DNA from: Candidatus Eisenbacteria bacterium
GTDB lineage: Bacteria > Orphanbacterota > Orphanbacteria > Orphanbacterales > Orphanbacteraceae
Length of the DNA: 64,000 nucleotides
Assembly: GCA_016930695.1 (NCBI GenBank)
Contig: JAFGGD010000020.1
Location: 62,001-126,000, forward strand
Reading direction: 5' to 3'
Shown here in pieces: positions 1-64,000 of the stretch (positions are counted from its first letter, which is position 1; each line of letters opens with the position of its first letter). The translations under genes and the position numbers were made by a program. Below the pieces are notes generated by a model. That model was not told the DNA's origin and did not search any database. It was given only the letters and a program-made list of their open reading frames with translations.

Positions 1-15
1 GCGATCTCAATAACC

Positions 16-3000
16 TCAGCCGTCGGCGCGGCGGCCCACCACGATCGTGCCGATCGCCTCGGCCTTCTCGCCCCCTCGGAAGGCGTTGATCCGGAAGGGG
101 TAAACTCCCCGCGCCAGGCGATCGCCGTCGGCGTCCCTTCCGTCCCAAACGTCCGGGTTTTCGTTGTATCCCCGCTCGCGGGAGAGGTTCTCCAACGTGC
201 GAATCCGCTTCCCGGAGACCGTGAAGATCTCGATCCGGACGCGGTCCGCGGGTTGAGAGAGCTGGTAATAGAAGCCGCGCCTGTCCGGCGCCGGATTGGG
301 ATGGCAGAGGGCGTCGGTCACGCGGAGGCGGCCGTCGACGCGGAAGCCCGTCCGGACCGAGTAGGCGCCGGCGTGGAAGAGGAGCGTGTGCGATCCGCCG
401 CCCGGTTCGAGAGCGATGGCCGCCGCCCAGCGCCCGTCGCCGCCCCGGCGGAGAGAATCGGGGAGGAGCGGAAGGCCGTTCAGCTCGAAACGGACTTCTC
501 CGGCGGGGAGCGAGTCGGCGTATTCGACGAATCCCTCGGCGCGCGGATCGTCGGCGATGAAGTCTCCCTCCATCACCGCCGCGCCGTCCAAGGTGAGGGA
601 GAGGGAAAGTCCCGCGCGGAGGAGGAACGCCGAGAGGGGAGCGCCCTCGCCGTCCGCCTCGACGCGGATTTCGTAGCTCTCGTTTCGGATCGCCGGGCTC
701 CAGAGGACGCGCAGGCACGGGTCGCCGCCGGCGCTGTCCCTCTCCACGACGTAGGCGGACGGGTCGACTTCCTCGCCGGCGTCGGTGATCCGCACCGACG
801 GCTCCGGCAGGTCGCGCGGGAGGGCGATTTGCAAAACGATCTCCGGCGCCGTTCCGTCCAGGTGGCCGAGGAGGGTGTGGCCGGACGCCGCCTCGCGGCC
901 GTCCACGGAGGCGGTGATGGAGTAAGCGCTCTTCACCACCTCGATCGGGTAGCTCTTCTCCCAACCGAGGACGGAGAGGGTCAACACCTGGTTCCCCTCG
1001 GGGAGAACGAGGTCGAATTCGGCGACCCAGGCGTTCCCGTCGCGGTAGAGGGTGTCCGGCGCGAAGGTCGCCTCCCCCGCCGCGGCGGAGAGGTCCCCCC
1101 TTTCAAGGTCGATCTCCTCGGCGATCCGCAGTGTGAGGCGGACCGAGGTGGATAGCGCGTCCTCGCCGTTCCAGGGCGCGCCGTCGAACGCGATTTCCGG
1201 CGTCAGGGATGTGCGGAGCGTGTGGCTGAGCCGGTTCCCCCAGCGGTCGGTGAAGCGAACGCGGATCTCCTCGATCGCCGGGTCCGGTTTGCGGTCGTAG
1301 GCGAGGGTCCAGGTCCAGCGGTTGCTCGCCGAATCCACTCCCGCCTCGACGGTGTAGGAGGACTCGGGGAGGGCCGCGTCGTTTTCGAAGAGGAGAACCT
1401 CGTCGGTCGCCACCCATACGTCGCCGGTGAAGCGTGCGCGGAGGAGGAGAGGCGCGCCTCCGGAGCCGCCGAGCGCCAGGCCGCCGTCCGCGATCGTGTC
1501 GCCGTCGACGGTGACGGTCAGCTCCGGAGGGAAGGGGCCGATGGAGAGGGCCGGGTCGCCGAAGATCACCCAGGGGAGAATGTCGCCCCGATCGTAGGAG
1601 TAGAGTCCGGCGAAATCGGCGAGGGCGCCCGCGAAGATCTCGCCGGCGGTCCGCGATCCGGCGGCGCGGGATTCCTTGGCCGGTCGCGGATAGAGACGGT
1701 CGATCACGCACCCGTTCAACACGAGGTTGGGGGTGAGGTGTTCGGTGAGGGTGGAGCCGAAGCTGAGAATCGCGCCGGTGTTCGGGAGGAGGACCATCGT
1801 CTCGGTGATCGCTTCATCTCCCAAGGAACGGAACACCTCGAACTCGGAGGCGTCGCATGCGAAGCCCATGAAGATGTAGGGGGGCGCGTCCGGCGCGGAG
1901 CGCTCCGTCAGGTCGAAATGATCCTTGTTCCTGTAGTCCCGTCCCTCGCCGAGGAAGAGTTCGTGGGAGAGGGCGGACCGGCTCGCGTGCCCTTGATAGT
2001 TCACGGCGAAAACGCCTCGTTCGTTGACCAGGTCGAAGTAGGCGTCGAGAAGGGATTCGCCTCCGCCGCCCACCCCCGCCGTGTCCCCGCGGGCGCGGGC
2101 GATGACGCAGTCGATCTCCGCCACGTCCGGATCGTTCGGATAGTCCGGATGGGGGCACAGTTCCTGGTAGACCGACGTGTAGGGACGGAGGAGGAAGAGG
2201 GCGGTGTCGGCGCGCACGGCCGAGCTGTCGGCGATTTGCCCGGCGAGGCGGAGTGACTCGATTTCGAACTGTATCTGCGAGGCGTTTGCATAGATCCCCA
2301 CCCAGTTGACGGTTTCGAAGGTCCAAGCGTCGTCCGCGACGATCCCGTAGCGCCGCCTCCACGGTTCGTCCAACCTTTCCGTCTCGTAGAGGATGGTTTT
2401 TTCCACGAGCGCCGCCGCCTGTTCCTCCGTCTTCACCGGAAAACGCCCGATCAGGATGTCCGGGAGCGCGTCGGTCGGTCCGTCGAGAAGGACGTACCAG
2501 AGGTCGCTGGCGCTCCACCGCTCGCTCGCCATCCTGATGTAACGGCTGTAAAGCGGGTAGGAAGGGAAATAGTCGAACTCCTCTGCGTAGTCGGGATCGT
2601 TCACGTAATTCTGGGCGGCGTCCTTGTAATCCTCGTATCCGTCGCCGACCAGAAGGGCGTGGGTGGGGGGTGTGGACCAACGGGAGTGGGCGTAGAGGAG
2701 ATAGCGGCGGATCGCCTCGGGGTCCTTCACGCCGCCGTTGAATTCATCGTAGACGTCCTGCAGGCGGATCACCTCGGCGGTGAGCCCGCGGCCGGTCCTG
2801 TGCTCGGCGAGCGGTTCCATCGCTTCGACGAATCGATCGTGGGAGATGATCGGCATCGACGCCTCCCGGGTCGTCAGCCCCCCCGCCGGGTCGCGGACGA
2901 TCTTCCCCTCGCCGAGACGGCGCGCCCCCTCCACGGTGCAGGCGACATAGCGCCGGGGGCTCTCGACCGAGTCCTGCAGCGTCACCGTCCATCCCTCCCC

Positions 3001-4716
3001 TTCCGCGCGGAGCGAATCGACGGCGATCCGCGCCGGCGCGGAGGGATCGGTCACGTCGAGCACCACGATCGATGTGTCGGTGAATCCCCCCGGCTCCATC
3101 TGCACCCTCTCCTTCCCCTCGCCGGACGAGAAGAGGAGGTAGTCGTCGCGGGCGCGGTAGAGGAAGGAGGCGCGTATCTCCAGCCAATCGAGAAAACCGT
3201 ACGCGCCGCTCACATCCGTGGTTTCCGAATACCCTCGGTAACCGCGGTAGAGAAAACGGTTCTCCCCGTCCCCGAGGAGGCGGCCCGGCAGGTTCTGTTC
3301 CCCTCGATACAAGTTCGGCTTTTCCCAGTAGATGAGCACGTCCAGGAGAGTGTCCGCCGCGGCGGAGTCGAGGACCTGATAGCGGTGGTAGTGGCGGCCG
3401 TCGGTGGCGCTGTTGCTGATGGTCATGGCGCGCCATCCCCATTCGGCGGCGGTGTCCGGCGCGGGGAGGTCGACGACGATGTCCCGGTTGGAGCTGGTCC
3501 TGTTCCAGGGGAAGTAGAGGTCGGTCGTGTCGGAGAGGACGTTCATCTCATAAAGGATGTCCTCCTCCCATCGGATCGTATCGGGGAAGGAGGGGAGGGG
3601 GTCGAGACCGGCGTAGCCGCGGAGGCCGGGGCGCGTCGTGAAGGAGGCGCCCCCTCCCGAGGGGAGGAGGAAGTAGACCGCCTCGTCGGCGAAGCGGTCC
3701 TGGAAGTCGCGCTCCATCCGGTCTTCGCGGAAGCCGGGGAGCCAGGCGAGAAGCGCGTCGCCGTCGCCGAAGAGGCCGTCGCCGTCCCTGTCGCGGATCA
3801 GGAGAGGGAGCGCCTTCTCGGTGAAGGGATCCTCCCCATCCTCGAACGCCTTGTCCGACCAGCCTCGCCGGACGATGCGCACTTCCTCCGTCGTCGATCC
3901 CTCGGGGAATCCGACCGCGGCGAGTTCGTCGAACTCGATCCTGTAGAGCCCTCCCTCGCGCACGTACAGCTTGTATTCGTCCTCGCCCGCCGCCGGGCTC
4001 TTCCCCGCGCCGCCGGGACGCCGCGCCGGGCGCGTCCGATAAGAGAGGGCCTGGTCGTAGTTGGCGACGGTGGAGCGATAGAGCCCTTCCCAAGCCGGTT
4101 CGGCCGGCGCCTCTTCTCGTTCGCCGCGCTTGTCCGCGCGCCTCTCCGTGTCGGGGATGAAACGGATCCGCACCACCATCTTCTCGTGAACGCGGATCGT
4201 TCCCCCCGCCGGGTCCGCCTGGATGGGATGGATCCGAACGGGGACCATGAGTTGATGCCGGAAACGCTCGGGCGCTCCCGTCTCGACGATCGCCTCCGGA
4301 TACCATCCGCCGGTCCTGTAGAAAGCGTCGTCCACTTCCGGGAGGGAAAGGGGGATTGCCTCCGCGCTGACGATGGTGTCCCGCGGAGCCGGCGCGGCGG
4401 GCGAGCCGGGGATTTCGACGGTGCCGAGGGATTCCACCGTCGCCCGAATCGTGTATCCCTCCGGCACGCCGATCCAGCGGACACGGACCGGAAGCGCGGG
4501 ACGCCCCGGCTCGGTGGTCCGACCCGGATCGAATCCCTCGACGCGCCGGAAGAGCCGGCCCTCGACGGTCGTTTCGACGAGGCGATAAGCGCCGGCGCTC
4601 TCCCGCAGGAGAAAGTCCTCCGGCGCGCCCGCGCCGGACGCCGTTTCGCCGCCGTCGGCGCGAAGACCCGAGAGAAGAAGCAGAAGGAGAGGTAAGATGG
4701 TTCTTGTCATGGTCAT
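16..4716 (-). CDS. C25 (gingipain-family) cysteine peptidase, PorU-like sortase with FlgD-like C-terminal domain
   Basis: A secreted C25-family cysteine peptidase of about 1566 aa. I chose the start at 4716, where a hydrophobic leucine-rich signal peptide begins within a few residues; ATG at 4710 is equally possible, and the longer frame to 4821 would cover the divergent gene's start. The C25 domain carries the catalytic pair: His910 in a NYQGHAS motif and Cys954 in a GFACDASEF motif. A propeptide-like region precedes it and Ig-like segments follow. The last ~95 residues form a FlgD-like domain with NPNP-type entry and WDGRDADGD...GVYPF motifs, which resembles the C-terminus of the type IX secretion sortase PorU more than that of ordinary cargo. 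PorU removes sorting domains from exported proteins and attaches the proteins to the surface. The C25 call is firm; the PorU role is inferred, since no other type IX component is in the window. Confidence 0.85.
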   Translation of the reverse strand: MTMTRTILPLLLLLLSGLRADGGETASGAGAPEDFLLRESAGAYRLVETTVEGRLFRRVEGFDPGRTTEPGRPALPVRVRWIGVPEGYTIRATVESLGTVEIPGSPAAPAPRDTIVSAEAIPLSLPEVDDAFYRTGGWYPEAIVETGAPERFRHQLMVPVRIHPIQADPAGGTIRVHEKMVVRIRFIPDTERRADKRGEREEAPAEPAWEGLYRSTVANYDQALSYRTRPARRPGGAGKSPAAGEDEYKLYVREGGLYRIEFDELAAVGFPEGSTTEEVRIVRRGWSDKAFEDGEDPFTEKALPLLIRDRDGDGLFGDGDALLAWLPGFREDRMERDFQDRFADEAVYFLLPSGGGASFTTRPGLRGYAGLDPLPSFPDTIRWEEDILYEMNVLSDTTDLYFPWNRTSSNRDIVVDLPAPDTAAEWGWRAMTISNSATDGRHYHRYQVLDSAAADTLLDVLIYWEKPNLYRGEQNLPGRLLGDGENRFLYRGYRGYSETTDVSGAYGFLDWLEIRASFLYRARDDYLLFSSGEGKERVQMEPGGFTDTSIVVLDVTDPSAPARIAVDSLRAEGEGWTVTLQDSVESPRRYVACTVEGARRLGEGKIVRDPAGGLTTREASMPIISHDRFVEAMEPLAEHRTGRGLTAEVIRLQDVYDEFNGGVKDPEAIRRYLLYAHSRWSTPPTHALLVGDGYEDYKDAAQNYVNDPDYAEEFDYFPSYPLYSRYIRMASERWSASDLWYVLLDGPTDALPDILIGRFPVKTEEQAAALVEKTILYETERLDEPWRRRYGIVADDAWTFETVNWVGIYANASQIQFEIESLRLAGQIADSSAVRADTALFLLRPYTSVYQELCPHPDYPNDPDVAEIDCVIARARGDTAGVGGGGESLLDAYFDLVNERGVFAVNYQGHASRSALSHELFLGEGRDYRNKDHFDLTERSAPDAPPYIFMGFACDASEFEVFRSLGDEAITETMVLLPNTGAILSFGSTLTEHLTPNLVLNGCVIDRLYPRPAKESRAAGSRTAGEIFAGALADFAGLYSYDRGDILPWVIFGDPALSIGPFPPELTVTVDGDTIADGGLALGGSGGAPLLLRARFTGDVWVATDEVLLFENDAALPESSYTVEAGVDSASNRWTWTLAYDRKPDPAIEEIRVRFTDRWGNRLSHTLRTSLTPEIAFDGAPWNGEDALSTSVRLTLRIAEEIDLERGDLSAAAGEATFAPDTLYRDGNAWVAEFDLVLPEGNQVLTLSVLGWEKSYPIEVVKSAYSITASVDGREAASGHTLLGHLDGTAPEIVLQIALPRDLPEPSVRITDAGEEVDPSAYVVERDSAGGDPCLRVLWSPAIRNESYEIRVEADGEGAPLSAFLLRAGLSLSLTLDGAAVMEGDFIADDPRAEGFVEYADSLPAGEVRFELNGLPLLPDSLRRGGDGRWAAAIALEPGGGSHTLLFHAGAYSVRTGFRVDGRLRVTDALCHPNPAPDRRGFYYQLSQPADRVRIEIFTVSGKRIRTLENLSRERGYNENPDVWDGRDADGDRLARGVYPFRINAFRGGEKAEAIGTIVVGRRADG

Positions 4717-4725
4717 GATTTCGTG

Positions 4726-4734
4726 ACTATACCA
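4726..4734 (-). promoter_or_regulatory. Extended -10 promoter for the C25 peptidase
   Basis: On the minus strand the sequence reads TGGTATAGT, an extended -10 element (TGn plus TATAGT), ending 9 bases before the ATG at 4716. There is no recognisable -35 at the right distance. A start site about 7 bases downstream would give a leaderless or nearly leaderless mRNA. Confidence 0.5.
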
Positions 4735-4798
4735 TGAGCGAGCGACGGGGGGCGACCCGCGCCCGGGCGCGGCCCGGCCGCGCCGGAGGATTCCACTT

Positions 4799-6253
4799 GT
4801 GAAAAAAGATAAAACAAACACGAGCCCGGAGCCCGGCGATCTGCCGCGGGAAGAATTCCTGCGCGCCGGGGAGAGGGCGGTCCGTTGGGCGGCCGCCTAT
4901 CTGGAGGAGAATCGGAGCCTACCGGTGATGCCGGTTCGCAGGGAGGGGGAGCTTTTAGAAGCGCTCCCGGAGGAGATGCCCGAAGAGGGAGAGGCGTTGG
5001 AGAGGATCGAGGCGGACTTCCGCGATCTCGTCCTCCCCGGCGTCACCCACTGGAACCATCCCCGTTTCTTCGCCTATTTCGCGATCAGCGGGAGCGCGCC
5101 CGGCGTCCTCGGCGAGCTGTACGCGGCGGCGCTCAACACGAACGGGATGAAGTGGATCACCTGCCCCGCCTCGGCGGAGTTGGAGAAGGGGACCCTCCGT
5201 TGGCTGAGGAACGGGATCGGTCTTCCGGGCGAATTCGAGGGGATCCTCGCGGACGCCGCCTCCACCTCCACGTTGCTGGCGCTCACGGCGGCGCGCGAGA
5301 GGGCGACCGGTTTTCGCTCCCGGAGCGATGGGATCGGTCCCGAGGCGGGCCGCCTCCGTCTCTATGCGAGCGAGGAAGCGCACTCATCGGTGGAGAAGGC
5401 GGCGATTCTGATCGGCGTGGGGCTGCGCGGCGTGCGCCGGATCCCTTCGGATCAAAACTATCGTATGGACGTGGAAGCGCTCCGCGGGGCGATTCGGGAG
5501 GATCGGGAGTCGGGACGGATCCCCTTCGCGGTGGTCGCCACCGCCGGGACCACCGCGGTGAACGCGGTGGACCCTCTTCCGGAAATCGCCGACACGGCGC
5601 GCGAAGAAAAACTCTGGATGCACGTGGACGCGGCCTACGCCGGATCGGCGGCGTTCCTGCCGGAGAAGCGCGATCTCTTCCGCGGATGGGAGAGGGCGGA
5701 CACGGTCGTGGTGAACCCCCACAAGTGGCTCTTCACGCCGATCGACGCGAGCGCCTTCTTCTTCCGAGACGCCGAGGCGCTCCGCCACACGTTCTCCCTC
5801 GTGCCGGAGTACCTGCGGACGCCGGGCGAGGCGGACGAGCCGATGGACTACGGGTTCCAGCTCGGCCGTCGCTTCCGGTCGCTCAAGCTCTGGTTCGTGC
5901 TGCGGGCTTTCGGAAGGCGGGGGATCGAGGACCGTCTCCGCCGCCACATCGAACTGGCGCGCGCTTTCGCCGATCGAATCGACGCGGACCCGGAGTGGGA
6001 GCGCCTGGCGCCCGCGCCTTTCTCGACGGTCTGTTTCCGGCACCGGCCCTCCGGCGGGGAGGACGAGGCGCGTCTCGCGGAGAGGAACGCGGCGATTCTC
6101 GACCGGGTGAACCGGAGCGGCGAAGCGTACATCTCCCACGCCGTCCTCAAGGGGCGTTACGCCCTTCGCATGGCGATCGGCCACATCCGGACGACCGGCG
6201 GGGACGTGGACGCGGCGTGGAATCGTCTGCGGAAAGAGGCGGCGCGGGTCTGA
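4799..6253 (+). CDS. PLP-dependent amino-acid decarboxylase (aromatic-L-amino-acid decarboxylase family)
   Basis: A group II pyridoxal-phosphate decarboxylase of 484 aa, a normal length for the family. The start is GTG at 4799. The cofactor lysine is K309 in the NPHKW motif, preceded by the HVDAAYAGSA strand that holds the PLP-pyridine aspartate. The N-terminal HWNHPRFFAYF segment is typical of the aromatic amino-acid, tyrosine and DOPA decarboxylase subgroup. The likely reaction is decarboxylation of an aromatic L-amino acid to its amine; the substrate cannot be fixed from sequence. It is divergent from the C25 peptidase and 25-34 bp upstream of the dipeptidase gene, so those two may be co-transcribed. 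Confidence 0.88.
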   Translation: MKKDKTNTSPEPGDLPREEFLRAGERAVRWAAAYLEENRSLPVMPVRREGELLEALPEEMPEEGEALERIEADFRDLVLPGVTHWNHPRFFAYFAISGSAPGVLGELYAAALNTNGMKWITCPASAELEKGTLRWLRNGIGLPGEFEGILADAASTSTLLALTAARERATGFRSRSDGIGPEAGRLRLYASEEAHSSVEKAAILIGVGLRGVRRIPSDQNYRMDVEALRGAIREDRESGRIPFAVVATAGTTAVNAVDPLPEIADTAREEKLWMHVDAAYAGSAAFLPEKRDLFRGWERADTVVVNPHKWLFTPIDASAFFFRDAEALRHTFSLVPEYLRTPGEADEPMDYGFQLGRRFRSLKLWFVLRAFGRRGIEDRLRRHIELARAFADRIDADPEWERLAPAPFSTVCFRHRPSGGEDEARLAERNAAILDRVNRSGEAYISHAVLKGRYALRMAIGHIRTTGGDVDAAWNRLRKEAARV

Positions 6254-6287
6254 CGGAGCGACGCGAAACAGTACGGGAGTGAACGAA

Positions 6288-7307
6288 ATGAACGAAACAC
6301 GCGGGCCTGTTCCCGTCATCGATCTGCACTGCGATCTGCTCGACTACCTGGAGGCGATCGAAGGGGCTTCGCCGGACGACGCCTCGGAGATCGGCTGTGC
6401 CCTTCCCCGGTTGGCCGAGGGGGGCGTGAATCTACAGGTGTTGGCGATCTTCTCCCACACGGGGCCGGGGAGCGTCGACTTCGCGGAAGGGGAGCTCCGC
6501 CGGTATCGCCGCATCCTGCGGGAGAGGGCGGATTCGGTCGAATCGCCGGAGGACGCCGCCGCCGTGGAGGCGCTTCTCGGCTCGAAGAAGACGGGGCTCA
6601 CGGCGTCCATCGAGAACGCCTCCTCGCTCTGCGGCGAGGAGGAGCCCCTGGAGGAGGCATTCCGGCGTTTCAAGCGTTTCCGCGCCGAGGCGGGTCGCAT
6701 CCTTTATATCTCACTCACCCATCACCTGGAGAACCGGTTCGGCGGCGGGAACACGTCGGAAGCGGGACTCAAGGGGGACGGCGAGGTCTTTCTTGACTAC
6801 TTGAGCGGAAAGGGAGTCGCCGTCGATTTTTCCCACACGAGCGACGCCCTCGCCCGCGACATCCTGGATCGGATCGATTCGAAGGGACTGGCGATTCCGG
6901 TGCTGGCGAGCCATTCCAATTTCCGGGCGGTTCAGGACCATCCGAGGAATCTGCCGGACGATTCGGCGAGGGAGATCATCCGCCGCGGCGGCGTGATCGG
7001 GATCAACCTGCTCCGCTATTTTCTCGGACCCGACGATCCGAAGGCCCTTCTCCGCCACGTCGAGCACGGTCTCTCCCTCGGCGCGGAGAACGCCCTCGCT
7101 TTCGGCGCCGACTATTACTACACAAAGAACCATCCCGACAGGAGCCGCATCCCCTTCTATCATCCGGGGCAGGAACACGCGGGCCGTTATCCGGAGATCC
7201 TCCGCTCCCTGGAGGGGATTCTCGGCGATGGCGGGACCCGCGCCCTCGCCCATCAAAACGCGCTCGACTTCCTACGGCGGATGGAGGAGAGCGGCCCCGC
7301 GGCGTGA
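6288..7307 (+). CDS. Membrane dipeptidase family protein (peptidase M19)
   Basis: A zinc-dependent M19 (renal dipeptidase) family enzyme that hydrolyses dipeptides. The metal-binding DLHCD motif lies near the N-terminus. A DFSHTSD strand, an ASHSNFRAV segment and a GADYYY segment in the C-terminal half complete the TIM-barrel signature. I chose ATG at 6288; GTG at 6279 in the same frame is an alternative that adds three residues. At about 340 aa it is close to family length. There is no signal peptide, so it is probably cytoplasmic. With the upstream decarboxylase it may form a small peptide and amino-acid catabolism operon. Confidence 0.85.
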   Translation: MNETRGPVPVIDLHCDLLDYLEAIEGASPDDASEIGCALPRLAEGGVNLQVLAIFSHTGPGSVDFAEGELRRYRRILRERADSVESPEDAAAVEALLGSKKTGLTASIENASSLCGEEEPLEEAFRRFKRFRAEAGRILYISLTHHLENRFGGGNTSEAGLKGDGEVFLDYLSGKGVAVDFSHTSDALARDILDRIDSKGLAIPVLASHSNFRAVQDHPRNLPDDSAREIIRRGGVIGINLLRYFLGPDDPKALLRHVEHGLSLGAENALAFGADYYYTKNHPDRSRIPFYHPGQEHAGRYPEILRSLEGILGDGGTRALAHQNALDFLRRMEESGPAA

Positions 7308-7318
7308 GGTCTCCCCGC

Positions 7319-7347
7319 TTGACCGCTCTCCGCCGCGGTGATAGCGT
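7319..7347 (+). promoter_or_regulatory. Weak candidate promoter upstream of the VanZ-hisS-aspS genes
   Basis: TTGACC at 7319-7324 is followed after 17 bases by TAGCGT at 7342-7347, which is preceded by TGA (TGn). The -35 matches 5 of 6 but the -10 is poor. It lies in the only gap (95 bp) between the dipeptidase and the next genes. Confidence 0.3.
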
Positions 7348-7402
7348 AAACCGCTCCATTCTTGGAAGGTACGCTGCGCGATCGAACCCGTGGGGGTGAC
7401 GG

Positions 7403-7786
7403 ATGAACATAGGCCGCGGCCGGGGGGCGCGGCTCGTGGCTGCTCTGGTCTGGACGGGGGTGATGATCGCCGCTTCGTCCATCCGGAGGCTCCCCCACGA
7501 GGCGGTCCCTCTGCTACACTACGACAAGATCCTCCACGTCGTGGAGTACGGCGTCTTCGCCTGGCTATGGGGGAAGGCGATGATCGCCGTGTGGCCCCGC
7601 GTCCCGCGGCGGCGCCTCTGGATCGCCCTTCTCCTGGTCGGCGCGGCTTGGGGCGCTTTCGACGAGTGGTATCAGGGCTTCTTCGGCAGAAGCCAGGACG
7701 TGAACGATTGGCTCGCCGACGGCGTGGGCGCCGCCGTCGGCGCGGCGATCGCCCTTGCGCGGAGGCGCGGAAAGGGGGCGGCGTAG
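7403..7786 (+). CDS. VanZ-like family membrane protein
   Basis: A small integral membrane protein (127 aa) of the VanZ-like family. The family pattern is visible: a first transmembrane helix, a DKILHVVEYGVFAWLWG segment, and a C-terminal DEWYQ...GRSQDVNDWLADGVGA motif followed by a short helix. VanZ confers low-level teicoplanin resistance, but most homologues have no assigned role in the envelope. It ends directly before hisS, whose ATG starts at the next base, so the two are almost certainly co-transcribed. Confidence 0.8.
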   Translation: MNIGRGRGARLVAALVWTGVMIAASSIRRLPHEAVPLLHYDKILHVVEYGVFAWLWGKAMIAVWPRVPRRRLWIALLLVGAAWGAFDEWYQGFFGRSQDVNDWLADGVGAAVGAAIALARRRGKGAA

Positions 7787-9082
7787 ATGGCGCGCATTCA
7801 GGCGATTCGCGGCACCCAAGACCGGTACGGCGGGGCGCTCCTCCGCTGGCGCGTCATGGAGGAGCGGGTTCGGGCCGTGGCCGATCGCTTCGGCTATGAA
7901 GAGATCCGAACGCCCCTTTTCGAGGCGACGGAACTCTTTTCCCGCGGCGTCGGCATGGACACGGACATCGTCCAGAAGGAGATGTACACTTTCGCGGACC
8001 GGAAGGGGAGGAGCCTCACCCTCCGCCCGGAGGGAACGGCCTCCGTCGTTCGCGCCTATCTGGAGCACGGCATGGCCCGGGAGAGGCCGATCGCCAAGTT
8101 CTTCTACATGGGCCCCATGTTTCGCTACGAGAGACCCCAAAAGGGCCGTTTCCGGGAGTTCCACCAGTTCGGCGTGGAGGTGATCGGGAGCGACGATCCC
8201 CTGCACGACGCCGAGACGGTCGCCGTGTTCATCGCCATGCTGGAGGATCTGGGACTCTCGGGTCTCACGGTTCGCCTCGGCTCGGTGGGAGACGGCGAGT
8301 GCCGCCCCGCCTACACGGCGCTTCTTCGTTCGTATCTAAAGGAAAACGAGAAGGACCTCTGCGAGACCTGCCGGGAGAGGATCGACCGCAATCCCCTCCG
8401 CGTGCTCGACTGCAAGGCCGACGCGGGCGGACCGGTGATCGCCGGCGCCCCCTCCATTCTGGAGCACCTCTGCGGCGGTTGCCGGGACCACCTGGATCGG
8501 GTCGGCGCGGCGCTCGGCGCGGCGGGGATCCCCTATACGCACGACGCCGGACTGGTCCGCGGCCTCGACTACTACACCCGGACCGTGTACGAGGTTCACC
8601 ACGAACGGTTGGGCGCCCAGAGCGCTCTCGGAGGCGGCGGCCGCTACGACCGTTTGGTGGAGGATCTCGGGGGTCCGGCGACGCCGGGAGTGGGCTTCTC
8701 CGCAGGCATGGAGAGGATCGCCGACGTGGCGTCGTCGCTCGGCGTGGAGTGGACCGGTGAAGAGCCGCTCCGCCTCTTCGTGGCGCCGCTCGACGGAGCG
8801 GGCGAGGAAAGGGTCTTTCCGCTTCTTCTCCGGCTTCGCCGGCGCTGGCGCGTCGAGGGGAACTATCGCGCCCGAAACCTGAAAACCCAGCTCAAACACG
8901 CCGTCCGTTTCGGCGCCCGATTCGTCCTGCTCATCGGCGAGGAGGAGGCGGCGGCGGACGCGGTGTCCATCAAACGGCTCGACACGGGCGACCAAACACG
9001 CGTGAAGGCGGCGGACCTGGAGCGGGAGATCGAGTCTCTCGCCTCCGCCGGCGATGGGGACGACCGGTCCCGGAAGGAGTAG
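7787..9082 (+). CDS. hisS: Histidine--tRNA ligase
   Basis: Class II histidyl-tRNA synthetase (431 aa, normal length), which charges tRNA-His in the cytoplasm. The N-terminus begins with the IRGTQD segment. Motif 2 is around FRYERPQKGRFREFHQFG. The histidine-binding signatures are RGLDYYTRTVYEV (HisA) and a GGGGRYD loop (HisB) leading into motif 3. A C-terminal anticodon-binding alpha/beta domain of about 90 residues follows. The stop lies 4 bp before the aspS start, with the aspS ribosome-binding site AGGAG overlapping the hisS 3' end. The hisS-aspS pairing is widespread in bacteria. Confidence 0.97.
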   Translation: MARIQAIRGTQDRYGGALLRWRVMEERVRAVADRFGYEEIRTPLFEATELFSRGVGMDTDIVQKEMYTFADRKGRSLTLRPEGTASVVRAYLEHGMARERPIAKFFYMGPMFRYERPQKGRFREFHQFGVEVIGSDDPLHDAETVAVFIAMLEDLGLSGLTVRLGSVGDGECRPAYTALLRSYLKENEKDLCETCRERIDRNPLRVLDCKADAGGPVIAGAPSILEHLCGGCRDHLDRVGAALGAAGIPYTHDAGLVRGLDYYTRTVYEVHHERLGAQSALGGGGRYDRLVEDLGGPATPGVGFSAGMERIADVASSLGVEWTGEEPLRLFVAPLDGAGEERVFPLLLRLRRRWRVEGNYRARNLKTQLKHAVRFGARFVLLIGEEEAAADAVSIKRLDTGDQTRVKAADLEREIESLASAGDGDDRSRKE

Positions 9083-9086
9083 AACC

Positions 9087-10847
9087 ATGGAGAGGACCCG
9101 AACCCACACCTGCGGCGAACTGCGGGCGAAGCACGCCGGCGAACCGGTGACGCTGATGGGATGGGTCCACCGGATGCGGGACCAGGGAGGGATCTTCTTC
9201 TTCGACCTCCGGGATCGGCACGGGATGACCCAGGCCACTTTCGAGCCGGACGGGCCGGTCCTTCTCGAACGCGTCCGGGATCTCCGGCGGGAGGACGTGG
9301 TCGCCGTGCGCGGGGTGGTGCGGGAGCGCCCCGAAGGGCTGCGCAACGACAAGCTCGCCACCGGAGCCGTGGAGGTGGTGGCGGAGGAACTGCTCGTGCT
9401 GAACCGCGCCGAGACGCCCCCCTTCGTGATCGAGGACGAGGTGGACGCCACCGAGGAGCACCGCCTCCAGTACCGTTTCCTCGATCTCCGCCGCGACTGC
9501 ATGCAGCGGCGGATCGTGCTCCGCCACGAGGCGGCGCAGGCGGCGCGGCGCTACCTCACCGGCCACGGTTTTCTCGAGATCGAGACTCCCCTTCTCGTGC
9601 GGAACTCGCCGGAGGGGGCGCGGGATTTTCTGGTGCCGAGCCGCCTCACGAAGGGGCGTTTCTACTCGCTCCCGCAGTCGCCCCAGATCTACAAGCAGAT
9701 CCTGATGGTCTGCGGTTTCGATCGCTACTTCCAAATCGTCAAGTGTCTCCGCGACGAAGACCTGCGCGCCGACCGACAGCCCGAGTTCACCCAGATCGAC
9801 GCGGAACTCTCCTTCACCACGGAGGAGGAGGTCTTCCGGATCATGGAGGGTTTGATCGTTGAGGTGTGGAAGACGATCCGCGGAGAGGCGTTGGAGACCC
9901 CCTTCCCGGTAATGGCCTACGACGAGGCGATGGACCGCTACGGCAGCGATAAGCCGGACGTCCGCTTCGGGCTCGAGATCCGGGACGTGTCGGAGGCGGC
10001 GGGCGCGTCGGATTTCCGCGCCTTCCGTGGCGTTCTCGACGAGGGGGGCACGGTGCGGGCGATCGCCGTTCCCGGCGGGGCGTCGCTCTCGCGGAAGAGG
10101 ATCGACGCGCTCGAGGAGACGGCGAAGAAGAACGGCGCCGCCGGGCTCGCCTGGACCAAGGTGAAAGAGGGGGCCTTCGACGGAGGCGTGGGGCGCTTCT
10201 TCCCCTTCGAGGCGCTCGCCGCGGCGGCCGGCGCCGCCGAGGGAGACCTGATCGCGATGGTCGCCGGCCCGCGCAAGATCGCTCTCGCCGCGCTCGGCGC
10301 GGTTCGCCTGCGGCTCGGGCGCGAGCTGGATCTGATCGACGAAACGCGAAACACCTTTTTATGGGTCAACCGTTTTCCGCTTTTCGAATACAGCGACGAG
10401 GAAGAGCGCTGGGAACCGGCGCATCACATGTTTACCATGCCCCTTCCCGGGGATGAGGAGAAGCTGGAGAGCGACCCGGCGGCGGTGCACGGCCAGCTCT
10501 ACGACATGGTGCTGAACGGCGTGGAGATCGCCTCCGGATCGATCCGAGTCCACGACCCGGAGTTACAGCGGCGGATCATGGCGGTGGTGGGCATCCGCGG
10601 CGAGGAGGCGGACCGGCGTTTCGGATTCCTGCTCAACGCACTGAAATACGGCGCGCCCCCCCACGGCGGGATCGCTTTCGGTTGGGACCGGCTGGTGCTC
10701 CTCATGACCGGCGGCGAATCGATTCGCGACGTGATCGCCTTTCCGAAGACCACGAGCGGCCTCTCGTTGATGGATGGCTGCCCGTCGGAAGTGGATCCCG
10801 AGCTTCTGAAGGATCTGGGGCTTCGGCTGGAACGCGCCGAGGAGTAG
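9087..10847 (+). CDS. aspS: Aspartate--tRNA ligase (bacterial type)
   Basis: Class II aspartyl-tRNA synthetase of about 586 aa. I chose ATG at 9087 because it follows an AGGAG ribosome-binding site; the frame is open further upstream. In order it has an N-terminal OB-fold anticodon domain, motif 2 around CLRDEDLRADRQPEFTQID, the bacterial GAD insertion domain, and motif 3 with GIAFGWDRLVLL and the ATP-site segment near the C-terminus. At the position that separates discriminating (Leu) from non-discriminating (His in Pseudomonas) enzymes it has Gln33, and Gly84 lies at the second specificity site. It may therefore also charge tRNA-Asn. The stop faces the GtrA gene, which is on the opposite strand. 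Confidence 0.97.
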   Translation: MERTRTHTCGELRAKHAGEPVTLMGWVHRMRDQGGIFFFDLRDRHGMTQATFEPDGPVLLERVRDLRREDVVAVRGVVRERPEGLRNDKLATGAVEVVAEELLVLNRAETPPFVIEDEVDATEEHRLQYRFLDLRRDCMQRRIVLRHEAAQAARRYLTGHGFLEIETPLLVRNSPEGARDFLVPSRLTKGRFYSLPQSPQIYKQILMVCGFDRYFQIVKCLRDEDLRADRQPEFTQIDAELSFTTEEEVFRIMEGLIVEVWKTIRGEALETPFPVMAYDEAMDRYGSDKPDVRFGLEIRDVSEAAGASDFRAFRGVLDEGGTVRAIAVPGGASLSRKRIDALEETAKKNGAAGLAWTKVKEGAFDGGVGRFFPFEALAAAAGAAEGDLIAMVAGPRKIALAALGAVRLRLGRELDLIDETRNTFLWVNRFPLFEYSDEEERWEPAHHMFTMPLPGDEEKLESDPAAVHGQLYDMVLNGVEIASGSIRVHDPELQRRIMAVVGIRGEEADRRFGFLLNALKYGAPPHGGIAFGWDRLVLLMTGGESIRDVIAFPKTTSGLSLMDGCPSEVDPELLKDLGLRLERAEE

Positions 10848-10897
10848 GTTTCCCGATACCCGTGGAGGCGTCCGGATCACTCGGGCCGTGGAAACGC

Positions 10898-11377
10898 TCA
10901 GCTCCGGTCCGCGGCGGGTACTTCCTTCTTGTGCTTCCCGATCTTCCCGAAGGAGATCAGCTTACTCCCGAAGAAATTCCAGAACGTCGCGACGAGAATG
11001 CCGATGAGGCTGGCGATGTAATAGAGTCGTCCCTCGCCGAAACCCGCGTAGGTCATCAGGAGGTGCATGACGAGGAGGCGGATGAAGAGCCCCGCCGAGC
11101 AGATCAGCACGAAGCTCGCGTAGGAAGCGGGCGCCTGCGTGCGGCTCTTCGCCTTGAAGGTCCAGAAGCGGTTCAGCGTGTAGGTCCAGGTGACGGCGCC
11201 GAGAAAGGCGGGGATCGCCGCGACCCGCGGATCGAGATGGACCCACTCCGTCATGATCGCCAGAATGCCCGTGTCCACCGGCAGGGCCGATCCGCCCACC
11301 ATGCAGAAACGGATGAACTGGGCGAGGGTGCCGTGGCCCACGATCCGGTCGATCAACGGTTTTCCCTGGTCGCTCAA
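10898..11377 (-). CDS. GtrA family membrane protein
   Basis: A GtrA-family integral membrane protein (159 aa) with four predicted transmembrane helices. It has the typical N-terminal FIRFCMVGGSA segment, the TYTLNRFWTF motif after helix 2, and a C-terminal WNFFGSKLISF motif. The start is TTG at 11377, preceded on the minus strand by a GGGAGAAGAG ribosome-binding site. GtrA/GtcA proteins are thought to flip polyprenyl-phosphate-linked sugars across the membrane for GT2-plus-GT-C glycosylation systems. A matching GT2 and two YfhO proteins lie at 28.6-34.1 kb. Its 3' end converges on aspS. Confidence 0.85.
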   Translation of the reverse strand: MSDQGKPLIDRIVGHGTLAQFIRFCMVGGSALPVDTGILAIMTEWVHLDPRVAAIPAFLGAVTWTYTLNRFWTFKAKSRTQAPASYASFVLICSAGLFIRLLVMHLLMTYAGFGEGRLYYIASLIGILVATFWNFFGSKLISFGKIGKHKKEVPAADRS

Positions 11378-11426
11378 TACTCTTCTCCCGATAAACGCCC
11401 GCCGGAGTCTCGAAATCGATTCGACA

Positions 11427-11456
11427 AGGATACCCCATCGACCCGTTTTCTGTCCC
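11427..11456 (-). promoter_or_regulatory. Candidate promoter for the GtrA-family gene
   Basis: On the minus strand GGGACA (11456-11451) is followed after 18 bases by TATCCT (11432-11427), about 50 bases before the TTG start. Both boxes match the consensus only in part. Confidence 0.3.
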
Positions 11457-11491
11457 CCCTCGATCCTCCGATTCGGGAGAAAGCGCGGTCG

Positions 11492-13531
11492 CTACAGAAG
11501 ACGGGCCAGATCGTCCGGATCGGTGACGGGGCGTTGGCAGGCGAAATCGTGGCAGACATACGCGGCCGCGCGGCCGTTGATGGGCGCGCGGTTTTCCAGC
11601 AGCGGGACGCAATGGTCTCTCTCGCAGGGGAGGCCGAGCGCCGTCACCTGGTTCGGGCGGTATCCACGTCGCGCGACGGCGAGGAGCGCCCGCGTGTCCT
11701 CCCCCGCCGGCTCGCCGACGATCGCCACCTCCTTCGGCGGGGCGAGGGCGAACTCGAACGAGCCGAGCCAGTGGGCGAAGGAGAGAGGGTGGGAGGAAGC
11801 GAGATCGCCGACGGAGGCGAGGGAGCGGCGCGCCGGCGCGGCGTAACGGTCGTCGCCGGTGTAGGCGGCGAGGCGGAGAAGCGCCCGAGCCGCCGCGCCG
11901 TTCGGCGAAGGCGCGGCGCCGTCCTGCACGCTCTTGGGGCGGACGATCAGACGCTCCCCGTCCCGGGGCGTGTCGAAGAAGCCGCCCCCCTCGGGGTCCG
12001 CGAAGAGATCGAGCAATCCCTCCGCCGTCTCTCGGGCGGCGAAAAACCACCCGGGATCGAATGTCGTCTCATAAAGTGCCAGGAGCCCCTCGATGTGGAA
12101 GGCGTAATCCTCCAACAACGCGGGCGGGCCGGTCCGCCCGTCCCGCCAGCTCCGCCGCAGTCGCCCGCCGGTCGCCAGAAAACGTCGCGTGAAGCGGGCG
12201 TTTCGGATCGCCGCGTCTCGGTAGCTCGGGCGGTCGAAGGCGCGGGCCGCCTCGGCGAAGGCGGCGAGGGCGAGGCCGTTCCATCCGGCGACGATCTTCT
12301 CGTCCCGTCCGGGCCGCTCTCGCCCTTCCCTCTCTTGGAAAAGACGCGCGCGGCAGAGAGCGAGGCGCCTCTCCCGGTCGCCGTCGGTTTCGCACCCGGT
12401 GCAATCGCGCTTCTCCCTTTCCCCGAATCGCGGGACGGCGAGCACGCTACGGCCCTCCACGTCTCCCCCCTCGCCCACGCCGTAGGCGCCGCGGAAGAAG
12501 GCGCCGTCGTCGCCGCCGAGGAGACGGTCGATCTCGCCGGCGCTCCACAGATAGAAGCGTCCCTCCTCGCCCCCGCTGTCCGCGTCCAGCGACGAGAAAA
12601 ACCCGCCCGCCGGATGGCTCATCTCGCGAAGGAGAAAATCGAGGGTCTCCTCGGCGACACGCCGGTAGAGGGGATTTCCCGTCAGCCCGTGGGCGTCGAT
12701 GTAGAGGCGGGCGAGAAGGGCGTTGTCGACGAGCATCTTCTCGAAGTGGGGGATGCGCCAGTCGGCGTCGACGGTGTAGCGGTGGAAACCGCCTCCCAGA
12801 TGGTCCCGAATACCGCCGAGGGCCATCGCTTCCAAGGTGCGTTCCGCCATGTGGAGCGTTTCCGGCTCCTCGGTACGCCGGTAGGCGCGGAGAAGGAAGT
12901 CGACCGTCGCCGGCTGGGGAAACTTGGGGGCGCCGCCGAAGCCGCCGCCGCGATCGTCGAAGGAGCGGGCGAGGACGCGCACCGCGCGGTCCGGAATGGA
13001 GAGGTCCGGTTCCCCGCCGATCCGGAGCGAAGGCGCCCTCCCCAGCTTTTCCGCCAGGAGCGATGCTCGCTCCTCCAGATCCTCCCGCCGTTCCGCCCAG
13101 ACCCGCGTTACTTCCCGGAGGACGGCTCGAAAGGAGGGGAGGCCGCGCCTCTCCTCGGGGGGGAAGTAGGTGCCGCCGTAAAAAGGCTTCCCCTCCGGCG
13201 TGAGGAAGACGGAGAGGGGCCAGCCGCCGGAACCGGTCATCGCCTGGACCGCTTCCATATATATACCGTCCAGGTCCGGCCGCTCCTCCCGGTCCACCTT
13301 GACGCTGATGAAACCGCCGGCGAGCGCCGAAGCTGTCTCGGGATCGGCGAAACTCTCCCTCTCCATCACGTGACACCAGTGGCAGGCGCTGTAGCCTATG
13401 CTGAGGAAGACCGGGCGATCCTCACGGCGGGCCCTCTCGAAGGCCTCCTCGCACCAGGGCCACCAATCCACCGGGTTGCCGGCGTGCTGCTGCAGATAGG
13501 GGCTCGATTCCCGGGCGAGTCGGTTCGGCAA
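11492..13531 (-). CDS. Thioredoxin-domain protein, DUF255/YyaL family
   Basis: A DUF255/YyaL (SPATA20-like) protein of about 679 aa. It has an N-terminal thioredoxin-like domain with a CHWC active-site motif (Cys50 and Cys53) in the conserved [11 protein letters not shown] context. The long C-terminal (alpha/alpha)6-type region resembles N-acylglucosamine 2-epimerases and glycosidases. I chose TTG at 13531 because the family usually begins NRLxxExSPYLxxH and a GGGAG ribosome-binding site precedes it; the frame is open back to 13642. The biochemical role of the family is unknown. Neighbours give no functional clue: the divergent FkbM gene is 130 bp away. Confidence 0.88.
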
Positions 13532-13662
13532 GGTGTTCTCCCGTCGTGAAATGATCGAGTGCTCGGGGCCGGGGGGCGGGCGACCGCGCGGCCCGTCCTC
13601 TCTCCTTTCCCGGGAAATAGTGAGGGGAGGCGCCGAAGTCAAGCGGGGAGGCGAATGTTTCC

Positions 13663-14550
13663 GTGGATCGAATGACCAATGCCCATTATAAAGGAAGGCG
13701 AAGAAGCCGCGCCCCCATCCGGGGCGGGATTCGTCGGATCGAAAGGAGGCTTCACCGCTTGCGACCGAAGCAGATCGCTCTCCGCCTCCTCCCGGACGCC
13801 GCCCTCTGGCGGATCCAAGGGTGGAGAACCGCGCGAAGGCTCCGGCGGGAGGGGATCGCGGAAGAGCCGGAGTTCGGGCCGATCCCGGCGCTCCTCCGTT
13901 CGGGAGACGGCGCGGTCGACGCCGGCGCCAACTTCGGCGTCTACACCGTCTTCCTCTCCCGCCTCGTCGGGGATACCGGCGTGGTCTTCTCCTTTGAGCC
14001 GGTGTCGGTCACCTTCCGGGCGCTCCGCTCGGTGACCCGCCGCCTCCGCCTTCCGAACGTCCGCCTCTTCCCCTGCGGCCTCTCCGACCGTCCCGGTCCG
14101 GCCGAGATGAAATCCCCTCTCTACGCGAAGGGGGGCGTGAATCTCTACAAGACCTTCGTCGCCGCGGGCGAGAAGAAAGACCGGCCGGGACGACCCTTCC
14201 GAGTGAGCCTCGAGACGCTGGACGGCGCGCTCCCCGAGGGGGCGCCGCCGATCCGCTTCATCAAGATCGATGTGGAGGGACACGAACTCGCCCTCCTCCG
14301 AGGCGCCCGCCGCACCCTGGAGCGATTCCGCCCCGCGCTTCTCGTCGAAATCTCCCGAAACCCGGACGAACCCGGATCGACCGGACACGAGGTCTTCCGC
14401 CTGCTGGGCGAGATGGGGTACGTCTCCTACCTTCTCAGCGATGGGGCCCTCCGCCCTCGCCGAGCCGGCGACCGGAGCGTGAATTATTTCTTTCTCACCG
14501 GAGACCACCTGGCCGCCCTCCGGGAAGCCCTCTTTCCGATGAACCCCTGA
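13663..14550 (+). CDS. FkbM family methyltransferase
   Basis: A SAM-dependent methyltransferase of the FkbM family (295 aa). The SAM-binding motif I is [11 protein letters not shown], followed by an FEP strand and the family-typical [10 protein letters not shown] motif, then ALLVEI. These enzymes O-methylate sugars or other hydroxyls, often in surface glycan or secondary-metabolite pathways. The start is GTG at 13663 or ATG at 13672, both downstream of GGGGAGG. The first ~45 residues are very Arg-rich. It stands alone between the divergent DUF255 gene and the phoH promoter region. Confidence 0.85.
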
Positions 14551-14628
14551 TCTGGTTGCAATGTAATAAGTTGTGGCGCCGGTTCTTCCGGGCCGCGCGG
14601 GCGAATTAAGGAGGAATCCTCCCCGGCC

Positions 14629-14649
14629 GATCGACCGGGAGGGTCGATC
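14629..14649 (+). promoter_or_regulatory. Inverted repeat next to the phoH-operon -35 (candidate operator)
   Basis: GATCGACC (14629-14636) and GGTCGATC (14642-14649) form a perfect 8-bp inverted repeat around a 5-base spacer. It ends 2 bases before the -35 box. A second palindrome, GGAGGAATCCTCC, lies at 14610-14622. There is no T tract after either repeat, so a terminator is less likely than a protein-binding site. Confidence 0.4.
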
Positions 14650-14651
14650 CA

Positions 14652-14681
14652 TTGACAGGTTTTCCGGATTTGACCTAAATT
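14652..14681 (+). promoter_or_regulatory. Candidate promoter for the phoH operon
   Basis: A perfect TTGACA -35 box at 14652-14657 is followed after 17-18 bases by CTAAAT/TAAATT (14675-14681). The -10 is weak, but this is the only AT-rich stretch upstream of the co-directional gene run starting with phoH. Confidence 0.5.
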
Positions 14682-14780
14682 GGAGCGGACGCCGCCGTTC
14701 GGTGAGAACCCTCTCCGGAATCGATGTGTCCCGGGGAGGGTTCATCGGCTTTTATACGCGGAAGGAGCGATCCATACTCT

Positions 14781-15791
14781 GTGAGTACGAATATCGTCAA
14801 GAGGATCCATATGGTCGAAGTGGATCCCCTCCACCTTTTCGGGCAGAACGACCGGAACCTCCGCCTCATTCAGGATAGCTTTCCCCAGGTGCGCCTGGTG
14901 GCGCGCGGCGGGGACGTCTACATCGAGGGGGATGGGGAGGAGGTCGCCCGGATCGAAACGCTGCTCTTGGAACTCCTCTCCCTGGTGAAACAGGGGAAGG
15001 TGCTCCAGGAGGGGGACGTGCGTTACGCGGTGCAGCTGGCCCGGGAGGACCGGGAAAACGGCGTGGCCCGCATTTACGAACCGCACAAACAGTATTTCAA
15101 GCTTAAAAGGTCGGTGAGGCCGAAGACACTCGGACAGGAGGAGTACGTCGAGGCGCTCGCCCGGTTCGATATCGTTTTCGCCGTCGGCCCCGCCGGGACC
15201 GGCAAGACCTATCTGGCCGTGGCGGCGGCGGTGTCGGCGATCCGGAGCCGCCAGAAGAACCGGATCGTTCTGGTCCGCCCCGCCGTTGAGGCGGGCGAGA
15301 GCCTCGGTTTCCTCCCCGGGGATTTCCAGGAAAAAGTTGATCCATACCTGCGGCCGCTGTATGATGCGCTGCACGATCTGATGGGTGCGGATAGGATCCA
15401 GCGTTCACTCGATATGGGGATCCTGGAGGTCGCCCCGCTCGCCTACATGCGGGGGCGCACCCTGAACGATGCCTTCGTGATCCTCGATGAGGCGCAGAAC
15501 ACCACGATCGGGCAGATGAAGATGTTTCTGACCCGTCTGGGGAACAACTCTCGGGCGGTGATCACCGGCGACGTGACCCAGGTGGACCTGCCCGATGCCG
15601 CGGATTCCGGGTTGATCCGGATCCAACCGATCCTGAGGGGCATCCCGGAGATTCAGTTCTGCTATCTCACCGACAGGGACGTGGTCCGTCACCATTTGGT
15701 GCAGAGGATCATCAGGGCCTTCGACAACCACGATCCCGCCGCTCCGGCGGGAAACGAAGTGTCGGAGGAGCGTCCGGAGCGAGGGGAGTAA
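14781..15791 (+). CDS. phoH: PhoH-family ATPase
   Basis: A PhoH-like (YbeZ-type) P-loop ATPase of about 336 aa, implicated with YbeY in RNA metabolism. Walker A is GPAGTGKT (residues 136-143) and Walker B is FVILDEAQN (Asp236-Glu237). The N-terminal segment resembles the family's KH-like domain. I chose GTG at 14781, where the conserved sequence begins, with GGAGCG about 12 bases upstream; ATG at 14724 is in frame but close to the predicted transcription start. It lies 4 bp before the 7TM-HD gene, and the phoH-pgpH-ybeY order is conserved in many bacteria. Confidence 0.93.
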   Translation: MSTNIVKRIHMVEVDPLHLFGQNDRNLRLIQDSFPQVRLVARGGDVYIEGDGEEVARIETLLLELLSLVKQGKVLQEGDVRYAVQLAREDRENGVARIYEPHKQYFKLKRSVRPKTLGQEEYVEALARFDIVFAVGPAGTGKTYLAVAAAVSAIRSRQKNRIVLVRPAVEAGESLGFLPGDFQEKVDPYLRPLYDALHDLMGADRIQRSLDMGILEVAPLAYMRGRTLNDAFVILDEAQNTTIGQMKMFLTRLGNNSRAVITGDVTQVDLPDAADSGLIRIQPILRGIPEIQFCYLTDRDVVRHHLVQRIIRAFDNHDPAAPAGNEVSEERPERGE

Positions 15792-15795
15792 ACCC

Positions 15796-18087
15796 TTGAA
15801 AATCTTCACGTTCCGCACACGCCAAACCGCGGGGGCCCGGCGGGGGCGCAGGCGCGCCCCGGACCGGCTCGGTCTCGGCGGCGGTTCCCCCCGGAAGGAA
15901 AAAATCTCGGTCTTTCGCGTGGGGATCGTCGTCGGCACGCTCGCCGTGGTCTTGGCCGTCTACATGCCCCTCGGCCCGGGCAACTTCTTCGTCCCCTCGG
16001 AAGGGCAGATCGCCAAAGCGGACATCCTGGCTCCCTTCGACTTCCCCGTCCTGAAAGATGAGGAAACGCTCCGGCGCGAACGTGAGGCGGAAGCGGCCAA
16101 GGTGCCCCCGGTGGTGCAGGTGCGCGAAGAGGTCACCACCCGGATGGAGCAGGAGATCCGGGAGTTCTTTCTCGATGTGGAGAGGATCATCGACACCGAA
16201 GGGGAGGTGGAAGACCAGCGCCGGATGATCGCCGACCTGGACGTCCCCTTGAGCGAGACGGCGCAGAACATCCTCCTCGACCTGGCGAGCGAGACGCGTC
16301 TCCGCCAAGAGGTGATCGCCTTTTACCAGGAGGTTCTGGAAAAGGGGGTGCTGAACGACAAGGGACTCTTCCTGGACGAGGGATACGACCGGATCGCCGT
16401 CGCCCGGGACGACGAGGAGTACGTCCTCGGCATCGACAACTTCCTGGATCTCGAGGAGCTTTCGATCCTGGCCACCGAGAGGGGTCGGGCGGTCTTCGGG
16501 GACCAGCGTTCTCAGCTGAACACATTCTTCGAGGTGACGACGCACTTCGCGGCGCCCAATTTCTTCTACGACGTGCACGAAACGGAAGTGCGCCGCCAAG
16601 CCCGCCGGGATGCGGTCTCCCCGCACACCGAGTTCTACCTGAAGGGGCAGAAGATCATCGGCGCCCACGAGAGGGTGACCAAGAACCACGTGCGGGTGCT
16701 TCGGTCCCTGGAGAAGAAGTGGACCGAGGAGCGGATGAAGCAGCGCCCCTGGCAGCGCGTTCTTCCCCACGCGGGACGGCTCCTGGCGGCGATGACCGTG
16801 ATCGTCCTTTTCGCGCTCTACATCCACAGGCATCGCCCCCGGGTTTACGCGCGGGACCGGCACATGCTGCTGCTCGCGGTGATCGGCGTGATCGGGATCG
16901 GGCTCACCGCCCTCGTGGGGGGATTCGGGTTGTCGCTCTATTTGATCCCCGTTCCCCTGGTGGCGATGCTCGCCACGCTCCTCTTCGACGACCGGGTCGG
17001 TATCGCCCTCACCGGCGCCTTCCTTCTCCTCGTCTCCCTGGTGGAGGGGCTGCCGCTTCCGCTGGTCTTCACCCTCGGCGTGGGCGGGGCGGCGGCGGTC
17101 TACGGCGTGGCGGGGCTCCGGGAGCGGAAGAGCTTCTGGAACTCCCTTCTCTACCTGGCCGCCGCCTACGTGATCTCCATCGGCGCCGCCGACTTCCTGC
17201 ACCTCGTGCCGGGGCTGGAAACGTTGCAGAAAATCGGTTTCGGCCTGTTGGGCGCCTTCACCAGCGTCGGCCTGGCGATGATCTCCCTTCCCGTCTTCGA
17301 GGCGGTCTTCCGCGTGACTACGAACGTCACACTTCTGGAACTTTCCGATCTGAATCGTCCGCTCCTCAAAAACCTGGCGCTGATGGCGCCGGGCACGTAT
17401 CATCATTCGATCATGGTGGGAAATCTGAGCGAGGCGGCGGCGGAGCGGGTCGGCGCGAACTCGCTGCTCGCCCGGGTGGGCGCCTACTATCACGACATCG
17501 GGAAGACGACCAAACCGGAGTATTTCGTCGAGAACCAGGGGGGAGGCGAGAACAAGCACGACAGGCTCTCGCCGAAGATCAGCGCCCTCATCCTGATCTC
17601 CCATGTGCGGGAGGGGGTCGAACTGGCGCGGAAAGAGGGGCTCCCCCGGGAGATCGTCGACGTCATTCGTGAACACCACGGCGACACGCTGATGGCCTTC
17701 TTCTACGAAAAGGCGAAGGCGGCGGATCCGGAGTCGGAGGTGCCCGAGGGTGAGTTCCGCTATCCGGGCCCGAAGCCCCGCGCCAAGGAGAACGGCATCG
17801 TCATGCTCGCCGACGTGGCGGAGGCGGCGACCCGAGCCCTGGTGGAGCCCACGCCCGGCCGTATCCGAGAACGCATTCTGGAGGTAACGGACGCCAAGTT
17901 CCGCGAGAACCAGTTGGACGAGTGCGATCTCACCTTCCGGGAGCTGCGCGCGATCCAGGAGAGCTTCGTGCCGATCCTGACCAGCGCCATGCACTCCCGG
18001 ATCCGCTACCCCGACGAGGTGCGACGCGAGGAGGCCCGTTTCGCCGTTGGAGATCTACTCAGAAAATCTCCTGAACGAAAAGTATAG
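15796..18087 (+). CDS. 7TM-HD family phosphohydrolase (PgpH-like)
   Basis: A membrane-bound HD-domain phosphohydrolase of the YqfF/PgpH family (763 aa). It has one N-terminal transmembrane helix (about residues 45-65), an extracytoplasmic region of about 270 residues, a seven-helix membrane block (about 325-520) and a cytoplasmic HD domain. The metal ligands are visible as H536/H537, the YYHDIGKT motif (His566-Asp567) and a later EHHGD motif. Listeria PgpH hydrolyses the second messenger c-di-AMP, so that is the likely activity. The start is TTG at 15796 after GAGGGG. Its 3' end overlaps ybeY by 41 bp. Confidence 0.9.
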   Translation: MKIFTFRTRQTAGARRGRRRAPDRLGLGGGSPRKEKISVFRVGIVVGTLAVVLAVYMPLGPGNFFVPSEGQIAKADILAPFDFPVLKDEETLRREREAEAAKVPPVVQVREEVTTRMEQEIREFFLDVERIIDTEGEVEDQRRMIADLDVPLSETAQNILLDLASETRLRQEVIAFYQEVLEKGVLNDKGLFLDEGYDRIAVARDDEEYVLGIDNFLDLEELSILATERGRAVFGDQRSQLNTFFEVTTHFAAPNFFYDVHETEVRRQARRDAVSPHTEFYLKGQKIIGAHERVTKNHVRVLRSLEKKWTEERMKQRPWQRVLPHAGRLLAAMTVIVLFALYIHRHRPRVYARDRHMLLLAVIGVIGIGLTALVGGFGLSLYLIPVPLVAMLATLLFDDRVGIALTGAFLLLVSLVEGLPLPLVFTLGVGGAAAVYGVAGLRERKSFWNSLLYLAAAYVISIGAADFLHLVPGLETLQKIGFGLLGAFTSVGLAMISLPVFEAVFRVTTNVTLLELSDLNRPLLKNLALMAPGTYHHSIMVGNLSEAAAERVGANSLLARVGAYYHDIGKTTKPEYFVENQGGGENKHDRLSPKISALILISHVREGVELARKEGLPREIVDVIREHHGDTLMAFFYEKAKAADPESEVPEGEFRYPGPKPRAKENGIVMLADVAEAATRALVEPTPGRIRERILEVTDAKFRENQLDECDLTFRELRAIQESFVPILTSAMHSRIRYPDEVRREEARFAVGDLLRKSPERKV

Positions 18088-18544
18088 GGTCGACGTCGCC
18101 CTTTTCCGGCGGCTGGCCGAGGAGATCCTCACGGAGATCCACGGCGCCGAGGGCGAGGCGGGCTTGGCTTTCGTCTCCGACGACCGCATCCGCGAATTGA
18201 ACCGCTCCTATCGGAACGTCGATCAACCCACCGATGTGTTATCCTTTTGTTTCGCCGATGAGGAGTACTCGGGCGGCGTTCTCGGGGACGTCTATATCTC
18301 CCTGGAAACGGCGGAGCGGCAGGCGGCGGAACGGGAAGAGACGCTCGCCCGGGAAACCCTCCGTTTGATGATCCATGGACTGCTCCACCTTGCCGGCCAC
18401 ACCCACGACACGGAGCCGGATGGCGGGCGCATGCGCGCCCTTGAGGAGCGGCTTTTCGAGAGATACCGGGACCGGGTGGCCGGATCGTGTCGGCCCGCCG
18501 CCGCCCCCGGGTCCGGAGAGGCGGAAGGAGAACACAGCACATGA
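18047..18544 (+). CDS. ybeY: Endoribonuclease YbeY (rRNA maturation factor)
   Basis: A zinc-dependent endoribonuclease of the YbeY/UPF0054 family (165 aa) that acts in 16S rRNA 3'-end maturation and ribosome quality control. The zinc-binding H-x3-H-x5-H motif is His110, His114 and His120 in HGLLHLAGHTH. The upstream NRSYRNVDQPTDVLSF segment is the other family signature. The start is TTG at 18047, inside the end of the HD gene. The C-terminal ~20 residues after the conserved domain are Pro/Gly/Ala-rich and non-conserved. The next gene starts 4 bp before its stop. Confidence 0.93.
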   Translation: MEIYSENLLNEKYRVDVALFRRLAEEILTEIHGAEGEAGLAFVSDDRIRELNRSYRNVDQPTDVLSFCFADEEYSGGVLGDVYISLETAERQAAEREETLARETLRLMIHGLLHLAGHTHDTEPDGGRMRALEERLFERYRDRVAGSCRPAAAPGSGEAEGEHST

Positions 18545-21444
18545 ACAGCAACCGGGTTTCGACGATGGTCTTTCTCTGCTTCTTCCTGTCGGGGATCGCG
18601 GGACTCGTCTACGAGGTGCTCTGGATCCGGCAGCTCTCGCTCGTGTTCGGCACCACCTCCTTCGCGGTTTCCACGGTGCTCGCCTCCTTCATGGGGGGGA
18701 TGGCGATCGGGAGCTGGCTTTTCGGCCGCATCGCCGACCGACGGCGCGACCCGCTTCGTCTCTACGCGATTCTCGAGGCGGCCACCGGCGTCTACTGCCT
18801 CTTCATTCCGGTCCTCTTCGGGCTGGTGAACCGGATCTGGGTGCTCACCTCCCATTCCATGGGGGGCGACTTCTACTCCATGAGCCTGGTCCGCTTCGCG
18901 CTCTGCTTTCTGACCCTCGTTCTCCCGACTCTCTTCATGGGCGCGACGCTCCCCGTGCTCTCCCGTTTCGTGGTCCGCCGCCTCGACCGGATCGGCGCCG
19001 GCGTCGGCCGCCTCTACGGGCTCAACACCTTCGGCGCCGTGATCGGGACCTTCTCCGCCGGTTATCTGCTCATCGGATCGATCGGCGTGTGGAAGACCAC
19101 GCTCATCGCGGTGGCGCTCAACTTCATCGTGGCGCTCCTCGCCTGGACGCTGCATCGCTCGGAGGGGGGCGCGGCGCCCGTGGAGAGCGCCCCGGCCGAG
19201 AAGGCCGAGACGCCGGATCGCCGACTTTCCGCGATCCGGTGGGCGATCCTCATCGGCATCGCCCTCTCCGGTTTCGCCTCCCTTTCCTACGAGGTGGCCT
19301 GGACGCGGCTTCTCTCGCTGGTTCTCGGCAGCTCGGTCTACGCGTTCGCGGCGATGCTCACCACCTTCCTGCTCGGCATCGCCCTCGGGAGCACGATCAT
19401 CTCCCGGCTGGCGGACCGTTTCCGCAACGCCTACTCCGCCTTCGCCGCGATCCAGGCGGCGATCGCCGTCGGCGTCCTCCTCGTCACGCCCCTCTTCGAC
19501 CGGCTTCCCACCGTCTTTCTCCATCTTTACGCCCGCATGGGGGAGAGGTTCTGGTCCTTCCAGATGGTCCAGTTCCTTCTCTGCTTCCTGGTCATGTTCG
19601 TTCCCACGCTCCTGATCGGCGCCACCATCCCCCTGGTGGTGAAGGCGCTGACCGGTCGGGTGAACGAGATAGGAAAGGGCGTGGGGAAAGTTTATGCATT
19701 TAACACGTTCGGCGCCATCGCCGGCTCCTTTTTCTCCGGCTTCGTCTTCATCCCGCTCCTGGGCACCCAAAAGACCATCGCAGTCGCCGCCGCGGTGAAC
19801 CTGGCGACGGCAATCGCCGTGATCGTGCTCCACCGTCGTCCCCGGCTCGTCCTCCGGACCCTTCTCGCCGGCGGGCTGGCGGTTCTCTTCGCGGTGCTCG
19901 TGCTGCTCGGCGGCCGCTGGGACAGGTACATGCTGAACACGGGGTTCTTCGACAGCCCGCGCTACTCCTTGCACGAGGTGGGCCGGAAAGGCTATCGGGA
20001 ATACATTTATTCTTACGACATCATCTATTTCGAGGAGGGGACCTACGCCAACGTGGCGGTGAGCCAGGAGGCGGGGAACCTCTTTCTCCAGATCAACGGG
20101 CGGACCGAGGCTTCCACGACGTCGGACATGTCGAACCAGATCCTGGTCTCACAGATCCCCATGCTGATCCATCCCGATCCGAAGGAGGTCCTGGTGATCG
20201 GGCTCGGGAGCGGCATCACACTCGGGTCGGTGGTGACCCATCCGGTGGACTACGCCGAATGCGTGGAGATCTCGCCGGCGGTGGTGCGCGCCGCGGCGTA
20301 CTTCCGGGACTGGCACGGCGACGTGACCAAGAACCCGCGGGTCCGCATGATCCTGGACGACGGCCGGAACTACCTGCTCGCCTCGGAGCGCGCCTACGAC
20401 GTGATCGTTTCCGAGCCTTCCAAACCGTGGATCAGCGGCGTGTCGAATCTCTTCACCCGCGAGTGCTATCAGCTTCTCCGGGAACACCTCAAACCGGGCG
20501 GGATCGCCTGCCAGTGGTTCCACTATTACAGCATGAGCCCCCGGGATTTCCGGATCACCCTGCGCACCTTCCTCTCGGTCTTCCCCTACGTGCAGGTGTG
20601 GAACGCCGACAACAACGTCTTCCTTCTCGGATCGGACGAGCCGATACAAATCGACACGGAGTCGATCCGGCGACGGATGGAAAGCGTCGAGGTGCGGCGG
20701 GACCTGGACCGGATCGACGTGAAAACCGTTTACCGTCTCCTCGGTCATTACATGTTCGGCGAGAAAGAGGCCCGGGAGTATGTGGGGAAGGGCCCGCTCA
20801 ACACGGACGACCTCCCGCTGATCGAGTTCAGCGCGCCCCGCCACAGAAATTCGTATCAGCACGAGGAGATTCTCCGATCCATGCTGGAGGCCTACCCCCG
20901 ATTCGACAACTTCCCTCTGGTCGGCCAAATCGCCCAGAACGGGGACACCATCGATTTCCGGCTCGCCGGATTCCGTTTCCGTTCGCCGGTGCAGTGGCAG
21001 ACCGGCGTGGCGACCGTGGTGCGGAGCGTGGTGGAGGAGGAACGCCTGGAAGAGGAGGTGGAAGGACCGCTTCTCGCCTACCGCATGGAGGCGAAACTCG
21101 CCGGATCCCGCGGCGAGGAACTGGGGATTTTCGCCTTCTCGCGCGTCGGCTTCTCGCAGGACAAGCTGCGGCGCACGCTGGAGCGTCTCGCCCCCGGCCT
21201 GTCGGCGATGGAGCGTGTCGAGGTGGAGGGAAACACCGCGTTCTGGGCCGAGTACGAACCGGGCGAACGGCCTCTGGCGGCGATTACCTGGTTCTATCCG
21301 CCGAACAAGCTACACTATCTGGTCCAGATGGTCGGCCCGCCGGATGCTTCGCCCGGGGAACTCCGGCGTCTTCTGGTCGAGGGGGTTTCCTGCTCGCCCC
21401 TCGCCGTCGATGAGCCCGTGGACAACCTGCGGATGGAGGACTGA
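18541..21444 (+). CDS. Membrane protein fused to a spermidine-synthase-like domain
   Basis: A large fusion of about 967 aa. The first ~460 residues hold two repeats of transmembrane helices with MFS-transporter-like GxxxGS/GR-ADR loops. A spermidine-synthase-type Rossmann domain follows: the SAM-site motif GLGSG is at 554-558, an acidic LDDGRNYL turn is at 606-607, and SEPSKPW sits where true spermidine synthases have a catalytic Asp. The last ~160 residues form an extra domain I do not recognise. The ATG at 18541 has a GGAAGGAG site and overlaps ybeY by 4 bp. Family members are annotated as fused MFS/spermidine synthases, but the substrate is unknown and true polyamine synthesis is doubtful. 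Its position between ybeY and the CorC gene is unusual. Confidence 0.82.
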   Translation: MNSNRVSTMVFLCFFLSGIAGLVYEVLWIRQLSLVFGTTSFAVSTVLASFMGGMAIGSWLFGRIADRRRDPLRLYAILEAATGVYCLFIPVLFGLVNRIWVLTSHSMGGDFYSMSLVRFALCFLTLVLPTLFMGATLPVLSRFVVRRLDRIGAGVGRLYGLNTFGAVIGTFSAGYLLIGSIGVWKTTLIAVALNFIVALLAWTLHRSEGGAAPVESAPAEKAETPDRRLSAIRWAILIGIALSGFASLSYEVAWTRLLSLVLGSSVYAFAAMLTTFLLGIALGSTIISRLADRFRNAYSAFAAIQAAIAVGVLLVTPLFDRLPTVFLHLYARMGERFWSFQMVQFLLCFLVMFVPTLLIGATIPLVVKALTGRVNEIGKGVGKVYAFNTFGAIAGSFFSGFVFIPLLGTQKTIAVAAAVNLATAIAVIVLHRRPRLVLRTLLAGGLAVLFAVLVLLGGRWDRYMLNTGFFDSPRYSLHEVGRKGYREYIYSYDIIYFEEGTYANVAVSQEAGNLFLQINGRTEASTTSDMSNQILVSQIPMLIHPDPKEVLVIGLGSGITLGSVVTHPVDYAECVEISPAVVRAAAYFRDWHGDVTKNPRVRMILDDGRNYLLASERAYDVIVSEPSKPWISGVSNLFTRECYQLLREHLKPGGIACQWFHYYSMSPRDFRITLRTFLSVFPYVQVWNADNNVFLLGSDEPIQIDTESIRRRMESVEVRRDLDRIDVKTVYRLLGHYMFGEKEAREYVGKGPLNTDDLPLIEFSAPRHRNSYQHEEILRSMLEAYPRFDNFPLVGQIAQNGDTIDFRLAGFRFRSPVQWQTGVATVVRSVVEEERLEEEVEGPLLAYRMEAKLAGSRGEELGIFAFSRVGFSQDKLRRTLERLAPGLSAMERVEVEGNTAFWAEYEPGERPLAAITWFYPPNKLHYLVQMVGPPDASPGELRRLLVEGVSCSPLAVDEPVDNLRMED

Positions 21445-21474
21445 GACCGGATTCGAACCGGTCCGGAGGTTCGC

Positions 21475-22779
21475 GTGAACGCCTATTTCTGGGGGATCGG
21501 GGGCGTAACCGTCCTGGTCCTGATCAGCGCCTGGCTCGCGGCGGCGGAGAGCGCTTTCTTTTTCCTCTCCAAGCCGATCCGCGAGGCGTTGCGCGACCGG
21601 ACGGAGAAGCGCGCCTCCTCTCTCCTGGTGCTTCTCAAAAGACCCCGCCGGCTCACCTTGGCGTTGCGCGTCACCGCCGTGCTGGCGCGTCTGTTGTCGG
21701 CCTCCCTGGTTCTCTGGTGCGCCCTCCGGCTCGCCGAGGTCCGGGACTTCCACGCTTTTTGGTCCGTCGCGGCCCACCTCGTCGTGGTGATGGTTCTGCT
21801 TCTCGCCGCCGAGACCGTGCCCCGGGCCTACGCCATCGGCAACGCGGAGGCGATCGCCCTGGGCGCGGCGCCCATGGTCTCCGCGCTGATCCGGATCGGC
21901 GGCCCCTTCCTGGGGGTGACGGTTCGGTCCCTGAACCTGTTCGCGAGAAGCATGGGAGTGCGCTGGGCCATCCCCTATCCGACGGCCGAGGAGATGCTCG
22001 CCCTGGTGGAGGCGGGCGAGGAAGAGGGGGAGATCGAGGATGAGGAGCGGGAGATGATCCACTCGATCTTCGAACTCGGCGAAACGACGGTGCGGGAATT
22101 GATGGTCCCCCGGGTGGATGTGATCGCCGTGGAGAGGACCCGCCCCGTGCGGGACGCCCTCGACTTGATCACCACCCACGGCCACTCCAGGTTGCCGGTG
22201 TACGAGGAGGGGATCGACCGGATCGTCGGGCTGCTCTACGCCAAAGACCTTCTCCGGAGCCCGGTGCGGGAGGCGCTCGACACGCCTGTGGAGCAGGTGA
22301 TGCGCCCGCCCTATTTCGTGCCCGAAGCGAAGCGCGTGGACGATCTGCTCCATGAGTTTCAAAAGGAGAAGAAACACCTGGCGGTCGTGGTCGACGAGTA
22401 CGGCGGCACCGCCGGGCTGGTCACCCTCGAGGACGTGCTGGAGGAAATCGTCGGCGAGATCGAGGACGAATACGACCGGGACGAGGCGCTCTACATCGTT
22501 CTCGACGACGACACGGTGGTGGTGAACGCCAAGATCTCTATTGACGATCTGAACGAGCGCTTTCATATTAACCTCCCGGCGGATCGCCACGAAACGTTCG
22601 GCGGGTATCTGTACGACCTGGAGGACCGAGTGCCCGAGGAAGGGGAAACTTTCGAGGAGAAAGGTCTTCAGTTCAAGGTCGAGAAGGTGAACCGACAACG
22701 GATCGCTCGGGTCCGGATTCGCAAACTCCCGCCTCCCCCGCCGGAGGAGGGTGTCGCGGAGGGCGCGGCGGGCGGCTGA
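21475..22779 (+). CDS. Hemolysin-family CNNM/CBS protein (CorC/HlyC type)
   Basis: A CNNM-domain membrane protein of 434 aa. It has an N-terminal transmembrane CNNM domain (about 1-180), two CBS domains (about 205-330, including MVPRVDVIAVE and HSRLPVYEEGIDRIVG), and a C-terminal CorC_HlyC transporter-associated domain (about 345-425). Family members mediate or regulate Mg2+/Co2+ export. The start is GTG at 21475 after GGAGG. In many bacteria phoH-ybeY is followed by the ybeX/corC gene; here one gene intervenes. The C-terminus ends in a Pro/Glu/Ala-rich tail. Confidence 0.9.
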   Translation: MNAYFWGIGGVTVLVLISAWLAAAESAFFFLSKPIREALRDRTEKRASSLLVLLKRPRRLTLALRVTAVLARLLSASLVLWCALRLAEVRDFHAFWSVAAHLVVVMVLLLAAETVPRAYAIGNAEAIALGAAPMVSALIRIGGPFLGVTVRSLNLFARSMGVRWAIPYPTAEEMLALVEAGEEEGEIEDEEREMIHSIFELGETTVRELMVPRVDVIAVERTRPVRDALDLITTHGHSRLPVYEEGIDRIVGLLYAKDLLRSPVREALDTPVEQVMRPPYFVPEAKRVDDLLHEFQKEKKHLAVVVDEYGGTAGLVTLEDVLEEIVGEIEDEYDRDEALYIVLDDDTVVVNAKISIDDLNERFHINLPADRHETFGGYLYDLEDRVPEEGETFEEKGLQFKVEKVNRQRIARVRIRKLPPPPPEEGVAEGAAGG

Positions 22780-22878
22780 TTTCGGACCGGAGCCGTTTCC
22801 CGCTCCCGACCCGCGCCGCCTGCGGGTCGTTTCTCTTCGTGTCCCCCGCGGGACTCCCGATCGGTATCGGAGAGAGCC

Positions 22879-23511
22879 ATGTTCCGGAAGCTGCGCACAT
22901 ACTTCGTCACCGGGCTGCTGGTCATCCTGCCGGTGGCGATCACCACCTGGCTGCTCTGGAAGATCTTCATCGCCGTCGACGGTTTCCTCGGCGACCTGAT
23001 CAGCCACTACGTGGGAAGGCGGATCCCCGGCACCGGTTTCGTCGCCACGCTGATCCTGATCCTGCTCATCGGCCTCTTCGCCTCCAACCTGCTCGGCCGC
23101 CGGCTGATCGCCCTCGGCGATTACCTGCTGCACAGGATCCCCATCGTCCGGCAGATCTACAGCGGGGTGCAGCAGATCAGCACCGCCCTGCTCGGCGACA
23201 AGCGGTCCGAGTACAGCCGCGTCGTTCTCGTCGAATACCCGCGCACGGGCGTCTACGCCGTGGCGTTTCAGACCGGCACCCTGCACGCGCCTCTCCAGGA
23301 CACGGACGGCGAGGACCTGGTCTCGGTCTTCCTCCCCACGACGCCCAATCCCACATCCGGATTTCTGCTTCTTCTCCGCCGCGAGGACGTGATCCCGCTC
23401 CCGATCCGGGTGGAGGAGGCGGTCAAGTTCGTCATCTCCGGCGGCTCCGTCCCTCCCCTGGAATGGCGCCGTTTCTCCGGCGACGGCGGGAGGGAGGCGG
23501 AAGATGGATAG
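22879..23511 (+). CDS. DUF502 family membrane protein
   Basis: A DUF502 protein of 210 aa with two N-terminal transmembrane helices (about 8-30 and 55-75). The conserved PVAITTWLLW and RIPIVRQIYSGVQQ segments are followed by a soluble C-terminal domain of about 120 residues. The family function is unknown. ATG at 22879 lies 99 bp after the CorC gene, and the 3' end overlaps mgtE by 8 bp, which suggests translational coupling with the magnesium transporter. Confidence 0.85.
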   Translation: MFRKLRTYFVTGLLVILPVAITTWLLWKIFIAVDGFLGDLISHYVGRRIPGTGFVATLILILLIGLFASNLLGRRLIALGDYLLHRIPIVRQIYSGVQQISTALLGDKRSEYSRVVLVEYPRTGVYAVAFQTGTLHAPLQDTDGEDLVSVFLPTTPNPTSGFLLLLRREDVIPLPIRVEEAVKFVISGGSVPPLEWRRFSGDGGREAEDG

Positions 23512-24853
23512 GCCCCTTCCCGTTCTCGCTCAGAGGGTCGACGAACTCCTGGAGGCGGAGGACTTCGCCCGCATCGCCGCGATTCTTCGCGAAGAGCATC
23601 CCGGCGACGTGGCGGAACTGCTCAACTTCGCCGACGAGGATCACAAGGCGCGCCTCTTCCATCTCCTTCCCGAAGAGACCGGCGCGGAAGTGCTCTCCCG
23701 CGTGGACGACCCGACCCTCACCACCCTGCTCGCCGACCTGTCCGACGAAGAGATCTCCCGGCTGGTGGACGATCTTCCCACCGACGACGCGGCGGACATC
23801 ATGGGCCAGATGGAAGATGAAGACGCCGAGCGCGTCTTGGCGCTCCTGGAGGAGGAAGACCAGGAGAGCCTGCAGAAACTCCTCGAGTATCCCGAGGAGA
23901 GCGCCGGCGGGATCATGGAGAGCGAGTTCGTCGCCGTGAAGGAGCACGGGACCGCCGAGGAGGTGGTTCGGGCTCTCCGGGAGCGGGCGGAGGAGGTGGA
24001 GCAGGTCCACAACATCTACGTGATCGACGAGAGGGGGAGGCTGAAGGGGATCCTTCCGATCTGGAGGGTCGCCATCGCGCGACCGAACGCATCGGTGGAT
24101 CGCTACGTGGAACACGACGTCGTCCGCGTCCCCGCCGACATGGACCAGGAGGAAGTGGCGAATCTGGCCCGCCGTCACGACCTGATCGAGATCCCCGTCG
24201 TGGACGAAGAGGAGCGGCTGATCGGCCGGATCACCCTCGACGACTTGGTGGACGTGATCCACGAGGAGGCGGCGGAGGACATCTCCCGCATGTCCGGTAC
24301 CGGCGAGGAGGAGATCCACGAGACCTCTCCTCTCCGGATCTCCTTCCTCCGTCTCCCCTGGCTGCTGATCGGCCTCGCCGGCGGAATCGGTTCCGCCTTT
24401 CTGATGAGCCGCTTCGAGGGGCAGCTCCACCGGATTCTGGCGCTCGCCTTCTTCGTCCCCGTCATCACCGCCATGGGGGGGAATGTGGGGATCCAGTGCT
24501 CCTCCATCGTGGTCCGCGCCCTCGCCCTCGGCGAGATGGAGGTGTACCGGATCTGGCGCCGAGTCGCGCGGGAGTTCCTGGTGGCTTCGGTGAACGGGTT
24601 GGTGATCGCGGGCCTCGTCTCCCTCGTGGCGACGGTCTGGCACGGAAGCGGCCTGCTCGGCCTGATCGTGGGGTGCTCCATGTTTTCCTCTATTCTGGTG
24701 GCTTCCACGACGGGGACCCTCTTCCCGATCACGCTCCGCCGCCTCGGTTTCGACCCCGCCCTCGCCACCGGCCCATTCGTCACCACCTCCAACGATCTGC
24801 TGAATCTTCTTATCTATTTCGCGATAGCCGCCTTCTTCCTCGGCAGGATTTGA
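23504..24853 (+). CDS. mgtE: Magnesium transporter MgtE
   Basis: An MgtE-type Mg2+ channel of 449 aa in the inner membrane. In order it has the acidic N domain (about 1-130, with repeated DEE...DDLPTDDAADI motifs), two CBS domains (about 135-260) and five transmembrane helices (about 285-445) with the family TAMGGNVG motif in the pore region. The N and CBS domains close the pore when cytosolic Mg2+ is high. It overlaps the DUF502 gene and sits 6 bp before recO. With the CorC-type gene just upstream, this part of the run concerns divalent-cation balance. Confidence 0.95.
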   Translation: MDRPLPVLAQRVDELLEAEDFARIAAILREEHPGDVAELLNFADEDHKARLFHLLPEETGAEVLSRVDDPTLTTLLADLSDEEISRLVDDLPTDDAADIMGQMEDEDAERVLALLEEEDQESLQKLLEYPEESAGGIMESEFVAVKEHGTAEEVVRALRERAEEVEQVHNIYVIDERGRLKGILPIWRVAIARPNASVDRYVEHDVVRVPADMDQEEVANLARRHDLIEIPVVDEEERLIGRITLDDLVDVIHEEAAEDISRMSGTGEEEIHETSPLRISFLRLPWLLIGLAGGIGSAFLMSRFEGQLHRILALAFFVPVITAMGGNVGIQCSSIVVRALALGEMEVYRIWRRVAREFLVASVNGLVIAGLVSLVATVWHGSGLLGLIVGCSMFSSILVASTTGTLFPITLRRLGFDPALATGPFVTTSNDLLNLLIYFAIAAFFLGRI

Positions 24854-24859
24854 TCCGTC

Positions 24860-25603
24860 ATGCCGATCGAACGGGACGAAGCGATCGTGCTCGGCCGCAC
24901 CCGGCTCGGCGACTCGAGCCTGATCGTTTCCCTCTTCACGCGCCGCCGCGGTCCGGTCCGGGTGGTCGCCAAGGCGGCCCGCCGCGCCCGGAGCCGCTTC
25001 GGCGGCGTGCTGGAACCGACCAATCATGTTCTCGCCGTGTACTATCGAAAGGAGAGCCGCGACCTCCAGACCCTCTCCCAGTGCGACCTGGTGACCGCCT
25101 TTTCCGCCCTCCGGGAGTCGCTCTTGCGGCTCGCATACGCCTATGCCATAATCGACGGACTCGCCGGGCTGAAGCGGGAAGAGACGCCCGCGGAAGCACT
25201 TTTCGCGCTTGCGCTGGAGGCGTTCGCCCGCGCGGAGAACGGCCCGAAGGAGGAGTTGGAGGACATGCTCTGGCGATTCCTTCTCGCCGCCCTCGCCGAC
25301 GCCGGTTTCCGTCCCGAGCTGGAGAGGTGCCTCCGTTGCGGGAAGCCGGCCGGGCCGGGCCCGGTCCTCTTCGACGCTCGCGCGGGAGGGGTGGTCTGCG
25401 GGAGCCACGGCGAAGGAGGGCTGATCCTCTCGCCCGGCACGCTCGAACGTTTCCGGACGCTCTCCCGCGGCGGTCGCCCGCCCGCTCCCACGGCCCCACG
25501 GGAGACGGGGGAAGGGCGGGAAGCGCTTCGCCGGTTCCTCCGGGAGCACGGCTTGGGACGCGACCCCTTCCGAGCCCTCGGGCTTCTCACGCCCGGTTCG
25601 TAA
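24860..25603 (+). CDS. recO: DNA repair protein RecO
   Basis: A RecO recombination mediator of 247 aa, which helps load RecA on SSB-coated gaps with RecR. It has the N-terminal OB-fold (residues 1-80, beginning with the DEAIVLGRTRLGDSSLIV strand pattern), a helical middle, and a zinc-finger-like CLRCG...C..H segment at about 155-180. ATG at 24860 follows the mgtE stop by 6 bp. The glyQ gene begins 12 bp after its stop; recO-glyQ-glyS order is found in several phyla. Confidence 0.92.
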   Translation: MPIERDEAIVLGRTRLGDSSLIVSLFTRRRGPVRVVAKAARRARSRFGGVLEPTNHVLAVYYRKESRDLQTLSQCDLVTAFSALRESLLRLAYAYAIIDGLAGLKREETPAEALFALALEAFARAENGPKEELEDMLWRFLLAALADAGFRPELERCLRCGKPAGPGPVLFDARAGGVVCGSHGEGGLILSPGTLERFRTLSRGGRPPAPTAPRETGEGREALRRFLREHGLGRDPFRALGLLTPGS

Positions 25604-25615
25604 GAGGAGACATCT

Positions 25616-26497
25616 TTGACTTTTCAAGAAATCATCATGGCCCTGGAGCGGTATTGGTCCGAGCGGGGCTGCCTGATCGCGACCCCTTATAACTCCGAGG
25701 TGGGCGCCGGGACATTCAATCCCGCCACTTTTCTCCGGGTGCTCGGACCGGAACCGTGGAAGGCGGCCTATGTGGAGTTTTCCAAGCGGCCCAAGGACGG
25801 CCGGTACGGCGAGAACCCGAACCGCGTGCAGGGATTCCACCAGTATCAGGTGATCCTGAAGCCGTCGCCCACGGACGTGCAGGACGCCTATATCGAATCG
25901 CTCCAAGCGATCGGCATCGACCTGAACCGCCACGATCTCCGCTTCGTCGAAGACGACTGGGAATCGCCCACCCTCGGCGCTTGGGGGCTCGGTTGGGAGG
26001 TGTGGCTCGACGGGATGGAGGTGACCCAGTTCACCTACTTCCAGCAGGCCGGCAGCCTGGACCTGAACCCGATCTCGGTGGAGCTGACCTATGGACTGGA
26101 ACGGCTCGCCATGTTTATTCAGGGGGTCCGTTCGCTTTTCGACGTCCGGTGGACCGAAGAGCTGACCTGGGGGGAGGCGCTGCGTCAGTCCGAGGTGGAA
26201 TATTGCCATCTTAATTATCAGGAGGCGGACATCGATTTTCACTTCGACCTGTTCCGCCGTTACGAAGCGGAGGCGGAGCGTCTTCTGGCGAAGGGGCTCG
26301 TCTTTCCCGGCTACGATCACTGCGTCAAGTGTTCCCACCTGTTCAACCTGCTCGACGCGCGCGGGGCCATCAGCGTAACCGAGCGGACCGCGTACATCGG
26401 CAGGATCCGCAAGCTCGCCCGGAAGGCGGCGGTCGCCTACATCGAGAAGCGGGAGAGCCTCGGCTTCCCCCTGCTCGGGAAGGGGGAGGGGGCGTGA
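25616..26497 (+). CDS. glyQ: Glycine--tRNA ligase alpha subunit
   Basis: The alpha chain of the bacterial alpha2-beta2 glycyl-tRNA synthetase (293 aa), holding the class II catalytic core. The N-terminal [12 protein letters not shown] and the [12 protein letters not shown] segment are family signatures, as are [21 protein letters not shown] and FTYFQQAGS stretches. The start is TTG at 25616, 6 bases after GAGGAGA. Its stop overlaps the glyS GTG start as GTGA. Confidence 0.97.
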
Positions 26498-28596
26498 GGA
26501 AGACGCTGCTCATCGAGATCGGCACCGAGGAGATCCCCGCCGGGTACCTGTCGCCGGCGCTGGACGCCTTCGCGGAAAAGCTCGCGTCGCGTCTCACCGG
26601 GGAGAGGATCCTCTTCGAGAGGATGGAGCGTTTCGCCACCCCGCGGCGGCTGGCGCTGCGCGCCCTGGCCGTGGAGGAGATGCAGCCGGACCGGGAGCGT
26701 GAGGTGACCGGGCCGCCGGCGCGGATCGCTTTCGACGCCGACGGAAACCCGACCAAGGCGGCGATCGGCTTCGCCAAGACCCAGGGGATCGCGCTGACGG
26801 ACCTGCGGAAAGTGACCACCGACAAGGGAGAGTACCTCGCCGCTACGGTGACCGACCATGGGCGGGCGACGGCGGAGATCCTGGCGGACCTGGTGCCGGA
26901 GATCCTGGCGTCGCTCCCCTTCCCGCGGACCATGCGCTGGGAGTCCGGCGGCTTCGTCTTCGCCCGTCCCATCCGTTGGATCGTCGCGCTTCTCGGCGGG
27001 GACGTGATCGACATCGCCGTGGCGGGCGTGCGGAGCGGGCGGACGAGCCGCGGTCACCGGCAACTCCATCCCGATCCGGTGAGGATCGACGTTCCCGAAT
27101 CCTACGAGGAGGCGCTCCGCGCCGCCTTCGTGATCGTCTCACCCGAGGAGAGGCGTTCGCGGATCGCCGAGTCGATCGCCGAGGCGGCGGCGGCCGAGGG
27201 AGGGCGCGTGATCGACGACCCCGGACTTCTGGACACGGTCGGCTACCTGGTCGAGCATCCCCACGCGGTGGTGGGACGTTTCGAGGAACGCTTCCTCGCC
27301 CTACCGGCACGTGTGGTGATCACCGCCATGCGTTCCCATCAAAAGTATTTCTCCGTCGCCGACGAGAGCGGCCGGCTCCTTCCGCGGTTCGTCGCCGTCG
27401 CCAACGGGACGGCGGGAAACGAGGCGGAGGTGCGCGCCGGCAACGAAAGGGTGCTCGCCGCCCGCCTGGCGGACGCCGAGTTCTATTGGAACGAGGACCG
27501 TTCCGTCCCCCTCGCCGAGCGGGTGGAGCGTCTCGACCGCATCCTGTGGCAGGAGGGGATGGGCTCCCTCCTCGAGAAGACCGAGCGGATCGAGGCGATC
27601 GCCGGACGGCTCGCCGCCGAGGCGGCGCCGGAGGCGAAGGGGGCGGCGACCCGCGCGGCCCGTCTCGCCAAGGCGGATCTCACCACCGAGATGATCCGGG
27701 ACGGCAAGGAGTTCACCGCACTGCAGGGTTACATGGGAATGGAATACGCCCGCGCCTCCGGCGAGGAGGAGGACGTGGCGCGCGCGATCTTCGAGCAGTA
27801 TCTCCCCCGCTTTTCCGGCGACGCGCTCCCGGAGACGGTGCCGGGGGTGATCCTGTCGCTGGCGGACCGGATCGACACGCTGATCGGCTGCTTCGCCGCC
27901 GGTCTCGTCCCGAGCGGTTCCCAGGATCCCTACGCCCTCCGCCGGAGCGCCCTCGGCGTGGTCCGCATGCTCGCCGAGGAGAGGGTCCGCCTCGATCTCG
28001 GCCGACTCCTCGCCGCCGGCGTGGAGGTGTACGGCGGGCGTCTCGACGACCCGGAGAAGATCCTCGGCGACCTGCGCGGTTTTTTCCGGCGGCGGATCCG
28101 CAACCTCCTGGTGGACGAGAAGGGTCTTCCCTACGACGTGACCGACGCCGTGCTCGAGATCGGCATCGACCGGCCCGCGGATCTGGAGCCTCGGATCCGG
28201 GCGATCGATGCAGCGCGCGCAGACGCTTCTTTCGAGCGGCTGGTCTTCGGGTGCAAGCGGGTGATGAACATCTTGAAGGGTCAGGAGCCGGCCGGCGATC
28301 CCGATCCGGCTCTCTTCCGGCAGGAGGAGGAGAAGGGGCTCGCCGCCGCCGCCGAAGCGATCCGCGAAGGATACGTCGTCTCGCTGGAGGCGGGGGAGTA
28401 CGGCCGGGCGATGGAGATGCTCCTCACGCTGCGCGACCCCATCGACCGTTTCTTCGACGCGGTGCTCGTGATGGACAAAGACGATCTGGTCCGGCGGAAC
28501 CGGATCGCCCTTCTCCAAGGCACGGCTCAGCTTTTCCGGGGGCTGGCCGATCTCTCGAAAGTGGTTTTGGAGGGGGAGCGCGATTCCTCCGCCTGA
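26494..28596 (+). CDS. glyS: Glycine--tRNA ligase beta subunit
   Basis: The beta chain of the alpha2-beta2 glycyl-tRNA synthetase (about 700 aa), which binds tRNA-Gly. It begins with the typical [15 protein letters not shown] segment and includes the HD-like YMGMEYAR...DPYALRR region and a C-terminal DALR-type anticodon-binding part. I chose GTG at 26494, where conserved sequence starts and which overlaps the glyQ stop by 4 bp; the frame is open back to 26329 only because it lies over glyQ. The GT2 gene follows 12 bp downstream. Confidence 0.97.
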
Positions 28597-28608
28597 AGGT
28601 GAGCGGTC

Positions 28609-29334
28609 ATGGTCCGAGAGATCAGTATCGTCTTCCCCGCCTACAACGAGGAAGAGAACGTCGGGGAGTCGGCGCGCCGCGCCGTCGAGGCGGCCGAAGC
28701 CGCCGGGATTTCCGATTTCGAGATCCTTTTCGTCGACGACGGGAGCCGGGACGCCACCGCCGCACGGGTGGAGGCGCTCGCCGCCGCCGACCCGCGTATC
28801 CGCCTGATCCGCCACCCCAGGAACCTCGGTTACGCCATGGCCCTCAAGACCGGCTTCGAGGCGGCGTCCAAGCGCTACATCTTCTACTCCGACTCGGACA
28901 ACCAGTTCGATATGAAGGAGATGAAAAACTTCCTTCCCGCCATCGACGACTACGACATCGTCGTCGGGTTCCGCATCTACCGTTTCGACCCCTTGACGCG
29001 CCTTTTCCTGGCCTGGTGCTACAACCTCGCGGCGCGGATGATCTTTCGGATCCGGGTGCGCGATATCGATTGCGCCTTCAAGCTTTTCCGCCGGGAGGTG
29101 TTCGACGTAATCACCATCGAATCGAAGAAATTCTTCGTCGACACGGAGATCCTCGCCAAGGCGGTGCGGCACAAGATGCGCGTGACCGAAATCGGCGTCC
29201 GGCATTATCCGAGGCCTGCGGGAAGAAGCACGGTCCGGGCGAGTCACGTCTTTTCGACGATCCGCGAACTCATTCAGATGTGGATCAAAATCTACCTCCG
29301 CTCCGACAAGCCGGAGCGTCCTTCTTCCGCGTAG
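28609..29334 (+). CDS. Family 2 glycosyltransferase (polyprenyl-phosphate sugar synthase type)
   Basis: A GT2 glycosyltransferase of 241 aa with a GT-A fold. The N-terminal SIVFPAYNEEENV, the FVDDGSRD motif and the DSDNQ (DxD-type) motif bind the nucleotide sugar. It resembles dolichol/polyprenyl-phosphate mannose or glucose synthases but lacks the C-terminal membrane helices of the CsbB/GtrB type. The likely reaction is transfer of one sugar from a nucleotide donor to polyprenyl phosphate at the inner face of the membrane. It starts 12 bp after glyS and 7 bp before the first YfhO-family gene, its probable partner. Confidence 0.88.
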   Translation: MVREISIVFPAYNEEENVGESARRAVEAAEAAGISDFEILFVDDGSRDATAARVEALAAADPRIRLIRHPRNLGYAMALKTGFEAASKRYIFYSDSDNQFDMKEMKNFLPAIDDYDIVVGFRIYRFDPLTRLFLAWCYNLAARMIFRIRVRDIDCAFKLFRREVFDVITIESKKFFVDTEILAKAVRHKMRVTEIGVRHYPRPAGRSTVRASHVFSTIRELIQMWIKIYLRSDKPERPSSA

Positions 29335-29341
29335 GCGGAGC

Positions 29342-31780
29342 ATGAACGGAAACGGAACCGGACGGAAGATCCTTCTCGCCGCCGCCTCGATCCTCGCCCT
29401 TCTCGCCCTTTTCCCGATGGATCTCGCGCCGGATCGTTATCTGGTCACCTACCGGGCGGATCTCTTCGAGCCCTGGGGACCGTCCTCGGAGGACGGAGCG
29501 TCCTTCAATTCGGATTGTTTGCGCTCGTACTATCCGAGGCGGGTGCTCGCCTCCACCGCGCTCCGTGAGGGGAGGATCCCGCTCTGGGACCCCTGGTCTT
29601 TCTGCGGACAGCCCTTTCTGGCGAACTTCCAGTCCGGCGTTCTCTACCCGGTCAACTGGGCGCTCCTCCCCTTCGCGCCGGAGAGGCAGGCGGGGCTCTT
29701 CGTCTGGATCCATCTCGTCGTCGCCGCGGTGGGGATGCTCCTCCTCCTCCGGTCTCTCGGGCTGTCGCCGGGCGCCGCTCTCGTCGGAGGGATGCTCTTC
29801 GCCGCCGGTGACGCCCTCGCGGTTCGGACGGGGCAGAGCACCATGCTCGCCGCCGCCTCTTGGATCCCGGCGCTTCTCTGGTCGGTGCGGCGAACGATTC
29901 ATGGCGGAAGCATCGCGGTGCTCGCCCTCGTCTTCGCCGGGACGATCCTCGCCGGTTTCCCGCCCATCCTGGTATGGGCGAGCCTTCTCGCCGGGGCGTG
30001 GGCGGTTCATCAGTGGCTGGAGGTCCGTGGGGAGCGGGGGACGCGTTCGATCCTCCGCGCGGCGGGCGGCTTCCTTCTCGGCGCGGGGCTCGCGGCGGCC
30101 CAGATCGTGCCGACGGCCGAGCTGATCGGGCACTCGGACCGGATCCGTTTCGCCTGGCCGACGCTCCTCTCCTCGGCGTGGCACCCGGCGGCGCTCCTCA
30201 GGCTGCTCGTTCCGGATTGGCTCGGTTCCCCCTTCGACGGGGATGATTGGGCGCACCTGCTCTCCCGCGGCGACGGCCACTACTGGCAGTCCTTTCTCTC
30301 CACCGCGTGCTACGCCGGCGCCGGAACGCTCCTCTTCGCCGCCGTCGGTTTTCGAACCGCGCTGCGCGATCGCGGCGCCCGTTTCCTGATCATCGCCGGC
30401 GCGGCGGCCGCCTTCCTTCTGCTCGGCACGCCGCTTCTCCGGATGATCTCCCTCGTACCGGGGCTCTCCGGGTCCCGGGTCGACCGGGTGGTCCACCTGT
30501 TTTCGATCGCCCTCGTCGTTCCCGCCGCCTTCGGTTTCGATCGCCTGCGCGGGGGAGCGGGGGGGAGGCGCTGCGCGGTGCTCGCCGCCGCCGCGCTCGC
30601 CGCGGCCGCCGCGGCGCTCCTCCTGTTCGGCGGGGGGATCGCCGGCCGGATCGCCGGCCGGATCGCCGGCGACGCGGGGGCCCTGGCGGCGGGCACCTCC
30701 CCCTTCGCCGCGGCGCGGGCGTCTCGGACCCTTCTCGTTCTCGGCGCGGCGCTCGTTCCCTTCCTCGTTCCCCCGAGAATCCGCCGATCCCTGTTTCTTC
30801 TCGTCGCGGCCGCGGCGGTGCTGGTGCTCGATCCGGCCCTCGTCGCGCGGAGCCGTCACGTGACCGTCGGCGAAGAGGGTCTTCCCCGGGAGAGGCCGGA
30901 GATCCTTTTTCTTCGCGAGGGCGCGGCGGAGGGAAGGGTCGTCCGATTCGAGGAAGAGAACCTGCCGCCGAACCTTCCCGGCATATTCGGGATCGAGGAC
31001 GTGGCCGGATATAACGCTTTGAATATTAAGGAATATCGCGCCTACCTGGACGCCTTCGCCCCCGGCGCGGTGAAGGAGAGAAGGATCAACCCGATCGAAC
31101 AGACGTGGGAGCTGCGTTCGATGCTGTTGGCGCGGCTCGCCGCGCGCTGGGTGATCGCCCCGCCCGCCGTCTCCGGCCTCCTCGAAGAGACGCGTTTCCC
31201 CGAGGAGCGCTATCGTCTCGCCCGGGAAGGGCGTTTCCGCGTCTACGAGGACCGCTTCGCCTTCCCCCGGGTTTTTCTGGCGGAGCGGGCGGTGCCGGTC
31301 GGATCGGCGGAGGAGGCGATGGAGGTCCTCGCCCGCCGGGGCCGGCGGAACCGGGTCGTCGCCGTCGTCGAAGGGAACTTCCCCGGCGTGGAGGAAGCGG
31401 CTCGTGCTTTTCCGGCGGGCGCAGGCGGGCGGCCCGAGGCGGCCCCTTTCGGGGGGGGAGAGCCCACGGAGGAGACGGCCGTGATCGTGGAGAGGGAACC
31501 GGAGAGGGTGGTCGTCGACTGCGCCGCCGGCCGGGCGCGACTTCTCGTCCTCGCCGATGTGTTCTATCCCGGTTGGCGTGTTTCCGTCGACGGCGCGCCG
31601 GCTCGGATCTGGCGCACCAACCGGATCCTACGGGGCGTAGCGATTCCCGCCGGCGCGCACCGGGTCGTCTTCACCTATCGTCCCCTCTCCTTCCGGGTCG
31701 GCTCGGCGCTTTCCCTGCTTTCCCTCGCCGCCCTGGCGGCGCTCGGGTTCCGGGCAATTCGCTTGCGCCGGGCCCGGTGA
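29342..31780 (+). CDS. YfhO-family membrane protein (GT-C-like), copy 1
   Basis: A YfhO-family membrane protein of 812 aa with about a dozen transmembrane helices, a long extracytoplasmic segment (about 510-770), and a final helix. Family marks are the NSDCLRSYYPRR segment after helix 1, the PLWDPWSFCGQPFLANFQS motif, and the C-terminal YPGWRVSVDG beta-sandwich motif. YfhO proteins of Gram-positives transfer sugars from polyprenyl phosphate to surface polymers. It is a tandem paralogue of the next gene. A 12-bp unit repeated three times near 30.64 kb encodes IAGR repeats in a membrane segment. Confidence 0.82.
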   Translation: MNGNGTGRKILLAAASILALLALFPMDLAPDRYLVTYRADLFEPWGPSSEDGASFNSDCLRSYYPRRVLASTALREGRIPLWDPWSFCGQPFLANFQSGVLYPVNWALLPFAPERQAGLFVWIHLVVAAVGMLLLLRSLGLSPGAALVGGMLFAAGDALAVRTGQSTMLAAASWIPALLWSVRRTIHGGSIAVLALVFAGTILAGFPPILVWASLLAGAWAVHQWLEVRGERGTRSILRAAGGFLLGAGLAAAQIVPTAELIGHSDRIRFAWPTLLSSAWHPAALLRLLVPDWLGSPFDGDDWAHLLSRGDGHYWQSFLSTACYAGAGTLLFAAVGFRTALRDRGARFLIIAGAAAAFLLLGTPLLRMISLVPGLSGSRVDRVVHLFSIALVVPAAFGFDRLRGGAGGRRCAVLAAAALAAAAAALLLFGGGIAGRIAGRIAGDAGALAAGTSPFAAARASRTLLVLGAALVPFLVPPRIRRSLFLLVAAAAVLVLDPALVARSRHVTVGEEGLPRERPEILFLREGAAEGRVVRFEEENLPPNLPGIFGIEDVAGYNALNIKEYRAYLDAFAPGAVKERRINPIEQTWELRSMLLARLAARWVIAPPAVSGLLEETRFPEERYRLAREGRFRVYEDRFAFPRVFLAERAVPVGSAEEAMEVLARRGRRNRVVAVVEGNFPGVEEAARAFPAGAGGRPEAAPFGGGEPTEETAVIVEREPERVVVDCAAGRARLLVLADVFYPGWRVSVDGAPARIWRTNRILRGVAIPAGAHRVVFTYRPLSFRVGSALSLLSLAALAALGFRAIRLRRAR
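30636..30671 (+). repeat. 12-bp tandem repeat (3 copies) inside the first YfhO gene
   Basis: The unit GGATCGCCGGCC occurs three times in a row, with the last base of the third copy changed. It keeps the reading frame and encodes Ile-Ala-Gly-Arg repeats. It could expand or contract without a frameshift. Confidence 0.85.
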
Positions 31781-31799
31781 GGGGCTAGCCTACCTTTTC

Positions 31800-34115
31800 A
31801 TGAAGGCGCGCCGTTTCATCGTTCTCATTTTCCTGGGCGTCGCGCTCCTGTTCTTCCGGGAGGCCGCCTTTCGCGATCGGGTCGAGATCCCCTGCAATCC
31901 GAACCGGTGGGAGCCCTGGCGACGCCACGCCACGGCGGAAGAGATCGCCCCTCCGGCGGTGAACACCGACTGCGCCCTCGCCTATTATCCCCGGCGCGTC
32001 TTCGCGACGACCTGGATGCGCCGCGGTGAACTCCCCCTCTGGGATCCGACCACCTTCTGCGGCCAGCCCTTTCTCGCCGATTTTCAGAGTTCCCTTCTCT
32101 ACCCGGTGAACCTCGCCCTTTACGCGATGGAGCCGATGCGGGCGATGGGGTGGTTTCTGATCATCCATTTCGTGCTCGGGGGGTGGTTCGCCTATCGGGC
32201 GGCCCGTTCCTTCGGGGTGGGGCGGGGCGGATCGATCGCGGCCGCCGTCGCCTTTGAGCTGAACCCCTTCTTTCTCACCCGAACCGGCCATCCCACCTTC
32301 GTGGCTACCGCCGCCTGGCTCCCGATGGCGGTCTTCGCGGCGAATCGTCTGGTTCGCAAACCGGGTGCGCGGCAGGCGGCGCTTCTCGCCGCGTCCCTCG
32401 CCCTGGCGGCGACGGCCGGGTTCCCCCAGACGCTGATCCACGTCTACTACGCCGTCGCCTGGCTCCTCTTCGCCGCCTGGGCCCTCCGCGAGGGGGAACG
32501 GCCGGGCCGGGTGCTCGCCGCAGGCGCGGCCGCGGTCGTTCTCTCCTTCGCCCTCGCCGCTTTTCAACTCCTGCCGACGGCGGAGTTCCTGCGCCACTCC
32601 ACCCGGGACCCGGTGGACACGGCCACTTTTCTCTCCGGGACCCATCACCCGTTCATGCTCCTCCGCGCGCTGGTGCCCGATCTCTTCGGCAATCCGATGC
32701 AAGAGAATCTCTGGTCCCCTCTCTTTCAGAGGGGAAACGGGCTTTTTAGACAGAATTATGTTTCGACGCTGAACTATTTCGGCGTTCTTCCCCTCGTCCT
32801 CGGGCTGTACGGGATCGTGAGGGGGCGCCGCCGGTTCTTCCTGGGAGGGCTTTTCCTGCTTCCGCTTCTGGTGATTTGGGGGACGCCGGCGGCGAACCTC
32901 GCCTTCCACCTTCCCGGTTTCCGTTTCTCCCGCCCGGACCGTTTGATCCTTCTCCCCCTCTTCGCCGCGTCCCTCGGTTTCGGCATGGGGGTGGACCGTC
33001 TGGCGCGCGGGGAGAGGGGGATCCCCCGGGCGCTTCTCGCCGGGCTCGTCGCGATCCTTCTCGCCGCAGCCGCCGCGGCGCTCGCTCCGGAGGAGATCAT
33101 CCGCGCCCTGTCGGGAGGGAGGGTGCCTCCCGGGCCGGTGGCGGGGACGGCGCGCGCTTCGGGGGTCACCACCGCCCTCTTCGCGCTCCTCGGGATCGGG
33201 CTCGTCCTCTTCCGGGGGCGCATCGGTCGCCGCGGATTTCTCGCCGGCGCGGCGCTTCTCGCCGGCGCGGATCTTTTCCTCTTCGGGAGCCGTTTCCACC
33301 TTACCCTTCCGGCGGAGTCCACCTTCCGCGAGACGCCGGAGATCCGGGCGATCCGCGGAGAACTGGGAGGGGAGGGGAGGCTCGTCCGGTTCGGCGTGGC
33401 GGCGCGCGATTTCCTCCCGCCCGCCACCGCTTCCCTCTACGGGATCGACGACACGGCGGGCATCAACGCCCTCAATCTGGACCGCTACCGCCGTCTGTGG
33501 GAGAGGGTCGAGCCGGGTCTCTACTCTTACCGGCGCTACCTGCCGTTGCAGAGGCTGGAGAGCCTCGACTCTCCCATCCTCCGCCTCGTCGGCGGAAGGG
33601 TCTGGACGCTCCGGGCGGACGGCGCGCCGGCGCCTCTCCGCACGGTCGAGCCGCTCCCGCGGGCGACGATGCACTTCCGTTGGGAGACGCTCCCGCCGGA
33701 AAGGATCCTCGAGAGGATCGGCCGCCCCGGCTTCGACCCGGCGGACACGCTCTTCCTGGAGGAGGAGTCCCCGCACTCCCCGCCGCTCGTCGCGGGGGAG
33801 CGCGTGGCCGATACGCGGATTGAGCGCTACGAACCGGACAGGGTGACGGTGCGCGCCCGAACCCCGGAGCCCGCTTTTCTTCTTCTCGCCGATGCCTGGT
33901 ATCCCGGCTGGACGGCGACGGTGGATGGTGAAGCGGCGCGGGTCTACAGGGCGGATTACGCCTTTCGCGGCGTGCATGTGCCCGCCGGTGAGCATGTGAT
34001 AGACTTCCGCTACCGCCCGGCGTCGTTCCGCGCCGGGGCCGGGGTGTCCGCGGCGGCCGTCCTACTCACCGCGTCGCTCGCGGTGCTCGGCCGGAAGAGG
34101 AGGAGAGAGGGATGA
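31800..34115 (+). CDS. YfhO-family membrane protein (GT-C-like), copy 2
   Basis: A second YfhO-family protein (771 aa), paralogous to its upstream neighbour along its whole length. It shares NTDCALAYYPRR, the PLWDPTTFCGQPFLADFQS motif and the C-terminal YPGWTATVDG motif. It has multiple transmembrane helices and a periplasmic C-terminal domain. ATG at 31800 lies 19 bp after copy 1 and lacks a good ribosome-binding site, which fits translational coupling. The stop overlaps the next start as ATGA. Two copies could act on different acceptors or donors, or as a heterodimer. Confidence 0.82.
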   Translation: MKARRFIVLIFLGVALLFFREAAFRDRVEIPCNPNRWEPWRRHATAEEIAPPAVNTDCALAYYPRRVFATTWMRRGELPLWDPTTFCGQPFLADFQSSLLYPVNLALYAMEPMRAMGWFLIIHFVLGGWFAYRAARSFGVGRGGSIAAAVAFELNPFFLTRTGHPTFVATAAWLPMAVFAANRLVRKPGARQAALLAASLALAATAGFPQTLIHVYYAVAWLLFAAWALREGERPGRVLAAGAAAVVLSFALAAFQLLPTAEFLRHSTRDPVDTATFLSGTHHPFMLLRALVPDLFGNPMQENLWSPLFQRGNGLFRQNYVSTLNYFGVLPLVLGLYGIVRGRRRFFLGGLFLLPLLVIWGTPAANLAFHLPGFRFSRPDRLILLPLFAASLGFGMGVDRLARGERGIPRALLAGLVAILLAAAAAALAPEEIIRALSGGRVPPGPVAGTARASGVTTALFALLGIGLVLFRGRIGRRGFLAGAALLAGADLFLFGSRFHLTLPAESTFRETPEIRAIRGELGGEGRLVRFGVAARDFLPPATASLYGIDDTAGINALNLDRYRRLWERVEPGLYSYRRYLPLQRLESLDSPILRLVGGRVWTLRADGAPAPLRTVEPLPRATMHFRWETLPPERILERIGRPGFDPADTLFLEEESPHSPPLVAGERVADTRIERYEPDRVTVRARTPEPAFLLLADAWYPGWTATVDGEAARVYRADYAFRGVHVPAGEHVIDFRYRPASFRAGAGVSAAAVLLTASLAVLGRKRRREG

Positions 34116-35788
34116 GCCGCGTGCTGATCACGGGGATCGACGGCGTGACGTTCGACACCCTCGATCCCTGGATGGACGACGGCGTCCTTCCCTACCTCGC
34201 GTCGATCCGGCGCGAGGGGGTGACCGCCCCTCTCCGTTCCACTTTCCCGCCCATTACCGCACCCGCCTGGGTTTCCTTCATGACCGGCAAGAACCCGGGG
34301 AAGACGGGGATCTTCGAGTTCCTCTACAGCCGGGGCGGCACCTTCGAGCAGACTCCGGTGAACGCCACCGTCCGGGACGGCATTCCCCTTTGGGAGATCC
34401 TCTCCCGCGAGGGGCGGCGCGTGCTCGTGCTCGGCGTGCCGGTCACCTATCCGCCCGACCCGGTGCGGGGGACCCTGATCAGCGGGTTCCTGACGCCGCC
34501 GGGGGCGCGCGATTTCACCCGGCCGCCGGAGCTTCTCGATGAGCTGGAGGAAGCCTTCGGCCCCTATCCGATCTACCACAAGGAGGTCTACCAGAAGGGA
34601 AAGGTGGACCGCGTGCTCGACGAGGCGTTCCGCATCCTCGAGTACCGGCGGAACGTGAGCCTCAAGCTGCTCAAGGAGCGGGAGTGGGACTTCGCGATCA
34701 CCTATTTCGAGGGGACCGACCGGGTGCAGCACGAGCTTTGGCACGTTTTCGACGAGACCCACCCCCATTCGAACCGGAAAGAGTCGCGCGCCCACAGGGA
34801 TCGGGTGTTGGACTACTACCGCGAGGTGGACGAAACGGCGAGGCTCGTCGGCGAAGCGGCCCGCGGGTTCGATCCGGACGCGACGGAAATCATCATGTCC
34901 GATCACGGCTTCGGACCGATTCACACCTATATGAATTTCAACGTCTGGCTCTGGGAAAACGGATTTCTTCGTCTGCGAAGGGACTTGTCGACGCGTCTGA
35001 AGACGCTCCTCTTTCGGCTCGGCTTCACCCCCGCCCTCGGCTACCGCGCCGCCATGCGGTTCGGGCTCGCCGGGCTTCGTCTCTCGCGCGGCGTGGGGGC
35101 GCGTTCGGTCCTCTTCGACCGGATCAACCGGATCTTCCTCTCCCTGGAGAACATCGACTGGGAAAAAACCCGGGCCTTCTCGAAGGGGAACTACGGCCAG
35201 ATCTACGTGAATCTCCGCGGGCGGGAGCGGTTCGGTTCCGTCGATCCCGCCGACTACGACCGGACCGCCGGAGAGCTGGTCGACAAGCTGCGGGAGATCC
35301 GCGATCCCGAGGACGGCGGCCCGCTCCTCGCCGAGGTGTTCCGCCGGGAGGAACGCTACGAAGGGCCCTACGTCGAGCGGATGCCGGACGTTCTCTTCAT
35401 CCCCCGGGACATGAAGCACAAAGCGCTCGGCATCGTGGACTTCACGACCCGGCGCTTTCTCGAGCCCACCTTCGGCAACTCCGGCGATCACCGGATGGAC
35501 GGCGTCTTTTTCGCCCGCGGCGGCCCCTTCCTCGGCGGCGCGGGGCGGATCGAAACCCTCTCCATCGCGGACGTGACGCCCACGGTTCTCCACGTTTTCG
35601 GCCTCGGCGTGCCGGAGGACATGGACGGCCGCGTGATCGAGGCGGCGCTCCGTCCGGATTGGCTCCGGGAGAACCCGGTCCGGTTCCGTCCTCCCTACGA
35701 GCGGGCGCGGCCGGAGGAGCTGGACCTGGACGACGCGGAGAGGCGGGAGATCATCGACCGGCTGAAGGGCATGGGCTACGTGGGGTAG
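34112..35788 (+). CDS. Alkaline-phosphatase-fold phosphodiesterase/phosphotransferase
   Basis: A protein of 558 aa in the type I phosphodiesterase/nucleotide pyrophosphatase group of the alkaline-phosphatase superfamily. The metal-site residues are visible: Asp10 in GIDG, the nucleophile Thr49 in PPITAPAWVSF, the GTDRVQHELWH segment, SDHGFGP, and a late SGDHRMDG histidine. There is no signal peptide, which suggests a cytoplasmic enzyme. Homologues sit beside polyprenyl-linked glycan genes, but the substrate is unknown. It overlaps the second YfhO gene by 4 bp and precedes the next GT-C gene by 4 bp. Confidence 0.85.
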   Translation: MSRVLITGIDGVTFDTLDPWMDDGVLPYLASIRREGVTAPLRSTFPPITAPAWVSFMTGKNPGKTGIFEFLYSRGGTFEQTPVNATVRDGIPLWEILSREGRRVLVLGVPVTYPPDPVRGTLISGFLTPPGARDFTRPPELLDELEEAFGPYPIYHKEVYQKGKVDRVLDEAFRILEYRRNVSLKLLKEREWDFAITYFEGTDRVQHELWHVFDETHPHSNRKESRAHRDRVLDYYREVDETARLVGEAARGFDPDATEIIMSDHGFGPIHTYMNFNVWLWENGFLRLRRDLSTRLKTLLFRLGFTPALGYRAAMRFGLAGLRLSRGVGARSVLFDRINRIFLSLENIDWEKTRAFSKGNYGQIYVNLRGRERFGSVDPADYDRTAGELVDKLREIRDPEDGGPLLAEVFRREERYEGPYVERMPDVLFIPRDMKHKALGIVDFTTRRFLEPTFGNSGDHRMDGVFFARGGPFLGGAGRIETLSIADVTPTVLHVFGLGVPEDMDGRVIEAALRPDWLRENPVRFRPPYERARPEELDLDDAERREIIDRLKGMGYVG

Positions 35789-35792
35789 AGAG

Positions 35793-37421
35793 ATGGCGGC
35801 GACGGACGAACGATCGGAGTGGACCCTCGTTCTGGGGCTGGCCGTTCTCTCGCTGGCCCTCTTTCTCGTCTACTGGGACGTGGGGGTCAACGACGACGAG
35901 GGCTATCTTCTCGGCGGGGTGACCCGTATCCTGGACGGCCAGGTCCTCTACCGGGATTTCCACCACACCTACGCGCCGGGCCGTTTCTATCTGGTGGCGG
36001 GTCTCTTCCGCCTCTTCGGAGAGAACCTGCTCGTGCTTCGCGCCTTTTGGGTGATCCTGCGGGTCGCCGTCGTGCTTCTCGCCTACGCGGCGGGGAGGCG
36101 TGTTCTCTCCCGCCCCGCCGCCTTCGCCGCGGCGCTCCTCTTCATCGTCGCCCCCGGCCCCTGGCACAAGAGCTTCTTCCATCTGTTCGTCCTTCTCCAA
36201 CTGATCGCCTTCGCCGGTCTGGGCCGGCGGGACTCGCTCCGCCCGGCGGCTCTCGCGGGTCTCGCCGCCGGCTTCGCTTTCCTCTTCCGCCAGGACCTGG
36301 GCGCCTTCGGCGTTCTCGTCTATCTCGTCCTTTTCGCCTTGAAGCGTTGGACGGGCGAGACGCCTCGCCGCGCGCTCGCCTTTCTCGCCGCCGCCGCCGC
36401 GCCGGTCGCGCCGGTGATCGTCGCCTTCGCCTTCTCCGGCGGGCTCGCCGAGGGGGCGGGCAAGGTGCTCCTCGCGGGGATGCGGGACAATCAGACCAAC
36501 ACGCTCCCCTTCCCGCCCCTCTTCCACCCGATCCGCGGCGACGTGCGCGGCGCGGGGTTTTTCCTCCTCCGGCTCCTCTACTACGCGCCGGTTCCGCTTT
36601 ATCTCGCCGCCTTCGCCGTCGGCGCGGTTCGTCTCGGGCGGGCCGGGACAGCATGGAGAGCCGGGAGAGCCGGGACCGGCGGGGAAGGGGGGAGGCGGCT
36701 CCTGGTCTACGCCCTCTTCGGGCTGCTCGCCTTCAACCAGACCCTCTGGAGGAGCGATCTGGCCCACCTGCTCCAGTCCCTCGCGCCCGCCTGGATCCTG
36801 CTTCTTTGGCTGTTCGACGAAACGGCGCGGCGCCGGCCTTTCCTCGGCAACGCCCTCGCCGGGATCCTGCCGGTGGCGGTGTTCGTTTTACTCCTGAACT
36901 ATTCCCAGACGTGGTGGGACAGCTACGGCGCGGCTCGGATCGCCGCCGAGGGATTCCAGCCGATCCCCCCCTACTACACCGGTTCCCTCGCCCAGCTCGG
37001 CGGCGGGGAGACGCAGCGGCTCCCCTTCGACCGCGCGCCGCTCCGCACCACCCGGGAGCAGGCCGCTTTTCTGACGGTGCTCGGCGAAACCGTGGACCGC
37101 TACTCGCGGCCCGGGGACTATGTTCTCAGCGTTCCCGGATTGCAGATGACCTACTTCCTCTTCGACCGGAGGAACCCGACCGCCTACATCCACCTGCGGC
37201 GAGCCCTCGACTCGCGCGAGGAGGAGGACCGCTACATCCGGGATCTGACGGAGAAGCCGACCCGTATGGTTCTCCTCCGGGATGCGCCGATCGACGGGCG
37301 GGAGGAGCGCCGCTTCTCTCTCTACGCGCCGCGGGTGTTCGAGGCGATCGAGCGGGAATTCGAACCCGTGGGCATGCTGGGCGACATTCGTGTCTACCGG
37401 CGGAAGGGAACCGGCCTTTGA
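35793..37421 (+). CDS. GT-C (family 39-like) membrane glycosyltransferase
   Basis: A polytopic membrane protein of 542 aa with the GT-C layout. A DDEGYL acidic motif lies in the first periplasmic loop (about residues 32-38), followed by HHTYAPGRFYL, about ten transmembrane helices and a periplasmic C-terminal domain of about 160 residues. PMT/ArnT-type enzymes move a sugar from a polyprenyl-phosphate donor to a protein or lipid. A low-complexity Gly/Arg/Ala stretch near residues 285-305 lies in a cytoplasmic loop. The stop overlaps the next TTG start as TTGA. Confidence 0.75.
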   Translation: MAATDERSEWTLVLGLAVLSLALFLVYWDVGVNDDEGYLLGGVTRILDGQVLYRDFHHTYAPGRFYLVAGLFRLFGENLLVLRAFWVILRVAVVLLAYAAGRRVLSRPAAFAAALLFIVAPGPWHKSFFHLFVLLQLIAFAGLGRRDSLRPAALAGLAAGFAFLFRQDLGAFGVLVYLVLFALKRWTGETPRRALAFLAAAAAPVAPVIVAFAFSGGLAEGAGKVLLAGMRDNQTNTLPFPPLFHPIRGDVRGAGFFLLRLLYYAPVPLYLAAFAVGAVRLGRAGTAWRAGRAGTGGEGGRRLLVYALFGLLAFNQTLWRSDLAHLLQSLAPAWILLLWLFDETARRRPFLGNALAGILPVAVFVLLLNYSQTWWDSYGAARIAAEGFQPIPPYYTGSLAQLGGGETQRLPFDRAPLRTTREQAAFLTVLGETVDRYSRPGDYVLSVPGLQMTYFLFDRRNPTAYIHLRRALDSREEEDRYIRDLTEKPTRMVLLRDAPIDGREERRFSLYAPRVFEAIEREFEPVGMLGDIRVYRRKGTGL

Positions 37422-38401
37422 AAGGGAAGCTGCTGCGCCTCGCCGTCACGGTGTTCCTGCTGGCGCTCGTCCTCTCCCGCGTGGACTGGGACGATTTCCG
37501 GCGGATCGGCGCGGGCGTCCGGCCGGGGCTCGTGGCGATCGGATACGCACTCAACCTGGTGATGGTGGCGCTCAACACGGTCCGCTGGCGGGTCCTGGTG
37601 AACGCCCTCGGCGTACGGGTTTCGATGCTCCGGCTCGGCTCTTATTACTTCGTCTGTATGTTCTTCAATAATTTCATGCCCACCTCCATCGGCGGCGACG
37701 TGATCCGCGTCATCGATCTCGCCCGCCACACCGGACGCAAGACCACGGCCATGGCGTCCATCGTGGTGGAGAGGCTTCTCGGCCTCTACGTCCTCTTCCC
37801 CCTCTGCCTCGGCGCATTTTTCCTCCTCCGGAGCGACCTGCCGGAGCGCCGCTGGTTTCTCCTCGCCGAGGGGGGAATGGCGGCGGCATTTTTCTTCGGC
37901 ACGTTGGTCATCCGCAGGAGAAACGTTCGACGCCTCGAGCCGCTTCTCCGACCCTTCGAATCGGGACTCCGGCGCTTCGGGCTCCGGGAGAAGGCGGCGG
38001 GATTCTACGACACCCTCGATTTCTACAAAGGGCGCCGCCGTGAAGTGGGTTGGGCGCTCTTCCTGTCCGTCCTCTCGCGGGCGGTCTGGGTGGTGAGCTG
38101 CTGGGTACTCGGTCTTTCCATCGGGATCGATCTGGGGCCGGTGCACTTCTTCCTCCTCATGCCCCTCGTCGAGGTGGGACGGATGATCCCGATTTCGCTC
38201 AACGGCATGGGGATCCGGGAGGGCGTGCTGGTTATCGTCCTCGGCCTTTTCGGAACCGGCGAAGCGGAGGCGGTCTTCCTCTCGGTCCTCGTCTACGGCA
38301 TCTTCTTGATCAACGGGCTCCTCGGCGGAGTCGTTTACGGGCTTCGCGGGTTTTTCGACCCCAAGCCGGCGCCGGAGGGGGGGAGGGATGGAACGGCCTA
38401 A
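37418..38401 (+). CDS. UPF0104/LPG-synthase-TM-like flippase-family membrane protein
   Basis: An integral membrane protein of about 327 aa of the lysylphosphatidylglycerol synthase transmembrane/UPF0104 family. It has about eight helices and the family motifs LNTVRWRVLV, FNNFMPTSIGGDVIR, ERLLGL, and PISLNGMGIREG near the C-terminus. Members are proposed lipid or lipid-linked-sugar flippases. I chose TTG at 37418, which overlaps the previous stop and has GGAAGGGA upstream; the open frame extends further back only over the previous gene. It overlaps the next gene by 14 bp. Confidence 0.83.
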   Translation: MKGKLLRLAVTVFLLALVLSRVDWDDFRRIGAGVRPGLVAIGYALNLVMVALNTVRWRVLVNALGVRVSMLRLGSYYFVCMFFNNFMPTSIGGDVIRVIDLARHTGRKTTAMASIVVERLLGLYVLFPLCLGAFFLLRSDLPERRWFLLAEGGMAAAFFFGTLVIRRRNVRRLEPLLRPFESGLRRFGLREKAAGFYDTLDFYKGRRREVGWALFLSVLSRAVWVVSCWVLGLSIGIDLGPVHFFLLMPLVEVGRMIPISLNGMGIREGVLVIVLGLFGTGEAEAVFLSVLVYGIFLINGLLGGVVYGLRGFFDPKPAPEGGRDGTA

Positions 38402-40670
38402 ACGTCGCCTGTCGCGCCGCCGCATCCTTCTCGCCCTCTATGCGAGCGCCCTCCTTCTCCGCCTGCTCTACCTGGCCGACGCGCGGAGCAACCCCTTCCT
38501 GGACGCCCTCGGGCTGGACGCCCGCTACTACGACCTGCGCGCCCGGGAGATCCTCGAAGAGGGGCTCGTCGGCGACGAGGCCTACTTCATGGGGCCCCTC
38601 TACCCCCATCTTCTCGCCCTCGTCTACGGCGCGGCGGGACGAAACCTCGACCTGGTCCGCGTCCTCCAAGCGTTGATCGCCGCCTTCGTGCCGGTTCTGA
38701 TTTACCGGATCGGTTCGCGGCTCCTCTCGCCCACCCGGGCGATGATCGCGGCGGTCGCGGCCGTTTTCTACGGCCCCTTTTTGTTTTATGTGGGAACTAT
38801 ATTATACACGACGCTGGCGGTCACGCTGATCCTCTGGATCCTGGACCGGATCATCCGCCCCCGCGGGGAGCGGACCGGGGCGGGACTCTTTTTCACGGGG
38901 ATCCTCTTCGGGCTCGCCGCGGTGGGGAAGGGAAATCTTCTCTTCTTTCTTCCTTTCGCGCTCGCCGCCGTCGCCCTGCCGGAAAAGAAAGGGGGGAGAC
39001 CGGACCTCCGCGCGCCGGCGCTTCTCCTCGGCGGGCTCCTCGTGGTGGTCGGCCTGGTGACGGCGCGAAACCGGGCGGCGAGCGGCGACTGGGTCTGGCT
39101 CACCTCCAACGGCGGCCTGAACTTCTACATCGGCAACGGGCCGGAGTCTTCCGGCGCATACGAGAAGCCGAAGGGGCTCGACGTGGACAACGACCCCTCC
39201 GGGAAGGGGCTGCTGGAGAGAGAGGTCGGGCGGTCGCTCACGCCGACCGCCCTCTCCCGCGAGTGGAGCGACCGGGCGATCCGCTGGATCCGGGAAAACC
39301 CAGGCGCGGAGGCGCGGCTTCTGCTGCGCAAGACGGTCTTCTTCTTCTCCGACGTGGAGATCCCCCAGATCGAGAGCTACCGTTTTCAGATGCGGTACGG
39401 CGGCTTGACGCGGGCGCTGCACATCCCCTTCGGCCTGATCGCCCCCCTCGCCCTCGCGGGGATCGCGGCCTTTCTGCGGCGGCGGACCTGGGTCCTCGTC
39501 GCGTTTCTCTTCTCCTACGCCGCGTCGATCATTTTCTTCTTCGTGCTCACCCGTTATCGCCTGCCGGTGGTGCCGGTGCTTCTCCTCATGAGCGCCGTTA
39601 CCCTCGCCGACGCGGTGGAGGCGTTTCGCCGCCGTCGCTACCGTCGCCTGGCGGTTCTGGGCGCCTGGTTCGTTCCCCTCTTTCTCTTCAGCAACCTGAA
39701 CTTCTACCGGATCTCGCCGAGCACCGGTGAGGCCCAGTCCCACTATCGGCTCGGTATCATCCGGCAGTCCGAGGGGGACACGGAGGGAGCGCTCCGCGAG
39801 TATCGCCGGTCGATCGAACTGGATCCGGACTACGAGCGCTCCCGCCTCAATCTGGGTGAACTGCTCGCCGTCACCGGGGAGAGGGAGGAGGCGGAGCGGC
39901 AGTTCCGCGAGGCGATCCGCATCGCTCCGGACTACGCGAAGGCGTACGGCAACCTCGGCGCGCTCCTCTATCGGACCGACAGGCGCGAGGAGGGGAGGGC
40001 GGCTTTGGAGCGCGCGGTCGCCCTCGATCCGGAGTACGGCCGGGGCCTGCTCCACCTCGCCGTTCTCGCGTTGATCGAGGGAGAGGAAGACGGTTCTTCG
40101 CGCGCGAAGAGGGCGCTCGAGCACCTTGCGCCGGACGACCCGATACGGGGCCTGGCCGGGGAGTTCCTCGCGCGACTCGAAGAGGTGGAGACGATCGCCC
40201 GGTCGCGGAAGGCGAGGGGGCTCGATCCGTTCCCGCCGCCGGCCACGCGGGAGGCGATGGCGGCGGAGCTTCTCCGGGACCGGAGGGACACGGCGGAACT
40301 CTACGACCGGGGGGCCCGGGGGGGCGATCCGGCGGCTCTCTATTTCCGGGGCGCCGCGCTCTACAGGGCGGGGGATCTGGATGGAGCGCGCCGTGATTTC
40401 GAGGCGGCGCTGAAAAAGGCGCCGGAGATGCCTTTCCTCCACTTCGCCGTCGGCGTGCTTCGCCACAGAGAGGGGAGGCCGGACCTCGCGCTCGCCGAGT
40501 TCCTCGAGGAGACCCGCCTCCATCCCGGTTTCGCGCCGGCGTGGAAGAACGCCGCCCTGCTCACCGCCCGCTCCGGCGACAGAGAGGAAGCGCGGCGGTT
40601 GGCGGCCGAATATCTGAGGCGTGGGGGCGAGGAGGACCCGGCGATCCGCGACCTTATGGGATCCTCCTAG
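38388..40670 (+). CDS. GT-C-like membrane glycosyltransferase fused to TPR repeats
   Basis: A 760-aa protein in two parts. Residues 1-440 are a GT-C-like membrane domain with a DARYYD motif in the first loop, YFMGPLYPHLLALVYG, and about ten helices. Residues about 447-760 are a soluble tetratricopeptide-repeat region, with canonical YRLGIIRQSEGD...ALREYRRSIELDP and following repeats. The TPRs probably lie outside the membrane and could bind the acceptor protein, as in other glycosyltransferase-TPR fusions. It is the last gene of the co-directional run. Its stop codon shares CTAG with the stop of the converging gene. Confidence 0.8.
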   Translation: MERPKRRLSRRRILLALYASALLLRLLYLADARSNPFLDALGLDARYYDLRAREILEEGLVGDEAYFMGPLYPHLLALVYGAAGRNLDLVRVLQALIAAFVPVLIYRIGSRLLSPTRAMIAAVAAVFYGPFLFYVGTILYTTLAVTLILWILDRIIRPRGERTGAGLFFTGILFGLAAVGKGNLLFFLPFALAAVALPEKKGGRPDLRAPALLLGGLLVVVGLVTARNRAASGDWVWLTSNGGLNFYIGNGPESSGAYEKPKGLDVDNDPSGKGLLEREVGRSLTPTALSREWSDRAIRWIRENPGAEARLLLRKTVFFFSDVEIPQIESYRFQMRYGGLTRALHIPFGLIAPLALAGIAAFLRRRTWVLVAFLFSYAASIIFFFVLTRYRLPVVPVLLLMSAVTLADAVEAFRRRRYRRLAVLGAWFVPLFLFSNLNFYRISPSTGEAQSHYRLGIIRQSEGDTEGALREYRRSIELDPDYERSRLNLGELLAVTGEREEAERQFREAIRIAPDYAKAYGNLGALLYRTDRREEGRAALERAVALDPEYGRGLLHLAVLALIEGEEDGSSRAKRALEHLAPDDPIRGLAGEFLARLEEVETIARSRKARGLDPFPPPATREAMAAELLRDRRDTAELYDRGARGGDPAALYFRGAALYRAGDLDGARRDFEAALKKAPEMPFLHFAVGVLRHREGRPDLALAEFLEETRLHPGFAPAWKNAALLTARSGDREEARRLAAEYLRRGGEEDPAIRDLMGSS

Positions 40671-42670
40671 CGGTCGGTTTCCGGGGCGTTTTCCTCGCGG
40701 TGCTCCACGCCGCGCGCTTCCGGAAGACGGTAAAGCTCCAGCCCGTTCCAGGCGCCCGCCCGCCCGCATCGTTCCCAAGCGGCGTTCATCACGCGGATCC
40801 CCTCCGGCGGCGACCAGCGCGTGAACACATTCTGCAGGGTCCGGTTCACGAGCGCCCAGCGGTATCCCTCCCGGCGGAGCCTCTCCAGCCAGCGGTCCGG
40901 CGAACCCGCCTCGTCGGCCGCGGCGGCGAGGGCGGAGGCTTCGAAGAAGCTGTCCGCCCCGTAGGGCCGTCTCCAGTAATATCCCCGGTTCTCCCATACG
41001 AGGAGAGATCTCTCCCCGGGGGGGACGATCCTCTCCGCTTCGCGGAAGGCGCGGTACGACTGCACTTTTCGGGAGAGGTACGTTTCCCGGTTCTCGCGTC
41101 CCGTAACGACGGGGAGCGCGTCGCGCGCCGTCTCCCGCGCGACCGGGGCGATGAGGAGGAGCGCGACGACGGCGAAGAGCGCCGCCTGCGCCGTTCCCGC
41201 CGCGCCTTTTTCGGTCCGCCAGTGGGCGCCGGCGATCCCGGCGAGGAGAAGGATTACGGGGAGCAGGAAGCGGAGTTGCTGGGAGCCGGCCCCCCACAGG
41301 TAGACGCCGGCGAGCGCGATCACCAGAAACCACCTCGCCGTCCGTCCCCCACGCCACAGAGCCCAAGGCGTCCAGAGAAGGAGCGCCGGCGAGAGCACGC
41401 CGTCGAAGAACCGATAGACGGGTTGCCCGTGCAGGACCGCGTTCCAAGGGAGGAGAAGCCAGTGTCGCGCGTCCCTCCCCATCCCGATCGAACGCTGCCA
41501 GTCGATCAGGCGGCGTCCCAGCTCGGGGCTCCAACCCTCGCCGCCGAGCGCCGCGGGGAACATCGGGAAGAGGGGGTTCCCCGTTTCCGCCGCGGCCTTG
41601 ACCATCCAGGGGACGACGAGGATATGGGAGAGGCCGACGAAGAGGAGGACTTCCCGAAGCCCGCGCCGGCGCGCGCCCGGAAGAACGGGAAGGAGAAGGA
41701 TCGCGGGGAGGAGAGGATAGGCTGCGTAGGAGCTGTATTTCACGGCGAGCATGGAGCCGGCGAAGAGCGCCGCCGCGATCCATTCCCCCGCGCCTCCCCC
41801 GTCTCGGCGTCGGAGAAGGTGCAACGCCGCGAGCCCGAAGAAGAGGGAGGCGGCGAGGTCCACGTTCCCCACGGTGCGCGGGTCGAGGACGAGGGGGATC
41901 GAGAGGAAGAGGAGCGCCGCCGCCCGGCCATCCGCGCCGGCGCGCATCCTGCGTGCGATCCGCGCCGCGATACCGGCGTTCAGTCCGAGAAGGAGAATGT
42001 ACAAGGCGCGCGCGGAGGGCTCGCCGCCGAATCGGTAGGCGATCGCGTAAAGGAGGTCCGCCGCGTGGGGCATGCGCGCGTAAACGAGGTCGGGCGCCGC
42101 GGCGAAGCTCCTCCCCTCCGCATAGGCGCGGGCGAGCGTCATGTGGTAGACCATCGGGTCGTTCGCCGTGAGCGGCGCCAGGGCGCGCACCAGCGCGGTC
42201 GCGAGCGCCGCGAGAATCAGCGCGCCGAGCACCCAGCCGGCGACGGATCGGGGCGGCCGCGGCGCACGCGGCCACGGGATCACGCCGCGCCGGAACGCCG
42301 CGGCCGGAAGGAGGAGCAGGGGAAGAAGAAAAGCCGTCCGAAAGGCGCCCGCCGTGAGAAGGAGGAAAGCGGAGACCCACGCGGCGACGAAACCGAGACC
42401 GATCGCGCCGCTCCATCCGGGGCGGCGGAGGTGAAGGAGACGGGCGATCCCCGCGCCGGAGAGGAGGGCGATCGCCGCGAGGGCCGTCGCGCCGAGAAGC
42501 GCCGTCCCCTCTTCCGTCCAGGGCGGATCGAAGGAACCGAGCTCCCCGGGCGAGCCGAAGGCGGGGCGGGGCGGGTGCTCCCCCAGGAAGCGGATCATTA
42601 AGAAAGCGGCCGCCGCCGCCCACGCCGCGACCGCCGCCGCCGATCTCCATGACCCCTTCCGATCGGTCAC
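40667..42670 (-). CDS. Polytopic membrane protein, probable GT-C glycosyltransferase
   Basis: A membrane protein of about 667 aa with more than ten hydrophobic helices. A periplasmic loop holds an NDPMVYHMTLARAYAEG segment that matches the acidic first-loop pattern of GT-C enzymes. The LVYARMPHAADLLYAIAYRFGG segment and a C-terminal periplasmic part (about 560-660) support this. I chose GTG at 42670, which has GAGGGG 7 bases upstream; GTG at 42694 is in frame with no clear ribosome-binding site. It converges on the TPR-fusion gene with overlapping stops. The acceptor and donor are unknown. Confidence 0.65.
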   Translation of the reverse strand: MTDRKGSWRSAAAVAAWAAAAAFLMIRFLGEHPPRPAFGSPGELGSFDPPWTEEGTALLGATALAAIALLSGAGIARLLHLRRPGWSGAIGLGFVAAWVSAFLLLTAGAFRTAFLLPLLLLPAAAFRRGVIPWPRAPRPPRSVAGWVLGALILAALATALVRALAPLTANDPMVYHMTLARAYAEGRSFAAAPDLVYARMPHAADLLYAIAYRFGGEPSARALYILLLGLNAGIAARIARRMRAGADGRAAALLFLSIPLVLDPRTVGNVDLAASLFFGLAALHLLRRRDGGGAGEWIAAALFAGSMLAVKYSSYAAYPLLPAILLLPVLPGARRRGLREVLLFVGLSHILVVPWMVKAAAETGNPLFPMFPAALGGEGWSPELGRRLIDWQRSIGMGRDARHWLLLPWNAVLHGQPVYRFFDGVLSPALLLWTPWALWRGGRTARWFLVIALAGVYLWGAGSQQLRFLLPVILLLAGIAGAHWRTEKGAAGTAQAALFAVVALLLIAPVARETARDALPVVTGRENRETYLSRKVQSYRAFREAERIVPPGERSLLVWENRGYYWRRPYGADSFFEASALAAAADEAGSPDRWLERLRREGYRWALVNRTLQNVFTRWSPPEGIRVMNAAWERCGRAGAWNGLELYRLPEARGVEHREENAPETDR

Positions 42671-42722
42671 ACCGGAACCCCTCGTTTCGCCCACTCCGGC
42701 GGGCCGGACCGCGATGACTCCC

Positions 42723-42752
42723 TTGACAGCGCGCCTTCCCCGTCAGTATAGT
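42723..42752 (+). promoter_or_regulatory. Sigma-70-type promoter for the WD40-like lipoprotein gene
   Basis: TTGACA (42723-42728) and TATAGT (42747-42752) are separated by 18 bases. The start site would be near 42759, giving a leader of about 90 bases before GTG at 42850. Confidence 0.75.
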
Positions 42753-42849
42753 GATCGCGTTTGATTTTACTTGGGTTAGAAACAGGAGTCCATCGTTTGA
42801 CGATATCCCCCCGGCGGGATCGATCCGGGGGTCGAAAGGAGGATACGAG

Positions 42850-44499
42850 GTGGCGGGTCATCTGCGGCGGTCGGGACGGGTCCTGGCGGCGTTCGTCGCG
42901 TTCTTGATTATCGCGGCCGGGTGCGGAGATGATGACGATTCGCCCATCTTCGATTGTCCGAATTGCGGCGACTGGGACAAGATCGTCGACGCGAACGCCT
43001 CCTATCCTTCCTATCGTCCCGGATCGGACCGCGATGTAATCGCCTATAGCACCGATCGCGGAAACGCTTTGAACATCGAGCATATCTGGATCTGCGACCG
43101 CACGGACGGCGATGCGCCCGTTTTTTACCAAATCACCTCCGGTTCGAGCGATGACTTCGATCCCATGTGGTCGCCGAGCGGGGACCGGATCTCCTTCACC
43201 CGCTCCACCGGTTTCGGCTACGAGCTTTATCTGGTTCTCATAGACGATTTCAGCAACCCCGGCGATGAAATTCGCCTCACCAACACCAATGTCGCCGACA
43301 CGGTGACGGTCAGCCGCCCCGCCGCCTCCTCTTGGTTGGACGACGACACCATCCTCTACTCGGACGGGCAGAACATCATGACCATCACACTCGACGGCGA
43401 CGAGCCGGTCTCCTTTAGGAAAGTGGTCAACGACCCCTCCGATTTCGTTCTCTCCGGAACCGAGGATTTCGTCGAGAACCAACCGACCGGGTTCCGTTCC
43501 GGGTCGACCGACCAGATTTACTTCGTTTCCGACACCCGGGTTCCCCTGGGAGCGATCGCCGTGAGCGCCTACGACGAGGACTCGGGCGAGCCTCTCGACG
43601 CGGAGATCTTTCTCGAAGGCTTCCCCACGGGAGCGACCACTCCGGATACTCTGGGCGGCCGCCCCGAAGGGGGGTATCGCGTGGGGGTCGGCATCACCGA
43701 TCCCGAGGCGACGGAAACCTATTGCGACACGATCTTCTCCGATCTGATCAACGTGTTCGAAAACACCGTCTCCCCCCTCGAGTTCCAATTCAACAACCCC
43801 CGGGGGAGGATCATCCTTCTCGCGAAACCGCTTCTCGCCAAGTTTTACTGGGACGGCGAACAGAGAACCTCCATCCAGACCGACACCACCATCATCGACT
43901 GCGTTTACCCGGGCGTGCTCCACGAGGTGAAGATCGTCGCCATCGAGGCGAGGGACGAGTTCGGCAACTTTCTCCGGGACTCGATATGGGTCTCCGTCGA
44001 TGAGCGGCAGGACTCCATCGTCGTTCTGGACGTGACGGGTCAGACCGGCAAGTCGGCCCCCGCCTCCGGAACTTGCCGAGTCATCCATCCTTGCAAGGAG
44101 GATTGGAACACCCCGAATTCTTCCGGGAAGACCGCCCAGTGGATCAAGACCCTGTGGCGATATGACACGTCCACGGGAGCTTACCGGACCATCTCCCAAG
44201 AGGGAGAAACCCCCACGCATCCCGCGGTGGATCCCACCGGCCAGTATTTGGCCTATGTTGTTGATGGAAATAGCCTTAAGATCGTTTCCACTACCGAGGA
44301 GAACCAGGAGTGGTGGATCCCTCTCCCCGGGGCGACGGGGATCAACATTTGCTACCGCGAGGTGGCCCATCCATCCTGGTCGGCCGACGGGAGCCATATC
44401 GTCGTTTCGATGAGTCCGTGTACGGACCAGCCTTCGTCCGACCACAATGCCGGTCAGTTCGAGATTTGGGAGGTTCGGGTAGATAAATACCTGGACTGA
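42850..44499 (+). CDS. Lipoprotein with TolB/WD40-like propeller repeats
   Basis: An exported lipoprotein of about 549 aa. I chose GTG at 42850 because AAAGGAGG lies 7 bases upstream and it opens directly onto a signal peptide ending in a lipobox (IIAAG before the modified Cys) and a DDDD stretch. The mature part holds TolB/WD40-like repeats (for example FDPMWSPSGDRISFTRS and HPAVDPTGQYLAYV), with an inserted PEGA- or carboxypeptidase-regulatory-like region at about residues 235-400. The two propeller halves flank the insert. Function is not assigned; TolB-like propellers bind proteins in the periplasm. Its promoter is its own, and the next gene also has a separate promoter. Confidence 0.78.
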   Translation: MAGHLRRSGRVLAAFVAFLIIAAGCGDDDDSPIFDCPNCGDWDKIVDANASYPSYRPGSDRDVIAYSTDRGNALNIEHIWICDRTDGDAPVFYQITSGSSDDFDPMWSPSGDRISFTRSTGFGYELYLVLIDDFSNPGDEIRLTNTNVADTVTVSRPAASSWLDDDTILYSDGQNIMTITLDGDEPVSFRKVVNDPSDFVLSGTEDFVENQPTGFRSGSTDQIYFVSDTRVPLGAIAVSAYDEDSGEPLDAEIFLEGFPTGATTPDTLGGRPEGGYRVGVGITDPEATETYCDTIFSDLINVFENTVSPLEFQFNNPRGRIILLAKPLLAKFYWDGEQRTSIQTDTTIIDCVYPGVLHEVKIVAIEARDEFGNFLRDSIWVSVDERQDSIVVLDVTGQTGKSAPASGTCRVIHPCKEDWNTPNSSGKTAQWIKTLWRYDTSTGAYRTISQEGETPTHPAVDPTGQYLAYVVDGNSLKIVSTTEENQEWWIPLPGATGINICYREVAHPSWSADGSHIVVSMSPCTDQPSSDHNAGQFEIWEVRVDKYLD

Positions 44500-44541
44500 G
44501 CGAAAAATCGGCTAACCACTTTCAAATCCGGCGTTAACCCA
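44500..44541. other. Short gap before the 44.5-kb promoter
   Basis: This 42-base AT-richer gap contains GGCTAACC and GCGTTAACC as an imperfect direct repeat. I see no convincing terminator for the upstream lipoprotein gene. Confidence 0.4.
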
Positions 44542-44571
44542 TTGACATTCGTCGCTTCATTTTGGTATAAT
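44542..44571 (+). promoter_or_regulatory. Consensus sigma-70-type promoter with extended -10
   Basis: TTGACA (44542-44547) and TATAAT (44566-44571) are both perfect, 18 bases apart, and the -10 is preceded by TGG (TGn). It is the strongest promoter match in the window. The start site would be near 44578, which makes a leader of about 340 bases. Confidence 0.9.
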
Positions 44572-44577
44572 GGCCAA

Positions 44578-44919
44578 CGATGCGACGAAATGTACTGATT
44601 TATGGTGGATTGCCTCCCCTTTCGCAGCCAGGTAACCGGTACGCGCCCCGCGGCGGGGCGGACTTCGTCGTGTGTGCTGCGAGGGGGTCTTTCCTTAGAC
44701 GTGAGGAGGTGATAAGCACAGGCAAAAGAGACCGCGCATGATGTTTTATTGAGGATGCCCGCGTTTCGAGTGAGGAATTCCATCCGTCGCAGGGTTCCTG
44801 ATCGGATCGTGGGTGTGGGTCGTCTCCCGCGCGAGATAGCCGGCCTCCTCTCGAAGGGGGAAATACGGCGGAGGGCGGTCCATGTGATTCTTGTTCCTTA
44901 TGCGATGGAGGGCAGAAGT
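44578..44919 (+). other. Long structured 5' leader of the 1165-aa secreted protein gene
   Basis: About 340 untranslated bases separate the predicted start site from the ATG. A hairpin CGCCCC-GCGGC-GGGGCG lies at 44644-44660. It is enclosed by a long-range 7-bp stem between CGACGAA (44583-44589) and TTCGTCG (44664-44670). A full anti-Shine-Dalgarno complement, AGGAGGTGAT, lies at 44704-44713, some 207 bases before the ATG. It matches no riboswitch class that I recognise. Confidence 0.55.
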
Positions 44920-47900
44920 ATGAGGAACGGTAAACTGACGGCCTTGGTCGTGCTGACCTTGGGCATCTTTCTTCTCACCGCCGCCACGGCTATGGCTGCC
45001 GTCGAGAAGACTCCCAAGCCGCGTGATCACAAGGTCATGATTAACGGCGAGTCCATTTCGGTCAATGGAGACCTGATCTGGACCAAGCAGGCCGCGCCCG
45101 GAGACACCGCGTGGATTCGCGTGCACGACGATGCTCGCTGCGATGAAACCGGCGATCCGGCGGACGGCGGCCAGGGCGTCGGGCTCGCGCCCGGTTACGG
45201 CACCTGGTGCTGGGAGGGCGGTCTCCTGGCTCCCGGCGTCTACGATTCCTGTTCGTCGACCACTATCTACCCCGGCATCCTTCCCGGCTGCTTCACCCAC
45301 TTCGACGTTTACTCCGTGCTCACCAACAAGTGGCATCTGGATACCCTCGAGGCGTTCAACAGCGCCACCGAGGAATCCACGCCCTGGTGCGGTGAGTTCG
45401 GCGACACGCTGATTTGGGAGAACGACTACGGGTACGGGCCGCAGTACAACTGGTCGCTGATCCTGTCGCTCGGTACGTCCGGCAGCGGCTTCGGCTTCAA
45501 TGCCGCGGACGGCTTCACCGTCGGCGGCGTCCACATGTACGATGTCGAGATCAACTACGACTACTGCTACCTAGAGTACGCCCTCGGCAACGACATTACG
45601 CAGGCGACTTGGTTCGAGCTGGCCCGTTACAACGGGACCTGCAACCCCGAGGATGAGGGTAGCTGTCCGGGGACGGGCAACCAGCGTTACGGCTGCGCGC
45701 AGTACGACGCCTTCTCCGTTGTCGGCCCGATCGCCGACAACTCGGCCAACGCGCTCCACATTCGCTGGCGTTTCGCCTCCGATTCGGCGTTTGACGACGA
45801 AGATGCCTCCGCCGGTGTGCACACCGACGGCGCCTGGCGCGTGGACCACGTCTACGTAAAGGCCGTGAACGGCGCTTCGAACGATTACCCCGTCGGAGGG
45901 GGCTACGAGGACTTCGAGGGCGGTCTTCCGGCCGAATGGTCGACTCCGACCCTGCCTCAGGCTCAATTGGGCGGCTACTGGTCGGGCGGCGCTTGGGTGA
46001 ACGGTGTTCCGGTAACGGTCGACTGGTGGCACCTGGAGCTCGATCCGAACTACGCCAACCTGGGCAACACCTGTGAGTACTCCAACAACTGGATGTGGGT
46101 GGCCGATGACGAGGCCTTCGCCCAGAACCAGGAAGATGCGTATCACTACCGTCTCGTGTCCCCGGTCTTCGAGTGCGGCAACAACAACGTGTACTGGGAT
46201 CCGGACGGACTCGGACCGGGAGCGGACAACCGCTGGTCCGGCGTGGTCGTCGAGACGGACGAGTACCTCTGCATCAAGGACATCGTGGGCGATGTGACCG
46301 ACACGCAGGTCCGCGTCTTCGATGCCAACATTCAGCGCTGGTCGCAGTGGCAGGGCGACGACTACGTGACCGTCGGCGGCTGCCAGTTCTGGAACGTCGA
46401 TCAGACCGAGAACTGGTCTCAGTTCCTCGGCGCCAGCATCGACTCGGTCCAGTTCTCCTGGGAGTTCCTGGATCGCTGCGACTACAACTCCGCCGGCGAG
46501 CTGCCCTGCATGGGCCAGCACCGGAAATCGACCTACATCGTCGACAACATCTCCGTCGGTGTGTTCCTCGCCGAGGACACCCAGTGGGGGATGGGAGCCA
46601 GCCAGCAGTTCGCGGACACCTTCGCGCGCGACGTCGCCATGCACTCGCTCTACAAAGAGAACTGGGAGCTCTTCCCGGGTGATGTTTGGGAGCAGGAAGA
46701 CTCGCTCGCCATTCAGGTCCGTGACTACAACGGCGTCAAGGGCGGTCCCGCCCCGCTGAACTCGGCCGTGAAGGTCCACTGGCGGATCTCGACCGACTGC
46801 GGTGCGTCTTGGGACAAGGAAACTTCCCGTCCGCGCGGCGCCACCACGTTCCCGACCGTCGCTTGGAACGAGAAGGTCTGTAACTACTCGATTCCGGACG
46901 ACACGGACGCGGCCGGTACGACCGCCGAGTTCAACGGAACCTACCAGACCATTATCACGCTTGCGGATAACAGCAGTTATCTGAGCAGCGCGCTGTGGCC
47001 GGAAGGTACCGTTATCGAGTACTTCTTCACCGCCATGGACAGCCTGGACAACCGGGACACGGTGCCGAACCGTATGGCGATCGCTCGGAACTCCGAGACC
47101 CTGATCAACACGACCAGTGGCGCGGAGCACGACCGTCGATTGGGCTGGCCCTTCGAGGTCAACGTGCTACCTTGCCCGACCGGGAAGGTCTCTCTGCCGA
47201 CGGGGCAGAACCACTCGGTCCTCATGGTTGACGGTTACGGGCGTCGGGGCTACGACATCGGTTCCGATCAGGAGCAAACCCAGACCGGCACCGCCGTGTT
47301 CCCGCTCGTGTATCAAATCTACCAGGAGTCGCTGGACCGCCTCGGCGTCCAGTACGACTTCTACCGGTCCGGCTACGGCGTGAGCCGCGGCGGCGGCACC
47401 GGTATCTACTCCCAGCCGTTCGATCATGACGGCTACGGCGGCGTCGTGGACCACACCGGTTCGCTGGCTCGCCGTTACAACACGGTGATCTGGTTCTTCG
47501 GCGAGTTCAACAGCCTTACGGTTCTCGACTCGTCGCAGCTCGAGATCGCGACCTACCTCGATCGGGACGGGATCAACTTCGCGGACTCCGCCAACCTGTG
47601 GGTCCTCGGCGACGATCTCTGCGAGGACGAAGTCCTCACCGATCCGACTTGGACGGATGCTCAGTCCGTTCAGACCACCAACGGCGCCTACTTCTGGCAG
47701 ACCCTCTGCGGTCTGACGGCGGTCGCGGGCGGTTGCACCACCGATGAAGGTCACGGAGACGCCACCGGTGGCTACTCCTATTACCTGGTCGGCCAGGCGG
47801 GTACCTGCCTCAGCGGGATCACCAAAGCCGCCGGTTACTGGGACTGCCCGATTCGCCACCAGCCGGATGACGATGCGACTACCAGCACCGCCACCGCGCT

Positions 47901-48417
47901 CATGAAGTACAGCGACGATCTCGGTCCCGGCAAGTTCTGCTACTCCCTGCAGCGGCATCCCAACGGCTCGAAGGTCGTCCTCTCGTTGGTCGGTCTCGAG
48001 CTGGTCGCCGGTCCGCAGGAGCGGGACTGCATCGCCCAGGCCATCCTCGGTACGAGCTGCTTCGACGTGGGCATCCCGAATCCGAAGACGACCGGGTGCA
48101 ACATCAACGTGGGCGTCGACACCGACGTTCCGGGTCTGGACCGCATGGTTCTGCGTCAGAACAAGCCGAACCCGTTCAACCCGACCACGACGATCAGCTT
48201 CGCGATCCCGGGCCGGACTCAGGTCAGCCTGAAGATCTACGACATCGCCGGTCGTGAGGTCCGTACGCTCGTCAACGGCGTCCTGGACAAGGACAACTAC
48301 GACGTGACGTGGCAGGGCCACGACAACAACGGCAACTCGGTTGCCAGCGGTGTCTACTTCTACCGCCTGAACGCCGGTAAAGAGACCGCGACCAAGAAGA
48401 TGGTTCTTCTCCGATAA
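44920..48417 (+). CDS. Large secreted protein with FlgD-like C-terminal sorting domain, probably abundant
   Basis: A secreted protein of about 1165 aa. ATG at 44920 opens a clear signal peptide (KLTALVVLTLG... cleaved after AMA) and follows GGAGGG; a longer frame to 44749 lacks these. The body is rich in Asp, Asn, Trp, Cys and aromatic residues. A region at about 765-1060 has the strand order of a class I glutamine-amidotransferase-like fold (VLMVDGYGRRGYD, then YNTVIWFFGEF and IATYLD). The last ~93 residues are a FlgD-like type A sorting domain (NKPNPFNPTTTISF, YDIAGREVRTL, SGVYFYRL, KKMVLLR), as in type IX cargo. The consensus promoter, long leader, Cys pairs and strong terminator suggest a major surface protein. 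Its exact function is unknown. Confidence 0.85.
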   Translation: MRNGKLTALVVLTLGIFLLTAATAMAAVEKTPKPRDHKVMINGESISVNGDLIWTKQAAPGDTAWIRVHDDARCDETGDPADGGQGVGLAPGYGTWCWEGGLLAPGVYDSCSSTTIYPGILPGCFTHFDVYSVLTNKWHLDTLEAFNSATEESTPWCGEFGDTLIWENDYGYGPQYNWSLILSLGTSGSGFGFNAADGFTVGGVHMYDVEINYDYCYLEYALGNDITQATWFELARYNGTCNPEDEGSCPGTGNQRYGCAQYDAFSVVGPIADNSANALHIRWRFASDSAFDDEDASAGVHTDGAWRVDHVYVKAVNGASNDYPVGGGYEDFEGGLPAEWSTPTLPQAQLGGYWSGGAWVNGVPVTVDWWHLELDPNYANLGNTCEYSNNWMWVADDEAFAQNQEDAYHYRLVSPVFECGNNNVYWDPDGLGPGADNRWSGVVVETDEYLCIKDIVGDVTDTQVRVFDANIQRWSQWQGDDYVTVGGCQFWNVDQTENWSQFLGASIDSVQFSWEFLDRCDYNSAGELPCMGQHRKSTYIVDNISVGVFLAEDTQWGMGASQQFADTFARDVAMHSLYKENWELFPGDVWEQEDSLAIQVRDYNGVKGGPAPLNSAVKVHWRISTDCGASWDKETSRPRGATTFPTVAWNEKVCNYSIPDDTDAAGTTAEFNGTYQTIITLADNSSYLSSALWPEGTVIEYFFTAMDSLDNRDTVPNRMAIARNSETLINTTSGAEHDRRLGWPFEVNVLPCPTGKVSLPTGQNHSVLMVDGYGRRGYDIGSDQEQTQTGTAVFPLVYQIYQESLDRLGVQYDFYRSGYGVSRGGGTGIYSQPFDHDGYGGVVDHTGSLARRYNTVIWFFGEFNSLTVLDSSQLEIATYLDRDGINFADSANLWVLGDDLCEDEVLTDPTWTDAQSVQTTNGAYFWQTLCGLTAVAGGCTTDEGHGDATGGYSYYLVGQAGTCLSGITKAAGYWDCPIRHQPDDDATTSTATALMKYSDDLGPGKFCYSLQRHPNGSKVVLSLVGLELVAGPQERDCIAQAILGTSCFDVGIPNPKTTGCNINVGVDTDVPGLDRMVLRQNKPNPFNPTTTISFAIPGRTQVSLKIYDIAGREVRTLVNGVLDKDNYDVTWQGHDNNGNSVASGVYFYRLNAGKETATKKMVLLR

Positions 48418-48448
48418 TCTGTTTTCGGAGTAGATCGTTTCTTCCGGA

Positions 48449-48485
48449 CCGCCGGGACCTTCGGGTTCCGGCGGTTCCTTTTTTT
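48449..48485 (+). terminator. Rho-independent terminator after the 1165-aa secreted protein gene
   Basis: CCGCCGGGACC (48449-48459) pairs with GGTTCCGGCGG (48464-48474) with one G-U pair. The loop is TTCG and the tract TTCCTTTTTTT follows. This is the clearest terminator in the window, 32 bases after the stop codon. Confidence 0.93.
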
Positions 48486-48541
48486 CGCGGGAAGGACTTG
48501 AGAGGGGAAGGAATGCACCCCGCGACCCTTCCCCGGCCGTC

Positions 48542-48560
48542 TCTCCCTTCGGGGCACGGT
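48542..48560 (+). repeat. 19-bp direct repeat, copy 1
   Basis: TCTCCCTTCGGGGCACGGT is identical to 48645-48663, 103 bases downstream. Both copies follow a C-rich CCTTCCCC stretch. Confidence 0.85.
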
Positions 48561-48644
48561 GTGGGGAGCCGGACGGACGGCGTAATCGCTCTCGGAGTCC
48601 GGGGCGCTTGGAATCGGTATCGATTCATTCCCTTCCCCCACCGG

Positions 48645-48663
48645 TCTCCCTTCGGGGCACGGT
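48645..48663 (+). repeat. 19-bp direct repeat, copy 2
   Basis: The second exact copy of the sequence at 48542-48560. It is followed by the GGATGC-TTT-GCATCC hairpin. Confidence 0.85.
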
Positions 48664-48710
48664 CCGGATGCTTTGCATCCTCCCTCTTCCCGCTCGCCGA
48701 CCCACCTTCG

Positions 48711-48742
48711 CCCGCCTCGATAAGCAGGGCGGGTATTTTTAT
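48711..48742 (+). terminator. Weak terminator-like hairpin
   Basis: CCCGCC (48711-48716) pairs with GGCGGG (48728-48733) across an 11-base loop. TATTTTTAT follows. It is far from any stop codon, so it could end a small RNA or be a backup terminator. Confidence 0.35.
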
Positions 48743-49067
48743 CCACTCGACGGAGGCGGGCTCCGGTGGGTGCCCGGCGAGTCGAGAGGGCCCCGAGAGG
48801 GAGACCGGCGGCGGAAGGGAGGGTCGCCCCCCGCCCCTTCTCCTCGAAGGATCACGCCGTCCGTCCGGGGAAGAAGCGGAGGGGATGGCGGGAGTGAAAG
48901 CAATGATTACATGAAAACCCTCTCCACGCGCGGGGGGGGGGGGAGGGTTCGAGTCCTCCGAAGCCCTCCGGGCGCACCACGGAGGGCGCGGGGAGGACAC
49001 GGGCCCGGGATGACCGATCTGAAAGAGATTGTTTGAGTTAGCTCGTTCCGGCCGCCTGCCAATTGGG

Positions 49068-49097
49068 TTGACACTTTTAGAATCCCTTTGGTATAGT
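49068..49097 (+). promoter_or_regulatory. Sigma-70-type promoter with extended -10 for the LVIVD lipoprotein gene
   Basis: TTGACA (49068-49073) and TATAGT (49092-49097) are 18 bases apart, and TGG precedes the -10. The start site would be about 60-70 bases before the coding start. Confidence 0.85.
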
Positions 49098-49172
49098 CGC
49101 GCAAAGATTGGAGTCGTTTGCTTTCTTTAACTTAAGTGTTCCCTTGGGGTTACACAAGTGGGGTGCGCGGAA

Positions 49173-51509
49173 ATGGCGCGAAGGCGTGTCTTACAAGTTA
49201 TCCTCTTTTCGCTGGCGGTCCTCGCCATCTATATCCTGCAACTCGGTTGCGAGGGGATCGAGGTGCCGGAGCCGGACAAGAACAAGTGGCCGAACACGGA
49301 GCTGACCGGCGCGCCGGTAGAGAGCACCGCCACTTTCTATCGAGTCCACCTCTTTTGGAAGGGTTTCGACGAGGACGGGCTGATCCAGGGATTCGAGTAC
49401 GCCATCGATGACACCTCCCGCAACAACATCTGGACCTACACGACCCGTACCGATTCGGAGTTCGTCTTCAACACGGCGACGGACGAGTCCCAGCAGCAGA
49501 TTCGGGAACACTCTTTTTACGTACGCGCAATCGACAACCTAGGGAAAGAGGATCCGTCGCCGTCGGTGCTCTACTTTTTCGCGCAGACCGAAGCCCAGCC
49601 GCGGACGATTCTCCTCAAGGACATCGCCCGACGGGTTTGGGCCGAGGGGGACTACGCCTATGTGGCGGCGGGAGAGAACGGCCTGAACGTGTACGACATA
49701 ACCGACCCGGCGAACGCGCAACAGGTTTCGTCGGTCTTCACGGGGGGCGAGGCGACGGACATCGAAGTGGTGGACGGCTACGCGTACCTCGGTGACGGTA
49801 CGGTCGGGCTCAGCATTCTGGACGTGATCGATCCCGCCAACGCCCAGTTGATCGGCCAGTACCCCACCCTGGGTCGCGGGGCGGCCGGGATGGACGAGGA
49901 GGACGGCTACCTGTTTCTCGCCGACGGCGGGAACGGGGTCGTGGTGTTGGATCTGACCGTACCGGCGGACCCGACCTACTTCGCGAAATACAAACCGGCG
50001 ACCGCGAATTATTGGTTCTACGATGTGGCCGCGTCGGACAACGGTTTGGTCTTCGCCGCCGTCGGTGACGACGGCATCCTTCCCCTGGAGTTCCGCCCGG
50101 GTGAGAGTGAACAGATTCTCCGCCCCTGGTGCGGGAGGGTGATCCTGCTCTACGACAATCCCAAGGCCGAAGCGCTGCACCTCGACGTGGACGGCGACAT
50201 CCTCACCGCCGCCGTCGGCGTCGCCGGCCTCTTCTTCTACGAGATCGGCGCCGATTCGGTCGAGCTGATCGCCAAGCTCGATCTGGATGGAGAGGCGCGG
50301 CAGATCTCACGCAAGAACGACCATCTGCTCGTCGCCAACGGCTCGGGGGGGCTTTGCGTCGTCGACGCGAGCGACCCCTCCGACCCGCGTCTGGTCGGAA
50401 AGGCCGATTTCTCCGGAGACGTAACGGGCGTCTCCTTCGTGGGGGACACCATCGTCGTCGGTAACGACGACCGGGGGATCGTGCTTCTGGACGGAACGGA
50501 TCCGGCGCATCTCTCCATCATCGGCGACTCCATCGTGGTCCTTTGTCCGGAAAGCCCCGCCGAGAAGGAGACGCTTCTCGCCTACGAAAGCGTCACCTTC
50601 TGCTGGAACGGGCTCAGCCCGGGCGGGCAGGTAACCGCCTACAAGTACCAGCTGCAGGGAATCGATTTTGAACCGATGGTCGTTACGCCGGAGATCACCA
50701 CCGTGGCGTACCAGACGCTGGAGCCGAAGGACGAGTACATCTTCACCGTCGAAGTGCTCGATGAGACGGGGCTCTGGAGCACCGGCGAAGGGACCGCGGA
50801 GCGGCACTTCACGGTGAACTTCGACCCCGAAACGAATCTGGAGTATCTGGAGGTGGTGCAGATCGGCAGCCAGGTCGTGGAACCCTACCAGATCCCGCTG
50901 ACCGCCGACGACACCCTTCTCCCGGATTCGGTTTACATCCATTTCGGCTGGACGCACACCGACAAGGACAGCGTGAAAGGGGACCGGGTCGTCGGTTCCT
51001 GGTGGGTGGTGCGCGGCGCGAACGTCAGCTCCGCCGACACGTTGGAGACGATGCTCGTCACCGACGACGTGGCGGGCCCGCTGATCCACACCAATAGCCC
51101 GGTGACGCTCGAAGTGGGCGGCATCGATTCCTTCGGCCGGAAGGAGGTGCACGGCGCGACCTTCTCCTTCCTGGTGAACTTCCCCCCCACGTTGGAGATC
51201 CTATCGCCCGAGTTTAACGAGACGATCTCGGGCGACACGGTTCACGCCAGGATCCAGGGGGTCGATTCGGACGGTCCTCCGACACAGATCTTTTATATTC
51301 TCGAGGTGAAGAAAGTCGAGGATGGATCCAGGGTCGGTTACGAAGAAGCCTATGGTTTCAATGGAACACCCGAGGGGATCGTGGATGTGGATGTGGCCGT
51401 GCCGGGTGTGGAGCGGGGCAAACGGTACAGGCTCGAGGTGAAGCCGAGAGACAGGGGCGGCCTGGGCCGCCTGGGCGATATCGTCTCCGTGGAGTTCGTG
51501 ATTCGCTAA
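49173..51509 (+). CDS. Lipoprotein with LVIVD-type beta-propeller repeats
   Basis: An exported lipoprotein of about 778 aa. ATG at 49173 opens the signal peptide; GTG at 49158 is an in-frame alternative. The lipobox LQLGC is at about residues 22-26. Next come an N-terminal Ig/FN3-like domain (LFWKGFDEDGLIQGFEYAIDDT) and LVIVD-type repeats (about 150-450) with recurring YVAAGENGLNVYDITDP-like blades. FN3-like segments follow, the first with VTFCWNGLSPGGQVTAYKYQL. The N-terminal domain is shared with the next two lipoproteins. LVIVD propellers occur on the surface of FCB and archaeal cells with no fixed role. It shares an operon with the next gene (26-bp gap). Confidence 0.82.
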   Translation: MARRRVLQVILFSLAVLAIYILQLGCEGIEVPEPDKNKWPNTELTGAPVESTATFYRVHLFWKGFDEDGLIQGFEYAIDDTSRNNIWTYTTRTDSEFVFNTATDESQQQIREHSFYVRAIDNLGKEDPSPSVLYFFAQTEAQPRTILLKDIARRVWAEGDYAYVAAGENGLNVYDITDPANAQQVSSVFTGGEATDIEVVDGYAYLGDGTVGLSILDVIDPANAQLIGQYPTLGRGAAGMDEEDGYLFLADGGNGVVVLDLTVPADPTYFAKYKPATANYWFYDVAASDNGLVFAAVGDDGILPLEFRPGESEQILRPWCGRVILLYDNPKAEALHLDVDGDILTAAVGVAGLFFYEIGADSVELIAKLDLDGEARQISRKNDHLLVANGSGGLCVVDASDPSDPRLVGKADFSGDVTGVSFVGDTIVVGNDDRGIVLLDGTDPAHLSIIGDSIVVLCPESPAEKETLLAYESVTFCWNGLSPGGQVTAYKYQLQGIDFEPMVVTPEITTVAYQTLEPKDEYIFTVEVLDETGLWSTGEGTAERHFTVNFDPETNLEYLEVVQIGSQVVEPYQIPLTADDTLLPDSVYIHFGWTHTDKDSVKGDRVVGSWWVVRGANVSSADTLETMLVTDDVAGPLIHTNSPVTLEVGGIDSFGRKEVHGATFSFLVNFPPTLEILSPEFNETISGDTVHARIQGVDSDGPPTQIFYILEVKKVEDGSRVGYEEAYGFNGTPEGIVDVDVAVPGVERGKRYRLEVKPRDRGGLGRLGDIVSVEFVIR

Positions 51510-51535
51510 TTCCGTCAGGGGGTGACCGAATAATT

Positions 51536-53572
51536 ATGAAAGGGAAACGATTTCTCGTGACACTGGCGATGCTACCGGTCCTTGCGTGGCTGGCGGCCGC
51601 CTGTGACGACAACACCACATCGGCGCCGGACGCCAACGTACCCCCGACAACGATGATCTCCGGCGGCCCGGAGTCCTTCGGAGAGTCCACCTACCGGGCC
51701 GACCTCAAGTGGTACGGCGTGGACGTGGACGGATCGATCGAGTATTTCGAATACGCCTTCGACGACACCTCGGAGTGGCTCGAAACCGCCTTCAACGGCT
51801 CCACGTTCGTGCTCTCCAGCAACGAGGCGAGCCTTTTCGACACGTTGATCGCCGCGAGCGGCGCCGACTCGATCGTGGAACGTTTCGGGAAGTACCATAC
51901 CTTCTTCGTCCGCTCCGTGGACGACGACAACGCGATGGACCCGACGCCCGCGTTCCTGACCTTCAACTCCACCACCGTGGCGCCGCGGACCACCATTACC
52001 AAGGGGCCGTTGCACGATGGCATGTCCGGACGGGCGGTCAGCATCCGATGGGAGGGGGCGGACCCGGACAACCCGACCAACGCCGTCGCCGCTTACGAGT
52101 ATTTCGACGCGACGAAGAAGGTGATGCGTTCCCGGTACGGATACATCGATCCGCCCGCAGGACCGGGCGTCACCCGCAAGATCTGGAACAGCCTCGACTG
52201 GATCCGTGTCGGCGCCGACACCACGCAGGTGGTTCTCAAGGCGTTGGAAACGGGATACGGCGACGCGGGGGGCAACCGCCACATGTTCTTCGTTCGATCG
52301 ATCGACGAAGCGGGGGCGGTGGAACAGATCCCCGTGGTAAGGGAGAACTGGCGGGAGTGGGGCGTGAGCAACGATCCGGGCGGCCAGATCATCGTCCGTT
52401 CCAATGTGATGGGAACCGCCATCGGCAACCCGGATAACAATGCCAACCCGCATGTCGGCCAGATATTCGAGGGAACCCGGATCGTCTTCTCCTGGTACGC
52501 CAACCTGGCGAGCTACGACGGCACGGTCACCGGCTACGGTTGGGCTTACGACAATCCCATCTGGAGCCCCTGGGACGTGGAGATGACCCGCTATCCGGTC
52601 AGCGGGGATTACACGCCGACGATCGGCCGCCACACGTTCTACGTACGCGCCAAGGACGAGGCGGGGTTGATCATCCGACAGGAGTTCCCCTTCGAGGTTC
52701 ATCCCGGACCACCGAAGGACACGACCAACATCTTCCTCCTCTGCGATTTCTACGTTCCGGGGTACATCGGGCAATACCCCACGCCGACCCAATACGTCTC
52801 ATACTGGGAGGACTCCCTTCTCGTGAACTTCAACAGGGCCCGTTCCTGGACCCCCCGGTTGGAGGCGGATAACGACCCGCCGATCCTCCGCATGGTGGAA
52901 GCCTCGACGATGATTCTTACGCTGGATGATTGGGAATTCGGCACCACCATCATCGCGGTGTGGAACGACAACAACATCAACCCGATCTGGTCGTACGTGG
53001 ACGCCGGCGGGAACCTCTTCATCGTCGGGTTCATGCCGGGCTGGAGTTTCCTGCCCGACAACGACATGATCGACACGGGGGCGGTTGCCGAGCCGGATCC
53101 CTGTTTCGACTACTCGAGTTACAAAAGTTGCGGATCGAGCCTGATCTGGTATCAACCGCTCATGCCGGATTCTTTCCCGCATCCGCTGTACGAGTACGCC
53201 GCCCTGGAGACGACCTGGCTCGACGACCAGCTCGACTACATGTGGGGGGCCAAGTCTCTCTATCCCAGTCTTCCGGACCTACACGTGGACAGCACCCGTT
53301 CCGAACTCCTCCAGAGTTTCGACGGGCTCTGGAAGTGTGAGGGGATTACCATCCGGAAGAACGTGGGGGCGGTGCCGCTCTACGCGATCAGCCGCGTCAA
53401 GGGAGACCCGATGGTCCCCGAGAGACCGAACGCGGTCTGGATGCCTTCGGACGGCGCCCGCGGCCATGTGGTTTACATGTCGATGCCGCTGTACTTCATG
53501 AAACCGGATGAGGCGAAAGAGGCGGTCGAGGCGATTCTGATCCGTCTCTTCAACGAGCAACCCCGGTTCTGA
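51536..53572 (+). CDS. Large lipoprotein, paralogue A of a tandem pair
   Basis: An exported lipoprotein of 678 aa with a lipobox ending LAAAC and a Ser/Thr/Asp-rich linker. An N-terminal Ig-like domain carries YRADLKWYGVDVDGSIEYFEYAFDDT, and a related second domain follows. From about residue 395 a third region resembles a class I glutamine-amidotransferase-like fold: NIFLLCDFYVPGYIGQYP, a TLDDWEFGTT segment, DAGGNLFIVGFMPGW, and a final VVYMSMPLYFMKPDEAKEA strand. No catalytic Cys triad is evident. It is a full-length paralogue of the gene at 53820. A terminator follows it. Function unknown. Confidence 0.75.
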   Translation: MKGKRFLVTLAMLPVLAWLAAACDDNTTSAPDANVPPTTMISGGPESFGESTYRADLKWYGVDVDGSIEYFEYAFDDTSEWLETAFNGSTFVLSSNEASLFDTLIAASGADSIVERFGKYHTFFVRSVDDDNAMDPTPAFLTFNSTTVAPRTTITKGPLHDGMSGRAVSIRWEGADPDNPTNAVAAYEYFDATKKVMRSRYGYIDPPAGPGVTRKIWNSLDWIRVGADTTQVVLKALETGYGDAGGNRHMFFVRSIDEAGAVEQIPVVRENWREWGVSNDPGGQIIVRSNVMGTAIGNPDNNANPHVGQIFEGTRIVFSWYANLASYDGTVTGYGWAYDNPIWSPWDVEMTRYPVSGDYTPTIGRHTFYVRAKDEAGLIIRQEFPFEVHPGPPKDTTNIFLLCDFYVPGYIGQYPTPTQYVSYWEDSLLVNFNRARSWTPRLEADNDPPILRMVEASTMILTLDDWEFGTTIIAVWNDNNINPIWSYVDAGGNLFIVGFMPGWSFLPDNDMIDTGAVAEPDPCFDYSSYKSCGSSLIWYQPLMPDSFPHPLYEYAALETTWLDDQLDYMWGAKSLYPSLPDLHVDSTRSELLQSFDGLWKCEGITIRKNVGAVPLYAISRVKGDPMVPERPNAVWMPSDGARGHVVYMSMPLYFMKPDEAKEAVEAILIRLFNEQPRF

Positions 53573-53623
53573 CGCCGGTCCGCTTCGGCGGCGTCGATGC
53601 GAATTCGGAACCGATCGACCGGC

Positions 53624-53663
53624 GGGAGCCCCGCCCCGAGGGGCGCGGGCTCCCCGGTTTTTT
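53624..53663 (+). terminator. Rho-independent terminator between the paralogous lipoprotein genes
   Basis: GGGAGCCC (53624-53631) pairs with GGGCTCCC (53647-53654), and an inner CGCCC/GGGCG stem extends it. Six T residues lie at 53658-53663. It lies 51 bases after the stop of paralogue A. Confidence 0.85.
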
Positions 53664-53689
53664 ACAACAGGTCGGGAGAGGGTTTCCTC

Positions 53690-53712
53690 GCCGGCCGGAT
53701 CGTCCGGCCGGC
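53690..53712 (+). repeat. 23-bp palindrome in the paralogue B leader
   Basis: GCCGGCCGGA (53690-53699) and TCCGGCCGGC (53703-53712) form a perfect 10-bp inverted repeat around TCG. A further small hairpin, CGTGCG-AAGG-CGCACG (53785-53800), sits just before the ribosome-binding site of the next gene. Confidence 0.7.
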
Positions 53713-53819
53713 CGCCCGCATCCTCGATCCTGCCGAATCCTCCGGCACTCTGCCGGAAGAGGCGCGCGGAGCCGCCCTCTCCAGCGTGCGAAGGCGCACG
53801 ATCACGAGGGGGTGATGTC

Positions 53820-55868
53820 ATGATGTCGATTCATCGCCTGTTCGCTGTATTGTTTCTCCTGTCGGCCATCGGAATTTTCGATGGTTGTGACACGGTGTCC
53901 ACCACGGGCCCGGACGGGAACCAACCGCCCGAAACCTGGCTGAGCGGCGGCCCCGAACCTTTCGACGCGATCTCCTACCGCGCGGATCTCCACTGGACCG
54001 GAAGCGATTCGGACGGAGATGTGGTCTACTACGAATACGCCGTGGACGACACGACCGAGTGGACCCGCGTGATCGGCGGTTCCTCCGAGTTTCTCTTCTC
54101 CTGCGGCGAGGAGCCCCTTTTCGATACGCTGACCGCCGCGTCCGGCGCCGATTCGGTGGTGGAGCGGTCCGGCGCATTTCACTCTTTCTGGGTGCGCGCC
54201 GTGGACAACGAGGGGGCGAGGGATCCCTCCCCGGCTTGGATCTGCTTCAACGCGACGACGGTGCTTCCCTGGAGCCGGATCACGCAGGGTCCCATGCAGA
54301 GTGGGATGTCCGGCACTTCGGTCCGGATCCGATGGGAGGGATTCGATCCGGACGGAACCACCGGTCCGATCGGGTACGAGTATTTTTACGCCGTCAAATC
54401 GACCATGAGGGAGGTTTATGGCTACGAAGACGCCACGGGAGTGACCCGCGAGGTCTGGAACAGCCTGGACTGGAACCGCGTCGGCGCGGACTGCACCCAC
54501 GTCGATCTCCGGAATCTCACCACCGGGTATGGGGAGGACGGCGGCAACCGAAGCATGTTCTTCGTTCGCGCCGTCGACGAGGCGGGGTCGGTGGAGCAGA
54601 TCACGGAGCCGTACCGGAACTGGATCGAATGGGGCGTGGGGAGAATGCCGCCGCAGATCGTCATCCATTCGAATTGGATGGGGACCGCGATGGGGAGTCT
54701 CCAGTATACCGGGATCGCTTTTGCCGGAAGCCGCCCCCGTTTCGCCTGGACCATGAACGGTTCTCTCGATCCTTGGGCTCTCGACCTCGACGGGTTCCGC
54801 TACGCCTACGACGCGCCGGAGTGGACCCCCTCCATCGGCTATGACGCCGGCCTGACCGCCTTCCCTCCGGAGGGGGAGACGTTCATCCTCGAAGAGATCG
54901 GCCACCACGTCTTTTACGTGGAAGCTTCTTTTCTTCCGGAGGGGACCGAGATATGCGAGTTTTCCTTCGATGTCTATCCTTCCCCGGCGGCGGAGACCAA
55001 CATCTTTCTTCTAAACGATTTCTATGTTCCGGGATATCCCGGCCAGTATCCGAGCCCCGGGAGCTATGTCGCCCTCTGGGAGGATACGCTTCTCGCCGGC
55101 TTCAGCCGATTGCCCACCCGGACCCCGCGTATGGAGGAGGATACCGATCCACCGATCCAGAGAATGGCGGGAGCGTCGACGGTGATCCTCACTCTGGACG
55201 ATTGGGAGTTCGGCACCACCATGACCGCGGTGTGGAACGACAACAATAGTAATCCGATCTGGTCGTACGCGGACGCCGGCGGGAACCTCTTTGTCGTCGG
55301 TTTCATGCCGGGCTGGAGCTTCCTCCCGGACAGGGATATGGACCTCTCCGGTACGGAACCGGAGTACGCTCCCTGTCTCGACTATTCCGCCTATAGCGCC
55401 TGCGGCGGCTATCTGGTTTGGCACCAGCCTCACTGGCCCGACCTCGGCCCCAAAACGTCTTTGTACAATCCGGTTCCGCATCCGCTCTACGAGTTCTGCG
55501 CGTTGGAGACGACCTGGCTCGACCAGGGGAGCGATTTCCTGGTCTCCGCCGAGGCGCTCCACGCGGGGTTTCCGGACCTGCACATCGACACGACCCGGTC
55601 CACGTTGCTGGCCGCTTACCCCGGCCTCTGGAATTGCGAAGAGCTGACCGTTCGGAGCGATGTCGGCGCGGTGCCTCTCTACGCGCCGGTTCGCGAGGAG
55701 GGGGGCGCCGCGGCATCCCGCCCGAACGCGGTCTGGATCCCCTCGGACGGTCATCGGGGCCACGTGGTGTATATGAGCATGCCTCTCTACTTTTTCCCGC
55801 CCGGCGAGGCGCGGGAGGTGGTGGAGACGATATTGGAGGATCTGTTCGGGGAGGTGTCCCGAAAGTAA
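53820..55868 (+). CDS. Large lipoprotein, paralogue B of a tandem pair
   Basis: An exported lipoprotein of 682 aa, homologous along its length to its upstream neighbour. The start has two ATG codons in a row after GAGGGGG. The signal peptide ends with lipobox FDGC. It repeats the same order: Ig-like YRADLHWTGSDSDGDVVYYEYAVDDT domain, a second similar domain, and a GATase-like C-terminal region with WEFGTTMTAVWNDNN, DAGGNLFVVGFMPGWSFLP and a final VVYMSMPLYFFPPGEA strand. It must be expressed through or independently of the terminator at 53.65 kb. No clear -35/-10 pair was found. Function unknown. Confidence 0.75.
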   Translation: MMSIHRLFAVLFLLSAIGIFDGCDTVSTTGPDGNQPPETWLSGGPEPFDAISYRADLHWTGSDSDGDVVYYEYAVDDTTEWTRVIGGSSEFLFSCGEEPLFDTLTAASGADSVVERSGAFHSFWVRAVDNEGARDPSPAWICFNATTVLPWSRITQGPMQSGMSGTSVRIRWEGFDPDGTTGPIGYEYFYAVKSTMREVYGYEDATGVTREVWNSLDWNRVGADCTHVDLRNLTTGYGEDGGNRSMFFVRAVDEAGSVEQITEPYRNWIEWGVGRMPPQIVIHSNWMGTAMGSLQYTGIAFAGSRPRFAWTMNGSLDPWALDLDGFRYAYDAPEWTPSIGYDAGLTAFPPEGETFILEEIGHHVFYVEASFLPEGTEICEFSFDVYPSPAAETNIFLLNDFYVPGYPGQYPSPGSYVALWEDTLLAGFSRLPTRTPRMEEDTDPPIQRMAGASTVILTLDDWEFGTTMTAVWNDNNSNPIWSYADAGGNLFVVGFMPGWSFLPDRDMDLSGTEPEYAPCLDYSAYSACGGYLVWHQPHWPDLGPKTSLYNPVPHPLYEFCALETTWLDQGSDFLVSAEALHAGFPDLHIDTTRSTLLAAYPGLWNCEELTVRSDVGAVPLYAPVREEGGAAASRPNAVWIPSDGHRGHVVYMSMPLYFFPPGEAREVVETILEDLFGEVSRK

Positions 55869-55926
55869 TCGGCGCCGCCCACGATAAAGCCCGTTCCCTT
55901 TCCCTCTGGATGGTTCGGGGCCCGGG

Positions 55927-55935
55927 TGCTACAAT
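55927..55935 (+). promoter_or_regulatory. Extended -10 promoter for the 521-aa secreted protein gene
   Basis: TGCTACAAT (TGn plus TACAAT) lies 97 bases before the ATG at 56032. No matching -35 is seen. A 13-bp palindrome CCTTTG-C-CAAAGG lies downstream in the leader, near 55982. Confidence 0.5.
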
Positions 55936-56031
55936 GACCCGGTTAGGTTGGAAACACACCAGGACATTCGGCATAAGTCGCCCTTTGCCAAAGGTTTCCG
56001 GGGCGGCCGCCAAACGAAATCGGGGGCGTCG

Positions 56032-57597
56032 ATGAAGACAACTCGAAAGAACCCTTGGGCTCTTTTCGCGGCTCCGGTCGCGGTGCTTCTCTCTGTGGTG
56101 ATTGTGGGTCCCGTGATCGCCCAAGCGGTGGAGACCCCACCGATCCCGATCACGGTCACGCCGCTCAATCGGAAGACGGTGATCCAGTGGAATCAACCGT
56201 CCGAGGAGATCATCTCGTCCCTCGCTCAGGCCGACAGCAGCTGGGGGGGGACGGCGGAGTTTATCCACCGCGGTGAATACAGCGGGCACTGCGACATGGA
56301 CATCACCTTCCGGGTGTTGAACCCGGTGGCGAGTTTCCGGGATCCTTTCGTGGAGACCGTTCTCTTTCAGGGCACCGATCCGTCGCGCCCGAACTATTGG
56401 ACCGGGACGGCAGTCCCCTACGCCGGCGGCGAACCGGACATCTGCGAGAACCACAACATCTTGGTCACCGCCCTCGGCTCGGACGTGCTACTCGCGGATG
56501 GCACCGCCTCGGGCGAGCCGATCCTTTTCGACTGGCTCGATCCGCCCGACATGGGGACCTTCACCCTTCCGGCGGATTTTCGCCCCGGCGTGGACAGCAT
56601 CCCGGTGACCATCGACGTCTGGATCTCCTTCGGAGAGGGGACCATCGATTCCGGCGGCGAGTTCACCGTGCGGGCGAAATCCAACGACATCCAGCTCTCC
56701 TGGAGTTACGTCCCCGAGGGCGGTGGTGAGACGGAGCGGGTTTCCTCCTCCGACGATGGGAACGACCCCCTGACGATTTGCCGGCCCGACGATTGGGTCG
56801 ACTTTCTCTTCGGCCTCGAGGTGACGATCACCACGGACACGACCTACAAGGACTCGCTGGTCCTGGAGATCACCGCCCGGGACTCGGTGGTGGCGCCCGG
56901 CGACACGATCACGGTCTACGACACCACCGAAACATTCGTCACCGTGATCGACGAGATTCTGGACGATGTGCCCGCCGGCGGGGATTCGCTCGGCGTGGTT
57001 CATTTGAACTACCGCAAGATCGACGGATACCGGGTGTACCGGAACGACATCACGAACCCGGATCGGTTCGTCCTTCTGAAGGACCTGAATTTCTGCCGCG
57101 CCGACTCGATCCCCCGCGAAAACGCGACCCTGTCGGAGCTGGATTCGCTTCTCGCCGATCCCTTCCTGTACGAGGACACGGTGGGGGTCCACAACGGATT
57201 TCCCTATGTGTACTACGTGACCGCTTACGACACGTTGACCCATAGCGAGAGCGCCGACTCCCTGAAGAGCAACCGGATTTTCCCGCGCAGTCTCGCCACG
57301 GAGGATCTCGACAAGATCCTCGTGGTGCCGAATCCCTACAAGCGGAACGCGGCTTGGGAAGAGGGGGTAGAGCAGCTCCAGTTCACCCATCTGCCGGCGC
57401 GAGCCTCCATCCGGATCTACACTATAGGCGGCGACCTGATCCGCGAATGGGAGCACTACGATCCGTCCGGCGGCGGCAATTCGTCCTGGGACATGAGAAA
57501 CGATAACGGAGATCTGGTGGTCAGCGGGGTCTACCTCTATCACGTGAAATCCGCCGCCGGAGGGGAACGCGTCGGGAAATTCATCATCGTCCGGTGA
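56032..57597 (+). CDS. Secreted protein with FlgD-like C-terminal sorting domain
   Basis: A secreted protein of 521 aa. ATG at 56032 opens a signal peptide (LFAAPVAVLLSVVIVG) with an AQA cleavage site. The middle is an all-beta region with Ser/Thr/Asp-rich segments and an FN3-like YRVYRNDITNPDRFVLL strand. The last ~96 residues are a FlgD-like sorting domain (VVPNPYKRNA, IYTIGGDLIREW, WDMRNDNGDLVVSGVYLYHV, GKFIIVR), as in the 1165-aa protein. This makes it probable type IX cargo. Function unknown. Confidence 0.8.
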   Translation: MKTTRKNPWALFAAPVAVLLSVVIVGPVIAQAVETPPIPITVTPLNRKTVIQWNQPSEEIISSLAQADSSWGGTAEFIHRGEYSGHCDMDITFRVLNPVASFRDPFVETVLFQGTDPSRPNYWTGTAVPYAGGEPDICENHNILVTALGSDVLLADGTASGEPILFDWLDPPDMGTFTLPADFRPGVDSIPVTIDVWISFGEGTIDSGGEFTVRAKSNDIQLSWSYVPEGGGETERVSSSDDGNDPLTICRPDDWVDFLFGLEVTITTDTTYKDSLVLEITARDSVVAPGDTITVYDTTETFVTVIDEILDDVPAGGDSLGVVHLNYRKIDGYRVYRNDITNPDRFVLLKDLNFCRADSIPRENATLSELDSLLADPFLYEDTVGVHNGFPYVYYVTAYDTLTHSESADSLKSNRIFPRSLATEDLDKILVVPNPYKRNAAWEEGVEQLQFTHLPARASIRIYTIGGDLIREWEHYDPSGGGNSSWDMRNDNGDLVVSGVYLYHVKSAAGGERVGKFIIVR

Positions 57598-57908
57598 GGT
57601 CGTCCTCTCATCGGGGCGGCCCTCTCCGCGAGGGTCAGCATTTCACCGATCGCCGGCGCCTCCGCGAGGAGGCGGACGTGCCTGCTTGCCGCGCCGCCGG
57701 AGGGTCTCCACCCCGGCTCTCCCGGCGGAAGCGTATCCCGTCCTTCGGCCCGGACGCACCCCTCGGACCCGCCCGGGCCAAATTGACAGCGTGGGAACGG
57801 ATTGGTATAGTTTGGCATTCGTCAACATGGTTTAACGCTTTTTTTATCAAAGCCTTGCCCCCAAACGGACATTCCGCGACCGGGGTTACGAAAGGAGCTC
57901 TCTTGACC
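57598..57908. other. Intergenic region upstream of the beta-helix gene
   Basis: A 311-base gap. A hairpin GGCCCTC-TCCGC-GAGGGTC (57618-57636) follows the previous gene, with no T tract. GGCCCGG (57748-57754) and CCGGGCC (57774-57780) form an inverted repeat just before the promoter. The leader contains a T7 run (57839-57845) downstream of the start site. No gene is seen. Confidence 0.6.
57783..57811 (+). promoter_or_regulatory. Sigma-70-type promoter with extended -10 for the beta-helix gene
   Basis: TTGACA (57783-57788) and TATAGT (57806-57811) are 17 bases apart, and the -10 is preceded by TGG. It lies about 98 bases before the ATG at 57909. Confidence 0.85.
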
Positions 57909-60900
57909 ATGAACGGCCGAAACGCCTTATCGATCCTGCTGGTGGGCCTGCTCCTGGCGATTCCCGGGTGGGCCGGCGCGACGACCCGCTACGTCGTGAT
58001 GCAGCCGATCCAGACCGACCTGGCCGCGACAGCGGGCATAACGCCGTTTCCACCCTATGATTTCATCTTGTATGCCGCGACGGATATCCAGGATGCTCTC
58101 GATTACTGCGCGTACGGTGATACGGTTTTGATCGCGGGAGCCCAGCCCGAGGACACCTTCAATGGATATCTGCATTCCGAATCGATCGTAATCCCGAACG
58201 GCGTGGTCGTTCTGGGCGGTTGGGATGTGAACGCGGCGATTATGGGCCTCGGGAGCATGCCGGCCGTGGACCAGAGGATCTTCGCCGAGGACAGCCTCTG
58301 GACGATAATCATTCCCGCGATCGGTTCCGATGATCCGGTGGTCCGTTTCGCCGTCGACTCCACCGAGGTGTACGACACGACCACCGTAGGAGAGGAGGAA
58401 GTGATCGATTCCTCCTGGGTCCACACGGGCGTGGATTCCACCACGGTTCTCAGGGGCCTCTTCATTAGCGACGGAAACACCGAAATCGACGGCGCCGGAA
58501 TCCTCCTGCCCATCGGTTCTCCCCGGATCACGCGCAACGTCTTCAGCAGCCACACGACCTCCGAGCGGGGCGGCGCCATCTTCATCGGGTACGGCTCCCC
58601 GCGGATCGAGCACAACACCTTCGCTTCGAACTATGTCGGGGACGCCGCCGGCGGCATCGTGCACGTCGCGGGCGGGGCTCCGATCATTCGGGACAACATC
58701 TTCAGCGGCAACAGCGGGCCGGGATACGCCGTCGCCTGCTCCGATAGCGCGGGCGCGCCGGTTTTGGGATACAACCTGTTCTATCGGAACAACGACCAGG
58801 ACACCCTCGCCTGCTCCGGCGACGGATCGAACCTTTTCGGCGTAAATCCGGTCTATTGCGCTTCCGCCGACAACGACTATCGCCTCTTTCGGGAGTCCCC
58901 CATCGCGGCGGCCTCCTCGGAAGGGGATGCGATCGGCGCCTGGGGCATCGGATGCCGGGCGACACGCAAGTACGTCGCCGCCACCGGCGCCACGGGAATC
59001 CTTCCCTATAACGAGCCGGATCGGGCGGCCCTCACCCTCTCCGCCGCCCTCGACGTCTCCTACCCGGGCGACACGATCCTGGTCACCATCGGCGAGTTCG
59101 AGGAGAACCTGGAGGTTCCCGGGGGGATCCGGCTGTCGGGAAGCTGGGATTACGGATTCAACTTTCAAGACCCGTACCAATCCGGCACGGTGATCCGCTC
59201 CGTCGAAGGCGGAGAGAGCGCCATCCGCCTCACCGGCGAAGGAACCGGCGATAACCACCTGGAGTATCTCGTGCTCACCGACGCGGGCGACGCGGACGGG
59301 GCTCTTCTCTCCGCGGAGGGGGTCGCGGTGACGCTCGAGCACATCTCCGTGGTAGGGAACATCAGCGCCGGCGCCTCATTGATTCACGCCGGCGCGGGCG
59401 CTTCGCTCGATTTCGATTACTGCATGTTCGCCCTCAACCAAGACGCTCCGGTGTTCGGTTGCGGCGGCGGCTCCGTCACGGTCCGGAACAGCAACTTTTT
59501 CGAGAACGACGAGATCGCGGCGGCGGGATGCGCAGTCGCCTTGATCGACACCACGCGGCGCGATCCTTTCTTCTGTGATCCGGACTCGGCGGATTATCGG
59601 GTCTATTCGGAAGGCAGGATGGGCGAGTCGGCGCCGGGGCTTTCACCGTTCGGCGCCCTCTCGGTGGGCTGCAACTACTCCGCTCACTACGTCCGTCTGG
59701 GCGTGGGCGATGGAGTGTATCCCTACGAGACGCCGGAGAAAGCCACGTCGGACGTGGAGGCGGCCATCGACGTCGCGTCGGCTCAGGACACGATCCGTAT
59801 GGGGTCGGGCGTTTACGAGATGAACCTGACCATCGACAAGGGTGTCGGGTTCGAGGGCGGGTGGACCGATTCCACCTTCCTTACCCGGGATTACGCTTTC
59901 GCGCCGAGCATCCTGCAGGGGACGGCGGCGGGGGAACCGACGGTCCGTTTCGAGGGCGTGTTCTCCCAGTTCGCCCCTTCCGGCGGGCTGGATGGATTCA
60001 TCATCACACACGCCGAGGGGGTGGAGGGACCCGGAGTGGTCGTCGCCGAAGGCGCCCGCCCGAGACTCCGTCACAACCTGATCACCGGGAACCATGTCGA
60101 CTATGTCTCGCACCCCGAGCACCCCGCCGCGGGCGTGGTGATCCAGGGAATCGTCGGCGGATCGCAGGCCGTTCCGATCCTCCAGGAGAACACCATCGCC
60201 GGGAACACGATCACCGGCGCCGTCGCCGGCAACCGGGTCGCCTCGGGCGTCTCGATCAGCGAGGCGGGCACCACGACGAACAACTGGACCTGGCTCCTGG
60301 ACAACATCATCTCCGACAACGCGGGTGGGATCGCCGCGATCGTGAACCAGGAAAGCTGGATCCGCCTGGACGACAACATCATTTTCGACAACACGAACAT
60401 CAATGCCGCCGACAGCAGTTGGGCGGACTACAGCTTCTACGGGGAGCAGGTCGACGATTTCCGGTCGATCGATCCCCTCTTCTGCGGAGCGGATTCCGGG
60501 AACTACTACCTCACCAGTTGCTCGCCGGCGATCGTTAGCGCCACCGGCGACACGGTGACCGGCGCGTTGCCGGTCTCCCCCTATTGCATCTGCGACGGCG
60601 AGGTGTTTCTCGTCAACCCGAGCGCCGGGGCGTCCGGCTTCCCCTTCCGGAGCAGGCGGAACGCGGCCCGGCACATCTCGGATATCGATCCTTACTTCTT
60701 CCGGGGAGACACGATCTCCCTATTGGGACAGGCGGAGCGCTGCACGGTCAAGGTGTGCGCCGGCGCGATCATCGATTCCTTTACTTTGGTGAACGGCGTG
60801 AAATACCGGGGCGGGTACGTCCTCCCCGACTACCTGGAGTCCTCCCGGAATCCCGCCGATCCGAACAAGACCTCCCGCATCGGCGGCGGCGCGAGGAACC

Positions 60901-63900
60901 GGATCATGACCGCCGGTCCCGGCGTCGACAGCACCACCGTGGTGGACGGTTTCGAGTTCGCGGCGGGGCGCGCCGATAAGGGCTCGGGAGCCTATCTGTA
61001 CGGAGACGCGGCCCCGGTCTTCAGCAACAACAAGTTCATCGAGTGCCGTTCCACGCAATCGGGGGTCATCTACTCCGACGAGGAGTCGTCTCCGAGGATC
61101 ATCGGCAACCGGATCTACAACAACTCCGTGGATACCGACGGAGGCGTGATCCATCTCGCGGGCGCGGGCGGCGTGGTGGCGAACAACACCGTTTCCGACA
61201 ACAAGGGTGGAGGATGGGCGTTCATCGCCGAGGAGTGCGCCCCGGACGTGTACAACAACGCCTTCACCTACAACGATCAGGGAATCCGCACCGACGGCGC
61301 CGCAGCGATTCACTTCGATCATAACGACGTGTTCTATCACGACCCGGACTACGAAGAAGAGATGGAGTTCGATACCACCGGACAGGGGAACATCTCCCAA
61401 GGACCGCTCTACTGCGCCCGGGGACGTTTTCAGTACACCCTTTTCGATCATTCACCTTTGGTTGCGGCGGGAAGGAACGGCGGCAACATGGGCGCGCGGC
61501 CGGTGGGGTGCAGCACGCCCCGGCACTACGTGAGCGAAGCGGGCGCGAACGAATACCCCTACGACACGGCGGTCCGGGCGGCTCATCGCATTCAGGACGC
61601 AGTCGACGTGGCCAGCATGGCCGGGTTCTCCAACCCGAACGACTCCGCGGACGTGGTCTTGGTCGCCGCGGGCACCTACGAGGAAACGCTTCGGGTGCCG
61701 ACGAACGTCAAGGTATACGGCGGGTACAACGCCTCCTTCAGTGCCGAGCAGCGTGATTACCGCACGAACGTAACGGTGATCGACGCGGGTGGCGAGGGAA
61801 CCGCCGTGGTGATCGATTCCGGAGCGAGAGGTCCCACGGCCACGGCGACGGTCGCCGGGAACACGGCGACCATCTTCGACGGCTTCACCATCCGGAACGG
61901 GCAAGGCGTTCGCGGCGGCGGTATCCGAATCGGCGAGTACGCGAAGCCGGTGGTCCGTTACAACCGGATCGAGCACTGCCGCGCCGACCTGGGAGGCGGC
62001 ATTTTGGTCGAACCGGGCGCGAAGGGGTGGATCGTGTACAACACGGTGGTCGAGGACACCGCCGTTTCCGGAGCGGGACTCTTCGCCGAGGGTTACACCA
62101 CTTCGGCGTGGGACACGACGTGGCATGGTGGAGAAATCACCGGCGTCAACGGATTGTCGGAAACGGTCCCCCTCATCGCCAACAATACATTCGTGGACTG
62201 CGAGGTCGAGGGTGGAGGCGCCGGAGTCGTTCATCTGGATGAGGCGGAACCGATTTTCCGCCGATCCATCGTAGCGTACAACGGCGGCGGCGCCGGATTG
62301 GTACACGTCTATGATTTGGGCGGACACGATACCGCTTTGCCCCAGGTGTACAACAACCAGTTCTACAGCAACGCCGGCGGCGACTCCCTGCCGGATCATC
62401 TGAACCTTCTCCTCGGCGAGCACGTGATCGCTCCTCCCGCTTTCTGTGACACCGCGGAGGGGGCTTACACCCTGCTCTACGATCGCAGTCTGATCCGAGA
62501 TGAAGTAAGCCCGGTTCGGGACAGCTGCGCCGCGACCATCTGGGGTTCGGAGCCGGTCGGTTGCACCTATCCGGGGCACCGATTCCTGGCCTATTGGGAT
62601 CCCAACTCCAACAACCGGCCGATCTTCCCCTATGTCTGCGCTCCGAACGCTGCGCGAAACCTGGACGTCATTCTTCCCTACGTGAACAGCGGAGACACGG
62701 TGGACGTGGCCGGCGACAGTCGCGTGGCGACCACTACTCCTCCCTTGGAGGGCGCCCTGTACACCGGTAATTTCCAGGTGAATCGCCCCATCGTCCTGCG
62801 CGGCGGGTTCGACGCCGGATTCGCCTTGTCGGAGCCGAAGCCGGACTCCGTGTCTCTCCAAGCGGTGCTTCGCCCACGAACGAACGGATCGATCCTCGTT
62901 GTTCAACAGGATCCCGCGGCGGCCACGGACAGCACGCTCCGCATCGACTCGACGACGATCATCTCGGGGCTGACCTTCCAAAACGCGAACGCGGAGTTGG
63001 TCAACGGCGGTGCGATTCGTTGCATCGGCGGCGCCAGCCCGACGATCCGGAAGTGTTCCTTCGAGGAGAACTCCACCAAGAACTGGGGCGGAGCGATCTC
63101 CATCCGGGACGCCGCCTCCCCGCGGATTCTGGACAGCTACTTCTACCGGAACCGGGCGGGTGTCGGCGGCGCGATCTACCTGTACCGCGTCTCCGATCCG
63201 GTTGTGCGGGGGAACATCTTCTCCGAGAACGGCGATCCCGAGATCGGCCAGTACGGAGGCGTCCGGATCGAGGAGTCGACCGCAGGCGGCTCGGTGGACA
63301 ACAACGTCTTCTACGGCAACCGCCGCGGCGCCCTCTCCCTCTCCGAGGCGAAGGGCGGCTTCCGGATCTGGAACAACGTGATCGCCTCCAACGGCGGTTA
63401 CGGGATCTCCCTGACGCCCGTGTTCGAAGGGATCCAGACGCCCGTTCTCTCCCACAACGACCTGTGGGCGAACAGCGAGGGGAATCTGCTCAACATCGAC
63501 GAGGACACGACATCGATCCACGCGAACCCGCAGTTCTGCAACACGGGAGAGCGGTTCGATCTCACCAACCGGCTGAGGGTGTTCGACACCTTCTTCCGCT
63601 ATCAGGAGTGTTCGCCCATGCTTCTCGCCGGCGTCGATCCCCTGTCGGAGCGGGACGCCCACATCGGCGTGGCCAAGCTGAGCGAAATGACCTGCGCGGA
63701 CACCACGGCGCCGGCGCTGGAGATCGGGTTCCTGCTCCACTCGACCCTGCCGGGCGTGGCGAACCTTTATGTCATTCCGAACGAGACCATCGCCCGGGAT
63801 TCGATTCTCCTTCAAACCATGTACGCCAACGCCCGTCTCGAATCGGTCGACGTGGGCGGCGAGATCATCACGCAGATCGTTTACGACTTCGACACGACCG

Positions 63901-64000
63901 ACGTGGAAGTGGCCGAAAGCGACGCCTACCTCTCGGTGTACACGAGCCGGAACATCACGCTCCAAACGGCGGACACGCTCATCGTCCAGGCCCGCGCCGT
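57909..64000 (+). CDS. Giant right-handed beta-helix repeat protein, partial at the window edge
   Basis: An exported protein of more than 2030 aa with no stop codon in the window. ATG at 57909 follows GAAAGGAGC and opens a signal peptide (LLVGLLLAIPGWAGA). The body is built from parallel beta-helix (PbH1-type) turns, seen as repeated N-x-I/F-x-x-N and GGAI motifs. Six recurring modules begin near 57981, 58959, 59670, 60595, 61506 and 62560. Each starts with a YV...YPY strand and an AIDVAxxGDTI-like segment, continues with helix turns, and most end in an IGA..VGC-type motif. The frame is unbroken to the last base. Such proteins serve as surface adhesins or polysaccharide-binding proteins; no lyase catalytic site could be picked out. 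A C-terminal sorting domain may lie past the window. Confidence 0.88.
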   Translation, partial: MNGRNALSILLVGLLLAIPGWAGATTRYVVMQPIQTDLAATAGITPFPPYDFILYAATDIQDALDYCAYGDTVLIAGAQPEDTFNGYLHSESIVIPNGVVVLGGWDVNAAIMGLGSMPAVDQRIFAEDSLWTIIIPAIGSDDPVVRFAVDSTEVYDTTTVGEEEVIDSSWVHTGVDSTTVLRGLFISDGNTEIDGAGILLPIGSPRITRNVFSSHTTSERGGAIFIGYGSPRIEHNTFASNYVGDAAGGIVHVAGGAPIIRDNIFSGNSGPGYAVACSDSAGAPVLGYNLFYRNNDQDTLACSGDGSNLFGVNPVYCASADNDYRLFRESPIAAASSEGDAIGAWGIGCRATRKYVAATGATGILPYNEPDRAALTLSAALDVSYPGDTILVTIGEFEENLEVPGGIRLSGSWDYGFNFQDPYQSGTVIRSVEGGESAIRLTGEGTGDNHLEYLVLTDAGDADGALLSAEGVAVTLEHISVVGNISAGASLIHAGAGASLDFDYCMFALNQDAPVFGCGGGSVTVRNSNFFENDEIAAAGCAVALIDTTRRDPFFCDPDSADYRVYSEGRMGESAPGLSPFGALSVGCNYSAHYVRLGVGDGVYPYETPEKATSDVEAAIDVASAQDTIRMGSGVYEMNLTIDKGVGFEGGWTDSTFLTRDYAFAPSILQGTAAGEPTVRFEGVFSQFAPSGGLDGFIITHAEGVEGPGVVVAEGARPRLRHNLITGNHVDYVSHPEHPAAGVVIQGIVGGSQAVPILQENTIAGNTITGAVAGNRVASGVSISEAGTTTNNWTWLLDNIISDNAGGIAAIVNQESWIRLDDNIIFDNTNINAADSSWADYSFYGEQVDDFRSIDPLFCGADSGNYYLTSCSPAIVSATGDTVTGALPVSPYCICDGEVFLVNPSAGASGFPFRSRRNAARHISDIDPYFFRGDTISLLGQAERCTVKVCAGAIIDSFTLVNGVKYRGGYVLPDYLESSRNPADPNKTSRIGGGARNRIMTAGPGVDSTTVVDGFEFAAGRADKGSGAYLYGDAAPVFSNNKFIECRSTQSGVIYSDEESSPRIIGNRIYNNSVDTDGGVIHLAGAGGVVANNTVSDNKGGGWAFIAEECAPDVYNNAFTYNDQGIRTDGAAAIHFDHNDVFYHDPDYEEEMEFDTTGQGNISQGPLYCARGRFQYTLFDHSPLVAAGRNGGNMGARPVGCSTPRHYVSEAGANEYPYDTAVRAAHRIQDAVDVASMAGFSNPNDSADVVLVAAGTYEETLRVPTNVKVYGGYNASFSAEQRDYRTNVTVIDAGGEGTAVVIDSGARGPTATATVAGNTATIFDGFTIRNGQGVRGGGIRIGEYAKPVVRYNRIEHCRADLGGGILVEPGAKGWIVYNTVVEDTAVSGAGLFAEGYTTSAWDTTWHGGEITGVNGLSETVPLIANNTFVDCEVEGGGAGVVHLDEAEPIFRRSIVAYNGGGAGLVHVYDLGGHDTALPQVYNNQFYSNAGGDSLPDHLNLLLGEHVIAPPAFCDTAEGAYTLLYDRSLIRDEVSPVRDSCAATIWGSEPVGCTYPGHRFLAYWDPNSNNRPIFPYVCAPNAARNLDVILPYVNSGDTVDVAGDSRVATTTPPLEGALYTGNFQVNRPIVLRGGFDAGFALSEPKPDSVSLQAVLRPRTNGSILVVQQDPAAATDSTLRIDSTTIISGLTFQNANAELVNGGAIRCIGGASPTIRKCSFEENSTKNWGGAISIRDAASPRILDSYFYRNRAGVGGAIYLYRVSDPVVRGNIFSENGDPEIGQYGGVRIEESTAGGSVDNNVFYGNRRGALSLSEAKGGFRIWNNVIASNGGYGISLTPVFEGIQTPVLSHNDLWANSEGNLLNIDEDTTSIHANPQFCNTGERFDLTNRLRVFDTFFRYQECSPMLLAGVDPLSERDAHIGVAKLSEMTCADTTAPALEIGFLLHSTLPGVANLYVIPNETIARDSILLQTMYANARLESVDVGGEIITQIVYDFDTTDVEVAESDAYLSVYTSRNITLQTADTLIVQARA

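Follow-up and report, generated by a model that had tools for sequence, protein, structure and literature searches.

The operon that follows glyQS in this genome of Candidatus Eisenbacteria probably encodes a multi-component transmembrane glycosylation pathway with a lipid-linked sugar donor, a flippase of the UPF0104 family, and YfhO-family GT-C transferases. The window analysed here is a stretch of 64,000 nucleotides from one contig of that genome. The original prediction for this DNA was that a GT2 enzyme and two YfhO proteins form a three-component system of extracytoplasmic glycosylation. Its core, glycosylation outside the cytoplasm by GT2 and YfhO GT-C proteins, is well supported by conservation of the genes, by the fold, and by conservation in the catalytic loop. 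The number of components was underestimated, as the conserved unit comprises at least seven genes, encoding the GT2, two YfhO proteins, a phosphodiesterase, a PMT_2 protein, a UPF0104 protein, and a second PMT_2 protein that carries TPR repeats. The genes concerned are as follows.

10898-11377, minus strand: GtrA gene (PF04138, 86 bits), adjoining aspS and 17 kb from the GT2 gene
25616-26497, plus strand: glyQ, glycyl-tRNA synthetase alpha chain, with orthologues directly upstream of the cluster in three phyla
26494-28596, plus strand: glyS, glycyl-tRNA synthetase beta chain, with orthologues likewise directly upstream of the cluster in three phyla
28609-29334, plus strand: GT2 of the GT-A fold, 241 aa (PF00535, 110.8 bits)
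29342-31780, plus strand: YfhO-family GT-C protein, copy 1, 812 aa (PF09586, 34.4 bits)
31800-34115, plus strand: YfhO-family GT-C protein, copy 2, 771 aa (PF09586, 54.5 bits)
34112-35788, plus strand: type I phosphodiesterase of the AlkP superfamily (PF01663, 145 bits)
35793-37421, plus strand: PMT_2-family GT-C protein (PF13231, 31.5 bits), its place kept in its own phylum and in phylum B
37418-38401, plus strand: UPF0104/LPG_synthase_TM protein (PF03706, 155 bits; TIGR00374, 76.5 bits)
38388-40670, plus strand: PMT_2 GT-C domain followed by C-terminal TPR repeats (PF13231, 35 bits; several TPR families)
40667-42694, on the strand opposite to the operon: further PMT_2 gene

Open reading frames with Pfam support were found for the GT2 and, 7 bp behind it, for two tandem YfhO paralogues, which are 19 bp apart, as had been proposed; the GtrA and UPF0104 genes also proved to be real. 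From recO through the PMT_2-TPR gene the intergenic gaps range from -14 to +19 bp, and the UPF0104 gene overlaps both of its neighbours, the upstream one by 4 bp. Scans of the locus for promoter and terminator consensus sequences were uninformative. The position directly after glyQS was borne out both by location and by conservation in relatives; glyS is a conserved upstream anchor, and so is glyQ, which is probably not a functional part of the system. Further downstream (42667-60674), most long open reading frames have no Pfam match, the exception being one LVIVD-repeat protein.

The GT2 is probably a polyprenyl-phosphate sugar synthase, as predicted from its sequence. Its best matches in the PDB were ArnC (3e-20) and DPM synthase (2.5e-13), and the GtrB-type protein sll0501 was matched as well, all of which are enzymes that place a sugar on polyprenyl phosphate. 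Together with the PF00535 match, these hits put the protein among the putative GT-A lipid-phosphate glycosyltransferases. Motif residues such as D95, D97, and Q99 do not vary across 16 relatives, and hydropathy analysis of the GT2 found no transmembrane segment. In Alteromonas and relatives (loci L054, L056, and L057) and in Chloroflexi (L058 and L059), GT2 relatives at 42-44% identity were found that have no YfhO gene nearby; the two Chloroflexi loci have a UPF0104 gene immediately 3' of the GT2 relative.

Both YfhO copies exceed the PF09586 cut-off of 28.5, with weak matches that are best over short C-terminal stretches, and they share 34% identity with each other. As modelled by AF2 (mean pLDDT 93.8), copy 2 has a GT-C fold: AftD (3.7e-9), ArnT (1.1e-6), and OST were at the top of the Foldseek search, and each of the twelve PDB entries matched at E<=0.001 was a GT-C enzyme (AftD, ArnT, OST/AglB, AftA, and Emb). 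The assignment of copy 1 to the GT-C proteins is a prediction through its alignment with copy 2. A search of the PDB by sequence with a YfhO profile returned nothing useful. The loss of the catalytic-loop residue from both copies would have spoken against the system, and it has occurred in neither: the Asp of the first loop is kept as Asp58 in copy 1 and Asp57 in copy 2, and the position is Asp in 37 of the 37 rows that have a residue there, in an alignment of 39 rows. It is the sole invariant Asp of that loop, and no DXD or DXXD pattern was found around it. The model of copy 2 also has a large domain ahead of the last long helix; in Bacillus subtilis YfhO, a large extracytoplasmic domain lies between the last two helices (PMC5836110).

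Among the remaining members of the operon, the phosphodiesterase keeps its likely metal and nucleophile positions (D10, T49, D203, H207, D264, H265, and H460) invariant across three phyla. Hydropathy analysis of this protein found no transmembrane segment, and a PDB search with its sequence gave nothing useful. The PMT_2-TPR protein was modelled with a pLDDT of 85.0, and its TPR superhelix matches the TPR region of OGT. All top Foldseek matches of this model were TPR proteins, and the search is therefore uninformative on the GT-C half.

Conservation was followed in three small and poorly known phyla: that of the source genome, sampled by seven genomes (one family with five genera, so that the family, class, and phylum samples are identical), phylum B, to which genome G140 belongs (8 genomes), and phylum C, to which genome G072 belongs (5 genomes). 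A GT2 orthologue is present in 7/7, 8/8, and 5/5 of these genomes, respectively. In a sample of 193 genomes that includes the seven, close GT2 relatives occurred in only three further genomes, two of which belong to phyla B and C. The original prediction named conservation of gene order in relatives as a check, and the outcome was positive: a YfhO gene adjoins the GT2 gene or sits one gene off in all 19 genomes that could be assessed on the contig, and the pair follows glyQS in every case where the contig reaches that far. All seven genomes of the phylum of the source genome have the order recO-glyQ-glyS-GT2-YfhO-YfhO-phosphodiesterase, followed, as far as the contig or stretch extends, by PMT_2-UPF0104-PMT/TPR. 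The order in phylum B is glyQS-phosphodiesterase-GT2-YfhO-PMT_2-UPF0104-YfhO-PMT/TPR, and that in phylum C is glyQS-phosphodiesterase(s)-GT2-one gene-YfhO-phosphodiesterase-PMT/TPR, so that in both the phosphodiesterase gene directly precedes the GT2 gene. In genome G203 there is a single YfhO gene, and UPF0104 lies between it and the GT2 gene. Extra copies of the phosphodiesterase were seen within the phylum C cluster (L149, L164, and L165). An arrangement that is kept in seven of seven genomes and, with variations, in two more phyla is not due to chance. Because the wider YfhO-like family is common, being found in 68 of the 193 sampled genomes at E<=1e-80, the restricted element is the partnership with this GT2 rather than YfhO itself.

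The persistence of the linkage to glyQS, whose function is unrelated to glycosylation, could also be taken to mean that the neighbourhood is held together by inertia alone and that the GT2 and YfhO genes form no functional unit. We regard this as very unlikely, since pairings of GT2 with YfhO and of UPF0104 with YfhO recur at unlinked sites in the same genomes, and since the cluster varies in internal gene order from phylum to phylum but retains most of its genes. In the source genome (G000), for instance, a second, unlinked GT2-YfhO pair lies on contig C33 (L042, about 8075-11295, minus strand), with a GT2 that is 42% identical, and a second pair of this kind occurs in G000, G001, G002, G003, G004, and G006, six of the seven genomes of the family. 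Contig C45 carries two more YfhO genes (82878-86104 and 98654-102573; L043 and L044), each with a UPF0104 gene beside it; one of the two directly precedes a GT2 gene, and the surrounding region is rich in GT2 genes.

In the phylogenetic tree, the YfhO proteins of the source phylum split into one clade for copy 1 and another for copy 2, each with full support, so both copies are old, and both have been retained. One-to-one orthology of the two copies across phyla was considered and is rejected by the tree: the distal YfhO of phylum B falls together with the lone G203 copy and with the YfhO of the second GT2-YfhO pair of the source genome, and the phylum C copy groups with other paralogues.

The flippase is a weak point of pathways that use lipid-phosphate sugars. 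The original prediction had named two proteins for this role, the GtrA protein and, as a further candidate, the UPF0104-type protein encoded at 37418. Only the latter lies in the operon. The UPF0104 family is present in 20 of the 20 GT2-bearing genomes, and the gene is encoded within the operon in those contigs of the source phylum and of phylum B that are long enough to show it. It also recurs beside YfhO at other sites, far more often than chance would give: of the 34 UPF0104 genes in the family genomes, 9 have a YfhO gene no more than 300 bp away, against 0.03 expected under random placement, a figure that overstates independence, as these genomes are related and the 34 genes are not independent of each other. 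In phylum C, no UPF0104 gene was found in the cluster within the stretches read; these genomes have 6-8 copies elsewhere, and the role would fall to one of those unlinked genes. In archaea, UPF0104 proteins encoded beside an AglD-like glycosyltransferase and a PMT/STT3-like protein were predicted in 2015 to be glycosylation flippases, and MprF, a relative of UPF0104, is needed for moving lysyl-phosphatidylglycerol across the membrane (PMC5898192).

A system of GT2, GtrA, and YfhO in which the GtrA protein is the flippase has in its favour that this protein is encoded in the same window. However, its gene is unlinked to the operon, lies on the opposite strand next to aspS, and is missing from most of the GT2-bearing genomes (16 of 20): it was found in four of the seven family genomes, those without it including a 10-contig assembly, and in none of the 13 genomes of phyla B and C that have the locus. 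This pattern of absence largely refutes GtrA as a general requirement; GtrA was rejected as a component, and we consider a system that depends on it extremely unlikely. The GtrA gene stands beside a gene for a DUF255/thioredoxin-like protein (10898-13642, minus strand), between aspS and phoH. Since the locus goes with UPF0104 in three phyla, and mostly without GtrA, the UPF0104 protein becomes a testable flippase candidate.

The pathway that we propose would begin on the cytoplasmic side of the membrane, where the GT2 would use a nucleotide sugar to load a single sugar onto polyprenyl phosphate. The UPF0104 protein would then flip the polyprenyl-phosphate sugar to the outer face, with no need for GtrA, and the two YfhO proteins, for which the fold (in copy 2) and the conserved Asp were found, would use this lipid donor to glycosylate extracytoplasmic acceptors, which may be positioned by the large YfhO domain between the last two transmembrane helices. 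The two PMT_2 proteins probably use the same donor on acceptors outside the cytoplasm, and the phosphodiesterase would be a conserved component of the pathway. The conservation of both YfhO copies suggests two acceptors or two successive additions. The steps have precedent in the literature (PMC8035078, PMC5836110, PMC5856776, and PMC5898192).

Two kinds of acceptor can be considered. In a narrower form of this pathway, exported proteins would be glycosylated, with the YfhO copies acting in sequence, as has been proposed for PgfM1 and PgfM2 of Streptococcus mutans, and the PMT_2-TPR protein acting as a TMTC-like O-glycosyltransferase on the same lipid-linked sugar. The best NCBIfam model for the GT2 is PgfS, and the sole NCBIfam matches of the YfhO genes are PgfM1 and PgfM2, all far below their cut-offs; furthermore, the last gene of the operon has the PMT_2 plus TPR architecture, and full-length TMTC-like homologues are known in prokaryotes (PMC7801869). 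On the other hand, the NCBIfam scores are only 14-76 bits against cut-offs of 500-1500, the operon has no counterpart of the epimerase PgfE, and the TPR repeats could be cytoplasmic or bind another partner. We hold this narrower form tentatively, at a little less than an even chance. Alternatively, the sugar could be attached to an envelope glycan or lipid, such as an outer-membrane glycolipid, an O-antigen-like molecule, or a secondary polymer, comparable to the decoration of teichoic acid by CsbB-GtcA-YfhO or of lipid A by ArnT. The classical YfhO works on LTA/WTA (PMC5836110, PMC8035078), the nearest folds are those of ArnT and AftD, and other YfhO genes of the source genome lie in the region of contig C45 with multiple GT2 genes. 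However, the operon contains no polymer synthesis genes, and its location among housekeeping genes and its retention across three phyla are unlike typical variable polysaccharide loci; we put an envelope acceptor clearly short of an even chance. The precedent of the Pgf system and the TPR-fused GT-C protein slightly favour a protein acceptor. A more far-reaching form, in which the locus is a bacterial counterpart of the eukaryotic route from DPM1 to TMTC/PMT, with an anchorless GT2, a UPF0104 flippase, and YfhO and TPR-fused GT-C proteins that O-glycosylate exported proteins in several FCB-like phyla, is speculative and, in our estimate, unlikely.

The statement in the original prediction that such a system appears undescribed was too strong, since the S. 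mutans pgf operon is known and a YfhO-like GT-C family was recognised in 2023; what stands is that the literature searched contained no account of this particular operon. A literature search on YfhO, which left subscription papers mostly outside its reach, gave no description of the locus. Already reported are the combination of a GT2 with two YfhO proteins, a YfhO-like GT-C family, and, as a prediction of 2015, archaeal neighbourhoods of GT2, UPF0104, and GT-C genes.

The closest operon by content is pgfS-pgfM1-pgfE-pgfM2 of S. mutans, whose GT2 and two YfhO-type proteins modify surface proteins (PMC5856776). The two operons share one GT2 and two YfhO-type membrane proteins, whereas pgf has an epimerase, which is absent here, and lacks the UPF0104, phosphodiesterase, and PMT_2 genes; in addition, PgfS has been described as membrane-bound (PMC5856776), in contrast to the GT2 here, which has no transmembrane segment. 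The scores, 76 bits against a cut-off of 500 for PgfS and 20 against 1400-1500 and 27 against 1500 bits for PgfM1/PgfM2, are so far below the cut-offs that the system is better described as working like Pgf than as a member of it. The general scheme set out in a review on Firmicutes is one that the operon fits (PMC8035078). With CsbB-GtcA-YfhO (PMC5836110, PMC8035078) it shares a GT2 predicted to supply a lipid donor, a candidate flippase, and a YfhO GT-C protein whose last two helices are separated by a large extracytoplasmic domain, but it has no linked GtrA/GtcA partner, its GT2 has no transmembrane anchor, and it has two diverged YfhO copies and additional GT-C proteins; teichoic acids, the acceptors in that system, are not expected here if the host is diderm. 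The operon thus resembles the Gram-positive system but differs from it in its likely flippase and in having more sugar-transferring enzymes. Among bacterial GT-C proteins annotated as YfhO, component 27, a "YfhO-like" family defined by structure and a sequence network, distinct from B. subtilis YfhO, and flagged as dark in 2023, is similar in length to the YfhO copies here, which may belong to it; the accessible part of its source provides no operon context (PMC10584680). In the archaeal UPF0104/AglD neighbourhoods, UPF0104 stands beside an AglD-like GT2 and a PMT/STT3-type protein (MJ_1079/MJ_1080), but the GT-C protein is not a YfhO, and the accessible part of that report mentions neither a phosphodiesterase nor a TPR fusion (PMC5898192). 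The O-mannosyltransferases TMTC1-4 share with the last gene of the operon a GT-C N-terminus followed by TPR repeats (PMC7801869), whereas the PMT_2-TPR protein here matched only PMT_2 and TPR families. YfhO-like GT-C proteins have so far been poorly characterised, and in this locus they gain fixed genomic partners (the GT2, UPF0104, the phosphodiesterase, and a TMTC-like protein), so that donor and acceptor can be searched for in a defined system.
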